DNA of 64,000 nt from positions 3,959,001 through 4,023,000 of the forward strand of contig NZ_CP119677.1 in assembly GCF_029318685.1 (NCBI RefSeq). Direction: 5' to 3'. The position numbers were made by a program, and so were the translations under genes. Below, piece after piece: positions 1 to 64,000 of this stretch. The first letter of the stretch is position 1, and each line of letters starts with the position of its first letter. Below the pieces are notes generated by a model. It saw nothing but the letters and a program-made list of their open reading frames with translations, was not told where the DNA came from and did not search any database. This DNA comes from Ruminiclostridium papyrosolvens DSM 2782. Its GTDB lineage: Bacteria; Bacillota; Clostridia; Acetivibrionales; DSM-1351.

Positions 1-3000
1 ACCATTTTTCAGTGTTTCAATTGCTCTGTGAATTGCAAGTAAGGAGCTGGAGCAGGCCGAATCACAAGGTTCGCTTTTACCTGTAGTTTCCAGTACAAAA
101 GAAATCCTGTTTGTAACCATGGAATGGGTCAGGACTGTTGGTATTTTTCTCTGTACAAGCAGTTCCCCATAATCAGCATTTGATATTCCTATAAAAATCG
201 ACGTATCTGTTCCCTTTAAATCTTTTGAGCTATAGCCTGCATCCTCCATGGCTTTCCAGGTATGTTCCAATACTAATCTTTGCTGTGGGTCCATTATAGC
301 TGCGTCGAGTGGTGATATTTTAAAGAATTTTGCATCGAAGCAATCTACATTTTCAATAAAGCCTCCTGAGTGAGTATAAATGTTATATGCTCCATATTCG
401 CTGTCGCCGTCATACTCTCTCCAGTCCCATCTGTCAGAAGGAATATCTGTAATTAAATCCCTTCCCTGACTTATGTTATCCCAGAATTCTTCAATGTCTG
501 AACTTCCCGGGAAAGCACCACTCATACCGATAATGGCATACTTGTCCGAATATTCCTTAACCTGATAATTACTTTCAGCATTTGTAAAAACCCTTGTAAA
601 ATCATAATCAGGATATGCCTGACTACTCACGCTGCTATGGCAGGTGGTTTTATAAGCCTCTTTTACATGAGTATACTTTTCCAGAATATGTTCAACAATG
701 TTGTTGACCGTATTTCTTTCGAAGAAAAGCACCGGGTTTGTATCTATATTCAATTTCTCATTTATAGCATTGGACAGCTCTGTAAATGTAATGGAATCAA
801 ACCCGTATTCTAACAAACTTGTATCCGGATCAATTTTTTTTCTCAATTTTAAAGTCTGAGCACATACATTTATTATTGTTTCAGTTATACTATTTTCTTG
901 AATAAATTCAATATTTTCTTGGTCGTCACTTTTGTTTTCAATTGAACACACATTTTCAGGCAAGGCTTTTGTGCTGACATCACCATTTACAGCCAAGATA
1001 GTGTAATTGCTAATCCGAGCCAACATTTTGCAAGCTTCACTATAATATTCTACTGTGTACTTCCACTCGGAAGGGTTTTGGGTTTTCCCTGCTTTCGCAA
1101 TAACATGAACATATTTTATAGCTGTCCCTTTTTTAAAAAATTCTATGTTTTCAGTTACAAAGGGCATATAAATCGTCTCAGCATTTGCTCCCATTTTATA
1201 TGCAAGTGCAACAACACTTTGAAATCCCGCATCCAGTAAGGTTGGATGGTAATTAAAATCTTTTCTTGTTGCGTCTAAAACATCGACTATACCTGCTTCG
1301 GCAAATGCCTCTTTATCTCTGAAAAAGAAGGCTTTTATTCCTTTGAATCTATAACCAAAACAAGAATTCAGCCGTTCCAAATGGTTGTAGTATTCCTCTG
1401 CCTCGTGTTTTCCGCCAGTCATGCTGCTAATACAATCCGCAACCTTCAACTGCTTGTCCGGAAATCCTGTTTTCTTACCTAATACAATATTGCACTGAGC
1501 ATAAACAATTTCACATGGCACATCGCTGAATACTTGTGCAGAAACTGTTTCACGCTGCAGCATAAAACGAACCTTTAAAACTCTTTTTTCTGCTCTTACA
1601 ACAAAGGGTCTCATAAGTACCAAGTTTTTAATACCAATTAAATTATGACCTTTACTTGAGGCCATAATGCCTTGATAAATCATTTCTATGTATGCCACTG
1701 CGGGTAAAATTCCAAGGTGGTCTTTAATAAAAAATTCTTCCCCTGTAAACAGTTTTGAAAAACAAACATTGCCTAAAGTTGATATATTTGCATCAATCAG
1801 ACTGGAAATTTTCCCTGCATTATCTTGGATACTTACAATATTTTCTGTTTTATCTGTAATCCAGTAGCGTTCTTTCTCAAACTCATAACAAGGTAAATCA
1901 ACTTTTTTGAACTGACTATTTTCCCCGTATAATTCATTCCAATTAATGTAAGCTCCGATAGTCCATAAATAAGCCAGTTTCTTAATGTCTTTCTCTTGAT
2001 ATATGGCATTAATAAAAGCTTTTCCCGCCTTGCCGCTATATAAATTTTTATCGAAATTATTTAGTTTAAGCTCCTTATTATCATAAACCCCATCAATTAT
2101 TTTTCCTTGACAATATTCTTTTATCTGTTCTTTTAATTCAGAAATAGAATTACATACAAAGGATACCTTACTGCTGAAACATTCTCTTTTTAGCATAAGC
2201 ATCATACTGGTATCATATAATGATGCCTCAGGATTCTTATCCAGCCAATTTGAGAATTCAACCAAATACAGCTTTAGTGATATTTCAGATTTTGCGGATA
2301 TGTTTATTATATAAGGGCCTTCCGTATAATTGTGCAGTGTATCTGCTGAGTATTCCTCTATAATTGCAGATGCATAAGAGCCTCCTGCACTGATTGAATT
2401 AATCAGTACCCTTCTGGCAGTATCCCCTTTTTCAAAGTCTTTTGCTTCTGAAGTAATAAAAAACGGTGAATTTTTAATATCTATTTCAGGATTAATTTTA
2501 TCTGCTAGCAAAGTAGGAACAATTTTGTTATGTTTAAACTGCAATAATGACTTAATTACTGCAATTAGACCTGATGCTGATTCCAAATGTCCTATATATG
2601 GCTTAACAGAACCAATTGCACAACTTCCTTTTTGGATATTATTCTTTTTAAATGCACTGTTTATTGCCCTGAATTCTATTGGGTCACCGATGGTGCTGCC
2701 TGTTGTTCCCATCTCTATGTAATCTATAGTATTAAGACCAACCTTGGCTTCACCTGCTACTTTTTCAATAAGTTCTTCTTGCAGTTCCGAGCTTGGGGCA
2801 AAAAAAGTAATTGTTTGCCCTGAATGATTGATGGCAGTACCTTTAATAACCCCGTATATCTTGTCATCATCTTCTTGTGCTTTTTCCAGAGGTTTAATTA
2901 AAATGGTTGCAACGCCTTCACCGGGAATAAATCCATCTGAATCCTCTCCAAGAAAAGCATATTCATTATTAGAGGAAAGCAGCCTTAATTTACTTGCTCC

Positions 3001-5988
3001 TATATAAGAGGTTGGATGGCTGTACAGATTTACACCACCAACAACAGCTATACTGCTTTCACCATTTATTATGCTTTTACAAGCCAGATGCAATGCAGTC
3101 ATGGATGAGGAGCAGCCTGTATCAACAGGTAGGCTTGGGCCACTGAAATCATAAACATGTGATATTCTGTTTGCAAAAGCCCATTGCCATGAGGATGGTA
3201 TTGTGTAATTCCCTTTATTCCATTCACTTACGGCACTTAATGCATATGAGTGGTTGGTTGCACCAATAAATACACCAACCCCCGGCTGACTGTGTTTCCT
3301 GTATTTTCTTTTCAGTTCACCTCTGGTATATCCGGCATCTTCTAATAACCGCCATACGGATTCCAATAGTATTCTTTCTTGAGGGTCCATTATTTCAGCT
3401 TCTTTTGGTGAAATATTGAAAAACATTGCATCAAAACAATCTGCGTCTTCCAGAAATGCTCCATATTTACAATACGATTTTCCATAAACAGTATCATTTA
3501 TATTTGAGCTATAAATTTTATCATGATCCCATTTTGTTTTGGGAACCTCGGTAATTGACACCTTTTTATTAATAATGTTATTCCAGAATTCCCTTACGTC
3601 TTTGGCGCCGGATACTCTTAAATCTACACCGATTATAGCAATATCTCCATTGGGGGTCAGAACTTTACTCAACAGCTCTTCTTTTTTTATTTTTATAGGC
3701 TCTGCCTTCTTTTGCGTCTGTTTTACATTAGTTGTACTCTTAACGGAATTAATTTGATTCTCTATCATATAATTGGTTAACTCTGACAAGTTGTTTTTTT
3801 CATACATAATTGTTTTAGGCAAACTGATTCCATCTTCTTCAAAACAAGTATGCAGCTTTTCAACTAATATTGAGTCTAAACCCACCTCGGTAAATGAGGT
3901 ATCATCCGACAGGCTGTTCTTATCAATTCCCGTTACCCTGCAAAATGTATTTTCCAAGTAATTTCGTATTCTCTGATATTCATTTTGTTTATTACTCTGT
4001 TTACCAAACTTTTTATCTATAAAGCTTCTGTGATTCTCTATAATATAATTACTTAAGTCCCTATTTGTTTTCTTTTCATAAAGAATTGTTGAAGGTAAAC
4101 TAAGAGAATCGCTTTCGAAATAATTAGTAAGCCTTTCAATCATAATAGAATCTAACCCAAATTCATCAAAAGAACAATCCTCTGACAGTGTTTCAACGTC
4201 AATTCCGGCTACTTCCGTCAGAGCTTTTGAAATATACTTGCTAACTATGTCATAAAGCTCACCGTCACAATTATCTTGTACCGAATAAGCATCCTCTGTA
4301 ATAGCATCATCTTCTTCATTATTTAGCGGTAAAAGCGTCTCTTCAATTGCTTCTTGTTTATCACAAAGGGGAGCAAGCATTTTCTCAATCCGATTATTAT
4401 GTCCATATAATATAATACTTCTGGGGATTTTATTTTCTATTATGGTGTCTATTACCAACAGCGCTGTAGAGGTTAACAATGGAGCCATTCCCGTCGCGTT
4501 TATCATTAATTGGACTCTGTCATCATCAACCTGCATTCCTCCGTCTTTCCAAAGGGGCCAATTGACAGAATAAACTTGAGTACCTACACCATTTTGGGCT
4601 TCCAACTCCGCATAATTGTCAAGAAAAGCATTTGCAAAGCCATAATCACTTTGTCCCATATTTCCGGTAACAGAGGCCAGTGATGAAAACAGCATAACAA
4701 AATCAACGTCCAGTTTCTTGGCAGCATTGATAATATTGATCGTTCCTTTTATTTTAGGTTCCAGTACTTTTATTACATTTTCCTGCTGTTTATTTATTGC
4801 TAAGGAGTCTTTAATAATTCCTGCAGTATGATAAATACCATTAATTATTCCATACTGCTTGTTTAAAGAGTTTAACAGCTTCGATACTTGGGATGCATTT
4901 AATATATTACATTTTTTATAAGTAACAAGCTCATCCCTGCCGTTAAAACTTTTAAGCATAGCTTCTTCTTCATTTGTCATAGCTCTTCTGCCAACCAGAA
5001 CAATGTTAGAGGCACCGCAACTAACCAAATGACTTGCAAGACTTTGTCCTATCCTGCCTAATCCACCAACTATAATATAACAGCCTCTTTGCTTTACAAT
5101 ATTGGCGGTGGTATAGTCAGGCAATACTCTTTCTATTACATTGACCTCTCTGAAACCATTGCAATAAGCTACTTCCAGATAGTCACCCATGGAGTGGAAT
5201 TCTTGTTTAATCAATGAAGCCTTTTCATTTATATCTGAAATATCTCCTATATCAATTGATTTGCACAGAACCTTGCTATTCTCAACACAATAATTTTTAA
5301 ACAGGCCTGATATAGAATTTAACAAAACTTTTTTCTTATCTTCTTTTGTTGAATAAATGTATTGAATATTTATTTCCTGAACATTTTTTAGCTTAGAGAG
5401 CACTTTTATTAATATATATACTTGCTCTATAAGCCCCTCTAAAGCTTGGGATATTTGTTCACTTGAGTTTTGCAGTTCTAAATTTGAGTTGTCAATTACA
5501 ACCGATAATATTGAATCACCATACTGTCTTACTTTTTCCGTTATTCTTTCGCAAGACTCACTTGAAATATCCATTTCACAATTTATCAAATAAACATTGT
5601 CCCCTGATTGACCAGCTAACGCTTCTCCTAATTGCTGTTGGAGTGAAAAACATATTATGGTCCCTAAAGAGCTTTTCTTCTCTTTTTCAATATCTTTTTT
5701 TAACCATTTAGGAGTATATACGGCTAAACTGCAATTGTCGTTTTTCTGTATTAGCTTTAAACTTTGAACAAGAGTATCTCCGGATATCTCTTTATTATTA
5801 TATAATTGAACAAGTTTCTTCTTGTCTGTAATTAAAGTATCCTTAATAAACTGTACTGTTTTTGAATTCTGGCTTGCATTGCCGGATAAGTCATTTTCAA
5901 AATCAATGAAACCGTTTAATACATCGATATCTCCATTATCCTTATTAAGCAAGTCTCTTACAATTTGATCCAAATATGCCTGTTCCAT
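1..5988 (-). CDS. trans-AT PKS, KR-ACP-ACP-KS0-DH-ACP-KS (3' part off the window)
   Basis: The gene is open to the left edge; 1996 codons are visible. It starts at ATG 5986-5988 behind a strong AAGGAGGA site. Domains in order are: a short helical N-terminus; KR (NADPH loop GGLGRIG near 306, catalytic S and YxxxN near 440-460, IIKD marking a B-type KR); two tandem ACPs (GLDSI near 611 and 704); KS (active Cys near 959 in TGCSSS); DH (about 1400-1640); ACP (GFDSI near 1733); and a second KS that reaches its SACSSS Cys near 1979 at the edge. There is no AT, as in trans-AT systems. In the first KS the EAHGTGT motif reads EMGTTGS, so the catalytic His is Gly1094; such KS0 domains pass the chain on without elongating it. 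The DH keeps its His and the LLDAGFQ Asp but has a shortened His-to-Pro loop (DHLGILP). By gene order this is the last PKS subunit seen. Confidence 0.93.
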   Translation of the reverse strand, partial: MEQAYLDQIVRDLLNKDNGDIDVLNGFIDFENDLSGNASQNSKTVQFIKDTLITDKKKLVQLYNNKEISGDTLVQSLKLIQKNDNCSLAVYTPKWLKKDIEKEKKSSLGTIICFSLQQQLGEALAGQSGDNVYLINCEMDISSESCERITEKVRQYGDSILSVVIDNSNLELQNSSEQISQALEGLIEQVYILIKVLSKLKNVQEINIQYIYSTKEDKKKVLLNSISGLFKNYCVENSKVLCKSIDIGDISDINEKASLIKQEFHSMGDYLEVAYCNGFREVNVIERVLPDYTTANIVKQRGCYIIVGGLGRIGQSLASHLVSCGASNIVLVGRRAMTNEEEAMLKSFNGRDELVTYKKCNILNASQVSKLLNSLNKQYGIINGIYHTAGIIKDSLAINKQQENVIKVLEPKIKGTINIINAAKKLDVDFVMLFSSLASVTGNMGQSDYGFANAFLDNYAELEAQNGVGTQVYSVNWPLWKDGGMQVDDDRVQLMINATGMAPLLTSTALLVIDTIIENKIPRSIILYGHNNRIEKMLAPLCDKQEAIEETLLPLNNEEDDAITEDAYSVQDNCDGELYDIVSKYISKALTEVAGIDVETLSEDCSFDEFGLDSIMIERLTNYFESDSLSLPSTILYEKKTNRDLSNYIIENHRSFIDKKFGKQSNKQNEYQRIRNYLENTFCRVTGIDKNSLSDDTSFTEVGLDSILVEKLHTCFEEDGISLPKTIMYEKNNLSELTNYMIENQINSVKSTTNVKQTQKKAEPIKIKKEELLSKVLTPNGDIAIIGVDLRVSGAKDVREFWNNIINKKVSITEVPKTKWDHDKIYSSNINDTVYGKSYCKYGAFLEDADCFDAMFFNISPKEAEIMDPQERILLESVWRLLEDAGYTRGELKRKYRKHSQPGVGVFIGATNHSYALSAVSEWNKGNYTIPSSWQWAFANRISHVYDFSGPSLPVDTGCSSSMTALHLACKSIINGESSIAVVGGVNLYSHPTSYIGASKLRLLSSNNEYAFLGEDSDGFIPGEGVATILIKPLEKAQEDDDKIYGVIKGTAINHSGQTITFFAPSSELQEELIEKVAGEAKVGLNTIDYIEMGTTGSTIGDPIEFRAINSAFKKNNIQKGSCAIGSVKPYIGHLESASGLIAVIKSLLQFKHNKIVPTLLADKINPEIDIKNSPFFITSEAKDFEKGDTARRVLINSISAGGSYASAIIEEYSADTLHNYTEGPYIINISAKSEISLKLYLVEFSNWLDKNPEASLYDTSMMLMLKRECFSSKVSFVCNSISELKEQIKEYCQGKIIDGVYDNKELKLNNFDKNLYSGKAGKAFINAIYQEKDIKKLAYLWTIGAYINWNELYGENSQFKKVDLPCYEFEKERYWITDKTENIVSIQDNAGKISSLIDANISTLGNVCFSKLFTGEEFFIKDHLGILPAVAYIEMIYQGIMASSKGHNLIGIKNLVLMRPFVVRAEKRVLKVRFMLQRETVSAQVFSDVPCEIVYAQCNIVLGKKTGFPDKQLKVADCISSMTGGKHEAEEYYNHLERLNSCFGYRFKGIKAFFFRDKEAFAEAGIVDVLDATRKDFNYHPTLLDAGFQSVVALAYKMGANAETIYMPFVTENIEFFKKGTAIKYVHVIAKAGKTQNPSEWKYTVEYYSEACKMLARISNYTILAVNGDVSTKALPENVCSIENKSDDQENIEFIQENSITETIINVCAQTLKLRKKIDPDTSLLEYGFDSITFTELSNAINEKLNIDTNPVLFFERNTVNNIVEHILEKYTHVKEAYKTTCHSSVSSQAYPDYDFTRVFTNAESNYQVKEYSDKYAIIGMSGAFPGSSDIEEFWDNISQGRDLITDIPSDRWDWREYDGDSEYGAYNIYTHSGGFIENVDCFDAKFFKISPLDAAIMDPQQRLVLEHTWKAMEDAGYSSKDLKGTDTSIFIGISNADYGELLVQRKIPTVLTHSMVTNRISFVLETTGKSEPCDSACSSSLLAIHRAIETLKNG

Positions 5989-6099
5989 TTTTCCTCCTTA
6001 AAATAACTTTTCTTACTGGTATTTTTCTTGCTTTATCTTAGAATTTAATGTCATTTAAGAGTAACGTTTGGACAAACATGCTCCTATTCCCCCGTTGCA

Positions 6100-6864
6100 C
6101 TATATCATTCTCTTTATTATTTCATCAGACAGCTCCAGAAAACTGGTATTACAAATACTGTTTTTCTTTAGCTGAAAGGTTGTTACATAGTTTAGTGCCG
6201 CTTGATTGATATGTGTATTATGAGGGATTCTTGTTTTAAAAAGTGTATCTCCTATATTCTGTTCCAGACTGGCGACAATTTTTTTTGAGGTATTTGTTCT
6301 GTTATCAATATTATTTATGAGTATACCTAATTCTTTAATATTGGGATTGGTTTTCTTTATATCAATTACAAATCTACGTGTCAGGTTAATACCCTTCACA
6401 CTATCAATACTTGGAACTGCCGGAATTATGTAATAATCACTGGCTATCATTGCAGATACAAATAAATAATCTAGCACAGGATGCGTATCCATAATGATAT
6501 AATCATATTTTTTACCTATTTCCCCCAGCCGCTCCTTTAGTATGTATAATCTTTTGCTTGTCCCTCTTTGCTCTAATACTCTTCCTATTTCACCAATATT
6601 AATTTGGGATGGGATGATGTCCACATTAGGTATTCCTGATTGATGTATACATTGTTCAGTATTAATGTCATTGTCTGTTAAAAGTTGATATACTGAATTG
6701 CGTTGCTGTCCATTACTTGAACGATCAGATAAATTACCCTGCATATCTAAATCAATCATTAAAATTTTCTTACCTTTTATGGATAATGCATGAGATAAAT
6801 TATGCACAATTGTAGTTTTGCCTACACCGCCTTTAATATTAGCAATACAAATAGTTTTCGTCAT
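6100..6864 (-). CDS. ParA/MinD-family ATPase within the PKS operon
   Basis: This is a 254-residue ParA-type (SIMIBI class) ATPase. The deviant Walker A motif KGGVGKTT has both signature lysines (K11 and K16). It is followed by MIDLDMQGN (A'/switch I) and YIIMDTHP (Walker B/switch II). The length fits small, single-domain ParA proteins without an N-terminal DNA-binding extension. ParA ATPases bind nonspecific DNA as ATP dimers and position plasmids, chromosomes, chemoreceptor arrays or carboxysomes with a partner protein. No ParB- or McdB-like partner is recognisable in the window. The gene sits between two PKS genes on the same strand, 21 bases after one stop and 111 bases before the next start, so cotranscription is likely. 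A role in placing the PKS complex in the cell is inference. Other ParA-like roles are possible. Confidence 0.9.
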   Translation of the reverse strand: MTKTICIANIKGGVGKTTIVHNLSHALSIKGKKILMIDLDMQGNLSDRSSNGQQRNSVYQLLTDNDINTEQCIHQSGIPNVDIIPSQINIGEIGRVLEQRGTSKRLYILKERLGEIGKKYDYIIMDTHPVLDYLFVSAMIASDYYIIPAVPSIDSVKGINLTRRFVIDIKKTNPNIKELGILINNIDNRTNTSKKIVASLEQNIGDTLFKTRIPHNTHINQAALNYVTTFQLKKNSICNTSFLELSDEIIKRMI

Positions 6865-6885
6865 ATTAACCGTCCATTCCCATTA

Positions 6886-9800
6886 TTACTTAATGTTCGT
6901 TTTATCTATGGTCTCAATCTTTTCAATGATACGGGCTATATCGCCCTCATCACTGGCAAGCTCTTGAAGAATCACTTCTAAATCATCCTCAGCAGCAGCT
7001 TTTACTTCCGGCCGAACTGGAATGGTCTTGTTTATTGTCTTGACCCAGCAGGACTTTTGTGCAAAAGGATAGGTTGGTAAATCAACAAGGTCAGGCACCA
7101 ATCGTCTAGTCTCATACCAACTGATTTTGTTTCCCTGCACCCACGCTTCTGCCATGCTGCGAGCCGTTTCCATATCTTCTATTGCAGTTCTTGAGATTTC
7201 TTTTCCTCTATTCTTTTTTACGATACCGCTAAAGAAATTCCGGCTATCCTTATGGTTTAAATAATCACTCATTAATTTGATAAAACCATCAAGGGTTTTT
7301 GTTAGAAATGCCGCACGGTATTCCATTTCATTACGACATCTCTGAAGAGTGTATGCAACAGCTGAAAGCTTTAAATTGCTTTTGTTATTACTAATATACT
7401 GATACATTAAATTCACGTATATCCCTAATTGAGCCTGTGTCTTTGCTGAAATGGGAAGTATATATACCTGCTCCGTATCTTCATTATAAATAGATTTTTT
7501 ATCTTCTTTATATTCCTGTACCAATATATGCCCATTTGCACCGCCCGCTCCAAAGGAGCTGACACCGGCAGTCCTTAAACACTCCTTTTGTACACCTTGG
7601 TCTGTAATAAGCGGTTTATTCCATTTCTCAAGTGTTCTTTGAACATAGAATGGTGAATTGTCAAAGTCAATCACAGGAGAAAGCTTATCAGAGTACAATG
7701 AAGGTACTAATGCTTTGTGCTTCATTTGTAACAAAACCTTTATAAGTCCTACAATACCGGCAGCGCCTTCCGAATGTCCAATATTTGTTTTAATAGAGCC
7801 TAAGGAACAAAACTGATTTTCTGATGTGGTTCTTCTAAAGGCTTTGCTTAATGCATTTACTTCAATTGGATCCCCAATTGGTGTACCTGTTCCATGAGCC
7901 TCAATATAGCTGATTTCTTTTGCTGATATTCCGGCCTTCTTAATGGCGTTGCTTATTAAAAGCTCTTGTGCTTTTGGGTTAGGAGCCATATAGCCGTTTG
8001 AATCTGCATCATGATTAATTTCACTTGCCTTAATAACTCCATAGATTCTATCATTATCCCGCTTCGCAGCTTTTAAAGGCTTTAGCAGCACGCAGGCCAC
8101 ACTTTCACCCGGTACAAATCCATCTGCTTTGTCACTGAATGCATAACATTTACCCGTTTTTGACAGCATTTTTACTTGGCTTAAGGATACGTATTTATAG
8201 GGGTGCAAATACATATTTGCTCCTCCGACCAATGCCATTTTACACTCATTATTTTTCAAAGAACTAATTGCCTGATGTATAGCAACAAGCCCGCCTGCAC
8301 AAGCAGCGTCCACTGTATAGCTTGGTGCCGAAAACTTCATAAAATATGAAATTCTGTTTGATAATGACCAAGGCAAGCTATTGGGAACAACATAATTGCC
8401 TTTTCCCCATTGCTCTATTCCAATAAGATTGTAGGTATTGGAGGCAGTTGACATAAATGTTCCTACTAATGCATTACCATTTTCATCACCAAATTTCTTT
8501 AATCGTTCATGGGTATATCCTGCATCTTCAAACACTTCCCACGCCACCTCCAGCATCAACCGTTCCTGAGGGTCAGTCATTGCAGCTTCTATAGGTGACA
8601 TATTAAAAAACTGTGGATCAAATTTATCTGCATCTGCTAGAAATCCACCCCATTTACAATAGCTTTTACCTTCAGGTAAATTCTTTATCTCACTGCTGTA
8701 ATAGTAGTCCACATCCCAGCGTTCTTTTGGTATTTCCCCCACACAGTCAACTCCGTTTTTCAAAACTTCCCACAGTTCTTCACAATTTGAAGCCTTGGGG
8801 AAACGTCCGCTAATACCAATAACGGCAATATCATCACATGGCTCCTGAACCTTCTCAACTATCCTTTCGGTTGGTTTTTCGATGACATACGCATTAACTT
8901 TTACAGGTGGAACAGCCGGCATACTTACACACAAAATTTTCTCTAATTTATCCGACATTGTTTCTAATAAATAATCAGCTATTTCATTAATGTTTTTTGT
9001 CTCATATAATAAAGTTTTTTTAACAGGACCTAATTGTTTTTCTATTCTTAACATAACCCTGTTAAATCCTACTGAATCAATTCCTAGTTCGCCAAATCCG
9101 GTACCTGTATCAAAGTCACTTATACCAAAGGTGTCTTTAAATATTTTGATAAGCCACTCATTTGTTTTACTTTTCAAATCCGGTGTACTATAATCAGCCG
9201 ACACTGCATTATCAGTAAATTCAGTAATTTGAGCCTTTTCCAGCACCTCTCTGAGTTTTTTTTGCACTCCATATAAAACTGTGTATGAACCGGATTTTGC
9301 ATTTAACAGCTTGTTAAAAGCTTCAACCCCAAATTTGTTTGTCAGAGGTACTGCCCCTAATTGCTCATACAATACATCAATTTCATAATCATCTATGGCC
9401 ATCCCGCCTTCACTCCAATAGGGCCAGTTGATACATATTGTCTTCCCCTTGCATACCCCATCTGTGCGCAGCCCTTCCCTGTAAGCAGCAAAGTTGTCCA
9501 GAAAACAATTTGCGTAAGCATAATCTGCTTGTCCTATTTTCCCAAGCACACCTGCTATAGATGAAAATGTAATAAAGAAATCTAAATTTTCATTAATAAA
9601 CTCTTCATGCAGTGCAATTGTTCCGTTGATTTTAGGAGATAGCACATCAAAAATATCATTTTCTTTTTTATTAATTATGAAGGAGTTATTAAAAACACCG
9701 GAGCAATTAATTATTCCCCTGATATCATATCCATTGTTTTTAATAGAGTTATGAACTGTTTTTACTTCTTTACTTACAGCAATGTCAGCCCTGTAATACT

Positions 9801-10692
9801 GTATTTTACTTGCATTTTGCCCAAACCATTCCTTCAACTGACTGTCAGCTACCTCAGAGCGACCTGTTATTATAACTTTACCTGCCCCATTCTCAAATAA
9901 GGACTTCACAATCTCTCTTCCGATTACACCATGCCCGCCACTGACAATATAAGCATCTTTTGCGCTAAAAGAGATTTGTTCATTATCCTCAAATTTCTTG
10001 AGAAAATTAAACCGCTTGACCATTCTTCCATTTTTATTATATGTAACTTCAAATTCTTTCGAAAAATCTGACGCTTCACTCTCGATTATCTTGTCAATGC
10101 CGGAAAAAGCTTGGTTAGCTTCCTCAATACAAACTGTTCTCAAAATAACATTCTGCATTTCTTCAAAAGCAGTTTTTGCAAAACCCTTTAGCGCCTTGTG
10201 AAAGCAGCTGTTTAATTCCCTGTTTTCATACACCCATAAGCACAAGAGGGAAGAATTTTGCTTTGCTGCTGCTACGGCTTTTACTATATTATAAGCTTTT
10301 AAGATAGTATCAGAATTGCCATTACTACTATGTACTATAATTGTATCTATCTCTATATTTCTCTTATTTAAATCCTCAAATAGGTGCTTGTAATGTTGAG
10401 GATTTTTAAAATCAATTAATGCTTCTTTATTCTCACTAAATTTGTATGCAGATGAGTTTCTGACATATACGTTGCAGGGATATTTATAGTGTTGTACCTC
10501 TTCAGCAAATGCAAGTACTCCTTTTGGTTTCCGATTCTGTATTGACGGAGAAGGCACCCAGCTTTCTTGAAAATAATTCAAGTTCAAACCTATACTGTAA
10601 TTGCAATTGGATAAATAATTGTATACATTTAATGCTGAATTTTCGCCGGATGACAGTTGACTTAAATATTCTTTTAAATTAATGTTTTCCAT
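6886..10692 (-). CDS. trans-AT PKS, KR-ACP-KS
   Basis: The protein is 1268 residues. The N-terminus (about 1-35) is a short helical segment that may receive the previous subunit. A KR follows (structural half from about 60; GGHGVIG near 255; S near 377 and YAYAN near 392), then an ACP (GIDSV, Ser near 537) and a KS (about 620-1050; Cys near 798 in DAACAGG; intact EAHGTGT near 934 and NIGHSEG). The KR reads VFNN where B-type enzymes have an Asp, suggesting the A-type stereochemical class. After the KS there is only the usual KS-flanking region ending in a short acidic helix, EDDLEVILQELASDEG, a likely C-terminal docking element. The KR-ACP presumably completes the module begun by the KS at the end of the preceding subunit. 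The ATG at 10690-10692 has GAGGG inside the end of the upstream gene, only 2 bases away, so translation is probably coupled. Confidence 0.92.
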   Translation of the reverse strand: MENINLKEYLSQLSSGENSALNVYNYLSNCNYSIGLNLNYFQESWVPSPSIQNRKPKGVLAFAEEVQHYKYPCNVYVRNSSAYKFSENKEALIDFKNPQHYKHLFEDLNKRNIEIDTIIVHSSNGNSDTILKAYNIVKAVAAAKQNSSLLCLWVYENRELNSCFHKALKGFAKTAFEEMQNVILRTVCIEEANQAFSGIDKIIESEASDFSKEFEVTYNKNGRMVKRFNFLKKFEDNEQISFSAKDAYIVSGGHGVIGREIVKSLFENGAGKVIITGRSEVADSQLKEWFGQNASKIQYYRADIAVSKEVKTVHNSIKNNGYDIRGIINCSGVFNNSFIINKKENDIFDVLSPKINGTIALHEEFINENLDFFITFSSIAGVLGKIGQADYAYANCFLDNFAAYREGLRTDGVCKGKTICINWPYWSEGGMAIDDYEIDVLYEQLGAVPLTNKFGVEAFNKLLNAKSGSYTVLYGVQKKLREVLEKAQITEFTDNAVSADYSTPDLKSKTNEWLIKIFKDTFGISDFDTGTGFGELGIDSVGFNRVMLRIEKQLGPVKKTLLYETKNINEIADYLLETMSDKLEKILCVSMPAVPPVKVNAYVIEKPTERIVEKVQEPCDDIAVIGISGRFPKASNCEELWEVLKNGVDCVGEIPKERWDVDYYYSSEIKNLPEGKSYCKWGGFLADADKFDPQFFNMSPIEAAMTDPQERLMLEVAWEVFEDAGYTHERLKKFGDENGNALVGTFMSTASNTYNLIGIEQWGKGNYVVPNSLPWSLSNRISYFMKFSAPSYTVDAACAGGLVAIHQAISSLKNNECKMALVGGANMYLHPYKYVSLSQVKMLSKTGKCYAFSDKADGFVPGESVACVLLKPLKAAKRDNDRIYGVIKASEINHDADSNGYMAPNPKAQELLISNAIKKAGISAKEISYIEAHGTGTPIGDPIEVNALSKAFRRTTSENQFCSLGSIKTNIGHSEGAAGIVGLIKVLLQMKHKALVPSLYSDKLSPVIDFDNSPFYVQRTLEKWNKPLITDQGVQKECLRTAGVSSFGAGGANGHILVQEYKEDKKSIYNEDTEQVYILPISAKTQAQLGIYVNLMYQYISNNKSNLKLSAVAYTLQRCRNEMEYRAAFLTKTLDGFIKLMSDYLNHKDSRNFFSGIVKKNRGKEISRTAIEDMETARSMAEAWVQGNKISWYETRRLVPDLVDLPTYPFAQKSCWVKTINKTIPVRPEVKAAAEDDLEVILQELASDEGDIARIIEKIETIDKTNIK

Positions 10693-10694
10693 AA

Positions 10695-13600
10695 TTAATT
10701 CCCTCTTTCTAAAAAGCCTATTGCGCTATTAACTGTCATGGTTCCGCTTTCTACCTTCTTAATTATTTCATATAAATTTAATTCATCGCTATTTTCCTTC
10801 TCCTCATAAATCCCTTTATTATGGCTGATAGCAAGTTGTGCCGATGGAATTTGTTCGCCGGAAAATGGGTACGTTGGAAGGGACATCCTCCTTCTGCCTT
10901 TAGTATTACTCAGCTTCTCCCACTCCAAATCTATTCCTTCAACCCATAATTGTCCGATATTATTTAAATCACCACTATCTATCAGTGCTTTTATAAAATT
11001 AACACCTGCATTTCCTTTAAACATTGACAGTAAAGTACTTTCCTCTCCCTTGCTTTGCTTCAATATAATATTTTCATGGTTTTGGTTTTGAAGAAACATT
11101 TTCAAATATACAAGCAGTTCTTCTGTCGTAGAGGCAATTACAGCTAATCTTTTTTTCATATGCACACGGCCTGTCTGTAAAGTATACTCATAAGAATCCA
11201 AGAACTCAGCTTCTTCCTCTTGAGATAGTTCACTCTTTGCTTTAACCTCACAAACCGTTTCATTACAATCATTTTTAGTTTTTAATAATTGTCTCAGCTC
11301 GCTGATGGATTTACATACGGCAAATTGTTCAACTGACGGTGATTTTAACCTGTTTCGTTTCAACAATTCCTCTAACTTTACCATTTTATATAAATCAAAA
11401 TTTAATTCATCAAGTAAATAAGTACAAAGCAGCTCATTGTTGTTAAATCCAAAGAAATCTATAATTATATTATCTAAGTCAGCCAAATCTATATTCTCAG
11501 TCGGAATATCATTATAGCTGCTGTACTGACTTAAAAAATCAATATGCTTCTTAACATAATTTAATAAGATATCCTGATTATATGCTGAAAATACAAATAA
11601 CTTAGGGCTAACGCCTCTTACCTTACTCCGGCTTGGCTCATATTCTTGGATTATAATATTGGCATTAGAGCCTCCTGCTCCAAAAGCACTGATTGCCGCT
11701 GCTCTTAATCCGTCAGAATTCCAATTTTCATACTCTTGCTGACAATAAAATGCTGTTCCCTTGAAGTCTATGTTTGGATTTATCTTTTTAGAGTGAAGAC
11801 TTGGAACTATTTTTTTATACTTCATCTGAAGTAATACCTTGATTATTCCGGCAATACCTGCTGCAGCTTCTAAATGTCCGATATTAGATTTAATCGAACC
11901 TATGGAGCAAAACTGCTTCTCATTTGTATACTTATCAAATACGCTTTGCAAAGCCCTTATTTCTATTGGGTCGCCTAAAGCTGTGCCTGTTCCGTGAGCT
12001 TCTATATATGAAATATCCGAAGGCAAAACTTTTGAAGCTTTTATAGCACGTTCTATTACCTTGCTCTGATATTGCACACTCGGAACACTGTAGCCTCCCG
12101 TTCTTCCTCCATGGTTTATCTCACAGGCTTTAATAACTCCATAAATATGGTCGCCATTTTCTACTGCCTTGTCTAATTTTTTCAGGAGTAATGCCCCAAC
12201 CCCTTCACCCGGTACATAGCCCGAGCCATTCTCACCAAAAGAACGGCATCTGCCATCTTTTGAAGTAAAATTGTTTTGTGCTAATACTATATATTTTGCA
12301 GGATGAATAGATAAATTTACTCCCCCTGCAATAGCCATTTCTGCCTCATTATTATTAATACTGTCACATGCCATTTTTACTGCCGTCATAGCTGAGGAGC
12401 ACATTGTATCAATAGAAAGGCTTGGGCCGTGCCAATTAAAGTAATAGGACACCCTGTTTGCAATGGATGCAAAAATTGACGAGGGCAATGCAGGCTGATT
12501 ATCCAGCAAGGTACTGAACATTTGGTACTGCCCCCACATTGTTCCTACATATACACCTATATCTTTATTCACTAATTGCTTCATGGAATAACCCGCATCT
12601 TCTAGGGTTGTCCATACAATTGATAAAAACAGCCTTTCTTGGGGGTCCATCATTTTGGCTTCCGAGGGTGTGATATGAAATAGTCTTGAATCGAACCTGT
12701 CAATTTCTTTAAGAAAACCTCCATAATTACTTACATCCAATGTACTATCCTCGCCTATTATGGCTTTAATATCTTCCCTCGTCCAACGTTCTTCCGGCAC
12801 TGTCTGAATACAGTCTTTTCCGCTCTTTAGGTTTTCCCACAACTCCATAACATTACCTGCCATGGGAAATTGACCGCCAATTCCGATAATGGCAATATTT
12901 TTTGACTGTGAATATGCTTCTGACATGCTCTTTCTCTGCTGCACATGATTTTTATCGGTTATCTTATAATGCTTTGTCATAAAGGAATTGATTTTAGCTT
13001 TAACGCCATTTAATATAATTAGCTGTGACGAATTATCATAATTTGCACAGAGCAATAAATCAATACCCCTATTGTGATTCATCTTTTGTATTCCGGTTGC
13101 ATTATAAATGTGACTATAATCATATCCAACATCCATCCCGTCCAATTCCCACAAGGGCCAGTTAATGGAAAGTGTCCTTCCATAACGCAGCTTCTTATGA
13201 GCCAGTTCGTTTCTCATAGATGAAAAGTTGTCCATATACCCATTACCATAAGCGTAATTTGACTGCCCCAGATTTCCAAAAACAGCGGATATTGAAGAAA
13301 ACAATATCATATAATCAATTTTTTCTTCACCAATTGCACTGTCTAAATTATTGATACCTGCTACTTTAGTAGTAATAGCCGGTTCCTCTGCTTCAGCCGA
13401 GAACTTTTTGGACATGATAATAGCATCTTGTAGGCAGCCTGCTGCATGTATGATGCCGTTTATCTTTCCATGTTCTGCTAATGTCCATCGGACTTCCTTA
13501 TCAACTGCCTGTTTATTACAGATATCTGCACTATGGTACACCACTTTTGCTTTACCGCTATTAACCCTTTGAAGCCATATGTCCATTTCATTTGTTATAC

Positions 13601-15665
13601 TGCTTCTTCCAAGTAAGATGATATTACATGCATACTGCTTATATATTGCGTTAACTAAGCTTTTTCCAATTGCCCCCATACCACCAGTGATAATATATGT
13701 TCCATTGTCTTTAAAAAGGACATTCGTGCTCTCCTTATATTCCGTCAAACACAGTTCCTTGACATGTCTCACATAATCCCGATATTTTATTTCATTTACA
13801 GGAAGCTTTTGTTTAGAAAACTCATTAATTATAAGCTTCCATACAAGTTGACTGCTATATAGTTTCTTATCATATTCCAATGTAATAATACTTGAAGTAA
13901 TCCTCGTTTTTTCTGCCGCCAAACACTTATAAAAGCCAGTCAATGCCGAAGTATAGCAATTATTTGCGTTATCGTGAAAACCAATATTAACAATTCTGAT
14001 TTTACTGTTAGCATCGGCAAACTTAATCAAGGCTTGGCAAAACAATGCATTAAAAATATACACTACTTGCTCCGAGTAATTAGAAACAAGCTCATTTAAG
14101 CAGTCAAAATCAAACATATTGACCACATTAACATTTGCATTTTCAGGTACTGTCTTTGAAAATACTTGCTCTATTTCTTCCTTATTCAGAGGATTTATAC
14201 AGTAGCTATTGTTATCGTCAATCTCCTTGCACATTTTATTTGAACATATATGTATTACATTTCTAAGCTGTTCTTTAGCCTTCTTGTAGACCTCTGAGTC
14301 ATTTGTTAAAATTATGGTTAAAGACGGACCATACTCCCCACTTTGTTCTTTTTCTTCAATATCTTCCTTCCAATATGCTTCAAAAATGACATTTTCATCA
14401 TTCTGATTATTTAATTTATCAGCAGTAACTTTAACCTTTTCCCTCTTTTGATTAGGTGGAGGGGTCTGATTTTGTGTAAGATAAATGTTAAATTGTTCAC
14501 TGAACTGACCTTTTAAATATTCACTTAACTCCTTTATATTAGAGTATTCAAACATAATTGTAGGGTAAAGCTGTATATTTATTTGATTTTCAATATTTTT
14601 AACTACTGAAATAAGATCCCTTGAATCAAGTCCCAGTTCATAAAAGCCTTTTTCTAAATCTGATTCCTGTATAATGATTTTTTTTAAGTCTTCTATTTTT
14701 TTAATGATATATTTTTCAATGCTATTCTCTGTTAATGATAATTTTTCAAGCCCCAACTTCGGAGCTTCCTGTTCATCAGAGTTTATCTCTTGGGTGGAAG
14801 TAACCTGTTTCGTTGCCATACCTACTTCCCGAATCTGCTTTGATGACAATCTTTCAATATCAGCAGCTAATTGGCCTTGTTCGTCGAAGATTTTCCAGCT
14901 GGCACTTGTAACATCACCGCTATTGGCTACAGACACATCTTTATTTTCAATATAAACATATGCTTCACTGTAAAGTGGTTTAAATGCCCTGAATTTTTCT
15001 ATATGTATTGGTATAAAAGCTTTATTTTCAACTTCGCTTATTTTGTTATCTCTAATACATAAATAGGGTATTATGGTTGATGAATCCATAATGGAAGGCT
15101 GATGAAAAAAACCGTCCTTATATTGATTTGCTTCCTGACTCAGTTTGCTGTGAGTAATTATTTTATCTTTAAAGCAATAAACTTTGCCTTCCGCCTTCAT
15201 AAAAGATTTATGAGTAATTCCAACATTTCTCACAAACTTATATGCTTCATCCATATCCTGAATATACTCAGCCGATTTAGTCAGTTGCTCTGATATATTT
15301 ATCTGCTCCCGGGCAGTTGGAGATACTTGACAAATTTCACATTCAAAATGCTCCACCATTTCATCTGTATTATTTTGCTCTATATCTGCAATATGACTTT
15401 TACCTGTGATAAAGCTTTTTTGCCCAATATTTTTCAAACTTATTACTAACTCTCTTTTATTAGATGTTAAAAGTTCAATTGGTGTTTTAAAGAGAATATT
15501 TCGGAATTCTATTGTTTTGTAATCAATGTTCTCAGACAATAATACTTTAATACACAAATCTAATAATACAATTCCCGGCATTACTTTAGCACCATGTACA
15601 ATATGGTCTCTTACAACCAAGTTATTCTCGTCTATTATGAGGGAATACCCAAATTCTTTAAACAA
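10695..15665 (-). CDS. trans-AT PKS, DH-ACP-KR-KS with a LINKS-like insertion
   Basis: The protein is 1656 residues. It begins almost at once with a DH: H21 in DHIVHGAKVMPG matches HxxxGxxxxP, and the partner Asp lies near 194 in HQPSIMDSS, although the Gln of DxxxQ is replaced. An ACP follows (GLDSR near 347), then a complete KR (GGMGAIG near 662; S and YAYGN at 788-812; CLQD, B-type), then a KS (TMCSSA Cys near 1090; EAHGTGT near 1221; NIGHLEA). The KR lies after the ACP, an order known in some trans-AT modules. After the KS, residues about 1385-1465 form a helical, ACP-like insertion typical of LINKS elements. The C-terminus (LYEIIKKVESGTMTVNSAIG) looks like a docking helix pair. Translation starts at TTG 15663-15665 behind GGGAGGTG; no better ATG exists upstream. 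Confidence 0.92.
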   Translation of the reverse strand: MFKEFGYSLIIDENNLVVRDHIVHGAKVMPGIVLLDLCIKVLLSENIDYKTIEFRNILFKTPIELLTSNKRELVISLKNIGQKSFITGKSHIADIEQNNTDEMVEHFECEICQVSPTAREQINISEQLTKSAEYIQDMDEAYKFVRNVGITHKSFMKAEGKVYCFKDKIITHSKLSQEANQYKDGFFHQPSIMDSSTIIPYLCIRDNKISEVENKAFIPIHIEKFRAFKPLYSEAYVYIENKDVSVANSGDVTSASWKIFDEQGQLAADIERLSSKQIREVGMATKQVTSTQEINSDEQEAPKLGLEKLSLTENSIEKYIIKKIEDLKKIIIQESDLEKGFYELGLDSRDLISVVKNIENQINIQLYPTIMFEYSNIKELSEYLKGQFSEQFNIYLTQNQTPPPNQKREKVKVTADKLNNQNDENVIFEAYWKEDIEEKEQSGEYGPSLTIILTNDSEVYKKAKEQLRNVIHICSNKMCKEIDDNNSYCINPLNKEEIEQVFSKTVPENANVNVVNMFDFDCLNELVSNYSEQVVYIFNALFCQALIKFADANSKIRIVNIGFHDNANNCYTSALTGFYKCLAAEKTRITSSIITLEYDKKLYSSQLVWKLIINEFSKQKLPVNEIKYRDYVRHVKELCLTEYKESTNVLFKDNGTYIITGGMGAIGKSLVNAIYKQYACNIILLGRSSITNEMDIWLQRVNSGKAKVVYHSADICNKQAVDKEVRWTLAEHGKINGIIHAAGCLQDAIIMSKKFSAEAEEPAITTKVAGINNLDSAIGEEKIDYMILFSSISAVFGNLGQSNYAYGNGYMDNFSSMRNELAHKKLRYGRTLSINWPLWELDGMDVGYDYSHIYNATGIQKMNHNRGIDLLLCANYDNSSQLIILNGVKAKINSFMTKHYKITDKNHVQQRKSMSEAYSQSKNIAIIGIGGQFPMAGNVMELWENLKSGKDCIQTVPEERWTREDIKAIIGEDSTLDVSNYGGFLKEIDRFDSRLFHITPSEAKMMDPQERLFLSIVWTTLEDAGYSMKQLVNKDIGVYVGTMWGQYQMFSTLLDNQPALPSSIFASIANRVSYYFNWHGPSLSIDTMCSSAMTAVKMACDSINNNEAEMAIAGGVNLSIHPAKYIVLAQNNFTSKDGRCRSFGENGSGYVPGEGVGALLLKKLDKAVENGDHIYGVIKACEINHGGRTGGYSVPSVQYQSKVIERAIKASKVLPSDISYIEAHGTGTALGDPIEIRALQSVFDKYTNEKQFCSIGSIKSNIGHLEAAAGIAGIIKVLLQMKYKKIVPSLHSKKINPNIDFKGTAFYCQQEYENWNSDGLRAAAISAFGAGGSNANIIIQEYEPSRSKVRGVSPKLFVFSAYNQDILLNYVKKHIDFLSQYSSYNDIPTENIDLADLDNIIIDFFGFNNNELLCTYLLDELNFDLYKMVKLEELLKRNRLKSPSVEQFAVCKSISELRQLLKTKNDCNETVCEVKAKSELSQEEEAEFLDSYEYTLQTGRVHMKKRLAVIASTTEELLVYLKMFLQNQNHENIILKQSKGEESTLLSMFKGNAGVNFIKALIDSGDLNNIGQLWVEGIDLEWEKLSNTKGRRRMSLPTYPFSGEQIPSAQLAISHNKGIYEEKENSDELNLYEIIKKVESGTMTVNSAIGFLERGN
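11275..11510 (-). other. LINKS-like insertion in the KS-flanking subdomain
   Basis: Within the KS-flanking region, about 80 extra residues (including FFGFNNNELL, NFDLYKMVKLEELLKRN and SISELRQLL) separate the SPKLFVFSAYNQD strand from the YTLQTGR helix. The pattern resembles a degenerate carrier-protein helix bundle without a phosphopantetheine Ser. That is how LINKS domains (lateral KS-KS contacts in the bacillaene synthase) look. The other KS domains here whose flanking region is visible run straight through this point. The assignment is by pattern only. Confidence 0.5.
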
Positions 15666-15695
15666 TATAATTCACCTCCCGAATTTTTATTTATC

Positions 15696-18600
15696 TTAAA
15701 ACATCTTTTTTAATCCAAACATATTTGCCTCACTATTTGTATTAATTATTGTTGTAGAAGTCGGCTCTTTTTTATCAAACCAATAATATTTTTTATTTAA
15801 GGCTAATGGCGGCAAAGGTTGTCTTATGACTTCATGATGTCCTGTGTATTCTGATAAAATAACATGGGCGTTGGTTCCGCCAAAGCCGAAACTGCTTATT
15901 CCTGCAATTCGTCTTCCGTTTATTCCTTCCCATTCTTTATTCTTTGTACAAGGAAAGAATGGGGATTGTTCAAAATTAAATCTTGAATTAGGCTTGTCAC
16001 AGTTCAAGGTCTTTGGTAACTTTTTATTCTGCAAGCATAATACAACCTTAATTATGGAGGCCATACCCGCTGCACTTAAGCAATGCCCTATATTTGTTTT
16101 TACGCTGCCGATACCGCAGTAGTTCTTTTTATCTGTATATTCTCTAAAAACACTTGTTAATGCTTTTAATTCAATGGGATCCCCAATAAACGTTCCTGTT
16201 CCATGTGCTTCTATGTAACTAATATACTCAGGAGCAATATCTGTTCTCTCGATTGCCCGTTTAATAACATCCATCTGCATGTTGTAATTTGGTGTTGTAA
16301 TTCCCATGGTATGTCCATCATTGTTTATTGCAACAGACTCTACAACTGCCAAAATATTATCACCGTCAGCTATTGCTTGTTCAAGCTTCTTAATTACAAT
16401 AGTTCCACAGCCTTCTCCCGGTACAAAACCGTTTGCTTTCTCATCAAAAGCACTGCAAACACCGGTAGGAGAAAGAGCATCACTGAGTAAAACCAATGTG
16501 TTCTCACACAATATTAAATCAACGCCTCCTATAATTGCCTGTTCACATTCACCAAAATGTATATTTTTACAGGCTTCACTTAAAGCAACCATAGAAGATG
16601 AACATGCTGTATCAATTACCATAGAAGGGCCCTTCAAGTCTAAATAATGGGAGGTGTAAGCAGCTATGAAATTTTGTCCTAGCCCTGTTATTTTTGCTTT
16701 TTGCTCCTTTGGCATCAAGGAATGAAAATCCCCTACTCTGCTTCCTATAAATACCCCTATGTTCTTACCTTTTACATCAGCCTTGTCATAGCCCGCATTT
16801 CTAAGTGCATTCACACTAGTCTCAAGTTGTATGCGTATCAAAGGGTCCATTGTCGCCGCTTCAGTTTCCGGGATTTCAAAAGCCTTAGGATCAAAGTATT
16901 CAATATCCTTTACCATGGCAGCCCATTTTCCTATTGATTTATTTACTTCCGGCGTAGGTGAATAAAAAGGCTCCATGTCAAAACGCTCTTTTGGTATTTC
17001 TTTTACACTGCACTTCTCTTCCATCAAATTATTCCAGAACTCAATACAATTGTCAGCGTCAGGAAAGCGACAATCCGCTCCTATAACAGCAAATCTGGGA
17101 TTTTCATTTACCCCGCATGGTTTTATTTCAATGCTCTCCTTTTTTGGAAGAGAAATATTAACAATACCTGTTAACGCAGTACTGATTTTTCTGATTGTAT
17201 TGCATTCAAAGAACAATACAGGGTCTATTGCCGTATGAAGCTTTTCTTCCAATTTTTTTATTACTTCACCTAAGAAAATAGAGTCCATTCCATAATTTTC
17301 AAAGGCTTCATCTAAAGATATTTCATTTATATTAATAAGTAATACATCTGAAATCACCTGTGTTATTATTTCGGTAATTACATTTACTTCTGAAGACAAC
17401 CTTTTATTATCTACAGTTTGCTGAGTAAAATCTGACGCCGGTTTATTCTTTGATAAAACTGCCAGCTTTTCAATTTCAAAAACTTCATTATGTTTTACAG
17501 GTACAACAACTCCCGATACTTCCTTTTGTAAGATATTAAACAGAATATCTATACCTTCCTTGCAGTTAATTGGAATCAGGCCATTTTCTTTGCCAATCTT
17601 TGGTTCTGACACCATAAAGCCAACATCTGACCAGCTTTGCCAAACCACAGACAAAACTTGAGAATCGGTAATGTTTTTCCCATATTCAGGCATACCATTC
17701 AGATAGTTATTTGCCATGGTATAATCACTTACCCCTTTTGAAAGCCAAGGGCAAATGGAAGATATGGAAGAAAATAATACGGTTTTCTCCACCTGTAACA
17801 CCTTTGTTGCTTCTAACATATTGAGCAGTCCAATTACTTTTGGCTCTAAAACATCCTCAATTTCTCGCTCTTCTTTGTGGATAAAGGCAGCATTTTCCGT
17901 TGAATATCTGCCTGCACAGTGGAACATAATGTGTGCTTCACCAAACTGCTGATACACCTGTTTAAAAAAGTCCTCCAGTGCAGTTTTGTTATGTAAGCCT
18001 TGGGAATACACCAGCACTTCTGTACCATGGGACTCTAAGTCCTTGAGCAGTTCCTTCTTTTCAGGTGTATTCATATCGCTTCTTCCTAACAATACAAGCT
18101 TCTTTGCACCGAGTTCTGCCAGACGTGATGCTATCTTTGCACCTATCCCTCTGGTACCTCCGGTAATAATGTAACACTTGTCCTTCTCTACTTTGAAGGC
18201 ATTGTCACTTTTCCAATTAAACTCTAACTGCTGATATCCTGTTGTATTTCTTATGCCTGCTTTATAAAAAACTTCACCATTGCCATCAAAGGTAATTTCG
18301 TTTTTCAAACAATTAAGTATTGAATCCATTGTATAGTCAATTGTAAAATCAATAGTTTTACTTTGAATCCAAGGGTATTCTGCACCTAAACTCTTCATCA
18401 ATCCCGCCGTAAGAACACCATTTTGTGTAATGCCTTCATTTACGCCCTGTGTGCAATGAAGGATATCCAGACCTGCTTGTCTTGTTTTCTTTATAAGATG
18501 TTTATACAAATTAAATTTGCTATGAGGTATTTTAAATATTTCTTTACTTCCTGTTTGCAAATCAGATAAATCAATGACTACTGTTTTATTTTTCTGCTTT

Positions 18601-21600
18601 ACTTTCCTCTCTAAACTCGCTTCACAAACAGTAGAAGCATCATCCATTTCTATGAATTCTGCGCTGTCTAAATTCATTGCTTTTATTGCAGCACTTTTTA
18701 AAAAGCTCTGTTCCTTTTTAATAAGAAAGACTATGTTTGCATTATATATTTCTGTCGTACTGCTTGAAGCTTCTGACTTACTCCATTGTTTCTTATACAA
18801 ATCAATGCAGATTGATTCAGCTTCATTTTTCATCTTATAAATACGTGATTCACCAAGGGGCGCCCAATGCTTTATCTTTTCGAAGGGATATAATGGCAAG
18901 TTAACAATAGCCATTTTTTCACTATAAAATTTCTCCCATTCCACTTCATATCCATCCACCCATGCTTGGGCTATTTCTACGGCATTTGCACTTAAATCAT
19001 ATTTTAAAGTCTCAATGTCTAAGCTTTTAACATCAAGTTTGTCATTACTAACATTATTGATAAATACATTAAGGCTCTTTTCATTGCCCAATGTAATATC
19101 CTCTAAACATTGAATCAGTTGTTTTGTGTTTTCAAATACTATAGCTACACGGACATTCATATGATTACGTCCGATTTGAGTTGTGTAAGCCAAGCGAGTA
19201 TCAAATTCATATTCTTCTGTCGCCTGTGGTGTTTTCAACAAAAAATTCCTGTACAAGTCGATATATCTTAACAAGGCTTTTTCATTTTTTACTGATAACA
19301 CAAATATCTTTTTTTCTTTAGTTTCGATTATATCTTTATAAGAATTATCATAACCTTCCAGAATAACATGAGCATTAGCTCCTCCGGCACCAAAAGAACT
19401 GATTCCGGCTCTTAAAATATTATTATCATCACCACTCCATGGCTCTAATTGTGTCTGTACTTTAAATGGAGTAGTTTTCATATCAACATTGGGATTTAGT
19501 TTTTCTGCATGAATTGATGGAACAAGCATTTTATACTTCATTTGTAAAAGCACTTTTGTGAGGCTTGCCATACCTGCCGCCGCTTCTAAATGCCCTATAT
19601 TACTTTTTACGGAGCCTATGCTTATAGATTGTTTTTGATTATTGTCTTTTTCGAATACCTTTCGCAATCCTGCAATTTCAATTGGGTCTCCTAATGAAGT
19701 ACCTGTTCCGTGTGCTTCTATATAGCTGATGGATTTTTTATCAACTCCTGCATTTTCTAATGCAGCATTAATAACATTTGCTTGCTCTATAGGATTCGGA
19801 ACAAAATAGCCTTGCGCTTTGCCTCCATGATTTATACTAACTCCCTTTATAATCCCATAAATTTTATCCTTATCAGCTAATGCCCTATCCAAGCGTTTTA
19901 CTATAAATGAACCTGCACCCTCACCCGGTACATAACCCGAACCGCCTTCGCCAAAAGAACGACACCTGCCATCTTTTGAAAGGAAATTTCCTTTTTTTAA
20001 TTGGATATATTTATATGGATGCAGTGTTAAATTAACACCACCCACTACTGCCATATCTATATCATGATTTTGTATGCTTTGATATGCCAATTGCAACGCA
20101 GTTAATGAAGATGAACACATAGTATCCAGTGTTATACTTGGGCCATGTAAGTTAAATATATATGAAATTCTGTTGGAAATAGAGGCTAAAGAGGAATCGT
20201 ACCCTTCCATTTTTCCGTTGTATGCATCTTCAATACCGTATAACTGGTAGTTACTCCACATTGCTCCGGTATATACTCCCACTTTATATTTTTCTAAGCG
20301 TTTCTTATTATAACCTGCGTCCTCCAAGGCATGCCAAACAGTCTGTGCATACACTCGCTGATGAGGGTCCATAGCCTTTGCTTCGGCAGGAGCAATATTA
20401 AAAACCAAAGAATCAAATTCATCTGCTCCTTCAATAAAACCTCCCCATTTTTCAGGGCTTTTCCACCATTCATCAGCATTTTCATCACAGTAGTTCATGT
20501 AATCCCATCTGCTTTTTGGTATAACGTCTATACAGTCCATTCCAGCTTTCAGGTTCTCCCAAAACACATCTAAGCTTTCAGCTTTTGGGTATTTTCCTGC
20601 TATTCCGATAATAGCAATTTCAAATGCTCCACTATCTCCCTCATGGATTTCATCTTTTACAGTTACCTCTATCTCCTCATTATGAACCGCTTCAACAATT
20701 TTCTCAGGACTTTTTTCTATAATAATTTTATTCTTGCAGGCATCATAATAATTCTGTATAAAATGCTCAGCTATTTCCTTTATACAGCGGTATTCAAATA
20801 ACAAGGTTTTTGATATATTATCAAAAACTTTTTCAAATTCTATATTTATCTCTGTTGTCATTACAGAATCTATTCCCAGATTTTGAATTGATTTTTTGGG
20901 AGTCAGTGAATCTGTATCAATTCCTGTTACCTTTGAAATTATTTCTGTAATCCATATTATTACATTATCTAAAAGTCCATCATTATTATCATTAGCAGAC
21001 ATTTTCTCTTTTGGTACTGTATTAGCGGATGAATCCTTTGCTTCAATATACTTGTCTGTATTAGTGTTTCTCGAGAAATTCTCCAATTTTTGTCTGTCTC
21101 CATATAAAACAATTAAGCTTTTTGAATTATCAGCTAATGTATGTTTAACAATGTCAATACCCACTCTGGTGGGCATTGGTCTGAAGCCATATGCTGAAAA
21201 TATTTTTTCTTTATATTCCTTCGGCATTTTCATGCCCTCAGTGTCCCAAAAAGGCCAGCTTATGGATATAATATCCGGGTCTGCTTGTTTTGTACAAAGA
21301 CTGTTTATAAGCATATTGGCATATGCATAATCTAATTGACCTTCGTTTCCAAAAACCCCTGAAGTAGATGAAAAGAACAACACTTTTTTAAAATTATACG
21401 TTCTCTTCATATCAATTATAGCCAGTGCTCCGTTAATTTTTGAACTTATTACCCTTTTAAAGGATTCAACACTTTTATTAGGTAATCTGCAATCTTCTAA
21501 AATCCCTGCACAGTGAAAAACATAGTCTATTTTTTCAAACTTAGACCCTACTTCATGAAACAACCTCTTTATATCAATATAGTTACTAATATCTGCACTA

Positions 21601-22571
21601 ATATATGTAATCTCATTGGTACCATGTCTTAAAGCTTCTATGTATGTTTCTATTTCATCTGATATTTTTCTTCTTCCTACTAAAATAATCTTTGTATTTG
21701 ATAATTTAGCAATTTCAGCCGTTACAGCTTTACCAATTGCCCCCAGTCCTCCTAAGATTACATAAACTCCCTCAGGGAACTCATGATAATTCTTCGGGGC
21801 CTCTAAAGCCATTTCTGATATGTTGTAAGTCATACGTTTATCAGATTTATAGTAAATAAATCTTGTATCAATTTCAGAATGCAGTTCTTTACTAATTACA
21901 GCTCCTAAACCTGAAACTTCCTGTGGGTTTATTATGACTACTTGTGTAATAAAAGCCGGTACCTCTTTTTCAATACTTCTTCCAAGGGCTACTACTGCTT
22001 CTTGAAATACTGTTATTTCAGAAGCTCTTTCAGTAGAAAAAATCTGAAAACGAACACCGCTCTTGTTAAACCGATAGGCAAAGCTTTTAGCAAATAAGAG
22101 TGCTGTTATTCCGGTTGAATTAACTTGATATTCCCAGTCATTGCCTGTTGGAAATTTATGTTCTCCTATCATATATATAATACGAATTTTCCTATTATCA
22201 TAGGAAGAATATACATAGTTGGACAATTGCTCAAAATGGGCTTCGTTATTTAAATCCATTTCAATGCTGTTAAAATCCTGTTTAAATGAATTACCCCTTG
22301 AAATCCAAAGCAGTTGATTTTCACTACTGGTATTGTCTAAATTTAAACCCTCAATCACATTAATATGTTCTACGTCATCAGCCAAAACAATAATATACTC
22401 ATTTTTAATATCTTTTTGTACAATCTGATTGGCAAGGATACTATAGTTTTGATAAAATAGTACTTCTGAATGATTATTCTTTATATTCTGTAATTCCTGA
22501 GTACCGTCTTCAATACTGATTTCACTATTCTTCACTTTTTTTAAAATTTTAAGTAAATTTTCATTTATCAT
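15696..22571 (-). CDS. trans-AT PKS, KR-ACP-KS-KR-ACP-KS
   Basis: The protein is 2291 residues. An N-terminal helix pair (LLKILKKVKNSEISIEDGTQ) resembles a docking element. Domains in order are: KR1 (GGLGAIG near 270, S and YAYAN at 400-423, ILED, B-type); ACP1 (GIDSV near 567); KS1 (Cys near 817 in TMCSSS, EAHGTGT near 955, NIGHLEA); KR2 (GGTRGIG near 1470, YTMAN near 1615, no Asp of the B-type motif); ACP2 (GMDSI near 1760); and KS2 (TACSSS Cys near 1990, EAHGTGT near 2124, NIGHCLS). Both KS domains look competent. The protein ends shortly after KS2 with no recognisable docking helix, and the next gene opens directly with a DH. The start at 22569-22571 lies behind GAGGAAG and overlaps the upstream gene by 11 bases, so the two are translationally coupled. 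Confidence 0.93.
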   Translation of the reverse strand: MINENLLKILKKVKNSEISIEDGTQELQNIKNNHSEVLFYQNYSILANQIVQKDIKNEYIIVLADDVEHINVIEGLNLDNTSSENQLLWISRGNSFKQDFNSIEMDLNNEAHFEQLSNYVYSSYDNRKIRIIYMIGEHKFPTGNDWEYQVNSTGITALLFAKSFAYRFNKSGVRFQIFSTERASEITVFQEAVVALGRSIEKEVPAFITQVVIINPQEVSGLGAVISKELHSEIDTRFIYYKSDKRMTYNISEMALEAPKNYHEFPEGVYVILGGLGAIGKAVTAEIAKLSNTKIILVGRRKISDEIETYIEALRHGTNEITYISADISNYIDIKRLFHEVGSKFEKIDYVFHCAGILEDCRLPNKSVESFKRVISSKINGALAIIDMKRTYNFKKVLFFSSTSGVFGNEGQLDYAYANMLINSLCTKQADPDIISISWPFWDTEGMKMPKEYKEKIFSAYGFRPMPTRVGIDIVKHTLADNSKSLIVLYGDRQKLENFSRNTNTDKYIEAKDSSANTVPKEKMSANDNNDGLLDNVIIWITEIISKVTGIDTDSLTPKKSIQNLGIDSVMTTEINIEFEKVFDNISKTLLFEYRCIKEIAEHFIQNYYDACKNKIIIEKSPEKIVEAVHNEEIEVTVKDEIHEGDSGAFEIAIIGIAGKYPKAESLDVFWENLKAGMDCIDVIPKSRWDYMNYCDENADEWWKSPEKWGGFIEGADEFDSLVFNIAPAEAKAMDPHQRVYAQTVWHALEDAGYNKKRLEKYKVGVYTGAMWSNYQLYGIEDAYNGKMEGYDSSLASISNRISYIFNLHGPSITLDTMCSSSLTALQLAYQSIQNHDIDMAVVGGVNLTLHPYKYIQLKKGNFLSKDGRCRSFGEGGSGYVPGEGAGSFIVKRLDRALADKDKIYGIIKGVSINHGGKAQGYFVPNPIEQANVINAALENAGVDKKSISYIEAHGTGTSLGDPIEIAGLRKVFEKDNNQKQSISIGSVKSNIGHLEAAAGMASLTKVLLQMKYKMLVPSIHAEKLNPNVDMKTTPFKVQTQLEPWSGDDNNILRAGISSFGAGGANAHVILEGYDNSYKDIIETKEKKIFVLSVKNEKALLRYIDLYRNFLLKTPQATEEYEFDTRLAYTTQIGRNHMNVRVAIVFENTKQLIQCLEDITLGNEKSLNVFINNVSNDKLDVKSLDIETLKYDLSANAVEIAQAWVDGYEVEWEKFYSEKMAIVNLPLYPFEKIKHWAPLGESRIYKMKNEAESICIDLYKKQWSKSEASSSTTEIYNANIVFLIKKEQSFLKSAAIKAMNLDSAEFIEMDDASTVCEASLERKVKQKNKTVVIDLSDLQTGSKEIFKIPHSKFNLYKHLIKKTRQAGLDILHCTQGVNEGITQNGVLTAGLMKSLGAEYPWIQSKTIDFTIDYTMDSILNCLKNEITFDGNGEVFYKAGIRNTTGYQQLEFNWKSDNAFKVEKDKCYIITGGTRGIGAKIASRLAELGAKKLVLLGRSDMNTPEKKELLKDLESHGTEVLVYSQGLHNKTALEDFFKQVYQQFGEAHIMFHCAGRYSTENAAFIHKEEREIEDVLEPKVIGLLNMLEATKVLQVEKTVLFSSISSICPWLSKGVSDYTMANNYLNGMPEYGKNITDSQVLSVVWQSWSDVGFMVSEPKIGKENGLIPINCKEGIDILFNILQKEVSGVVVPVKHNEVFEIEKLAVLSKNKPASDFTQQTVDNKRLSSEVNVITEIITQVISDVLLININEISLDEAFENYGMDSIFLGEVIKKLEEKLHTAIDPVLFFECNTIRKISTALTGIVNISLPKKESIEIKPCGVNENPRFAVIGADCRFPDADNCIEFWNNLMEEKCSVKEIPKERFDMEPFYSPTPEVNKSIGKWAAMVKDIEYFDPKAFEIPETEAATMDPLIRIQLETSVNALRNAGYDKADVKGKNIGVFIGSRVGDFHSLMPKEQKAKITGLGQNFIAAYTSHYLDLKGPSMVIDTACSSSMVALSEACKNIHFGECEQAIIGGVDLILCENTLVLLSDALSPTGVCSAFDEKANGFVPGEGCGTIVIKKLEQAIADGDNILAVVESVAINNDGHTMGITTPNYNMQMDVIKRAIERTDIAPEYISYIEAHGTGTFIGDPIELKALTSVFREYTDKKNYCGIGSVKTNIGHCLSAAGMASIIKVVLCLQNKKLPKTLNCDKPNSRFNFEQSPFFPCTKNKEWEGINGRRIAGISSFGFGGTNAHVILSEYTGHHEVIRQPLPPLALNKKYYWFDKKEPTSTTIINTNSEANMFGLKKMF

Positions 22572-25500
22572 TGAATTCTTCCTCCAAAATAGCAGCCGCT
22601 TTCTCTAAAGTAATTTCATTCCCCTTCAATAATCTTAATATATCGGGAATGTCATATTTCTTTTCTTTTATCTCCATCATACTTAGCTTTTCAATCTTTA
22701 TTTGCGCTCTGCCTTTGTCATCAATTATTTGTATATCAAAATTGATGTCCTTGGTGTTGTTGCATATTACATGGATATATTCCGGTGTAAAACTTGATTT
22801 ATTACAGGATATACTGCCTATCTTATATGGCAATATTACTTTGTTATCACCCAAGTCAAATTTGCTGCCAAACACAAATACTGACTGGAAGGCTGCATCT
22901 ATGCACGGTATGACAGTACTGTCAAATTCCGCTTCAAAGTAATTACTATAATTCTGTTTAAAAGACTTTAGCTCAACTAAGGCTTCTTCCTCCGAATAAG
23001 ATATTTTCTCTATAATACCTAATGAGCCTCCATATTCTAATCCGTGCTGTTTAATTGATTTATACAGTTGTTCTGAGAAAATTTTTTGATTACACCTTCT
23101 ATTTATGGCTTCAATATCAGTAACATAATTAAGCTCAAGCTCCTTTGTAAGGTTCAAAGTACCTATTCCAATAGCAATCTCACGTGTGCCGGAAACCATT
23201 TTTGTTTTAATATCCAAGGTTTTATTATCTACATATGACATTAGCTCAACTTCTTCATTTTCAAAGGATACCGGCGATACAAAGGTCAAATCATCTATGG
23301 ATTTTAATTTACCCTCTGCCAGAATATTACCGATAGCTTTTGCATTTATGGCAATAGCTGCTCCGGGCAAAATCAATTTTCCTTTTACCTTGTGATCTTT
23401 TACAAAAAAATCTGAAACGTTAAAAAGAGTTTTAAACTTTATCTCTTTCAACGTAGATAAATTATGTAAACGGTTCATTGCAGAAACATTGGTAAGGCTT
23501 TCTGCTTTTACTTCCGGTTTCTTCCAGTCATCAGAAAGCCAATAACGCTTCTTTTCAAAGGGATACAGCGGAAGATTTATTTTAGGATATTTTATATCCC
23601 TCCACATAATACTCCAATCATCATTTGAGCTATAAAAAGCTTCACGGGCAAGATTTATAAAATCCTGTCTCTTCGGGTTCCGGTTAAAATCATATTCAAA
23701 CTTGTTAATATCATCATTTTCATCCTCTTCAGACACATAAATAATATCTTCTTGCTCTTGAGCTGAATTTATAAATGCTACTAACTTGTTAATCATATCT
23801 TCGTAATCTAATCCAATTACAGCCAACTTCTCATTTAGTAGATTTCTATAAAACTGAGTTGCATAGCATATCTGTTCAAGAGCAACATTATTATCTCTTG
23901 ACTCTCTTAGATATTTTATATATGTATGGCAATAATTTACTAAGTCTTTTTTATTCTTTGCGGATATCACAAGAATGTTATAATCGAAATTGCCTAATTT
24001 CTGTTTAATATCTTGCTTATCTGCATATTCTTCTATAAGTAAATGTGCATTGGAGCCGCCTGCACCAAAGGCACTCAATCCGGCTAAATATGGTATGTCT
24101 TTTCCATTGCTTTTTTTATGCTCCCAGGTTTCTGTTTTTTTCTGTACAACAAAGGGAAGCTCATTAAAATTGATATTTTTGTTTAACTGGTCGCAATGAA
24201 TAGATGGAACCAATTTCTTGTATTTCATTTGCAAAATAACTTTTGTAAGTCCTGCCATTCCTGCGGCAGACTCTGCATGTCCCATGTTGGATTTGATAGA
24301 GCCGACAGCACACTTTTCTGTTATGCCGTATGCTTTTGTTAATGCAGATAATTCTATTGGGTCTCCCAATGGCGTACCTGTACCATGAGTTTCAACATAT
24401 GTTATATTAGCTGCATCCGTTTTAGCTTCTTTTAAAGCTTTCTGTATAACCTCAGTTTGTGCAGCAGGATTTGGTACGGTAAATCCGTTGGAGCTTCCCC
24501 CGTGATTAATTGCTGCCGCCTTTATGACTCCATATATGATATCTTTATCCCGTTGTGCATCCTCAAGCTTTTTAAGGATAACGACCCCTACTCCTTCACT
24601 TGGAACATAGCCGTCCCCGCCTTCACCAAAGCTTCTGCATTTTCCTTCTGAGGACAGAAAATTGTTCTGACTTAAATTAATATATTTATTAGGGTGTAAT
24701 GATAAATTTACACCCCCTGCAACAGCTATGGAGCTGGAACCGTTATAAATGCTTTCACAGGCAAGATGTATGGCAGTTAAGGAGGAGGAACACATTGTAT
24801 CAATAGCAATACTCGGCCCATGGAAATCCATATGATAGGAGACACGATTTGAGACAGAAGCATAAGATGAGTTAAATGCCATTTTATGACCCGGTTTATC
24901 GTAATCTATTCCATATAGCTGATAATGGCTGTACATTATTCCTGCAAAAACTCCCACCTGATGATTTTTCAGCATTTTAGCAGTGTATCCCGCATCTTCT
25001 AACCCATGCCATGCACATTCCAGAAAGATGCGTTCCTGAGGGTCCATATAACGGGCTTCCCGGGGAGTTATTTTAAAGAATGCTGCATCAAAGCAGTCAA
25101 AATCATTAATAAAGCCCCCCCATTTACTATTTGTATATCCATGCTTGCTTTTATCAGTATTATAATCTTCACTATAATCCCATCTGTCTGATGGAATTTC
25201 AACAACACAGTCTCTTCCCTCTAAAAGGTTATTCCAGAATTCGTCCAGAGTATCAGCCTTGGGATACCTTCCTGCAATACCTATTATTGCAACATCACTC
25301 TTGGTTTCAGATGGAGTCGCTTTTTCTTGTGTAACTTTCTTAAACCTGTTATTTTGAATTGCCCCAAATCCTTTGTCAGGTACTGAACTCTTTACCTTTT
25401 GAGGAGTTGGTGCTATTTCTTTTTTTAACAACTTTTCTAATCTGCCGGCATATTTTTCAAAAAAGCACTCTGACAAAGCTTCTATATTACGATATTCGTA

Positions 25501-27267
25501 CATAAGGGTTTTGGGACAATTGGGTATAACATCTTCTATTATTTCATTGAAACGCATAATTGCTAATGAATCTATCCCGTAATTTTCCCAAGTGGTTGTA
25601 ATATTTAATTTTGATTTAGGGAGCTTAATGATGTCACTAATTATGCCTTGCACATAATCCGTAACATCCTCTTTAGTTAATTTTGATGCAGAAACAATTT
25701 CGTCTCCTTGAATTTCGTTTTCTTCCATCGTATATACTTTTTGCCGACGTACTTCCTTCATGTATCGAGATATTTTTGCTTTATCACCATACATGGCTAT
25801 GGGACATTTACTATCCAAACTCATTAGGTTTTCCAACACAATTTTGCCGTTAGCAGTACTTAACGGTTTTTGGCCTGTTTGTTCATATAAGCGGTTGAGT
25901 TTCTCTCCGTCTACTGTAAGACCGCCTTGCTCCCAATATGGCCAACAAATAGCTTGAATATTAAACATATGGTACTTACTTTGTATGTCATATGCAAAAG
26001 CATTAAGATAACCATTGGCATATGAATATGCAGTCTGCCCCATGTTCCCCATTACTGAGGTAATTGAAGAATACAACTTCACAAACTTCATATCCAGTCC
26101 ATATTTTATAAAGGAATCTAATATATTAATTAAACCCTTTATTTTTGGATTCACAGATTGATAAAAATCCTCTAGCTTCAAATTTACTATTATTGCATCT
26201 CTTATTACACCTGCACAATGAAAAAGCCCTGTAACATGTCCGTCTTTTTCTAAAATATTTTCAATAACTTGTTGGCATGCGATTGAATCTTCAATATCGC
26301 ATTGAAGGTATTTTATTACCGTGGAGGATGGGTCAATTCGACTGACACTATCCAAAATAGCCTTATCAGGGTACTTTCTGCCTAACAAATATACTCTTTG
26401 AGGTCTATAGACCAATATCTGTTCTGCCAGTATCTGTCCTAATGCACCCATACCTCCTGTTACTATAAAAACTCCTTGGTTAAAGATATCTAATTGCTTA
26501 TTTTCTGTTTCACTTGACTTCTGAATAGGTTTAAATTCTGAAATATACCTTTTATTTGATATGTAACTAATATCAGTTCCATCGCTTATGTCAAAATTAA
26601 CTTCCTCAATTAATCTGCTGCAAATCTCCCGTTCATTCATATTCTCAAACTGAATATTTTTGTGCATCAGGTTTGAACATTCTACAGAAATAGTTTTCAG
26701 CATTCCCGATAGGGCAATATTTACATAATTTGTATGATTATCCTTTGTAAATCCATGAATAAACCTGATAGTGCTATAATCTTTTGAAAATGCTCTGATT
26801 AACTGTGTGATGGAATATGCTGTTTGTATTGAATTATCAATCTCTTTAGCCGATGTGTCTGCACCAGTATTTCTGCTTTGGGAAAAATAAATTATATCCC
26901 ATTCCGAGCATTTTTTTTTATTTAGTTGTTCATATAAATTTATGTAACTTGCAGAATCTGTCTTGTTAATTTGATAGTTGTATTTCATATTACTGCTTGC
27001 TTCATTGCCGATATAAACTGATATTGTATTCTCACTAAAGTAACCATAATTATTGCAAAATTTATTGATGCTTTCCATATCCTCTGCTATAAATAACAAT
27101 GTCCTATCTTCTTTTGTTGGTAATGTCCCGTCACGTGGTTGGATAGATAAACACTCTTCATAATAACATAAAGCTTCTTCAGGTCCTGCTTCTGTTCCTT
27201 TTATTATAGCTAAGACCTCTTCCGGACATAAATCCCCGGAACGTAGTTTTTCATATAAAGAATCCAT
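22561..27267 (-). CDS. trans-AT PKS, KR-ACP-KS-DH
   Basis: The protein is 1568 residues. An N-terminal helix pair (LYEKLRSGDLCPEEVLAIIK) is a likely docking element. KR follows (GGMGALG near 272; catalytic S and YSYAN; VIRD, B-type), then ACP (GIDSL near 565), KS (Cys near 823 in TMCSSS; ETHGTGT near 959; NMGHAES) and DH. The DH has its His near 1290 in DHKVKGKLILPG and its Asp near 1458 in CIDAAFQ, so the catalytic pair and both conserved loops are intact. The C-terminus (DILRLLKGNEITLEKAAAIL) matches the same helix-pair style seen at the start of the next subunit. The KS-DH pair should work with the KR-ACP at the start of the following protein, giving a module split between two chains. Translation starts at ATG 27265-27267 behind GAGGGG. 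Confidence 0.93.
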   Translation of the reverse strand: MDSLYEKLRSGDLCPEEVLAIIKGTEAGPEEALCYYEECLSIQPRDGTLPTKEDRTLLFIAEDMESINKFCNNYGYFSENTISVYIGNEASSNMKYNYQINKTDSASYINLYEQLNKKKCSEWDIIYFSQSRNTGADTSAKEIDNSIQTAYSITQLIRAFSKDYSTIRFIHGFTKDNHTNYVNIALSGMLKTISVECSNLMHKNIQFENMNEREICSRLIEEVNFDISDGTDISYISNKRYISEFKPIQKSSETENKQLDIFNQGVFIVTGGMGALGQILAEQILVYRPQRVYLLGRKYPDKAILDSVSRIDPSSTVIKYLQCDIEDSIACQQVIENILEKDGHVTGLFHCAGVIRDAIIVNLKLEDFYQSVNPKIKGLINILDSFIKYGLDMKFVKLYSSITSVMGNMGQTAYSYANGYLNAFAYDIQSKYHMFNIQAICWPYWEQGGLTVDGEKLNRLYEQTGQKPLSTANGKIVLENLMSLDSKCPIAMYGDKAKISRYMKEVRRQKVYTMEENEIQGDEIVSASKLTKEDVTDYVQGIISDIIKLPKSKLNITTTWENYGIDSLAIMRFNEIIEDVIPNCPKTLMYEYRNIEALSECFFEKYAGRLEKLLKKEIAPTPQKVKSSVPDKGFGAIQNNRFKKVTQEKATPSETKSDVAIIGIAGRYPKADTLDEFWNNLLEGRDCVVEIPSDRWDYSEDYNTDKSKHGYTNSKWGGFINDFDCFDAAFFKITPREARYMDPQERIFLECAWHGLEDAGYTAKMLKNHQVGVFAGIMYSHYQLYGIDYDKPGHKMAFNSSYASVSNRVSYHMDFHGPSIAIDTMCSSSLTAIHLACESIYNGSSSIAVAGGVNLSLHPNKYINLSQNNFLSSEGKCRSFGEGGDGYVPSEGVGVVILKKLEDAQRDKDIIYGVIKAAAINHGGSSNGFTVPNPAAQTEVIQKALKEAKTDAANITYVETHGTGTPLGDPIELSALTKAYGITEKCAVGSIKSNMGHAESAAGMAGLTKVILQMKYKKLVPSIHCDQLNKNINFNELPFVVQKKTETWEHKKSNGKDIPYLAGLSAFGAGGSNAHLLIEEYADKQDIKQKLGNFDYNILVISAKNKKDLVNYCHTYIKYLRESRDNNVALEQICYATQFYRNLLNEKLAVIGLDYEDMINKLVAFINSAQEQEDIIYVSEEDENDDINKFEYDFNRNPKRQDFINLAREAFYSSNDDWSIMWRDIKYPKINLPLYPFEKKRYWLSDDWKKPEVKAESLTNVSAMNRLHNLSTLKEIKFKTLFNVSDFFVKDHKVKGKLILPGAAIAINAKAIGNILAEGKLKSIDDLTFVSPVSFENEEVELMSYVDNKTLDIKTKMVSGTREIAIGIGTLNLTKELELNYVTDIEAINRRCNQKIFSEQLYKSIKQHGLEYGGSLGIIEKISYSEEEALVELKSFKQNYSNYFEAEFDSTVIPCIDAAFQSVFVFGSKFDLGDNKVILPYKIGSISCNKSSFTPEYIHVICNNTKDINFDIQIIDDKGRAQIKIEKLSMMEIKEKKYDIPDILRLLKGNEITLEKAAAILEEEFNDK

Positions 27268-27309
27268 TACTTTCCCCTCGACATAATAATTTTTTTAACG
27301 AATACGGGT

Positions 27310-30300
27310 TTACTCCAACAGCTTTAGATTTAGAAGCATATTTTTATCAATTTCACCACTTTTAATTCTGCGTATAACTTCCTGTATTAAATCATCCGTA
27401 TCCTCATACTTTTTGGAAACATGATTTGCCTTTTTTACATTAACCAATCGGTATTCCTGAACTTCCATCACCAGTTTTCCATTTTCATTAAGTATGTATA
27501 TATCAAAAATAAATTCACCCTTCTCTTCCTTACAATTCTTGCTTTTTTGTGCCAGAGCGATTAAATTGCTTCTCGTTGATTCATGCATTATTAATTTGCC
27601 AATAGAAACCGGTAATGATAAACAGCCTTTCTCTGTATGATTTTCAACAAGCTTAAAGGTGGATTGCAAAACACCGTCAATCAACGGCGGCCATAATGTA
27701 CAATTTTTACCCCTACCCTCAAATTGTTCAGTTTGAGTAATTGAAACTACTGACATTACTAAATCCTGACTGACAAATAGTTTTTCAATTGACTTAAAGG
27801 AATTCTTAAAGTTAAAGCCTAATGTATCAAGCCATGCGTAATACTCCTCTGAATCAGCCTGTACTAAGTTCTCAGTCAGTGGAAGTTCAAAGATATTATT
27901 AGCGTCAGTGTCATTATCAATTATTAATTTACCTTCTGCACTTAAAATTCGTTCATCCTCTTTGCAAATATATATTTTAAATCCAATGTAATAATCTTCA
28001 GGTATTATATCAATCTGCAATTCAACAGCTTCTTCACTAACTTCAATAGCTTTATGAAAATGAATGTCTTCTAAAGACTTTATATAATGCTTGGGCAAGG
28101 ATAAGTTTCCGGCTTCAATTGCCATCTCGATTATAGCAGTTCCCGGTAATATAGCTTGTCCATCAATAACGTGGTCCTTTATAAAGAATTCATTACTGTG
28201 AATAGTTCTGGTAAACCTTTGATTTTCAATGGTAGAAATATTGGCATCAATTAAAAATGCTAATTCTGATTTATTATTTTTTATATAAAAATCAGTGTCT
28301 TTATCACTGTTTTCTTCAAAATTCAGCCAATACCGATGATTGTCAAAAACATAGGTTGGTAGCATAATTATAAAACCTTTCTGAAGACGATTAAATTGTT
28401 CCCAATCAATCTTTATTCCCAAAATAGCAAATTTAGCGATTTCTTCAACATTTCCGGCTGTTATGGCAGTTTGCGCCATAATCGCATATTTATTTTTTTC
28501 ACTCTTTGTAATTGTAATTTTATCAGCGGTCATATGAGTCTTCACATAAGTACATGGTTTATTACTTAAAAAATTCATTAGACCTGCCTTTAGTTCATTA
28601 ACACTGCTGCACAATACACATATTCGTGAATCCAGAAGTTCACGCCCAACTTGCGTAGTATAGGCAATATCACTAATATCCAATGTATTATTCTCTGCCT
28701 CTTGTTCGCCAAGCCAATGAAGGAATTTCTGTACATATTTGTGTACTCCATCATCATTCATTGCGGAAATCAGAACAGGCACTTGAGGAATCTCTCTTGC
28801 TTGTAAACGCTTTCTATTATCCTCATGGTTTTGAATAAGAATATGCGCATTAGAACCACCAGCACCAAAAGAGCTTATTCCCAAAACCAATTTATCATTA
28901 TAAGTTGTCCAAGGCTCTAGCTCTTTTTGCAAGTAAAATTGGCTGTCGTCAAAAGAAATTCTGGGATTAGGAGTGTCACAATTAATTAATGGAATCTTAA
29001 CTCTGTTCATGAGTTGTAATACAGCTTTAATTGTTGACACTATACCCGCTGCACCTTCTAAATGCCCAATATTTGATTTTACACTTCCTATTGCACAAAA
29101 TTGATTATCCTGCGTATAGTTGCTGAACGCTGACTTCAACCCGTTTATTTCTATTGGATCTCCCAGTATTGTTCCTGTGCCGTGTGCTTCTATAAAAGTA
29201 ATATCTCTTGCAGATATACCTGCATCATCAATAGCAGTCTTTATAACTTCTGCCTGAGAAGTTGAACTGGGTACTGTATAGCCATTTGGATGCCCCACAT
29301 GATTTGAGGCTACCCCCTTGATAATGCCCAAAATATTATCCCCGTCACGTTCCGCATCACTTAATGGTTTAAGAATAATTGCTCCGATTCCTTCCCCGGG
29401 TACATATCCGTCTGCTTCACTGCCAAAGCTGTGACACTTACCTTTGGGTGATAATACTCTTAGCTGACTCCTTAAAACATACTCAGACGGGTGTATGTGT
29501 AAGTTGACACCCCCTGCAATAGCCATCTTACATTTACCGTTTCTTATATTGTCAACAGCTACAACAATGGAGTTTAATGAGGAAGAGCAGGCAGAGTCAA
29601 TTATAAAACTTGGACCGTTTAATTCAAATACGTAAGAAACTCTATTGGCAATTGACCATGGCAATGCCTGATGTGTTCCGAAATTGCCTTTTACCATCTC
29701 ATCTTCAATTAGCAGTCGGTAGCCATTTGTAGTATTTCCTATAAAAACACCAACATTGCCTTTTACCTTCTCCTGAATTCTCTTCCTCGTGTATCCGGCA
29801 TATTCAAATGCTTCATACACCACTTCTAAAAGAATACGCTCCTGAGGGTCCATATTTCCAGCATCTAAAGGTGATATCTGAAACAGCATTGGGTCAAACT
29901 GGTCTACATCTTCAATAAAACCACCCCAGCGAGAAGACATTTTCCCTTTATACGCATTTTTAGCTTCATTATCATAGAAATTTTCTACATTCCATCTTGT
30001 TTCCGGAATTTCTGATACGCAATCTTTTTTCGTAATCAGATTCATCCAGAATTCTTCAATGCTTTTTGCCATTGGAAAACGTCCGCTCATCCCGATAATT
30101 GCAATATCCTTGCTTTCACACTCAGCGGAATCTGCTGTCTGTAACTCACTTTCCAAATGCTTTTTATTAATTTGAATACTGCTTGGTTTTACACATTCGC
30201 AACTGATTTTGCTCTCTATAATAGAATTATTCTCTGGAGCTAAAATGCTTCTTAATTGTTCTTCTGAATATGTTTGCACAAAGTAGCTCACCATTTCATC

Positions 30301-33300
30301 GATATTTTTACAATCAAAAAATATCGTGGATGAAACTCCTGAAAAATCAGCTGATAATACACGATTTAATTTATGGATTAGTATAGAATCAATTCCCATA
30401 CTTTGAAAGCCATCTTCCAAATCAATATCATCATTATTCAATTTTAACTCTTTGGCTATTACCTTTGTCAGGTACTGTTCTACTATTGTTTTAACGTCTA
30501 TATCAGAACTGTTATCCAAAGATAGGTTTATGTTTTTTTGCAATATCGTGGGTAATGTGAGTTTGCTTTCCAGATAGTCATTCATTTTTTTATCTTTTCC
30601 AAAAAGCACACAACATTGTAATGACACATTGCTTTTCATAATGCTGTCGAAGGCAGTTATTGCATCTTTGTTTAACAGTGGAGAAAGTCCTGTCGTTAAA
30701 GAAAATCTGCTGGCATCCTTTTCAACCATTCGCAACCCGCCATCCTGCCAATATGGCCAATTGATGGATATAGAATTACCACAGCGCCTACCTTCTTTTC
30801 TTAATTTTTCTCTTTTACTGATAAATTCATCAAAGAAACAGTTTGCATATACATACTCACTTAATCCGAAGTCGCCAACTAATGCTGAAACAGACGAAAA
30901 ATTTACAAAAAAGTCCAAGTTAATATCCTTCGTTATTTCATCAAGAAAAACTGTTGCATCTACTTTTAGTTTGACTCCGTTTCTTAAAAAGCCGTTGTCC
31001 TTGGATTCAAGGAACCCGGGCTCAATATATCCTGTCATATTAAAAATTCCAGTAATATATCCGAACTCATTTATTACATTGTCAATTAATCCTTGTAGCT
31101 GCTCTTTGATTGATATATCAACAGATTTATAAATTACCCTTGTACTTCCTTGATTAAGGGGATTAATGAACTCCCTTACTTTATCATTTTCGGGTTTACG
31201 CCCGCACAATATAAGGTTTACATTTGCCTGTTCAGTTAAATGCTTTGCAATTACCTTACCAATTTCTCCAAAACCACCTAACAAGATATATGTACCATTT
31301 TCTTTCAGATATGGTATTTGAGTTTCAGGTTGGTAATCAGTATATGTTTGGACTGTCCTTTGCAGTTTTCTATATGTAACTTTATACTCACTTGAAGAAA
31401 AATAGTTTATCTCTTTATTCAGAACTGAAACAAAATCACTTGTTGTTTGTTCATAACATATGATATTTCTGAAATAAAGATTTTCATATTCAATATGCAA
31501 TGTTTTAAAAAATGCTGTTAAACCTTCACTATACATTCCGCTTTCATTTCCCATCGAACTAAATAATAGCTTCCCGGAAAATTTATTTTTCTGAATTAAA
31601 CATTTTGCCAGATTAGCAGCAAATATAAATGTACTTAATACATAATCTTTTGTTTTCCTTATTTCCTCTGAATCATTTAGGGCAACAAGTATAACATCAG
31701 GCACGTATTCCATCTGCTCTAATTTGTTGAATATATAAAAAGAATCTTCCAGCAGCTCCGGCTGAACCGAGTATTCATCCATCTGTGCTTTTTTAGAGTC
31801 ACTAACCTTAACATAAACCAATTCTTTAGCATCGAACCCTTCAAAGTTGCTTTTATCAATATTGGAAAACACTAAAAGTCTTTGCTTTTCACTATAACTA
31901 TCCATTACATCTAAGCTCGATGGTTTATAATCCAGCACTTTTATCTGCAGCTCATCTTGCTCTGACTCAGACTCTATAATGTTCTGCTTTATATATTTAA
32001 ATGTTTTTTTGTTAAAGCAGTATGTTGGTAATGATACTAATTTGCATTTTTTGAAAGTCAGACCTTTTTTCCAATCAATATTTGCACCCTTCAACCATAT
32101 ATCCGCTAAAATTTTTTCCACTGTATTTATATCTTTAAGTCCTGTAAAGATGCTATATTTCTCACATGCTGTTATACTATTACTTTTTTCTATTAACAGA
32201 ATATCCTCTAAAGTATGGTTAAATGGCCCCTGCCACTTTTTGCCCGACTCCTTTACATATAATTCACACATTTCTTTAAATGTAAAATAGCCATTTATGA
32301 CTAGCTCACTTATTTCATTCACTCTATCATCTGCAAAAACATTTGGCGGTATCAATGACCATTTTTTATATAATTTTTTAATTGCAATGTTAATAGCAAC
32401 TAAAACCATAAATCTCAATTTATTGTCTTTAATGTCATCAGGATTATTTTCCTCAGCACTGATAAATTCGCCTAAATCGAAATCATCAAATTCAATAAAT
32501 TTGCTTGCTTCATGGATAAATTTATTAAACGTTCTCTGATTCTTATATAATAATCTGATATTATTCAACCATTGTAGTGAAGCTTCTGTTTTGGATATGT
32601 CAGATTGCTTAAATTCTAAGGATAATTCAGCAAACAGGCAGGTTATATACTTGTCCGTTATAACTTCTTTAGTAAGTAAAGTTTTATTATTGAAATTGAC
32701 TATTATTTTCGGTTTACCTGTAATGATAATTTTTGCATTTTCTTTATTGTCCAGATACGAAATAACGTCTTCAATATTTATTACATCAGCAATCATTAAT
32801 GCTAATAATTTATTGTCTTGTGTTTCTACATAAATACCTTCAAAATTATCAGCAAGGCTTAACAGACCTTTAATATATGCTGTTGCCATAATCAGGTCAA
32901 ATGTGTGCTTTGAAGGATAATATTCAGGGTTATATACCTGTTTTTTTGATATATTTAAGCTTTTAGAAATAGCTAATAATTCAGTTTCAAAACAAGTATT
33001 ATTCCTAACAAGCTCCACTATTCTATTAACAAAATCTTCATTAATAAAAGAAATATCCAGCAAGTATTTATTATCAGACACCTCATGGATGTCTTCTTTT
33101 AATCGTTCTATACAATCAATTAACTTTGAGCCTTCCTCTGCAATGCAGGCGGTTCTGTACTTAAACTGCTCTCTTCCGCTGCACAAGGTGAAAGAAATAT
33201 CTCTAATGCTATTATTGCTTTCAAGCTTTTCAATTTTGTTGTCCCACTTTTCTAACAGGTGGATTAAAGCTTCTTCTGATTTAGCAGAAAATACTATGGG

Positions 33301-34653
33301 ATACTTTTTTGAAGGTTCTGAAACACAGGACTCCTTCTCCACCTCTATATATTGTTCCAGAACTACATGTGCATTAACACCTGCAAATCCCAATGAAGTT
33401 ACCCCTGCACGCAAGGGTAACTTTTGCTCATCAGGCTGCCAAGATACATTTTCTGTAGTAATATTAAACGGAGAATCCTCAATACTAATTAAAGGATTTA
33501 TCTCAGATATATTAATTTGTCCGGGAATTACCCCATGCTCAAACATTTTTAATACTTTTACTATTCCGGCAAGACCGGATACGGGCAGTGAATGACCAAT
33601 ATTTGGCTTAACTGAACCAATCCAACAAAAATTCTTCTTATCTGTGACTTTTTCATAGGCCTGCTTTAATGCCTCAATCTCAATAGGATCACCTAAGCTG
33701 GTTCCGGTACCATGTGTTTCTATATAATTGATGGTATCCGGAGAGAACTTCAGTCCCTTCCACGCATTAAGAATTAAGTCTTTTTGTGCAGATAGTTTGG
33801 GTGCAGTAATTGAAAATGTTTCTCCTGAATGGTTAACAGCTGTATTCTCAATAATTCCATATATGTGACAGTTATTTTCCTTTGCAACGGATAAAGGCGC
33901 CAAAAGAAGTGAAACTACTCCTTCACTTACTACGATTCCGTTTGCATCAGCTGAAAATGTCTTGCATTTTCCATCGGGACTAAACAAGCCATTTTTTGAC
34001 ATCAGCTTTAACATATGGGAAGTTTTGAAGGTATTAATACCACTTACAACAGCAAAATCACTTTTACCCAGCTTAAGTAAATTAACACTGTCATTTAATG
34101 CACACATACCTGACGGGCATCCGGTTTCTACTAATTTACTCTCACCGGAAAAACCAAAGTACCAGGATATGCGATTTGCAATCATGAATAAAAACATACC
34201 TTTTCCGGAAAATTCATTTATCTCATTACCGGGCATATGTTGATTTTCAAAAGTGTCAACTTCAGCTGTCCCAACTATAACGGAGGTTCTTTTCTCTCTT
34301 AACGTTTTCAGGGAAATCCCTGAATCTTCGATGCACTTCCACGTTTCTTGAAGTAGTGCTCTCTGGTCAGGGTCCATATTATCCGCTTCTGCCGGAGAGA
34401 TGCTAAAGAACTTATTATCAAATTCCTTTAAAGCACTTACCTCTCCAATCCACTTACTACTTATTTTATTCTTGGAATCAATATTACTGTCAAAAAAATT
34501 TGATTCCATCCATTTTTCTTTACTAATCTCTACAATACAATCTTTCTTTCCAACAATGTTATCCCAAAGCTCATCCGCTTCATTCGCCTGTGGTAGCATA
34601 CATGATAATCCGACAATTGCTATTTCGTTACCGCATTTACTTTCCTTTCTCAT
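27310..34653 (-). CDS. trans-AT PKS, KS-(AT remnant)-KR-ACP-KS-DH; probable first PKS subunit
   Basis: The protein is about 2447 residues from ATG 34651-34653, which has AGGTGG at the right distance; an in-frame GTG four codons upstream is less likely. Positions here count from that GTG. KS1 starts at once, with no docking helix or loading domain before it (Cys near 184 in ETGCPSG; ETHGTGT near 318; NIGHSLP). A long region follows, including a degenerate AT-like segment (about 670-820). Then come KR (GGFGEIG near 1133; S and YVYAN at 1255-1273; IEPG, no B-type Asp), ACP (GIDSI near 1425), KS2 (Cys near 1695 in SACSSS; EAHGTGT near 1828; NIGHLEG) and DH (His near 2163 in DHVIDGQAILPG; Asp near 2330 in LIDGVLQ). 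The C-terminus (LIQEVIRRIKSGEIDKNMLL) is docking-like and faces the N-terminus of the next subunit. Lack of an upstream partner suggests the chain starts here. Confidence 0.92.
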   Translation of the reverse strand: MRKESKCGNEIAIVGLSCMLPQANEADELWDNIVGKKDCIVEISKEKWMESNFFDSNIDSKNKISSKWIGEVSALKEFDNKFFSISPAEADNMDPDQRALLQETWKCIEDSGISLKTLREKRTSVIVGTAEVDTFENQHMPGNEINEFSGKGMFLFMIANRISWYFGFSGESKLVETGCPSGMCALNDSVNLLKLGKSDFAVVSGINTFKTSHMLKLMSKNGLFSPDGKCKTFSADANGIVVSEGVVSLLLAPLSVAKENNCHIYGIIENTAVNHSGETFSITAPKLSAQKDLILNAWKGLKFSPDTINYIETHGTGTSLGDPIEIEALKQAYEKVTDKKNFCWIGSVKPNIGHSLPVSGLAGIVKVLKMFEHGVIPGQINISEINPLISIEDSPFNITTENVSWQPDEQKLPLRAGVTSLGFAGVNAHVVLEQYIEVEKESCVSEPSKKYPIVFSAKSEEALIHLLEKWDNKIEKLESNNSIRDISFTLCSGREQFKYRTACIAEEGSKLIDCIERLKEDIHEVSDNKYLLDISFINEDFVNRIVELVRNNTCFETELLAISKSLNISKKQVYNPEYYPSKHTFDLIMATAYIKGLLSLADNFEGIYVETQDNKLLALMIADVINIEDVISYLDNKENAKIIITGKPKIIVNFNNKTLLTKEVITDKYITCLFAELSLEFKQSDISKTEASLQWLNNIRLLYKNQRTFNKFIHEASKFIEFDDFDLGEFISAEENNPDDIKDNKLRFMVLVAINIAIKKLYKKWSLIPPNVFADDRVNEISELVINGYFTFKEMCELYVKESGKKWQGPFNHTLEDILLIEKSNSITACEKYSIFTGLKDINTVEKILADIWLKGANIDWKKGLTFKKCKLVSLPTYCFNKKTFKYIKQNIIESESEQDELQIKVLDYKPSSLDVMDSYSEKQRLLVFSNIDKSNFEGFDAKELVYVKVSDSKKAQMDEYSVQPELLEDSFYIFNKLEQMEYVPDVILVALNDSEEIRKTKDYVLSTFIFAANLAKCLIQKNKFSGKLLFSSMGNESGMYSEGLTAFFKTLHIEYENLYFRNIICYEQTTSDFVSVLNKEINYFSSSEYKVTYRKLQRTVQTYTDYQPETQIPYLKENGTYILLGGFGEIGKVIAKHLTEQANVNLILCGRKPENDKVREFINPLNQGSTRVIYKSVDISIKEQLQGLIDNVINEFGYITGIFNMTGYIEPGFLESKDNGFLRNGVKLKVDATVFLDEITKDINLDFFVNFSSVSALVGDFGLSEYVYANCFFDEFISKREKLRKEGRRCGNSISINWPYWQDGGLRMVEKDASRFSLTTGLSPLLNKDAITAFDSIMKSNVSLQCCVLFGKDKKMNDYLESKLTLPTILQKNINLSLDNSSDIDVKTIVEQYLTKVIAKELKLNNDDIDLEDGFQSMGIDSILIHKLNRVLSADFSGVSSTIFFDCKNIDEMVSYFVQTYSEEQLRSILAPENNSIIESKISCECVKPSSIQINKKHLESELQTADSAECESKDIAIIGMSGRFPMAKSIEEFWMNLITKKDCVSEIPETRWNVENFYDNEAKNAYKGKMSSRWGGFIEDVDQFDPMLFQISPLDAGNMDPQERILLEVVYEAFEYAGYTRKRIQEKVKGNVGVFIGNTTNGYRLLIEDEMVKGNFGTHQALPWSIANRVSYVFELNGPSFIIDSACSSSLNSIVVAVDNIRNGKCKMAIAGGVNLHIHPSEYVLRSQLRVLSPKGKCHSFGSEADGYVPGEGIGAIILKPLSDAERDGDNILGIIKGVASNHVGHPNGYTVPSSTSQAEVIKTAIDDAGISARDITFIEAHGTGTILGDPIEINGLKSAFSNYTQDNQFCAIGSVKSNIGHLEGAAGIVSTIKAVLQLMNRVKIPLINCDTPNPRISFDDSQFYLQKELEPWTTYNDKLVLGISSFGAGGSNAHILIQNHEDNRKRLQAREIPQVPVLISAMNDDGVHKYVQKFLHWLGEQEAENNTLDISDIAYTTQVGRELLDSRICVLCSSVNELKAGLMNFLSNKPCTYVKTHMTADKITITKSEKNKYAIMAQTAITAGNVEEIAKFAILGIKIDWEQFNRLQKGFIIMLPTYVFDNHRYWLNFEENSDKDTDFYIKNNKSELAFLIDANISTIENQRFTRTIHSNEFFIKDHVIDGQAILPGTAIIEMAIEAGNLSLPKHYIKSLEDIHFHKAIEVSEEAVELQIDIIPEDYYIGFKIYICKEDERILSAEGKLIIDNDTDANNIFELPLTENLVQADSEEYYAWLDTLGFNFKNSFKSIEKLFVSQDLVMSVVSITQTEQFEGRGKNCTLWPPLIDGVLQSTFKLVENHTEKGCLSLPVSIGKLIMHESTRSNLIALAQKSKNCKEEKGEFIFDIYILNENGKLVMEVQEYRLVNVKKANHVSKKYEDTDDLIQEVIRRIKSGEIDKNMLLNLKLLE
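32230..32660 (-). other. degenerate acyltransferase-like segment inside a trans-AT module
   Basis: Between KS1 and KR of the first PKS subunit the translation aligns without gaps to the N-terminal half of PKS AT domains. The helix LLYKNQRTFNKFIHEASKFI matches the usual LYETEPVFREAVDRC region. VAINIAIKKLYKKW matches the FAIEYALAKLWKSWG helix. VFADDRVNEISELVINGYF matches the VIGHSIGEYVAACLAGVF nucleophile elbow. The GHSxGE elbow reads DDRVNE, so the catalytic Ser is Arg. The second half of an AT fold is not evident. This segment cannot be an active AT. Confidence 0.55.
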
Positions 34654-34697
34654 ATCTTCCACCACCTAATTTGTAATCAGTTCACTGACCTAATAAA

Positions 34698-35990
34698 TTA
34701 AACTACCGCAACTTTTCTTAATAGAGAAATAATTTTTTGTCTGCATAGTTTTAGTGCAGGCCCAAGTGTACATAGAATTGAAAAAACAATAATAACTACA
34801 CTTGCAAATAAATAATCAGATGCATTTAAGATTAAGTATAGGTATTCTCCGCCAAATGCATTTGTCATTACACTAGGCCCTATATAAATCCCGTTACTTG
34901 CTACAACATTTACTATAACTAATGCAACTCCTATTGCAACAACCGCTGCCGTACAGCAAATATAGAAAAGTTCTAAAAATACAATTCCAAAACACTTTCT
35001 TTTGCTAAAACCAATTGCTCTCATAATTCCGAATTCTTTCATGGAAGATACAATATTTAATCTGATGATAGCTTTTAGTCCCACAGAAATAATCAGCAAC
35101 AGTATTACTACAAACCATTGATAAATAATTTTACAAGTTGGTGATAAACTGGTGAAAAACAAACCGGCATCATACCAATCCTGTGCACGCAGTACATCTG
35201 ATTTTACTAATAAGGCCTTATCTAATTCTTTTGATAATTCTTTCGAATCGTTGATGTCTTTAAGATATATTTTTACCATATCATACATATCATCACGCAT
35301 ATTGAATAATTTTTTTGCACTTTGATCTGTCATAAATCCAAAATATCCGTTATACTCTGCTCCATCTCCATAGACCCCTACAATTGTATAGCTTTGTGAA
35401 ACAGGTTTATTTGAGATGTCAAAGGATTCAATTTTTATAGAATCACCAAGTTTTAAATTACCTTTTTGAAGTCTGTCTTCACTTATCATTATCTCGCCTA
35501 ACTTAGCAGGCCATTTTCCATCTACTAAATTTACAGCTTTTGATTTATTCAGATTATCTGCATCTTCTTTTGTTACACCATATAAAATAGTAGCATAGCT
35601 ATTGCTTCCAACTGAATAGCTTACCGAACGCCTGATAATTTTCGCAGCGAAATCAACTTTGTCGCTGTTTTTTGCCAGAAAATCATCTAGTATTTTTGCA
35701 GCAGCAATGTTTTTTTCATCCTCTTCATAGTTAAATGATTTTGATGTGTTTGGATTTAAAAACTTACCCGGCAAAAAAGGACTAAGATTATAATGAGCTT
35801 TCCACATAGCTACGATATGTCCTGATTGCACCTGCAAATAGTTATAATTAATTGTTTTGACCATCCCGTTTGTTAATGCACTGGATATTAGAAGAATTAA
35901 TATACTAAAAAGTACTGCTATAAAAACAAAAATTGATTTTCTTTTATTTTTCTGAGCATTTTTCCAAGCTATTTTCATTATTTCTAACAT
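34698..35990 (-). CDS. MacB/FtsX-type ABC transporter permease (second of pair)
   Basis: The protein is 430 residues with the FtsX/MacB permease layout. One N-terminal membrane helix (about 20-42) precedes a large external domain (about 45-280; MacB periplasmic-core style, with beta-rich stretches such as YSVGSNSYATILYGV). Three C-terminal membrane helices follow (about 290-310, 335-365, 385-410). The segment GLKAIIRLNIVSSMKEFGIMRAIG is the conserved cytoplasmic loop of this family. It should pair with the neighbouring permease 11 bases upstream and its ATPase. The start at 35988-35990 has GAGGTG before it. Such transporters export lipoproteins, peptides or antibiotics, or give resistance to them. 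Here export of, or protection from, the cluster product is inferred from position. Confidence 0.88.
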   Translation of the reverse strand: MLEIMKIAWKNAQKNKRKSIFVFIAVLFSILILLISSALTNGMVKTINYNYLQVQSGHIVAMWKAHYNLSPFLPGKFLNPNTSKSFNYEEDEKNIAAAKILDDFLAKNSDKVDFAAKIIRRSVSYSVGSNSYATILYGVTKEDADNLNKSKAVNLVDGKWPAKLGEIMISEDRLQKGNLKLGDSIKIESFDISNKPVSQSYTIVGVYGDGAEYNGYFGFMTDQSAKKLFNMRDDMYDMVKIYLKDINDSKELSKELDKALLVKSDVLRAQDWYDAGLFFTSLSPTCKIIYQWFVVILLLIISVGLKAIIRLNIVSSMKEFGIMRAIGFSKRKCFGIVFLELFYICCTAAVVAIGVALVIVNVVASNGIYIGPSVMTNAFGGEYLYLILNASDYLFASVVIIVFSILCTLGPALKLCRQKIISLLRKVAVV

Positions 35991-36001
35991 AAAATGTCAC
36001 C

Positions 36002-37261
36002 TCAATTTTCTTTAAATGCATCTACTGGATTTAAGTTAGCAATTTTCCTGCATGGTACGTATGAAAATATCCCCAATACCACTACTGCAGTAATTAAAAC
36101 AGTAAATGTATTACCAAACTTAATAGATGGATAGAAATTCTGGCCGAAAATATTTCTCATTAGTCCTGTTATATTTGTAATACCAACATTCGAAAGAATG
36201 CTCAAGATAATAAAACTTACAAGTGTTGCGCAAAGCAATGCCAAGATTGATACAAGCATAATTCCGCAAAAATATATGACCGCTATTTTTCTTTTACTAA
36301 AACCTATGGCTTTCATTACTCCAATGTCTGTTTTTCTTTGAATTCCTATCATGACTATCAGATTGATTACAAGAATACCTATGATAATAAATAATATAAC
36401 AATTAAAGCTATGAACATCAGACTGAATATTGTTACAAAATCCATTATATATCCGCTTAATTCTCTTCCCTTTTGTATAGTGTATGTACTTTCATTAATA
36501 TCTTGACTATTGAATTTATCAGTTATTTTATTAATTTGTGTCTGTGCACTTCCACCTTTGTTTGGTGTTATAACGATATCTGTCAATTCACCTTTGCCAT
36601 AGCCAAATAATTTTTCTGCATCATCTAAATTTAAGTAAATAATAGGAATATTAAAAAATGATAATGAATTCATTTCTGCAATTCCAATTACCTTTAATTC
36701 CTTTGAAATAACTTTTCCATCTTCTGCAGTGGCATCTACCACGAGAGTTTCGCCTACTTTAGCTCCTAAAGCCTCTGCAATTGCTTTAGTCATAAGAATT
36801 CCGTTACCTTCATTTGCGGACAAGTAATTACCCTCTATTAATTGCAAGGACTCCTTATAAGCATTATAATTTGCATCGAGGCCAATAAACATAGCCATTT
36901 CAGACTTTAAATGCATTGATACCATTCCGTTGTATCTAATACGTCCGGATACATCACCTTTACTGTACAAATCATTTAAAACACTAATTTGTTTTTTTGC
37001 ATCATCACCTTTAATCTTTACCTCATTAACAGCATCAATATTCCAAGAATAAATTTCACCCTTAGTTGACTCGCCTGAACGAATAATAACATCACCTGTA
37101 AAACAATCTCTGATGGAGTTTTGCATATTACTTTCTACTGTTCCTAATACATTTGTACTAAGAACCAAGGTAATTGTTATTACGAAAATGAAGAAAAATA
37201 GAGATAACGCCCGCATTTTATCATGTAAAATATCTTTAAATGCTAATTTTATCGTAATCAT
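36002..37261 (-). CDS. MacB/FtsX-type ABC transporter permease (first of pair)
   Basis: The protein is 419 residues with the same layout as its neighbour: a membrane helix at about 18-38, a large extracytoplasmic domain, then three membrane helices near 275-300, 330-355 and 385-405. The cytoplasmic loop reads QRKTDIGVMKAIGFSKRK, the family signature. Its ATG overlaps the ATPase stop codon by 4 bases (ATGA), so the two are translationally coupled. Two different permeases with one ATPase recall the LolC/LolE/LolD arrangement more than single-gene MacB. In a Gram-positive cell this would be a plasma-membrane exporter or resistance pump. Confidence 0.88.
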   Translation of the reverse strand: MITIKLAFKDILHDKMRALSLFFFIFVITITLVLSTNVLGTVESNMQNSIRDCFTGDVIIRSGESTKGEIYSWNIDAVNEVKIKGDDAKKQISVLNDLYSKGDVSGRIRYNGMVSMHLKSEMAMFIGLDANYNAYKESLQLIEGNYLSANEGNGILMTKAIAEALGAKVGETLVVDATAEDGKVISKELKVIGIAEMNSLSFFNIPIIYLNLDDAEKLFGYGKGELTDIVITPNKGGSAQTQINKITDKFNSQDINESTYTIQKGRELSGYIMDFVTIFSLMFIALIVILFIIIGILVINLIVMIGIQRKTDIGVMKAIGFSKRKIAVIYFCGIMLVSILALLCATLVSFIILSILSNVGITNITGLMRNIFGQNFYPSIKFGNTFTVLITAVVVLGIFSYVPCRKIANLNPVDAFKEN

Positions 37262-37950
37262 CTATATTCCTCCTGTTTTATTAATCCATCCTCCATAAAG
37301 CAAACTCTTGATGCTCTGTCAACAATTTTACTGTCATGAGTAGAAAATATAAACGCAGTACCTTCTTCTTTATTTATCTTTTGCATAATATCAACAATTT
37401 CTGTACCGGTTCCTTTATCAAGATTCGCAGTTGGCTCATCAGCTAAAACGATTTGAGGTTTTGTAACTAATGCCCGGGCAATAGCGACTCTCTGACATTG
37501 ACCACCTGATAATTCATATGGTTTATGCTTTTTATACTTGTCCAAACCTACTTTTTCTACGAAATAAGCAACTCGCTCTGCTTTTTCCTTCTTTGATATG
37601 TCCTTCAATAGTGAAAGAGGCAAAGCAACATTTTCTTCTACTGATAAAACTGATAATAAATTAAATGACTGGAACACAAATCCAAATGTATAGAGACGTA
37701 ACTTATCTAATTCCTTGTCCTTTAATTTTGCTATAGATTGGCCATTAATAATTACTTCACCGGATGTCATCTGGTCCAAACATCCGATAATATTCAGCAA
37801 TGTTGACTTACCGCTTCCGGAAACACCCGATAACGCGACAAATTCTCCCTGTTTAATAGTCAAATCTAATTTTTTCAATGCATTTACTTTTGTTTTACCC
37901 AAAGAATAATCTTTGGTTAACCCTTTAATTACAACGATATCTTTACCCAT
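37258..37950 (-). CDS. ABC transporter ATP-binding protein (LolD/MacB type)
   Basis: The protein is 230 residues, the usual length for stand-alone LolD/MacB-class ATPases. It has Walker A GVSGSGKST at 42-50, a Q-loop in FVFQSFNLL, the signature LSGGQCQR, Walker B IVLADEP and the H-loop histidine in FIFSTHD. It energises the two FtsX-type permeases encoded directly after it. The ATG at 37948-37950 follows AAGGGGATTACT, a clear ribosome binding site. The gene follows the AT-enoylreductase gene by 47 bases and precedes the PKS genes, so the transporter is embedded in the biosynthetic operon rather than beside it. Confidence 0.93.
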   Translation of the reverse strand: MGKDIVVIKGLTKDYSLGKTKVNALKKLDLTIKQGEFVALSGVSGSGKSTLLNIIGCLDQMTSGEVIINGQSIAKLKDKELDKLRLYTFGFVFQSFNLLSVLSVEENVALPLSLLKDISKKEKAERVAYFVEKVGLDKYKKHKPYELSGGQCQRVAIARALVTKPQIVLADEPTANLDKGTGTEIVDIMQKINKEEGTAFIFSTHDSKIVDRASRVCFMEDGLIKQEEYR

Positions 37951-37997
37951 AGTAATCCCCTTTATCTTTTATTATTCGTACCTCAATTAAAAAAGTA

Positions 37998-40226
37998 TCA
38001 ACCCATCAAGTATTCAGCAATTTTAACAACACTTCTGTTTTGCCATAAAGAATACTCAGTTTTTTTCAATTCTTCATTCAACAAACCCATTGCTTTACTG
38101 CAATAAATGACAGAGTTAACCAAATCATCTTGAGTCATGTTCATTTTTCTAGTTTTATTAAACGCTTCTTTTAAATATTCCTTAAAAACCAGTGATAGTT
38201 TGTATTTACTGTTCTTAGCTGCGAGTTCCAGCCTCTTTTCACTAAAGCCCTTTGATATAATATTTTCATATACTTTCTCAAGTTTTGCGTTAAAGAATCT
38301 TTCTTCAATGTACTGTGCTATATCACTTGGAATCATATCAATTGAGTCAACAAAGTCATAAATATTTTTAAGCTTTTTTGCACGAGCAGGATAAAATATT
38401 CCTTTCTTTAGAACCTGTACCTCCTTTCCTAACTCAAATAACCTTTCAGAGGGAGCATAGCCAACATCATATGTTGTGATTTGTGCCAGCTGCTCCTTTA
38501 TTAAATCCGCAACGTCAGCTTCTATTGTGCATTGATTAATTGAGCCTGTCAGAATAAAATCCGAGCCCATGTTAAACAATGTACTAACAACCGTTGGTGA
38601 ACCAATTCCACCGGCCACTCCTATACGTGAATTCACTATAAGTTTGTTGCTGTTTACTACTTCATTTTTTATTGCCAATACTTCCGGTAAAAATGTAAGA
38701 AGATTATTTCTCTCCGTTTCAAAAGCAACATCACCAACAACACAAATATCATCAGCCATTGGAATTTGCAGCGCAATACTGTATTCCTCTTTCGTTATGG
38801 AGTTTTCTGATAATAACTCCTCTAAAATGTCTACCGGAGCCGGCAACATAAACTCCCGCGCCATATATGACTGAGATATTTTAGCTAATATGCGGTTACC
38901 GCCGGTTACTTGAGCACCATTAAACTGCATTCCTTTAACTCTATATAAAACTAAATCTTTTGTTATCGCCATAACATTAGATAGCTCTACAACTTTTACA
39001 TTATGTTTTAAACATAGCCTTAATAAATCTGTAAATATGTGAGGCTGGGAATAATCTTTTGTTATATTAATGCCATATAAAGTGTCATTATGTACTTTTG
39101 ACTTTAATTGCAAAATTTTATTTTCTACCTCATCCATGGTCAAACCATTGGTTCCAAGAAAGCTCAAAAGCTTTCCGTTGCAAGCCGCCGTTACTAAATC
39201 CACGCCGGAAATACCTGAACACATTCCTCCAACCACGTAATTATACCGGGTTTTATAGGTGTCCCTAAATTCTTTGCATCCCAAAGCTGTCTCTTTTACT
39301 TCCACTTGCTTTGTGTATTCTTCAAAATCAATATCATAATCTATTTGTATTTTTCTAGTCTGCTTTTCTTGTTCACTAAGCGGAGACATATTGGACTGAA
39401 TACTCTTTACAAGATTAATTGTTGCATTACCCGGGCCAATAGGAATAAACTCCATATTATCTGCCAACAGATATCTTACACTTTCAACCCATTGTACTGA
39501 ATTGGATAATTGCTGAATAAGAGTGTTTTTAACTTTTTTATTTTCATATGGTCTGGCAGTCAAATTAGCTACTACAGGAATTTTCGGATCATTAAATTTA
39601 AAATCCTTCATGTACTCATATAACTTATTTTGAGCATTTCTAAGATATCTTGAATGAAAAGCGCCACTTACCTTTAAAGGCATTACTGCCCTTGCGCCTC
39701 CCTTGGTAAAAATCTCATTGCAGCTTTCTACAATATCAGCCGGACCTGATATAGCAACTTGTGTCATTGAATTATAGTTTGCTATATCTATAGCACTGAG
39801 ATTATTGTTATCAATGATATTTTGAACTTGCTCTCCTGATAAACCTATAACTGCTGCCATGCCACCCCCTTTTTCATCAAACATTAATTCTCCTCTTCTT
39901 TTAACGAGCCTTAAGCCATCTTCAAAAGAGTATACTCCTGCAGCATAAAGGGCGGCATATTCACCTATACTGTGACCAATCAGATAATCCGGTATTTCAC
40001 CCAAATTCTTTTTATGCAGATATTCCAATACTGAAACTACGTATAATGCCGGTTGAGTATATTTAGTCAAATTGAGTTGTTTATTCTCATCATATAGGCA
40101 CAGGTCTTTAATAGAATATCCCAATATATTATCTGCTGCTTTCACTAACTCGGTGAACTCATCAAAATAATCCTTACCCATTCCAACAATTTGTGAGCCT
40201 TGTCCACAAAAAACAAACGTCTTCAT
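37998..40226 (-). CDS. malonyl-CoA acyltransferase/enoylreductase fusion (PfaD-type ER)
   Basis: The protein is 742 residues from ATG 40224-40226. This start is preferred over an in-frame ATG 48 bases upstream because it has GGGGGA five bases away and gives the canonical MKTFVFCGQGSQ beginning. The AT domain (about 1-290) has nucleophile Ser near 83 in IGHSIGEY and keeps the Arg of VKRRGEL that binds the malonyl carboxylate, so malonyl transfer to the AT-less modules is expected. The C-terminal half (about 310-742) is an FMN-dependent PfaD-family enoylreductase, with GGMCSGISG near its start and GGIGSPTVV and ILTGSINQ further on. AT-ER fusions of this kind are standard trans-acting partners of trans-AT PKSs. 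No PKS module here carries its own ER, so any enoyl reduction must use this protein. Confidence 0.93.
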   Translation of the reverse strand: MKTFVFCGQGSQIVGMGKDYFDEFTELVKAADNILGYSIKDLCLYDENKQLNLTKYTQPALYVVSVLEYLHKKNLGEIPDYLIGHSIGEYAALYAAGVYSFEDGLRLVKRRGELMFDEKGGGMAAVIGLSGEQVQNIIDNNNLSAIDIANYNSMTQVAISGPADIVESCNEIFTKGGARAVMPLKVSGAFHSRYLRNAQNKLYEYMKDFKFNDPKIPVVANLTARPYENKKVKNTLIQQLSNSVQWVESVRYLLADNMEFIPIGPGNATINLVKSIQSNMSPLSEQEKQTRKIQIDYDIDFEEYTKQVEVKETALGCKEFRDTYKTRYNYVVGGMCSGISGVDLVTAACNGKLLSFLGTNGLTMDEVENKILQLKSKVHNDTLYGINITKDYSQPHIFTDLLRLCLKHNVKVVELSNVMAITKDLVLYRVKGMQFNGAQVTGGNRILAKISQSYMAREFMLPAPVDILEELLSENSITKEEYSIALQIPMADDICVVGDVAFETERNNLLTFLPEVLAIKNEVVNSNKLIVNSRIGVAGGIGSPTVVSTLFNMGSDFILTGSINQCTIEADVADLIKEQLAQITTYDVGYAPSERLFELGKEVQVLKKGIFYPARAKKLKNIYDFVDSIDMIPSDIAQYIEERFFNAKLEKVYENIISKGFSEKRLELAAKNSKYKLSLVFKEYLKEAFNKTRKMNMTQDDLVNSVIYCSKAMGLLNEELKKTEYSLWQNRSVVKIAEYLMG

Positions 40227-40270
40227 TTTATCCCCCACTTTTCGTAAAAAGAAACTCTTCCTCGATATTC

Positions 40271-40936
40271 TCATGTAAATCTACTAATACTTTTCATTCC
40301 ATTTCTAAGTAAAAAGGTCTTGAAATCTTTTAAATTGTTAAAAGAAAAGTAAATATTATTTTCAAATACTTCTTTCATACTTTTCCCTACTTCTGTACCA
40401 TAAGAGTGTCCAGGCAGCAAAATAATATCATCATTAATATGTTCTTTTATTTTCCTTATACTTTCGTATAAGCTTTCCACCATGCTTTCACGCTCAGGAA
40501 GTCCGCATCCTTCATTTAGTAAAAAATCCCCGGTGAGAAATAAATTTCCAATCACATAGCTAACACTTGCTGCCGTATGGCCCGGTGTTAATAAACACTT
40601 TATAGGCGCAGTTATAGTGCATATGTTTGTTGGTGCTGAAAGTTCAATAATATTTTGGCATTTAAAAGGTCTGGCTAACATCTCTCGTTCTTCAATAAAT
40701 ACAGGACAATCGTATGTGAACGATAACTGGTCAGCTAAATTTATGTGATCAAAATGTGAGTGTGTTATTAGTATTGCGTCTATTGTACAACCTAATCTAC
40801 GAATTTGAAGTTTAAATTTGTCTATCTCCCATGAGGGATCGACAATGAGGGCGTGATTATTATATGTATTATGAAGTATATAGCAATTGTTAACGAATGC
40901 TTGCCACTTTGTTTTTAGGCAAATATAATCAAGCAT
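40271..40936 (-). CDS. metallo-beta-lactamase-fold hydrolase (PksB/BaeB-like)
   Basis: The protein is 221 residues. The metal-binding motif THSHFDH gives H59, H61, D63 and H64. Further ligands are the His of LLTPGHTAAS, the Asp of LFLTGDFLL and the His of LLPGHSYG, so a two-zinc glyoxalase-II-type site looks complete. No signal peptide is seen, so it is cytosolic. MBL-fold hydrolases of similar size occur in trans-AT clusters (PksB/BaeB in the bacillaene cluster). A thioester-cleaving or housekeeping role on stalled acyl carriers is plausible but not shown by sequence. AGGTG lies just before its ATG at 40934-40936, and the upstream oxidoreductase stops 7 bases away. Confidence 0.85.
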   Translation of the reverse strand: MLDYICLKTKWQAFVNNCYILHNTYNNHALIVDPSWEIDKFKLQIRRLGCTIDAILITHSHFDHINLADQLSFTYDCPVFIEEREMLARPFKCQNIIELSAPTNICTITAPIKCLLTPGHTAASVSYVIGNLFLTGDFLLNEGCGLPERESMVESLYESIRKIKEHINDDIILLPGHSYGTEVGKSMKEVFENNIYFSFNNLKDFKTFLLRNGMKSISRFT

Positions 40937-40943
40937 TTTTCAC

Positions 40944-42437
40944 CTACTCAGACCTAAATTTTATGTCCGCCTGCTGACATATTTCCTGAACTGCAAATTT
41001 CCCTGTAGAAGCTGAAATAGTAACAGCTCCCGGACTTGATATCCATTGACCGGCAAGTGCAAAATTATCAATGCCCTCCAGTTTGCATTTATGGTTGCTG
41101 TATTTTGCGGATACTTTTCTTCCATATCCCATCCATGCACCTCTATACGCACCATAAATTCTATTATATGTAACAGGTGTGGCAACCTCTGCTACCTCAA
41201 TTTTCCCTTTTGCCTTCGGGTATGATACTTCAATCTGTTCTATAACTGCCTTTGCAACGCGCTCTTTTTCGGATTTATATTTAGCAATATCTGTGTCATG
41301 CAGATTTTTCCAATAATTGTAATCATACACATCCATTGTCACAACGGCAGCAGTTTTCCCTTCCGGTGCAAAAGACTTTTCATGTTTAAATGTATTGACA
41401 TAAATGTCTTCTATTAAGTCATTACCTATTTTAATCGATTTATTAAGAGAAACTACAAGAGGAGAGACATCCTGTGATAAATCTGCAGCTATTCCTAAGC
41501 TGACAAAAACACAGCTGGCAAAGGTATAGTCTCCACCGTTACTACTTAAAATTTCATTATATGCCTCGTCTTTAATTTTACCTTCTAATAGTTTGTTCAG
41601 TGTAATACTTATATCGGTAGAAGATATAACATAGTCACCCTTAACAACTTGTCCGTTATCTAATTCAATTCCAACAGCCTTACCATTTTCCTGTAATACT
41701 CTTTTAACAGGTGAACTTAAATGAATGGTTCCCCCTAGCTCCTTGAACCTTTTGCAAATGTTTTCGGAAACACCGGCTGATCCGCCCAAAGGCCATCCAC
41801 CATCATATGAAGCTACTGAGCCAAGTTGAGCAATTGGCGCATATGCCGGAAAAGTATCTAAAGCAAGTGTTTTTAGGGCATTTCTAATTAGAGTACTTTT
41901 AAACTTTTTAAAATAGTCTACTCCATCAACTTTTCCGTACTTCATCATAATAGGTCCCATAGAGGACATTTTCATAGAAAATTTGATATTATCGAATATT
42001 GACATTTCAGGCATATGCTTATTTACGGGTGTTTCAAATGATTTTGCTTTCTTAGCAAACTTACACAATTCCTTAATCATTTCTGTATCTTCGGGAGCAA
42101 CTTCAAGTAAGTGTTCTTTTAATTTATCTACATCTCTGTAGAAATATAATTTTTTACCTTTATGTTCAACAGTTAAAAAGATGTCTTCCATTATAATCTT
42201 ATCGTCTTCAAAAGCACCTAAGGTTTTAAACATATCGTAAGCAGCGGTACCTTTTCTTGTACCAATTAACCATCTTATTGCTCCATCAAAGGTATAGTCT
42301 TTCCTCTTCCAAGAAGTACATTCCCCGCCCGGCTTTGGCTGTGCTTCAAATATCTCGGTTTCAAATCCGTTAAGCCTGGAAAACACCCCCGCGGATAACC
42401 CTGATATTCCCCCACCTACTATCAATACTTTTTTCAT
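40944..42437 (-). CDS. FAD-dependent oxidoreductase, phytoene desaturase (CrtI/CrtISO) family
   Basis: The protein is 497 residues, the usual length for the family. The dinucleotide-binding fold is at the N-terminus (VGGGISGLSAG, residues 7-17), followed by an acidic residue and the PGGECTSW stretch typical of CrtI/CrtISO enzymes. A second FAD contact is in GGSAGVSENICKRFKELGG near 210, and the C-terminal GQWISSPGAV...STGKFA segment closes the flavin site. Relatives desaturate or isomerise conjugated polyenes or oxidise other substrates. A role on the polyketide chain or product is inferred from its place between the NRPS-type gene and the MBL gene. Which reaction it performs cannot be read from sequence. 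The start follows GGGGGAG. Confidence 0.85.
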   Translation of the reverse strand: MKKVLIVGGGISGLSAGVFSRLNGFETEIFEAQPKPGGECTSWKRKDYTFDGAIRWLIGTRKGTAAYDMFKTLGAFEDDKIIMEDIFLTVEHKGKKLYFYRDVDKLKEHLLEVAPEDTEMIKELCKFAKKAKSFETPVNKHMPEMSIFDNIKFSMKMSSMGPIMMKYGKVDGVDYFKKFKSTLIRNALKTLALDTFPAYAPIAQLGSVASYDGGWPLGGSAGVSENICKRFKELGGTIHLSSPVKRVLQENGKAVGIELDNGQVVKGDYVISSTDISITLNKLLEGKIKDEAYNEILSSNGGDYTFASCVFVSLGIAADLSQDVSPLVVSLNKSIKIGNDLIEDIYVNTFKHEKSFAPEGKTAAVVTMDVYDYNYWKNLHDTDIAKYKSEKERVAKAVIEQIEVSYPKAKGKIEVAEVATPVTYNRIYGAYRGAWMGYGRKVSAKYSNHKCKLEGIDNFALAGQWISSPGAVTISASTGKFAVQEICQQADIKFRSE

Positions 42438-42449
42438 AGTGCTCCCCCT

Positions 42450-45400
42450 TTATTGGTTGTACTTTTCTAAAAATTCTTTACATACTGCATTAAATTCTTT
42501 AGGAACTGATAAGTTTGAACTATGTCCTGAGGTCTCAAATATATGTAATTCGGAATTCCTTATTTCTCTATTCATTCGTTCTGATAATTCAACCGGAAGT
42601 ATCTTATCTTTTGCTCCGGCAAGAATCAGCGTGGGAATATTAATTTTACCAAGAAAATCTCCTGTTTTCCCATGACCCGAATGTAAAACAGCTTCATATT
42701 TCAATGCCATTTCATCTGATATACAGGTACTGTCATCAAATAGCTTCCTTGCTTCGGATGCTCCTGCACTTTCAAAATCATCATAAACTAATTCTTTTAA
42801 TCCAACATGACTGTCTACCGTCAGTTCAGCCGATGTATTTGCCAGTATCAGTGAATTACAGCGTTCTTCATATTTAATGCCTATAAATTGTGCTAACACG
42901 CCGCCCCAGGATGTACCCAGCAAGTCAATCTTAGTATTAATCCCAAGCATATCAATAACTTCCATATAGTAGCTGCTTATTGCTTCAAAAGAGACATCAT
43001 CACAGGCTTGGCTAAGACCTACACCGGGCATATGGATAACAATCATTTGTCTGTTAAAACTGTCATCACTAAATTGAGGTATAAATTGACTGGCAGCCAA
43101 ACCAAAACCGGGAATCATAATAAGAGGTTTTCCCTTACCTTTTACAACCACTTCAACCATAGTACCAACTGATTGAAGCTTAATTAGGAAGTGTGTAACT
43201 CTGCTATTGGAATCTTCTAGCAAATTTCCAATTGATTTTGGTTCTTTTATCTCATTTACACTCTTCCAGAACTCAACCATATCATCCTTAATGTTGCCAA
43301 TGCTTCCCGTTCCTAATAAAATCGGCCTCTTATCAGCAATAAGCTTAAATAGTGTTTTATCCGGAGGATTACATTTTTGTCTGTTTAATGATAGTGATAT
43401 GGACTTTTTAACCTTGTGTTTTGGTGTATACTCACCTAAAACTATGTGTGTGTTTCTTCCTCCGCAGCCGATTTCCGTTATTGCAGCTATTCTGCTGTTA
43501 TCCGAATTCCACGGATGCAGTTTAGTCAAAAATTCTATATGTTCAGAAGGAGCGTCAGAAATCCGTTTGTTTAGAGTACTTCCCCTTGATATAGATGCAG
43601 GAATAATATGATTTTTCATCATAGATATTATCCTAATGATGGCTGCATATACTGAAACTGCTTCCATATCACCAAATTGACTTCTTGAACTTCCAACTGC
43701 AATCTTTGTGTCCTCTCTTTGCGGTATCTTTTTTCCAAATACATTAGCATATGACATATACTCATTTTCAGCGGAGAATTTCGTTCCCAAACCAATTGAG
43801 TCAATATAATCAACGCCGTTAATTTTACTGTCTGAATATACCTGAGTTAACAATTCTATCAAAGAAGCTTGTCTTGGAACTAACTTTCCGTTACTACTAT
43901 GTGATTGTATCTTTTTTATTACTGCATAGACCTTATCCTTGTCCCTAACAGCTTCTGATAAGGGTTTTAAAAGAATTACTGCTGCACCTTCTGCAGGTAT
44001 AACTCCCGAGACATCTTCTCCAAACATATCACTAGCATTATTTTCAGCTAAACGACTTTCGCTGGTTAGTCTCTTGAATCTTTCATCAGAAAGCAATAAA
44101 TTTACTCCACCTGCGATTGCCATTTTACATTCGCCTTTGGAAATAGAATCTATTGCATCATTTAAACTTTGAGAAGATGATAAAGTCCCATCCAATACTT
44201 TAGCAGGGCCCTCCAAATTAAAATGAGTACTTATGTTAGATGCCAAATATGCATTAGTAATCAATTTAATGTCGCATTCATCGTATCCTTTGCTATATAA
44301 CAGCTCCTTATACTCTTCTCTTGTAGTTCCTAAAAATACGCCTATATTTTGATTTGCTATTTCACTTGTTTTATAGCCTGCATCTGCAAATAATTCAGCT
44401 GTTAATTGCAATAAAATTCTATACTTTGGATCAATAAAAGTACTATCTTGTTTTGAATAATTAAAATATTCATTATCAAAATCCCAAATATCTTGAACAA
44501 AATAACCTGATTTATTATTTAAATTAGTGCCTTCTCTATCACTACAAGCTTCAAAAACCGTACTATTTGAACAAATTTGCTCCAATACATCTGCCTCATT
44601 ATCTCCAAAAGGCAGTTTAAATGACACCCCTATAATCGCAATATCATTATCTTCATTTTTCTCTTCTAATTCATACGGCTCCTCTTGATGATATACTTCT
44701 GAGTAAGACACTACTTCTATTACATCATCTTTTCTACATCTGCCAACTGACAGTTCACAATATTTATTGGTTACTTCCGTTGAGAAATTAGAAACTAAAT
44801 AAACAGCTAATGAGGATATATTTTTTAAATTATTAAATATAACCGGACTTATTTCAATTGAGAACTTATCCTTAATGGATACTGCTAATTTAACAAATCT
44901 TAACGAATCAAATTCCATATTAGAAAACGGTGTATATTCCCCTATATCTTTTTCAGATAAATCCACAATCTCTATAACGCTTCGCTTTAATTCGTCGTTT
45001 ACAAAGGCTAATAACTCATCGGGGTTACATTCAACATCTATACATATTGCTTCTGGCGAAACAGTAGTGCATATACTGGTCTCTTCCTTAATAATGTCAT
45101 CCCGTACTTCTTTATTCTCAACCTTTTCTTCCTTTGTACCTTCTAATACGTAGCCTTTATAATTTAGTAAAATATCTTCGATTTTTTCTGTACTTAAGTA
45201 TTTTCGATTTATTTTAGTATTAACATTTAAAGGCATTTCTTCCAATACAATGTAATAACTTGGTAACATATACACCGGCAGCCATTTACCAATGTTTGCT
45301 GAAATTGCACTCGCATCTATATCTGATTTAATTGATTTTAGTATAACAAAGGTTACTATTTCCGAATGATTAGAACTATCTTTCCTAATTACAGATGCAC

Positions 45401-48149
45401 TGTTACGTATATAATCTAATTTTAATATTTGATTGTCGATTTCTTCTAACTCAATTCTCAAGCCTCGAAATTTTACCATGCCATCAATTCTACAATAATA
45501 TTTCAGATTATCATCATCCATAAATGAAACTAAATCTCCGCTGCAATGTAAATAGCTATCTTTCAAAAAAGGATTCTGAATAAATTTTTTACCATTAAGC
45601 TCATCTTGCTTGTAATAGCATGGCTGATTAGTACCTGCTCCTCCTATATATAATTCCCCTTTAGCACCTTTTGGGAGCAGCTGATGATAGCTATCTAATA
45701 TATAAATTTGATAATTGTGAATTGGCTTTCCTATCCCAACTTTCCGGGCATCAGTTATTTTCTGTATTGATGTAATAATCGCTGCTTCTGTTGGCCCACA
45801 CATATTCCAAACAACACCATATAAGTCCATCATCTTTTGAGCCAGATTATTATTTAGTGCATCACCTGCGACCCATGCTCTGGTCATTGTTTTGCTATTA
45901 AAGCCTGTAACAAATAATATTTCATACAGTGAAGGAGTTGCACAAAAATATGTAACCGGTATGTCATGTAATTTCTTAGTCAATGCTATCTGATCATCAA
46001 TAATATCCGAAGATAGCATCTCAATAGTACCGCCGGCACATAATATAGGTAATATTTCTAATAGTGACATGTCAAAACTTATAGAAGCAATTGTAATCGT
46101 GTAGTCACTACCGGATACTCCTGGTTCTATTAACATAGACTGAATAATATTAGTTAAACTATTCTGCCAAACCTGAACTCCTTTTGGATTTCCTGTAGAC
46201 CCGGATGTATAAATCATATATGCTAAATCTTCTAAATTTGTTTCACTCTTATACACTGTTCCCGATAAACTGCTCTTCTTATTACGAAGCTCAGATTCAA
46301 CAGACAGCTTTGTTATATCGTCATTAATAAATTGAAGTCTGTTATCGTTAGTCAGTACCATTTTCATAGCCGTTTCACCGATAATATAACTAAATCTGTC
46401 CAATGGAAGCTTTGTGTCATATGGAAGATAAACCGCACCGATTTTAAATAACGCCAGCATAGAAATGATTACCTCTGCTGATCTATCCATATAAACACCA
46501 ACTATATCTCCCTTATGTACTCCTCTTTCAACTAATAAATGCGCCAAATAATTGCTCTCATCTCTTAATTGTGCATAAGTAAGCATAGTCCCCTTAAACA
46601 CTACTGCTGTTTTGTGGGGAAGGGTATCTCCATATCGGTCAATTATTTCATGAACACACAACTGCTCAAAATTTTTGTCAGTATTGTTTATTACATTCAA
46701 TAAATAATTCTTCTCTTCTTCACAAACGCAATCAAGTTCATATATTAATTTTTCTTGATTGCTGCAAATATCATTTAGCAGGTAAATATAATTCTCACCA
46801 AATTGTTCTATAAAATCCTTACTAAATGAGTCTCTTTTATATTTTATTGCAAGTATTGCATTATCCTGTTGTTCTTGTAATTCAAGAAATATGTCAAATA
46901 CGCCTTCTTGTTGTATACTATTAACTAATTTCGTATCTTGTTCACTCTTACTTCCGAAATTATCAAGTTGGTGTCTTCCTAATTCTTTCAGAAAGGATTG
47001 AACTGCAAATACAATAGTATACATATTATCAGTAGTTTTGCCCAATTTCCCGGCAACATTTAAAAATGGATATGTACTATATCGCATAATATCCATTATT
47101 TCTTTTTTCAGATTAGAAACAAAAACCCTAAACTTCTCCTCTAATGGTATTTCAGTAAAGACAGGTACTGTATTGGAGAAAAACCCTATGCAGTCAGAAA
47201 ACTTTGAACTTGGCCGACCATACATGGGTGTTCCAACTTGTAATTTATCCTGTCCTGAGTATCTGTTTAGCAATACAAAAAATGCAGCTAAGGTTAATAC
47301 ATATAAAGAAACACCAAACTCATCTGCTGTCTCCCTTAACTTCTTCAGAGTTAAATAATCAACGCCTTTTAGTATTGTTTCACCTTCAAAAGTTATTCCT
47401 CTATTTTTAAGGGGTTCTTTCGGCAAATCTATGCCATTAAAATCATTATTCAATTTTTTTATCCAGAATTCTTCTGCTTCTTTTCCAAAAGCCGATAAAA
47501 GCATATTTTCCTGCCACTCAACAAACTCCTTATAGCTCGCCTTGGGCTTTTGAATACGTATTTTTTCACCAATTTTACAGGTACAGTATGCTTCTACAAA
47601 ATGACTTGCCAGAATAGTTAAGGACGGCCCATCTGCAAGAATATGGTGAATCACTAAAAGAACCAGATGTTTTTCTTTTTCGATTTTAAAATTACATACT
47701 CTCAGGCTATAATCCTTAGCTAAATCAAAAGGGCGCTTATAAACAGATAAAACTGTTTTTTTCTGTTTATCAAATGTTTCATTAGTAATATCAAGATATT
47801 CATAGGAAAAGTTATTTTCATCCCGAACAGATTGATGTGGTTCGCCATTTTCAACTTCTGTACAATTTGAAAACACAGTTCTCAAATTTCCATGGAGTGA
47901 TACTATGTAAGAGCAAGTTTTTAAAAGAATTTCTTCATTGACTTCTTCGTTTATGATAATAGGCACTGACAAATTATATGCACTATTATCCGGATACATA
48001 ATATTACTTAGCCATAATGGCTTTTGAATAGATGAAAGTGGGAAATTAACACATTCCTCTTCATTTCCGCTATTTTCAAGTAACTTTAAGGCTTCTTCTG
48101 CACTAATCTCATGACGAAAAACCATACTATATATTTCTCTTTTATTCAT
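42450..48149 (-). CDS. NRPS-PKS hybrid, C-A-PCP-KS(dead)-alpha/beta hydrolase
   Basis: The protein is 1899 residues. An N-terminal helix pair (IYSMVFRHEISAEEALKLL) looks like a docking element. Next is a condensation domain (about 35-470; VIHHILADG near 170, active HHxxxDG) and an adenylation domain (about 500-1010; A3 IYTSGSTGNPKG near 650, A4 FDMS, A5 NMCGPTEA, A7 HCSGDL, A10 with its Lys in NTKINRK). A carrier protein follows (Ser near 1080 in FDSL), then a KS fold without catalytic residues (about 1160-1590) and an alpha/beta hydrolase (about 1640-1899; nucleophile Ser in GTSWGG near 1745, Asp in GAKDK, His in SGHSS near 1878). Lining up with the PheA pocket gives D-M-L-C-W-A-M-I-I, which I cannot tie to an amino acid. 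The hydrolase and the receiving N-terminus suggest the terminal, chain-releasing protein. The start is behind GAGG. Confidence 0.92.
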   Translation of the reverse strand: MNKREIYSMVFRHEISAEEALKLLENSGNEEECVNFPLSSIQKPLWLSNIMYPDNSAYNLSVPIIINEEVNEEILLKTCSYIVSLHGNLRTVFSNCTEVENGEPHQSVRDENNFSYEYLDITNETFDKQKKTVLSVYKRPFDLAKDYSLRVCNFKIEKEKHLVLLVIHHILADGPSLTILASHFVEAYCTCKIGEKIRIQKPKASYKEFVEWQENMLLSAFGKEAEEFWIKKLNNDFNGIDLPKEPLKNRGITFEGETILKGVDYLTLKKLRETADEFGVSLYVLTLAAFFVLLNRYSGQDKLQVGTPMYGRPSSKFSDCIGFFSNTVPVFTEIPLEEKFRVFVSNLKKEIMDIMRYSTYPFLNVAGKLGKTTDNMYTIVFAVQSFLKELGRHQLDNFGSKSEQDTKLVNSIQQEGVFDIFLELQEQQDNAILAIKYKRDSFSKDFIEQFGENYIYLLNDICSNQEKLIYELDCVCEEEKNYLLNVINNTDKNFEQLCVHEIIDRYGDTLPHKTAVVFKGTMLTYAQLRDESNYLAHLLVERGVHKGDIVGVYMDRSAEVIISMLALFKIGAVYLPYDTKLPLDRFSYIIGETAMKMVLTNDNRLQFINDDITKLSVESELRNKKSSLSGTVYKSETNLEDLAYMIYTSGSTGNPKGVQVWQNSLTNIIQSMLIEPGVSGSDYTITIASISFDMSLLEILPILCAGGTIEMLSSDIIDDQIALTKKLHDIPVTYFCATPSLYEILFVTGFNSKTMTRAWVAGDALNNNLAQKMMDLYGVVWNMCGPTEAAIITSIQKITDARKVGIGKPIHNYQIYILDSYHQLLPKGAKGELYIGGAGTNQPCYYKQDELNGKKFIQNPFLKDSYLHCSGDLVSFMDDDNLKYYCRIDGMVKFRGLRIELEEIDNQILKLDYIRNSASVIRKDSSNHSEIVTFVILKSIKSDIDASAISANIGKWLPVYMLPSYYIVLEEMPLNVNTKINRKYLSTEKIEDILLNYKGYVLEGTKEEKVENKEVRDDIIKEETSICTTVSPEAICIDVECNPDELLAFVNDELKRSVIEIVDLSEKDIGEYTPFSNMEFDSLRFVKLAVSIKDKFSIEISPVIFNNLKNISSLAVYLVSNFSTEVTNKYCELSVGRCRKDDVIEVVSYSEVYHQEEPYELEEKNEDNDIAIIGVSFKLPFGDNEADVLEQICSNSTVFEACSDREGTNLNNKSGYFVQDIWDFDNEYFNYSKQDSTFIDPKYRILLQLTAELFADAGYKTSEIANQNIGVFLGTTREEYKELLYSKGYDECDIKLITNAYLASNISTHFNLEGPAKVLDGTLSSSQSLNDAIDSISKGECKMAIAGGVNLLLSDERFKRLTSESRLAENNASDMFGEDVSGVIPAEGAAVILLKPLSEAVRDKDKVYAVIKKIQSHSSNGKLVPRQASLIELLTQVYSDSKINGVDYIDSIGLGTKFSAENEYMSYANVFGKKIPQREDTKIAVGSSRSQFGDMEAVSVYAAIIRIISMMKNHIIPASISRGSTLNKRISDAPSEHIEFLTKLHPWNSDNSRIAAITEIGCGGRNTHIVLGEYTPKHKVKKSISLSLNRQKCNPPDKTLFKLIADKRPILLGTGSIGNIKDDMVEFWKSVNEIKEPKSIGNLLEDSNSRVTHFLIKLQSVGTMVEVVVKGKGKPLIMIPGFGLAASQFIPQFSDDSFNRQMIVIHMPGVGLSQACDDVSFEAISSYYMEVIDMLGINTKIDLLGTSWGGVLAQFIGIKYEERCNSLILANTSAELTVDSHVGLKELVYDDFESAGASEARKLFDDSTCISDEMALKYEAVLHSGHGKTGDFLGKINIPTLILAGAKDKILPVELSERMNREIRNSELHIFETSGHSSNLSVPKEFNAVCKEFLEKYNQ
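43430..44655 (-). other. catalytically dead ketosynthase fold
   Basis: The segment from NDIAIIGVS to HIVLGEY follows a KS domain along its whole length (IDPKYRILLQL, IAGGVN, IPAEGAAVILLKPL). However, all three catalytic residues are gone: the TACSSS cysteine is Leu in DGTLSSS, the EAHGTGT region reads DSIGLGTKF, and NIGHLE reads SQFGDME. Decarboxylation and condensation should both be impossible. Confidence 0.9.
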
Positions 48150-48202
48150 ATGATTACCTCAATTCACATTCTCTTAAAAATAAATTGCATAATATCAATA
48201 TT

Positions 48203-49159
48203 TCAATTTATCTTGTCAGAAAGAAAACTCTCCAAATTATCCCCTGCTAAATTCATGAATGCATAAGTAGATATTAAGTCACTTTTGATAATTCTATTTG
48301 AGAATCCTGCCAAAGTAGCCATTGGCCCTAAATCCATTAGAGTAGTCGGCACTGCTGCTTTTTCAATATATTTTATAGTGTCGCTAAATTTGATTGGTTC
48401 AGATAAAATATTAAATAGATATTCACCGTTTATATAATCTACTTTCTTTGCGGTCATAGTAGAAATAACTTCAATTGTAGGCTTATTAATTTTCAATTGC
48501 TCTAAAAATTTGCAACAGCTTTCTTTGTATGGTTGAATTAAACTCGGATTATGGAACCCTACTTTTGTAGGTAATAAAACCGTCAAATACTTATGCTCTT
48601 CATAATACTTATTTAACTTTTTCAATTCTTCCGTTAATCCTGATACAATAAAATGATTATCATGATTAAACGCACCGATACAGCCATACCGATTAGCACA
48701 GCTATCATTAATATAGTCTTTATTAATATTTCCGATTACCGTTAACATTCCACTGGGTGCAACTCTGTTTTGTATATAACTGGTAACCGAATATACATAC
48801 ATAATAGCAGCTTCAGGTTCTAATGCACCTGAAACAGTTAACGCCACAAACTCACCTAAACTTGTTCCCACTAATAAATCCGGCTCTACACCATTTTCCA
48901 TCAGCACCTTCGCTAAAGAATACTGAATTGCAAACAGTACTGCACAGCCAAAACCAACATCGTTAAAGAGTAAGTGTGAATTTTTCTTATTATACATTTC
49001 ATCAACAAATGATATATTGGTATTTAAAAAGAAGATATTATCAAGATAATCCATGTAATACTTAATTTTTAAGTTCGTATTATACAGATTTTCTCCCATT
49101 TCTAAGAATTGTGAGCCCTGTCCGGAAAACATAAATACTATTTTCTTACCGTCATACAT
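48203..49159 (-). CDS. discrete acyltransferase-like protein, possible acyl hydrolase
   Basis: The protein is 318 residues from ATG 49157-49159. This start is chosen because AGGGAGG precedes it and the family start VFMFSGQGSQ follows; an in-frame ATG 75 bases upstream is less likely. FabD-like features are FSGQGSQ, the nucleophile Ser near 98 in VGTSLGEF (the usual GHS is GTS) and the catalytic His in GFHNPSL. The Arg that holds the malonyl carboxylate, in the VxxRGxLM helix, is absent: the region reads VYSVTSYI. Trans-AT clusters often pair a malonyl AT with an AT-like acyl hydrolase that clears stalled carriers (PedC type), and loss of this Arg fits that role. The partner AT-ER in this cluster keeps the Arg. 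Transfer of a non-malonyl unit is the alternative. Confidence 0.85.
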   Translation of the reverse strand: MYDGKKIVFMFSGQGSQFLEMGENLYNTNLKIKYYMDYLDNIFFLNTNISFVDEMYNKKNSHLLFNDVGFGCAVLFAIQYSLAKVLMENGVEPDLLVGTSLGEFVALTVSGALEPEAAIMYVYSVTSYIQNRVAPSGMLTVIGNINKDYINDSCANRYGCIGAFNHDNHFIVSGLTEELKKLNKYYEEHKYLTVLLPTKVGFHNPSLIQPYKESCCKFLEQLKINKPTIEVISTMTAKKVDYINGEYLFNILSEPIKFSDTIKYIEKAAVPTTLMDLGPMATLAGFSNRIIKSDLISTYAFMNLAGDNLESFLSDKIN

Positions 49160-49292
49160 CTTTAGTATCCTCCCTGTTATTACTTTCACCCTTTTAAAGG
49201 CACCTTTATTTATTCTTATAAGAGAGTCTACCAATAGGTGTTCATTTTTTTATAAGACCAAATGAAAGATTAATATTATGGGACATGTTTAT

Positions 49293-50075
49293 CTATTGAT
49301 TTATTCTTCCCAACCTTTGATATTTTTCGTATCTCATGTTTACCAGCTTATCCGCAGAGAACTCATAGTATTTATTAATACTTTGCAGGATTTTATTGCT
49401 TAAATCCTCATACACATGATTAAAATCTCCGTTATTTTCTTTGATTACCATATCAACAACTCCAAGAGAATACAAATCATCTGCAGTAAGCTTAAGACAT
49501 TCTGCTACTTCTTTTACTCTGGCCGGGTCCTTCCACAAAATACTTGCACAGCCTTCCGGGGAAATTACAGAATATATTGCGTTTTCCAGCATCCAAACCT
49601 CATCAGCTACTGCCAATGCCAAAGCACCACCACTTCCACCTTCTCCTATAAGAATTGAAATAATGGGTACTTTCAAATCAATCATTGTAATCAGATTTTC
49701 AGCTATTGCCTGTCCTTGTCCTCTTTCCTCGGCACCAATTCCGCAATATGCCCCTGAGGTGTCTATAAAACATATTACCGGCCTGTTAAACTTTTCAGCT
49801 AACTTCATCTGTCTAAGAGCTTTTCTGTACCCTTCAGGATGAGCTGAACCAAAGTTTCTGCTCAATCTTTCTTTAGTATCCAGACCTTTTTCTAATGCTA
49901 TTACTGTAACCGGCCTATTTCCAAGCAAGCCAATTCCGGCAACTACAGCATTATCATCTCCGAATCGTTTGTCACCGTGGAACTCCATAAAGTTAGTAAA
50001 AATATTATTGATATACACTTTTGATGTGGGACGATCTTTTGACCTTGCCGCCATTACCTTATCGTAAGCGCTCAT
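49293..50075 (-). CDS. accA: acetyl-CoA carboxylase carboxyltransferase subunit alpha
   Basis: The protein is 260 residues, shorter than the E. coli protein. It forms the carboxyltransferase with AccD, moving the carboxyl group from carboxybiotin to acetyl-CoA. Family landmarks are [20 protein letters not shown], then [16 protein letters not shown] and the glycine-rich [14 protein letters not shown]. The usual DTPGAYPG reads DTSGAYCG, a mild deviation. Its ATG shares one base with the accD stop (TAATG), so accD and accA should be made in equal amounts. The set lies at the head of a PKS operon, so it likely supplies malonyl-CoA for polyketide extension. Confidence 0.95.
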
Positions 50076-50941
50076 TATCTCGCCTCCATGTTATGTAGCA
50101 TTAATATATTCCCTAAGTATTTCTTCAGCTCATTTCTGCTAACAATATTATCTATAAATCCTTTTTCCATAAGAAATTCTGCCTTTTGAAATCCATCAGG
50201 AAGAGATCTTCTGATTGTTTGTTCTATTACTCTTGGACCTGCAAAACCTATTAATGTATCCGGCTCACTAAGAATAATATCTCCCTGCATTGCAAAACTT
50301 GCTGTTACCCCTCCGGTAGTCGGATCTGTCAGAACAGCTACATACAAATTTCCATTATTGCTGTGTCTCTTTACAGCTCCGCTTATCTTTGCCATCTGCA
50401 TCAAAGACATAATACCTTCTTGCATCCTTGCCCCGCCAGAAACGGTAAAGCCTATAACAGGAATTGATTTGTCAGTTGCCATTTCAAAAAGTCTTGCTAT
50501 TTTTTCTCCAACAACACAGCCCATACTTCCCATCATAAAAAATGGTTCCATAGCAAAAACAGCACACTCAAAGCCTTCTATTTTAGCAATTCCGCAAATT
50601 ACAGCTTCGTTTTCGCCATTTTCTTCTATTGCCGTCTTTAACTTTTCGGCATATCCCGGGAAATCTAATATATTCTTAGATTTAAGTTCTTTATCATACT
50701 CCACGAATGTCTCATCATCTACTGTTATGCCTATCCTTTTTCTTGCATTTATTCTGAAGTGATATCCGCATTCTCTGCAAACCTCAAGGTTATCTACCAG
50801 TTCACTTTTTAGCAAGGTCTCTTTGCATTTTGGACAAATCAATAACAGTTCCTTAGGTGCACAAGGAATTAAAGTTGATTCCTTTTTATATTCCATTTCC
50901 GGTTTTAGTTCGAGTTTTTTAAATGATATTTTTTTTAGCAT
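50075..50941 (-). CDS. accD: acetyl-CoA carboxylase carboxyltransferase subunit beta
   Basis: The protein is 288 residues, normal for AccD. The N-terminal zinc ribbon is complete, with C36, C39, C55 and C58. The crotonase-like core has [21 protein letters not shown] and a [13 protein letters not shown] stretch; the second forms the CoA oxyanion site. It overlaps the preceding accC by 7 bases and accA by 1 base. GGAG sits seven bases before the ATG at 50939-50941. Confidence 0.96.
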
Positions 50942-52311
50942 ATGGTTGCTCCATTCTTATTTTCCATTTCATTTAAAATATTTTCGATATGAATTGGATC
51001 TGTAGAATAGCTACCTTCTTTAAATATCTGACTTGATATAATGTTCATATGAAGTAAACTATTATGTTCTATACCCTCAATAACTAATTCAGATAACGCC
51101 ACCATCATCTTTCTGATAGCCTCTTCTCTTGTCCTTCCGTATACTATTAACTTCCCCAGCATGGAGTCATAGAATGGCGGAACAAAATAATCTTGATATA
51201 TGGCAGTATCAAACCTTACCCATGGCCCGCCGGGAATGTGTAAAAGTGAGATTTTACCACTGCTTGGCCTGAAATTTATCAGCGGATTTTCTGCATTTAT
51301 TCTGCATTCAATACAATGCCCTTTAATCTCAATATTTTCTTGTTCAACGTCCAGAGGCATGCCCGCCGCAATACGTATTTGCCATTTTACAATATCTATT
51401 CCAGTAACCATTTCAGTTACCGGATGCTCCACTTGAAGTCTGGTATTCATTTCCATGAAATAAAAATTACCATATTTATCCAATAAAAACTCTACTGTTC
51501 CAACACCTGTATAGTTAGTAGCTTTTGCGACTTTTACGGCTACTTTCATCATTTTTTTTCGTAGCTCTGCGCCAATTGCGGTAGATGGGCTTTCCTCTAT
51601 TAATTTTTGGTGTTTTCTCTGTAAAGAACATTCTCTTTCCCCCAGACAAACAACCTTTCCGTAGTTATCACATAATATCTGCATTTCTACATGCTTAACA
51701 GGAGAAAGATATTTTTCTATATAGCAAGCCCCATCTCCGAAGGCACTTTTTGCTTCCGAGGATGCGGTAAGATATGCGCTTTCAAATTCATTTTCGTTAT
51801 ATACAATCCTTATACCTTTTCCTCCACCACCGGCTCTTGCCTTTATTAGTAATGGATAACCTATATCGTTAGCAATATTAATAGCATCCTTGGGATTTTC
51901 AATAATATCACCGCCTGGGATTACGGGGATTGAAGCATTTTGCATAATCCGTCTGGCATTATCCTTATCTCCCATCTTTGATATTATATCTGAACCAGGT
52001 CCGATAAAAACAATGTTGCACTTCTCACACAGAGATGCAAATTTAGAGTTTTCGGATAATAGTCCATAACCTGGATGTATCGCCTGAGCATTGCAAGCAA
52101 TAGCAACAGTAATAATAGCAACCATATTTAAATAGCTTTTTCCGGTTTGAGCAGGACCTATACAATAGCTTTCATCAGCCAGTGTTACATGCAATGCATG
52201 TCTGTCTGCTTCTGAAAATATTGCTACTGTGGATATTCCCATTTCTTTGCATGCACGTATTATTCGAACAGCTATTTCACCGCGGTTTGCAATAAGTATT
52301 TTATTAAACAT
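50935..52311 (-). CDS. accC: acetyl-CoA carboxylase biotin carboxylase subunit, first copy
   Basis: The protein is 458 residues from ATG 52309-52311, which gives the canonical MFNKILIANRGEIAVRI. A start 60 bases upstream would put the ribosome binding sites (GGAGG, GAGG) inside the gene and overlap accB. The ATP-grasp domain has the glycine-rich loop ARAGGGGKGIRI and the catalytic EMNTRLQVEHPVTEM. It carboxylates the biotin of AccB using ATP and bicarbonate. A second, diverged AccC is encoded on the other side of accB. This copy has the standard family length and the standard motif EMNTRLQVEHPVTE, so it is the better candidate for the housekeeping-type enzyme. Confidence 0.95.
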   Translation of the reverse strand: MFNKILIANRGEIAVRIIRACKEMGISTVAIFSEADRHALHVTLADESYCIGPAQTGKSYLNMVAIITVAIACNAQAIHPGYGLLSENSKFASLCEKCNIVFIGPGSDIISKMGDKDNARRIMQNASIPVIPGGDIIENPKDAINIANDIGYPLLIKARAGGGGKGIRIVYNENEFESAYLTASSEAKSAFGDGACYIEKYLSPVKHVEMQILCDNYGKVVCLGERECSLQRKHQKLIEESPSTAIGAELRKKMMKVAVKVAKATNYTGVGTVEFLLDKYGNFYFMEMNTRLQVEHPVTEMVTGIDIVKWQIRIAAGMPLDVEQENIEIKGHCIECRINAENPLINFRPSSGKISLLHIPGGPWVRFDTAIYQDYFVPPFYDSMLGKLIVYGRTREEAIRKMMVALSELVIEGIEHNSLLHMNIISSQIFKEGSYSTDPIHIENILNEMENKNGATIC

Positions 52312-52336
52312 ATTTACCTCTTTACCTCCGCCAATA

Positions 52337-52774
52337 TTATAAATATCTGAAAATTGGCTGTCCAAATTCAACTACATCACCGTTTTGTGCACAAATTTCT
52401 ACAATCTCACCATCTTCTTCAGCAACAATCTCATTGAATAATTTCATGGCTTCAATTATGCAAACAACTTGTCCCTTTTTAACTTTATCTCCTGTTGCAA
52501 CAAATTCCTTATCTTTTGAGCTGGGTGCAGTATAGAATATTCCAACCATAGGAGCTTTAATCTCCTTTGTTGACGGGTTCACAGATAATGAATCAGCATT
52601 AACTTCATCACTATGTATAGCAGTATTCAGTTGCACTTCATTTTTTGAAACAGATTGAATTTTTTGTCGTTCCATTTCAATTCTTATTCTGCTATCACCT
52701 TCATTAATCTCGATGATATTAACGTTAGAAGAGTTTACAATTTTAACCAATTCTTTTATCTGCTCTATATTCAT
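52337..52774 (-). CDS. accB: acetyl-CoA carboxylase biotin carboxyl carrier protein
   Basis: The protein is 145 residues from ATG 52772-52774, preceded by GGGGGAAAG; an ATG five codons upstream lies within that ribosome binding region. The C-terminal biotinyl domain carries IEAMKLFNEI with the biotin-accepting Lys111. The N-terminal helix IEQIKELVKIV and the variable linker are typical of BCCP. It shuttles carboxybiotin between AccC and AccD/AccA. It lies between two accC copies. Confidence 0.96.
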   Translation of the reverse strand: MNIEQIKELVKIVNSSNVNIIEINEGDSRIRIEMERQKIQSVSKNEVQLNTAIHSDEVNADSLSVNPSTKEIKAPMVGIFYTAPSSKDKEFVATGDKVKKGQVVCIIEAMKLFNEIVAEEDGEIVEICAQNGDVVEFGQPIFRYL

Positions 52775-52813
52775 AACTTTCCCCCACATTTGTTATTGTT
52801 TTTGAAAATTTAT

Positions 52814-54355
52814 TTAGCCATCAATAAAAAGTTCACTTGGCATAGAGACTTCATCAACAAATTGCTGCAACATATTTTCCTTGGATTTTATACTCATTGT
52901 CTCAGTTTTATCTTCTGTTCGGGTTTCACCTTGATTACTCAAGCTCTCATTATACTCATAGTCTTGTTGACTATATAACTTTTTGCCATGTTTTGTTTTA
53001 TTAGCTGATATAATTAAATCTTCATGTTTTACTTTCAAATAATCAGTATTTATCTCTAAATTTATAAATGAAGTATCTCCCATTATTGCCTTCAAATAAT
53101 CAATATCTGTATTAACGCCTTCAATTACAAACTCGTCTAATGCTCTGCTCATACGGGATATTGCTTCTTGTCTGGTATTTCCTTTAACGATTAACTTTGC
53201 AACCATAGAATCATAGTAATGGCTGATAAAAGAGTTCTGGCCTATTCCTGAATCTACCCTTACTCCCAAGCCATCCGGAACTTGATAATATGTTATGGCT
53301 CCTGCTGAAGGCATAAAACCATTATTTGTATCTTCCGAATAAATTCTGCACTCTATAGCATGACCCTTTAAATGTATATCCTTCTGTTTTATAGGCAGTT
53401 CCTTGCCATCTGCTATCAATACTTGCATTTTTACAATATCTATGTCCGTAACCATCTCTGTTACAGCATGTTCAACCTGTATTCTTGTATTCAATTCCAA
53501 AAAGAATACTTCACCATTGCTATATAAGAATTCCACAGTTCCTGCACTGGTATACTGGACTTCCTTTGCAATGGAAATTGCGTATTCAAATATTTTATCT
53601 TTTAATTCTTGAGAAATAGTCAAACATGGTGCTTCTTCAACTATCTTCTGAAATCTTCTTTGAATGGAGCATTCACGTTCTCCTAAATGGACTACATTGC
53701 CGTGAGAATCAGCCAAAAGTTGAACCTCAACGTGATGAACATCAGTGTAATATCTCTCAATAAACACTGAGTCATTATGAAATAGTGACTCAGCTACACT
53801 CTGAGATTTGAAAAAAGTATCCTTCAATTCATCTTTACTATTTGCAATATACATGCCCTTTCCGCCGCCACCTGCAGCCGGCTTTATCATTACCGGATAT
53901 CCTATTGAAGAAGCAATATCTTCCGCCTCAGCAACGTTATTGATGGCTCGGTTTACTCCGGGAACCAATGGAATACTTAATCTTTCTGCTACAGTTCTAG
54001 CCTCAAATTTATTGCCAAGTAATTTAATGACTTGAGCGCTAGGCCCGATAAAAATAAGCCCAGCCTCTTTAACAGCTTTTGCAAATTCTTCTTTTTCAGA
54101 TAAGAAGCCATATCCGGGGTGTATTGCATCAACTTTTGCTTCTATAGCAATCTTTATTATTTTATCAATATTCATATACGTATCTTTTGCAGAACTTCCT
54201 TCTAAAGGATAACTGTAATCTGCATACCGGACAAACATACTGTCCCTGTCATCATCTGAATATACCGCAACAGTAGAAATATCCATTTCTCGTAGTGTTC
54301 TGAATATTCTTACTGCAATTTCTCCTCTATTAGCCACAAGTACCTTTTTTATCAT
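52814..54355 (-). CDS. accC: biotin carboxylase-like AccC, second copy with C-terminal extension; first gene of the operon
   Basis: The protein is 513 residues, about 60 longer than usual AccC. The core is complete, with VANRGEIAVRIFRTL, PAAGGGGKGMYI and the catalytic LELNTRIQVEHAVTEM (Ala instead of the usual Pro in EHPV). The extra C-terminus (about 455-513, from KTKHGKKLYSQ onward) is hydrophilic, rich in Glu, Ser, Thr and Lys, and likely disordered. It does not look like a biotinyl domain. The divergence suggests a paralogue with a changed role, or a partner for the neighbouring accB. The ATG at 54353-54355 follows GAGGG, and a promoter lies about 70 bases upstream. It is the first gene of the 54-kb minus-strand run. 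Confidence 0.92.
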   Translation of the reverse strand: MIKKVLVANRGEIAVRIFRTLREMDISTVAVYSDDDRDSMFVRYADYSYPLEGSSAKDTYMNIDKIIKIAIEAKVDAIHPGYGFLSEKEEFAKAVKEAGLIFIGPSAQVIKLLGNKFEARTVAERLSIPLVPGVNRAINNVAEAEDIASSIGYPVMIKPAAGGGGKGMYIANSKDELKDTFFKSQSVAESLFHNDSVFIERYYTDVHHVEVQLLADSHGNVVHLGERECSIQRRFQKIVEEAPCLTISQELKDKIFEYAISIAKEVQYTSAGTVEFLYSNGEVFFLELNTRIQVEHAVTEMVTDIDIVKMQVLIADGKELPIKQKDIHLKGHAIECRIYSEDTNNGFMPSAGAITYYQVPDGLGVRVDSGIGQNSFISHYYDSMVAKLIVKGNTRQEAISRMSRALDEFVIEGVNTDIDYLKAIMGDTSFINLEINTDYLKVKHEDLIISANKTKHGKKLYSQQDYEYNESLSNQGETRTEDKTETMSIKSKENMLQQFVDEVSMPSELFIDG

Positions 54356-54420
54356 TTAATATCCCTCATTTTTTATAATGTCAATTACTATCGCTATTTG
54401 TTTAGAATATACTATATTAT

Positions 54421-54450
54421 ATTATATATATTGAATTAATAGATATACAA
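54421..54450 (-). promoter_or_regulatory. sigma-A-type promoter upstream of the operon's first gene
   Basis: On the minus strand the -35 box TTGTAT (54445-54450) and the -10 box TATAAT (54421-54426) are 18 bases apart. The start would lie about 60 bases before the ATG of the first accC. The -35 box falls inside the perfect inverted repeat listed separately. Confidence 0.6.
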
Positions 54451-54466
54451 TAGTTTTTGTATATCT
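54441..54466. promoter_or_regulatory. perfect inverted repeat overlapping the -35 box, probable operator
   Basis: The arms are AGATATACAA and TTGTATATCT, 10 bases each, with six bases between. One arm contains the -35 box of the operon promoter. This placement is typical of a repressor site, for example for a TetR- or MarR-type protein. No regulator gene is in the window. Confidence 0.55.
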
Positions 54467-54561
54467 AAATATGAATCACCTCATAAAAAATTCTTTTTTG
54501 CATAGCTTCGCCACTACACATAGACTAAAAACCTATGTTACATAAAACCATGTAATGTTTA

Positions 54562-54714
54562 TCAAAATGCTGTTAACATGACCCACCAGCGATTAACAGC
54601 AATTAAAACTTTTAAATATTGAAAAAAAGATGATAGAATTAAGAAACTGTTGTTATCCCATAAACCATTCTGTCCGGGCAAGAATTTGCATGATTTGTGG
54701 TATTTTCTTTTCAT
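54562..54714 (-). CDS. possible 50-residue ORF, coupled to the preceding short ORF
   Basis: The ORF starts MKRKYHKSCK and contains a hydrophobic stretch (SFLILSSFFQYLKVLIAV). Its ATG overlaps the stop of the preceding short ORF as ATGA, so translation could be coupled, but it has no ribosome binding site of its own. I recognise no family, and chance is a serious alternative. Confidence 0.18.
   Translation of the reverse strand: MKRKYHKSCKFLPGQNGLWDNNSFLILSSFFQYLKVLIAVNRWWVMLTAF
54569..54600. repeat. 8-bp inverted repeat in the operon leader
   Basis: Arms GCTGTTAA and TTAACAGC are separated by 16 bases. In RNA this could form a modest hairpin, or in DNA an operator. There is no strong T-run after it, so it is unlikely to be a terminator. 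Confidence 0.4.
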
Positions 54715-54845
54715 CTACGTGAAATAATTATACAATATCGATGATTTATTGTCAAATTTATGAATTTTTTGCATCTGTAACGTATTTTACATTTTTTGTC
54801 ATTTTTTGTCGCAATCCGCAAACACCTAATATAATTACTAAGCAT
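54711..54845 (-). CDS. possible 44-residue basic ORF
   Basis: The ORF starts MLSNYIRCLRIATK and is rich in Lys and Arg. The ATG at 54843-54845 has AGGAG seven bases upstream and a promoter-like sequence before that. Against it: the perfect promoter at 54727-54755 lies inside it, and I see no family likeness. It may be a leader peptide or noise. Confidence 0.25.
   Translation of the reverse strand: MLSNYIRCLRIATKNDKKCKIRYRCKKFINLTINHRYCIIISRR
54727..54755 (-). promoter_or_regulatory. perfect consensus sigma-A promoter
   Basis: On the minus strand TTGACA (54750-54755) and TATAAT (54727-54732) are separated by exactly 17 bases, matching the consensus at every position. Transcription would start near 54720, giving a leader of about 365 bases before the first accC. 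Confidence 0.7.
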
Positions 54846-54872
54846 GACTTTTCTCCTGTTTATTATACTAAT

Positions 54873-54903
54873 ATTATAAAGTATAGCACATAAAATATGT
54901 CAA
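54873..54903 (-). promoter_or_regulatory. possible promoter upstream of the short ORF
   Basis: The minus strand has TTGACA (54898-54903) and TATAAT (54873-54878) with a 19-base spacer, longer than ideal. The ribosome binding site and start of the 44-residue ORF follow about 20-30 bases downstream. Confidence 0.35.
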
Positions 54904-54950
54904 ATTATAAAGGTTTAAAATAAGGTTGTATCCGGTAATATTGCACCAAA

Positions 54951-54999
54951 TAAAAAAAGTACTGAAGCTACTTATTTCAGGCTTCAGTACTCTTTTTTT
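54951..54999 (-). terminator. rho-independent terminator of the SLH protein gene
   Basis: A perfect 11-bp stem (AGTACTGAAGC with GCTTCAGTACT, 54958-54991) encloses a 12-base loop and is flanked by T-runs on both sides. On the minus strand it starts 16 bases after the SLH gene's stop codon. It separates the surface-protein unit from the biosynthetic operon. Confidence 0.9.
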
Positions 55000-55007
55000 G
55001 CAATTAA

Positions 55008-58000
55008 TTACTTACGAGTAGTTACCATCAGCTTTTTATCAAACTTTTCAACAACGGCTGCAACCTCTGCACGAGTTGCTGTTCCCTTTGGGTCGAAACG
55101 ATTGCCGTTCTTGCCACTGATAAGTCCAAGACTCCGCATTAAATATACAGCTTCTTTTGCCCAACTGCTTACATCCTTATCATCAGCAAATGGAACTGAT
55201 ACATTATCTGTAGCCGGAACTGACAATTTTTTAGCCTTTATATAGTTTGCAAACATAACTGCCATTTCCTCACGTGTTATGCTTCTTTCAGGCTTAAACA
55301 GGTTGCCTCCTGCGCCGTTTACTATACCATTTTCTGCTGCCCAAGCAACGTAGGGGCTGTAATAGGCAGTTTTTTTCACATCCGAAAATCCTGATGTTTT
55401 TCCTGATGTATCTGCGCCATCCAGTTTTCCTAGTATTGTTACCATCATTCCTCTTGTAAGGGAAAGACCGGGTGCAAACTCTGAACTGCTAATACCGCTC
55501 ATATATCCCTTGTCAAATACATGTCTTACCGGTGTATAGAACCAATCTGACAATTTAATATCCTTAAACTGATTTTTCCAACCGGAACCTTTTTGCTCAA
55601 ATATCGCTGTAACACTTGTATTTTTAGTTACATTTTTATCTTTTCTGGTTGGTGCTGTTACACCATCGCTCCATCCTACAAAGCTGTAGCCTTCATCTGC
55701 AACAGCAGTAACCTGACTGCCGGTTCCATTGCGATATACAGTTTGTTTAATGTAACCGTAAAGACTTCCACCCTTGCCCGCTGAATACTCTAAACTAAAA
55801 TAATTAGCTCCGCCACCGCCGTCATTATTCACAACCTTAACCTGCATCTGAGGGGATAAATTATCTCTGTTAGAAACATTCTGTGGGAGTACAAGTGCTC
55901 CCCTTATATTATATGTTCCGGCAATATTGCTGTTGTATCCGCTTTCAAGCCATTCAACGGCGCAACTGATTTTTGTGCCGTCATTCAAGGTTACACATGC
56001 CTTTTCCGGCATTTTGAGCTTTGAAAAAGCTGTGCCTCTACTAACACGTACTGATTCAAAGGGGTCTACAGACGCCACATTCTTTTTCACTACAAAATCT
56101 ATTTTGTCTGAAATATCAAATTCTCCTCGGCTATCTGCTACATCTACCAGATAATTACCTTTTGCATGAAGCATAATATTGAAATCAGCAATATCAAGAG
56201 CATTCTGTTTCAGCACCAGTGTATTATCCCGGACACTTAAATATGGATTTTCATCCACACTCCATTCTACTGATGTTCCAATAAGCATATCAGGTATTGA
56301 AAGTCTTGCAACCACATCACCGTTTTTTGCCATAGCATCAATATCAGTATTTGATATTCGTATTGTTTCAGGCTTTTTAGCTATTGGCTCTACACTTATA
56401 TTTGCCGTTGCTTCCAGAGAGTAGTTGTCGGTTACGGGATATTCACACATTACAACCGCATCACCTGCATAAATACCGCTGATTTCTCCCTGCTCATTAA
56501 CCTGCAATTTATCACTGCCATAAATGGTCCGGAATTTTGCTCTACTGTTGTCCAGTAAAAATGACTGTCCTTTTTCAGTAATTCCGTATACCTTCAGTTG
56601 TGCAGCATCGCCCTTTGCCAGTGTGAAGGCTTCATCTTCCTTCAGTTCATTTTGATTCACTTTGAGCTTCACATCTACAAACCTTGACATTTCGGAAGGA
56701 ATAACACTGCAAAGCATTGTAGTTTCATTCCCCGCCAAATCAACAGCTTTTATCTCAATATTTTCATTTGATACATTTCCGGAACCGTTATATTTAAACT
56801 TGCCGTTGGAAACCGCTACAGGTGTTCCTGATACATAAACTCTGGCGTTTGCCTCAGCCGTACCTGTGATTGTGTAGCTGCCTGCCGTACTTTGGACAAC
56901 GGCGCTGTCCAGCATTAATGACGGAGGAGTGGTATCTGCAGTAACATTTACTGTAAGCATTGTATAATCATTATTTTCATTGACGGCATAGAAATCAAAT
57001 ACAGTACCGCCCTCATCAAATATCAGGTCGTCAGACAGAATTTTATCAAGAACATATGGCTCGTCTGCTTTGAGCTCCAATAGATTATAACCGCCATAAT
57101 TACCGTCAATTCTGTACATTACACTTACATCCTGGTCAGAAAGCAATGTTATATTACCTTTATTGTTGTTGGTAGTAAGCTCAAAAACATTCTCAGTCTG
57201 AGTCATGTTTCCTTTTCCCATTGTATCTGACTTTGCAGGACTGATACCGTTAACAGTTACAGACAACTTTGCAGGCTTAGGTTTTGGCAGGTATACAGGC
57301 TCTGTAATATAAACATTTCCTTTATAGGTCGTAAACCCGCTTTCACTCTTTTTGTACGCATATACCATTGCGCGGTACGATTTATCCGGCTCGACTGTCA
57401 CTGTTTTATAGCTGTCCACAACAGGATTCCCATTTTTGTCCATTTGGTAGCTTCCGTCATTGTTTACCTTATATACAGGTACATCCATTGAGCTATTGAA
57501 ATATACCTCTGTTTTGTTTGTATCCATTGTTTCAAATCCATCAATTGCCTTTGCATTTTCATCAAGCAGTTGTACAAAATATCCGTCGGCTTTTTCAGAA
57601 GGGGTATATTCCAGTTTCAGCTGTCCGTCTCCTGCCGGTGAAAGCTTTGCATTTTTTATCTCTCCGGGCATATTCGGATTTGTATATCTGAAGGTTTTGT
57701 CTGCCATCGCTGAAGATACTGTGTTTCCATTTTCATCATATAATATGGTTCTTACTCTGTAATCTCCTGTAGCAAAGCGTTGTTCCAGCTCTGATAGGTT
57801 AAAACTGTACGTTCCCTTTTTGGCATCAATACCCTCTTTAACCTTAACCCCGGAATCAAAACCTTTCAGCAGCGAGGCATAATAGGCATTCTGCTCCTCT
57901 TCACTCATAGTCTCAAGTTCCTGCTGGCTCTTTGTATTTTGCTTCACTTCATCACCTGATGAAACATATACACCTACAGTGTACCCGTCCTGAATATTTT

Positions 58001-61000
58001 TAGTTGTCCAGTCAACCTTTACAGTGTCGTTTGACAGCTGTGAATCCAGAACATCAATCTCTGGAAGTGATGCAACATTGTAGCCTGTTACTTCCAAAGG
58101 CTTGGTTGAAACTACCTTCCACTTTCCTTTTTGGTTCACCGATACATTTATGGTATTTTCTTCTAAACCACTTTTCGATTTATCCGCAGAAATAGTTTGT
58201 ACAAGACAGTTTTCATTCATTTTGAGTGAATATTCCTTACCATTTGGGTCATACACCTTAATAACATCATTTACATTCTGGGGTAATTTATCAAGTTTCA
58301 GACTAAACAGTCCATAATCATCCTGAATGTCTATATTATCGTAAGTATAGGTTCCTTCGTTATCCATCAAAACAAGGTAATCTTCAGAGTTATAGCATTT
58401 TTTAAAATTACTTCCAACCAATGCTACACTATCGGCGTTTGAATCTCCTGAGCTGTGATAAATGCCTATAGAATTTTCAAGTTCTTCCCGGGGAATGTCA
58501 AACTGATTTTCAAGGTAATCCCAATCATCGAAGAATTTTACCTTTCCATCTGCCCAATAATATGAAACCGATATTGGTATGCCGATAATCCTTATTCCCA
58601 GATATGCTCTGTAGGTTGAAAGTTCTGCCATAATTGCCATAAGTTCAATTCCGCCTAAAACCGGAATCCAGTCAGGTATAAAGACTCCTACATAAGCCTT
58701 ACCGCCAAAGGACAGAGGGCCGAATATGCCGTTTATACTCGGGTTATAGGAGAACCACGCCGAGGCCTCACCTTTGAGTATCCCTAAAAAATTGGCTTTA
58801 AAGCCTGCGCTTATGTCAAACCCCGGTTCTTTCTTGCCATTGTGTTCAAGTTCATACATATAAAGCTGGAAGTACGCAGACTCCAAGACTTTAAGTCCTA
58901 CAATTTTACCTTCTGAGGCTTCAAATTTAAAACCTGTACCACCTACCGATATTTTTATTGTATCCAGAACAAAGGAATAGAGAGTGGGATCCGCATAGCC
59001 TGAAATAAGTGCTACTGTTACAGGAGGGAATTTCCCATAATTGCCCTTTAATTGCTTGTAGAGGTTATAAACACCACCGCCTATTTTTGTAAGAAAACCT
59101 GCCGGGCCCAAAGGAATACGCAAAACATCTCCACCTAGTACAAGCTCTACGGAATCCGGGTAAATCTTACCTCCTGTTTCTAAAACAAGTGAAAACAATC
59201 CGTTTGCCTCAAAGGCATCTCCTACTTTTAGTCCGGCTGCAATTTGCATAAACCAACCGTCATAGTCTATGGAATTCACCTCAAATGCTGCCTTTGCTCC
59301 ACCTTTTGTAAATGCGGGAACTGAATCAGAAGTCAGATTTACACCGCCACTTGCCTTTACACCCACAAGCTCAGTTGAGTTTGTCTGATCGTTGACACCA
59401 TAGCGCATTTCTTCCATATTAAGCTCTAAGAAGCTGTCATTTTTCTGACCGCTGGACACAATTTTATTATTTTTGTCCATTTTTTCAAACTTTTCTTTTG
59501 CCTTATCAACATTTTCATTCTTTTGCTTTACTTGTGCTTTTTCTTTTTCAGTCATTCCGGGCTTTTCTTTATAAACGTCGGATTTCTCATCGTCATCCTC
59601 TCCATTTGATGCTTTTGACCACCATGGAAGCTCTACGCTGAAGGACCCTCCCAAGGATATTGTTTTTTCGCCGAATACAGCGTTTTTGACTGCAATCCTG
59701 AAGCCTGTCAAAGCGCCCAATGCCTTAAACAGTTCGCCGCCTACAACATTGGCAGGAGTTATTATTTCAATATCCTTCCCGCCTTCCTTGGCATTTTCGT
59801 CACCACGAAGTGCGTAGTCGGTACCGTCTTCAAGGCAGGTATAAAACTGGCCGTAATGGAACATGTACTCACCTACATAAAGTGCTCCGTCCCCTGCCAT
59901 TACCAGTGAATCCGATATTTGCCCCCACCATTTCCAGCCTTTAAACTTTTCCTCATATGACTTTCTCAAAAGTTCCTTCTGCTCCGATGTAAGGGGCTTT
60001 CCTGTTGCTTGGTCCCTAAGCTGATCCAAAGATTTTGGAGTGTCATTATATCTTGTCAACGTTATGCTTTTGCTTGTACTTAAAGGTGAAGCCACAAATT
60101 TAATGGCATTATTTATAATTGAGCCTGATTCAATTGTGTATGAAGTTACCCCATTGGCATTATAGGAGGAAACCTCACCTCTTACAGTAAGCAGTATATT
60201 ACTTTTAATATCATCAACATAATCTTTACGTTTTTCCGCACCCATTGTCTTTATTAAATAAGCATTCAGGTCTGCCATATCTTCTTCTTTTTCCACCATA
60301 ATTACATCATAGACAGGCTTTCCGTTATCTTCTTTGAATGAGCCGATTAACATAACTCCGTATTGCTTACGGTCATATTTTTTGTCATTGGAAATCTTAA
60401 AAGGCATGGACATATTTCCATAGTTTTTGCTTTCAAGGCTGACTGAATAATTTCCTTCTTTGAAGTTGCATTTGGAATTGTCCAGCTTCACTGTCATAGT
60501 ACCATTATCAGAAATATTCACGTCTGCACGTGATATTGCATATTTGTTATTTGAATCTGTATTATACAAGTAAACTTGCCAATCATAATCTGCCTTTAAA
60601 AGGTTAAAATCATTTCCTTTTATGACAACTTCTTTTTTTATGGCACCCGAATAAATGACTGACGGGGTAATTTCCGTCATCTGCATGGATGGAGGTAACC
60701 CTTTTGCCGATGGAAGAATAACATATTTCATAGATTCTGCACGTTTCTCCCCATTTGTAACCACCACCCCCAACTCGGCAACGGAGGTACTTTGCATAAT
60801 TTTAGGCTCAACCAGATAAGTGACTGAGGCTGTATCCCCCGCTTCAATGGTTTTTATGGTTTGCATTTCATTTTGCCCCGTATATAGAGCCAGTTCTTTA
60901 GAAAGCCCCAGTGTAACCACAAAGTTATTTAAGGTAAGCATAGTATTATTTTTTACATCTACCTTAACTTCAAAATAGCCTTCATGATTTCCTGAAATAT

Positions 61001-61955
61001 AACCATCCTTTTTAGCGTTTAAGGACAACTTCTGAGGTGCACCTATTTGTACACTGTAATCATCGCTGTTGTAAGAAGCATCCGATATACTTCCTATACC
61101 ATAAAAGGTTTCATATGTACGGGTTTCACCTACTGCAAGGGTTTTGGCATCATAATAAAGAGCCACCCCACCGTCAGCACTTCCATAACTGTTCATGTTG
61201 GTTGAAAAATTAAGGAGAGGATTTGTTTTCACATCCCATTTGGTTCCATAAAGGGTGTTCCAGTGTGCCATAATAACTTTGGATGGAGCAATTGCACCCT
61301 CCCAGCCCGATAAAAGCCCATATGTAATTACATTTGGAGCAAATCTCTGGTCATAAGCCTGCCATATCTGTGGAATGTCGTCTCCCTTTAGAACTGTTTC
61401 GTTGGTAATAAAGCCTCCATTAACGACAAACGCTGCCCCATCATTTGAGCCTAACTGTGTATCCATGAGAATTCTTGCACCCAGTTCAACTTTCTTATTG
61501 CTGCCGTTAGAAATCTGGTATGCTACACGCATATTTCCCACATTGGGATTTGCTTCATCTACAATTAATGTTAAGGTCTGAATTACCTCTACATCATTGA
61601 CTTTCCATACTGTTTTGCATATCCTGTCGTTTTGCTGTGTTTCTGATATAACTCCGCCCTTGATTCCGTAGCTGTTTCCAAATATGTAATCCTCACCGTC
61701 AATACGGATTGTGGTAATAGACGTTTGAGGCTCCTTGTTCAGATACAGTAGTCTCTTGTCATTATCTTTTTGTGTAGTCGTAAGACCTTCAGTGGTTGCA
61801 AGTGAATATCTGCCGTCTGCTTTATTTACAATATATTCAACAAAACCGTTCTGCACCGTTATGGGTTTGCTTGCCTCCTGAGCCGCAAATACATTAGGTC
61901 CTAAGAAGGTAATTAAAAATGCGGCTAAAATAACAATTGAAATAACTTTTTTCAT
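55008..61955 (-). CDS. giant secreted multidomain protein with three C-terminal SLH domains
   Basis: The protein is 2315 residues. The signal peptide MKKVISIVILAAFLITFLG is followed by a likely cleavage after VFA. A beta-rich N-terminal region (about 30-330), Ig/CARDB-like stretches and a charged helical linker (near 800-850) come next. A large central domain, fibronectin-III-like segments (about 1390-1560) and an Ig-like module (TPPSLMLDS..., near 1690-1750) follow. Near 2040-2110 an InlB-repeat-like module contains YSFVGWSDG. Residues about 2131-2315 are three SLH domains (FKDIKLSDWFY, FSDVKKTAYYSPYV, FADDKDVSSWAKEAV), which bind pyruvylated cell-wall polymer and anchor the protein at the surface. 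The start follows GGGGGA. The gene lies 15 bases after the next upstream gene, so they form an operon, and it is closed by the terminator beyond its end. It is probably unrelated to the PKS cluster. Confidence 0.9.
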   Translation of the reverse strand: MKKVISIVILAAFLITFLGPNVFAAQEASKPITVQNGFVEYIVNKADGRYSLATTEGLTTTQKDNDKRLLYLNKEPQTSITTIRIDGEDYIFGNSYGIKGGVISETQQNDRICKTVWKVNDVEVIQTLTLIVDEANPNVGNMRVAYQISNGSNKKVELGARILMDTQLGSNDGAAFVVNGGFITNETVLKGDDIPQIWQAYDQRFAPNVITYGLLSGWEGAIAPSKVIMAHWNTLYGTKWDVKTNPLLNFSTNMNSYGSADGGVALYYDAKTLAVGETRTYETFYGIGSISDASYNSDDYSVQIGAPQKLSLNAKKDGYISGNHEGYFEVKVDVKNNTMLTLNNFVVTLGLSKELALYTGQNEMQTIKTIEAGDTASVTYLVEPKIMQSTSVAELGVVVTNGEKRAESMKYVILPSAKGLPPSMQMTEITPSVIYSGAIKKEVVIKGNDFNLLKADYDWQVYLYNTDSNNKYAISRADVNISDNGTMTVKLDNSKCNFKEGNYSVSLESKNYGNMSMPFKISNDKKYDRKQYGVMLIGSFKEDNGKPVYDVIMVEKEEDMADLNAYLIKTMGAEKRKDYVDDIKSNILLTVRGEVSSYNANGVTSYTIESGSIINNAIKFVASPLSTSKSITLTRYNDTPKSLDQLRDQATGKPLTSEQKELLRKSYEEKFKGWKWWGQISDSLVMAGDGALYVGEYMFHYGQFYTCLEDGTDYALRGDENAKEGGKDIEIITPANVVGGELFKALGALTGFRIAVKNAVFGEKTISLGGSFSVELPWWSKASNGEDDDEKSDVYKEKPGMTEKEKAQVKQKNENVDKAKEKFEKMDKNNKIVSSGQKNDSFLELNMEEMRYGVNDQTNSTELVGVKASGGVNLTSDSVPAFTKGGAKAAFEVNSIDYDGWFMQIAAGLKVGDAFEANGLFSLVLETGGKIYPDSVELVLGGDVLRIPLGPAGFLTKIGGGVYNLYKQLKGNYGKFPPVTVALISGYADPTLYSFVLDTIKISVGGTGFKFEASEGKIVGLKVLESAYFQLYMYELEHNGKKEPGFDISAGFKANFLGILKGEASAWFSYNPSINGIFGPLSFGGKAYVGVFIPDWIPVLGGIELMAIMAELSTYRAYLGIRIIGIPISVSYYWADGKVKFFDDWDYLENQFDIPREELENSIGIYHSSGDSNADSVALVGSNFKKCYNSEDYLVLMDNEGTYTYDNIDIQDDYGLFSLKLDKLPQNVNDVIKVYDPNGKEYSLKMNENCLVQTISADKSKSGLEENTINVSVNQKGKWKVVSTKPLEVTGYNVASLPEIDVLDSQLSNDTVKVDWTTKNIQDGYTVGVYVSSGDEVKQNTKSQQELETMSEEEQNAYYASLLKGFDSGVKVKEGIDAKKGTYSFNLSELEQRFATGDYRVRTILYDENGNTVSSAMADKTFRYTNPNMPGEIKNAKLSPAGDGQLKLEYTPSEKADGYFVQLLDENAKAIDGFETMDTNKTEVYFNSSMDVPVYKVNNDGSYQMDKNGNPVVDSYKTVTVEPDKSYRAMVYAYKKSESGFTTYKGNVYITEPVYLPKPKPAKLSVTVNGISPAKSDTMGKGNMTQTENVFELTTNNNKGNITLLSDQDVSVMYRIDGNYGGYNLLELKADEPYVLDKILSDDLIFDEGGTVFDFYAVNENNDYTMLTVNVTADTTPPSLMLDSAVVQSTAGSYTITGTAEANARVYVSGTPVAVSNGKFKYNGSGNVSNENIEIKAVDLAGNETTMLCSVIPSEMSRFVDVKLKVNQNELKEDEAFTLAKGDAAQLKVYGITEKGQSFLLDNSRAKFRTIYGSDKLQVNEQGEISGIYAGDAVVMCEYPVTDNYSLEATANISVEPIAKKPETIRISNTDIDAMAKNGDVVARLSIPDMLIGTSVEWSVDENPYLSVRDNTLVLKQNALDIADFNIMLHAKGNYLVDVADSRGEFDISDKIDFVVKKNVASVDPFESVRVSRGTAFSKLKMPEKACVTLNDGTKISCAVEWLESGYNSNIAGTYNIRGALVLPQNVSNRDNLSPQMQVKVVNNDGGGGANYFSLEYSAGKGGSLYGYIKQTVYRNGTGSQVTAVADEGYSFVGWSDGVTAPTRKDKNVTKNTSVTAIFEQKGSGWKNQFKDIKLSDWFYTPVRHVFDKGYMSGISSSEFAPGLSLTRGMMVTILGKLDGADTSGKTSGFSDVKKTAYYSPYVAWAAENGIVNGAGGNLFKPERSITREEMAVMFANYIKAKKLSVPATDNVSVPFADDKDVSSWAKEAVYLMRSLGLISGKNGNRFDPKGTATRAEVAAVVEKFDKKLMVTTRK

Positions 61956-61970
61956 GGATGTTGTCCCCCT

Positions 61971-64000
61971 TTATTCTGCAAATACATATACAAGGATGTT
62001 GTTACATTCAACATCTGTTATGTACACCGAATACCAGCCTCTTTCTGAGAAATTGTAAGTCAAGCCAACAAATTCATTTATCGACTTAAAGTCACCCATA
62101 AGCTTTTTACCGGGCAGAATCTGCACATTCACTATTTCAGCACTGTTAATTGCCGTAATCTCCATTTTTTTACTTCCAAGAGTTACAGCCCCTGCCAAAG
62201 GCATTTTACCGTTAACGGCAACATTGAATTTTGTGGGATCATATACTGTAACATAACGTATATACTGTGCTTCATTGCCGGCTGAATCCGTTGAAGAATA
62301 CACTAATTCATAATCACCCGGAGTATTTGTATTTACTTTTCCTTCAACTTTAATCTTTACGGTTTTATCTTTATTATCAGTTGCACTTACTCCCAGCATT
62401 GGGTCAAAGACCTTACCCTTTTCCAGAGCAACATACATGTTGTCAGATGTTATCACAGGTGCCTGAGAATCTATATTCAGAACATAAACCTCTACTGTAG
62501 CAATATTGCCCAGCAAATCTGGTATTTTTACCGATATGCTCCTATTTTCATCAAAAACCAGAGACGCACTGCCATCTTTATTTACATTCATACCATTTGG
62601 CCAAACTACCTGTTTGTTTGCTATAAAGGTAACTGTAACAGGTTGGTTTGTAACTTCAGTTGTTGAATAACTTACTGCTATTTCAGGAATAGTCTTATCA
62701 ATATTTGAAACCTGAGCAGTAACCTCACCCTTTGTACCCGCTGAATTTGTATACTGGAATGTAAACTCTCCGTTTTGAGTAAACTGGTGCACCGATGAGC
62801 CTTTGTTGTTCAGCATGTATATATTCTCTTGAGGATCCTTGGTCTTAATTGTTACATATACATTTTCATTGGTCATCTCTTTCGCAGAATACTCAAGTTC
62901 AACCTCAGGCAGAGAGTTATTAATATAATCAACCTTTGCTGTTTGCCTTGTTATATTACCGGCTCTGTCAGTCGCAACAAATTCGTAACTCCCGTTTGAA
63001 ATAAACTTATAGGAATTAATATTATTGAACCAAGTCACGGCTTCGTCAGCTTCAGCCCTTACAAATACGTTAAACGGAGTTTTTACAGGCGGTGTATATG
63101 TAAGTGAAACTACAGGGGGTGTCTTATCAATTCTGCTAACGCCGGATGAGAACAGGGTTGAATTTCCGGCCTTATCATAAAGCACAAAAGTATAGCTTCC
63201 ATTCTCTGTGTAGGTATAAGTCATATCTTCCGTACCGCTCATATTATCTGATGCGTGCAAAGTGACAACTACATCTTTATTTGTCCAGGTCTGACTGTTA
63301 TATGTCAAAAACCCTGTAGGTGCAATTTTATCAATTTTGTCAACGGCAGCTGTAATGCTTCCTGTATTTCCTGCCTCATCATAGAAGGTGAAATTATATA
63401 AACCATTTCCGTTAAAGGTATAGCTGTCCTCCCCGTTTGTATGTGCAGGAGACAGACTTTCCAATGTAACTACTGCTTTAACGCTTTGATTTGTCCATTC
63501 GCCATCCCATTTGCTGCCATCTGGCAGATAATAATTGACCTCAGCTATTGGCACATCCTTGTCAATGTTTGAAACTTCCACTGTATATTCATCCATATTT
63601 CCTGCGCTGTCCTTAAAACGGAAAGTATGAGTTCCGTTTTTCGTAAAGGTGTATGTATCACTGTCCAAATAGGTTATACTGCTTAAATCGTCGGTTGCTT
63701 TTAATGTTACAACTACGTCCTTATTTGTCCAGTTTTCAGTAGTTCTTATAACCTGTGAAACCTGAGGTAACTGCTTGTCTATACGTATAGTATTTTCATT
63801 TTCGCTTGCCATCTGTGTATCAGTATCCCTGACCGTGTAGGAAAGCAACCCATAGTCTTTAACCAAATATACATCGGAAATAGCATCCAAGCGCTCTATT
63901 TCATCACTGTCTTCCACCTTTTTTCCGTTATAGGTAAGGTTCTCAACCACACATTGTGCAGGTGGTACAATGGTTACTTTAAGATTGTAATTTACCCATT
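61971..64000 (-). CDS. extracellular Ig-like repeat protein (5' part off the window)
   Basis: The frame is open to the right edge, so the true start is outside; a GTG at 63948-63950 is not convincing because the frame continues upstream without a stop. About 676 codons are visible. They form six tandem modules of about 65-85 residues, each with a WTNKDVVVTL-type strand, a YTFTKNGTHTF-type strand, an AGN turn and an IDK-type linker, as in bacterial Ig-like repeat proteins. A seventh, different module (DYELVYSSTDSAGNEAQYIR) resembles DUF5011-like domains, and a short C-terminal domain ends in VYVFAE. There is no SLH domain or LPXTG motif in the visible part. It is probably secreted and works with the SLH protein encoded 15 bases downstream. 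Confidence 0.85.
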   Translation of the reverse strand, partial: WVNYNLKVTIVPPAQCVVENLTYNGKKVEDSDEIERLDAISDVYLVKDYGLLSYTVRDTDTQMASENENTIRIDKQLPQVSQVIRTTENWTNKDVVVTLKATDDLSSITYLDSDTYTFTKNGTHTFRFKDSAGNMDEYTVEVSNIDKDVPIAEVNYYLPDGSKWDGEWTNQSVKAVVTLESLSPAHTNGEDSYTFNGNGLYNFTFYDEAGNTGSITAAVDKIDKIAPTGFLTYNSQTWTNKDVVVTLHASDNMSGTEDMTYTYTENGSYTFVLYDKAGNSTLFSSGVSRIDKTPPVVSLTYTPPVKTPFNVFVRAEADEAVTWFNNINSYKFISNGSYEFVATDRAGNITRQTAKVDYINNSLPEVELEYSAKEMTNENVYVTIKTKDPQENIYMLNNKGSSVHQFTQNGEFTFQYTNSAGTKGEVTAQVSNIDKTIPEIAVSYSTTEVTNQPVTVTFIANKQVVWPNGMNVNKDGSASLVFDENRSISVKIPDLLGNIATVEVYVLNIDSQAPVITSDNMYVALEKGKVFDPMLGVSATDNKDKTVKIKVEGKVNTNTPGDYELVYSSTDSAGNEAQYIRYVTVYDPTKFNVAVNGKMPLAGAVTLGSKKMEITAINSAEIVNVQILPGKKLMGDFKSINEFVGLTYNFSERGWYSVYITDVECNNILVYVFAE
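62460..63745 (-). repeat. six tandem Ig-like protein repeats
   Basis: Six diverged modules of roughly 195-255 bases each share the pattern W/TN-x-x-V-x-V-T, a central NG-x-(Y/F)-x-F strand and AGN, with IDK-like joins. The two most alike begin NWTNKDVVVTLKA and TWTNKDVVVTLHA. Confidence 0.75.

Follow-up and report, generated by a model that had tools for sequence, protein, structure and literature searches.

A ParA-type ATPase gene within a clostridial trans-AT polyketide synthase cluster and its possible role in synthase positioning

The DNA analysed here (the window) is a stretch of 64,000 nucleotides, positions 3959001-4023000 of a single-contig genome of 5,027,861 bases. It contains a trans-AT polyketide synthase (PKS) cluster that makes up approximately 1.4% of the genome, with the following features:

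1-5988, minus strand: trans-AT PKS gene downstream of the ParA gene, first catalytic domain KR (Pfam)
6100-6864, minus strand: ParA-family ATPase, 254 aa (Pfam, PHROG, motifs, predicted model)
6886-10692, minus strand: trans-AT PKS gene upstream of the ParA gene, KR-ACP-KS-linker, ending without an ACP (split module; Pfam)
10695-15665, minus strand: further PKS gene (Pfam)
15696-22571, 22561-27267 and 27310-34665, minus strand: further PKS genes (similarity to PKS genes of genomes G027 and G002)
34698-35990 and 36002-37261, minus strand: LolC/LolE-like permeases (below NCBIfam cut-offs; same block in G027 and G002)
37258-37950, minus strand: LolD-like ATPase (below NCBIfam cut-offs; same block in G027 and G002)
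37998-40274, minus strand: AT fused to a PfaD-type enoyl reductase (AT/ER; family match, counterparts in G027 and G002)
40271-40936, minus strand: metallo-beta-lactamase-fold hydrolase (MBL), SolJ-like (below cut-off; counterparts in G027 and G002)
40944-42437, minus strand: FAD-dependent amine-oxidase/CrtI-like oxidoreductase (family matches)
42450-48149, minus strand: NRPS-PKS, C-A-T-KS-alpha/beta hydrolase (domain scan)
48203-54355, minus strand: stand-alone AT, AccA, AccD-like protein, biotin carboxylase, biotin carrier and second biotin carboxylase (family matches)

The initial annotation placed the ParA gene inside a same-strand run of trans-AT PKS genes, which our analysis confirms: the gene is separated by 21 bp from the upstream PKS gene 6886-10692 and by 111 bp from the downstream PKS gene 1-5988, both on the minus strand. 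The whole open reading frame of the downstream PKS encodes 2692 aa and extends beyond the window, while the upstream PKS has its best match among nine PKS-rich genomes of the order on contig C107 of G027 (44%, 794 bits). The MBL hydrolase at 40271-40936 is presumably of the BaeB type. Genes for AccA, an AccD-like protein, a biotin carrier and two biotin carboxylases (49293-54355) are part of the cluster and likely form a dedicated malonyl-CoA supply. Just past the low end of the window, the last PKS gene is followed by two polyprenyl synthetase-like genes and genes for an ATC_hydrolase-like protein, a methyltransferase and a ThiF protein (together L072:431-5113). Upstream of the cluster, 55008-61955 encodes a protein of 2315 aa whose start is signal-like and whose end is SLH-like, both recognized by eye.

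The ParA open reading frame begins with ATG and contains no internal stops. Its product matches Pfam AAA_31 (1.9e-44, residues 2-176) and PHROG 164, named 'ParA-like partition protein' (3e-58), and its NCBIfam matches fall below the cut-offs, the best being ParA_partition with 87.6 bits against a cut-off of 180. The Walker A motif is KGGVGKT with both lysines (K11 and K16), and D40 of Walker A' and D126 of Walker B are also present, so that the intact ParA ATPase of the initial annotation is borne out. The nearest relatives found are the ParAs of G027 and of a further genome, G648. In an alignment of the three, K11, K16, D40, and D126 are invariant, and each carries the deviant Walker A signature KGGxxK[S/T], as K11GGVGK16T in the window ParA, the same motif in that of G027 (L007) and KGGVGKS in that of G648 (L075). 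A predicted model of modest quality (pLDDT only 72.9, pTM 0.79, built with three sequences) is closest to ParA 8ray (TM 0.85), followed by HpSoj, TthSoj, and McdA (6non, TM 0.79). The GC content of the gene (31.9%) lies inside the range of 19 other cluster genes measured (31.0-38.8%), so composition gives no sign of a foreign gene. We conclude that the gene is a real ParA, probably resident in the cluster, and, judging from its catalytic residues, most likely encodes a working small ParA-type ATPase. Three other identities were rejected: a housekeeping Soj (the genome's own ParAs at C1:6616 and C1:3285010 are only 32 and 35% identical to it), a defence gene (PADLOC gave one weak match across 39 residues), and an Fe-S/NifH-like carrier (CXXC is absent from all three ParAs).

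In ParABS systems the ParB gene stands directly beside parA; here both neighbours of the ParA gene are PKS genes. In agreement with the initial annotation, a scan of proteins from the window and its two 20-kb flanks detected neither ParB nor another partition-partner family, the set being without the PKSs 15696, 22561, 27310, and L072:5970-17891, the protein 55008-61955, small open reading frames and several L073 open reading frames, and with parS outside its scope.

Comparison with related genomes revealed a second ParA among PKS genes in G027, which belongs to another family of the same order, with 36% identity to the window ParA. Among 100 related genomes (the window's own included), G027 provided the best match outside the window genome (178.9 bits; the next was 129.4), and a profile built from the two proteins passed 1e-50 in two of 58 genomes of the order, namely these two, which match by construction. 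The G027 gene (L071:3179-4000, contig C70) lies 21 bp from the preceding PKS gene and overlaps the following one by 8 bp; the upstream PKS is arranged as ACP-KS-linker-DH, and the downstream PKS as KR-ACP-KS-linker-DH before it is broken off by the contig end. The linkage is thus conserved across two families of the order, each represented by one genome in which trans-AT PKS genes flank the ParA gene, although these are two cases only. Since the nearest ParA within the order is likewise flanked by PKS genes, the placement is more than chance. When one KS and one KR were searched by tblastn against 128 loci, many of which carry just about 1.5 kb of flank, five matched (L001, L007, L042, L071, and L072), all from the window genome or G027. 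The trans-AT linker domain PF22336 occurs in 23 of the 58 genomes; the ParA is present in 2/23 of these PKS-bearing genomes and 0/35 of the others, a split that is weak evidence by itself (chance 0.15), and the stronger argument is that both ParAs found lie within runs of PKS genes, the window cluster amounting to just about 1.4% of its genome. The PKS genes on either side of the G027 ParA are not the closest to those flanking the window ParA, so that the same insertion point cannot be shown.

The two genomes further share the gene order MBL - AT/ER - LolD - permease - permease - PKS, found in G027 on contig C446 (L147), with identities to the window of 33% (MBL), 48% (an AT-AT/ER fusion, across one AT), 58% (LolD), 31% (permease 2), 34% (permease 1), and 34% (a PKS starting like 27310-34665). 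Contig C105 of G027 contains a junction of genes resembling 15696 and 10695, and between these two PKS genes lies an FMN_red flavoprotein (FMN reductase) gene (L146:1185-1880), indicating that other accessory genes interrupt the PKS run too. The PKS encoded at L146:1894-8073 of the same contig carries at its C-terminus three copies of an LLEITDESDD-like motif, perhaps a repeated docking or interaction motif. The GC content of C70, C107, and C105 is 43.0-44.9%, that of the PKS parts of C70 and C446 is 42.6-44.2%, and G027 contigs of another PKS type have 36.8 and 37.4%. Gene order and GC content suggest that C446, C105, C107, and the ParA contig C70 probably belong to one cluster; no end overlaps join any of eight G027 contigs, C70 and C446 included, and a single cluster is therefore not proven.

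A permease 1 profile (window and G027) matched 5/58 genomes, lying beside trans-AT PKS genes in G000, G027, and G002, and the exporter genes stand alone in G014 and G037, both without any PF22336 match. The LolCDE-like exporter block with MBL and AT/ER (window 34698-40936; L147; G002:C1:968829-977161) keeps the same gene order next to the trans-AT PKS genes of three genomes of the order. In G002, a member of the same genus, the exporter block is accompanied by a long PKS run (C1:968829-1041043), and no ParA gene is present in this cluster. The gene is therefore optional, and such a synthase can do without it; if the G027 contigs form one cluster, ParA occurs in two of three such clusters. The search for embedded ParA genes proposed by the initial annotation thus yielded a second PKS-linked case in G027, but also a related cluster that lacks the gene.

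As regards a possible cargo, PMC10241942 (in part) describes that ParA cargo is inferred from the gene neighbourhood, that a partner may itself be a physical part of the cargo, and that the partner typically offers a charged, disordered N-terminal peptide. LINKS motifs of trans-AT KS domains are thought to group assembly lines laterally into megacomplexes (PMC11907408, in part), which makes a large PKS cargo plausible. The PKS N-termini yielded no partner motif, and the charge of 14 N-terminal stretches (not all KR-initial, and including L072_17910 and L141_4651, which are not true N-termini) displayed no feature specific to ParA-adjacent PKSs. A basic PKS N-terminus was considered as the partner on account of the downstream PKS of G027, MAKKTTKESLKR, with a charge of +2 in its first 30 residues. 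The corresponding value for the window PKS is -5, and charges of +2 to +5 occur in four of the six PKS proteins of the G002 cluster, which lacks ParA, so this idea was dropped.

The occurrence of a distant relative among the PKS genes of another bacterium suggests that the ParA probably functions as part of the cluster, and a role in synthase positioning is plausible on the present analysis. We tentatively favour, with somewhat less than even confidence, a resident and optional ParA of one clostridial trans-AT PKS cluster family, which may space or split the synthase assembly over the nucleoid. By analogy with McdA, PpfA, and ParC, the ATP-bound dimer would coat the nucleoid, a synthase segment or an unrecognized cluster protein would trigger ATP hydrolysis and release of ParA, and the gradient thus formed would space or split the assembly. 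The intact ATPase motifs, the closeness of the model to solved ParA/Soj and McdA structures, the common strand, the 21-bp upstream gap in both genomes, the 8-bp downstream overlap in G027, the gene order shared by the two genomes and the three-member clade described below count in favour of this positioning role, and the gene would presumably be expressed with the PKS genes; the limitation to two PKS-linked members, the G002 cluster without ParA and the missing end overlap between C70 and C446 count against it. A broader reading, in which trans-AT PKS megacomplexes have a ParA subfamily of their own that places or partitions them over the nucleoid, a segment of the synthase acting as its partner, would amount to a positioning system for an antibiotic-type assembly line and appears rather doubtful.

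Positioning over the nucleoid would require DNA binding. ParA of Helicobacter pylori (HpParA) binds DNA via K199, K227, K230, and K247, and mutation of its D41 slows hydrolysis (PMC11229316, in part). In our own mapping on the alignment, D41 corresponds to D40 of the window ParA, and the four lysines correspond to K194, H215, H218, and N235, with K233 and K234 beside N235. The window ParA has a net charge of +7, the highest of 17 ParAs compared, the other 16, trimmed to the ATPase region, ranging from -19 to +1. DNA binding is thus likely but altered, as far as the residues indicate, and H215 and H218 at the positions of K227 and K230 count against positioning. Histidines at two of the four lysine positions would also suit a resident cluster ATPase that does not act on the nucleoid, being instead an ATP switch in assembly, docking, delivery to the membrane or export, somewhat in the manner of BcsQ, which PMC9178275 (in part) lists as an orphan ParA encoded in a synthase operon. 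Consistent with such a switch, both ParA genes precede a KR-initial PKS and follow a PKS ending without an ACP, that is, a split module, and a LolCDE-like exporter is common to the related clusters. However, basic K194, K233, and K234 are kept, the net charge is high, no membrane-targeting tail is visible by eye, and another KS|KR junction of the window cluster, from 10695 to 6886, has no ParA. We regard the switch as unlikely, though less so than the rival readings discussed below.

Phylogenetic analysis grouped the window, G027, and G648 ParAs in one clade, separate from the Soj, plasmid, and phage ParAs included in the comparison, with an SH-aLRT of 99 in a tree of 30 rows (reduced from 85 by 62% identity) and support of 99/99 in a tree of 22 rows (after removal of 8, mostly long-branch rows), the bootstrap of which had not settled. 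Three motifs set the clade apart from 14 other aligned ParAs: DxDPQ is replaced by DLD[ML]Q, the DCPP, DCCP or DCMP of the others reads D.[HR]P, and the sixth position of IPRNVRL, R or K in every one of the 14, is occupied by H or A. The G648 ParA is 43% identical to that of G027 and 35% to that of the window, and the grouping of G027 with G648 (L007 and L075) received support of 92/87. The PKS-linked pair as its own clade was not recovered but not rejected (AU p 0.161), so that a mobile ParA lineage may have been captured twice, or once with a later escape; both fit. The separate clade for which the initial annotation proposed a test is found and stands apart from plasmid and phage ParAs, but it also holds the mobile-element-like G648 ParA, which is nearer to that of G027 than the window ParA is. 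This proximity, together with the lack of a PKS gene on the 6-kb ParA contig of G648, also counts against positioning. On that contig the ParA gene overlaps the gene of a 406-aa HTH_36 (helix-turn-helix) protein, with an hsdM-like gene nearby (by eye); this neighbourhood hints at a mobile-element origin for this ParA type, and a partition ATPase of a mobile element is the probable source of the cluster ParA.

A close plasmid or phage ParA was rejected, as 1974 plasmid and 58 phage records matched, all below 60% identity. Among the records listed, the best for the window ParA were 35.0% (plasmid, 20 of 1974) and 34.2% (phage, 15 of 58); the ParAs of G027 and G648 reached 37.2% (best 12 of 40) and 35.3% (best 12 of 968), respectively. 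Scans of viral contigs returned distant ParAs with a best segment of at most 39%, or none, and a scan of genome contigs returned six of at most 32%. With the best six candidates per genome scored in the class, phylum, and second 391-genome samples, the best other genome of the class sample (391 genomes) had 199.8 bits against 488.8 for the window, and the phylum sample gave 2/398, the window's own included. Further phylum samples gave 1/12 (G648 itself), 0/40, and 0/391, the last largely repeating the class sample.

The gene could also be a mere passenger, a partition gene left behind by a plasmid or integrative element, with no role for the synthase. The HTH_36 and hsdM-like neighbours in G648, the nature of PHROG 164 as a phage ParA family and the ParA-less G002 cluster fit this reading, and since few of the 1018 phylum genomes of other searches are PKS-rich, the PKS linkage rests on two cases. 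Against it, no other mobile-element gene adjoins the ParA, both neighbours being PKS genes, the operon-like spacing recurs in two genomes of two families, the catalytic residues are retained at 36% identity, and the best listed plasmid and phage records are distant; a passenger is therefore improbable. A stabiliser or incompatibility factor acting on DNA elements rather than on the synthase, like ParI, an orphan ParA encoded on its genomic island (PMC9178275, in part), accords with the thought that clostridial PKS clusters were horizontally acquired (PMC3250452, in part), but is very improbable, given that the proteins scanned in the window and flanks include no ParB-like neighbour and that the gene lies within a PKS run and not beside transfer or replication genes.

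The initial annotation knew of no described PKS-positioning ParA, and none came up in the open-licence literature searched (ParA, PKS, trans-AT, megasynthase, and positioning; broad result lists were judged by the best-listed titles and abstract starts). The word 'polyketide' is absent from the available text of the orphan-ParA papers PMC10241942 and PMC9178275. Little is known of how megadalton PKS assemblies are placed and inherited in cells. If the synthase-positioning reading is correct, the operon ParA would offer a single-gene handle on active synthase positioning, and a biosynthetic assembly line would join the known ParA cargoes. The PKS linkage in two families makes a single odd gene a testable association.

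Among known systems, the CcelA cluster of R. cellulolyticum (PMC3250452, in part), which is probably identical to G002:C1:968829-1041043, shares the MBL-AT-AT/ER-LolD-permease-permease-PKS block with the window cluster and differs in having no ParA. Soj/ParA partition ATPases (8ray, HpSoj 8jmj/6iub, TthSoj 1wcv/2bej) have the fold, KGGVGKT, DxDxQ, Walker B and a length of about 255 aa in common with the window ParA, which differs from them in its lack of an adjoining ParB and in DLDMQ for DxDPQ, DTHPVLD for the usual DCPPSLG, and IPHNTHI for the usual IPRNVRL. BcsQ of cellulose synthesis is, like the window ParA, a ParA/MinD-family ATPase encoded with a synthase, but has the motif RGGVGTT (both from the available part of PMC9178275), and with the NCBIfam BcsQ model the window ParA scores only 53.3 bits, the cut-off being 157.85. 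McdA has the Walker A motif SGGQGKT (PMC9178275, in part) in place of KGGVGKT, and the cargo in the window would be a PKS, which is unreported as cargo in the papers found on ParAs of the McdA, PpfA, and ParC type. Like the window ParA, McdA of carboxysomes and PpfA and ParC of chemotaxis clusters have the ParA fold and are encoded together with the genes of large assemblies.
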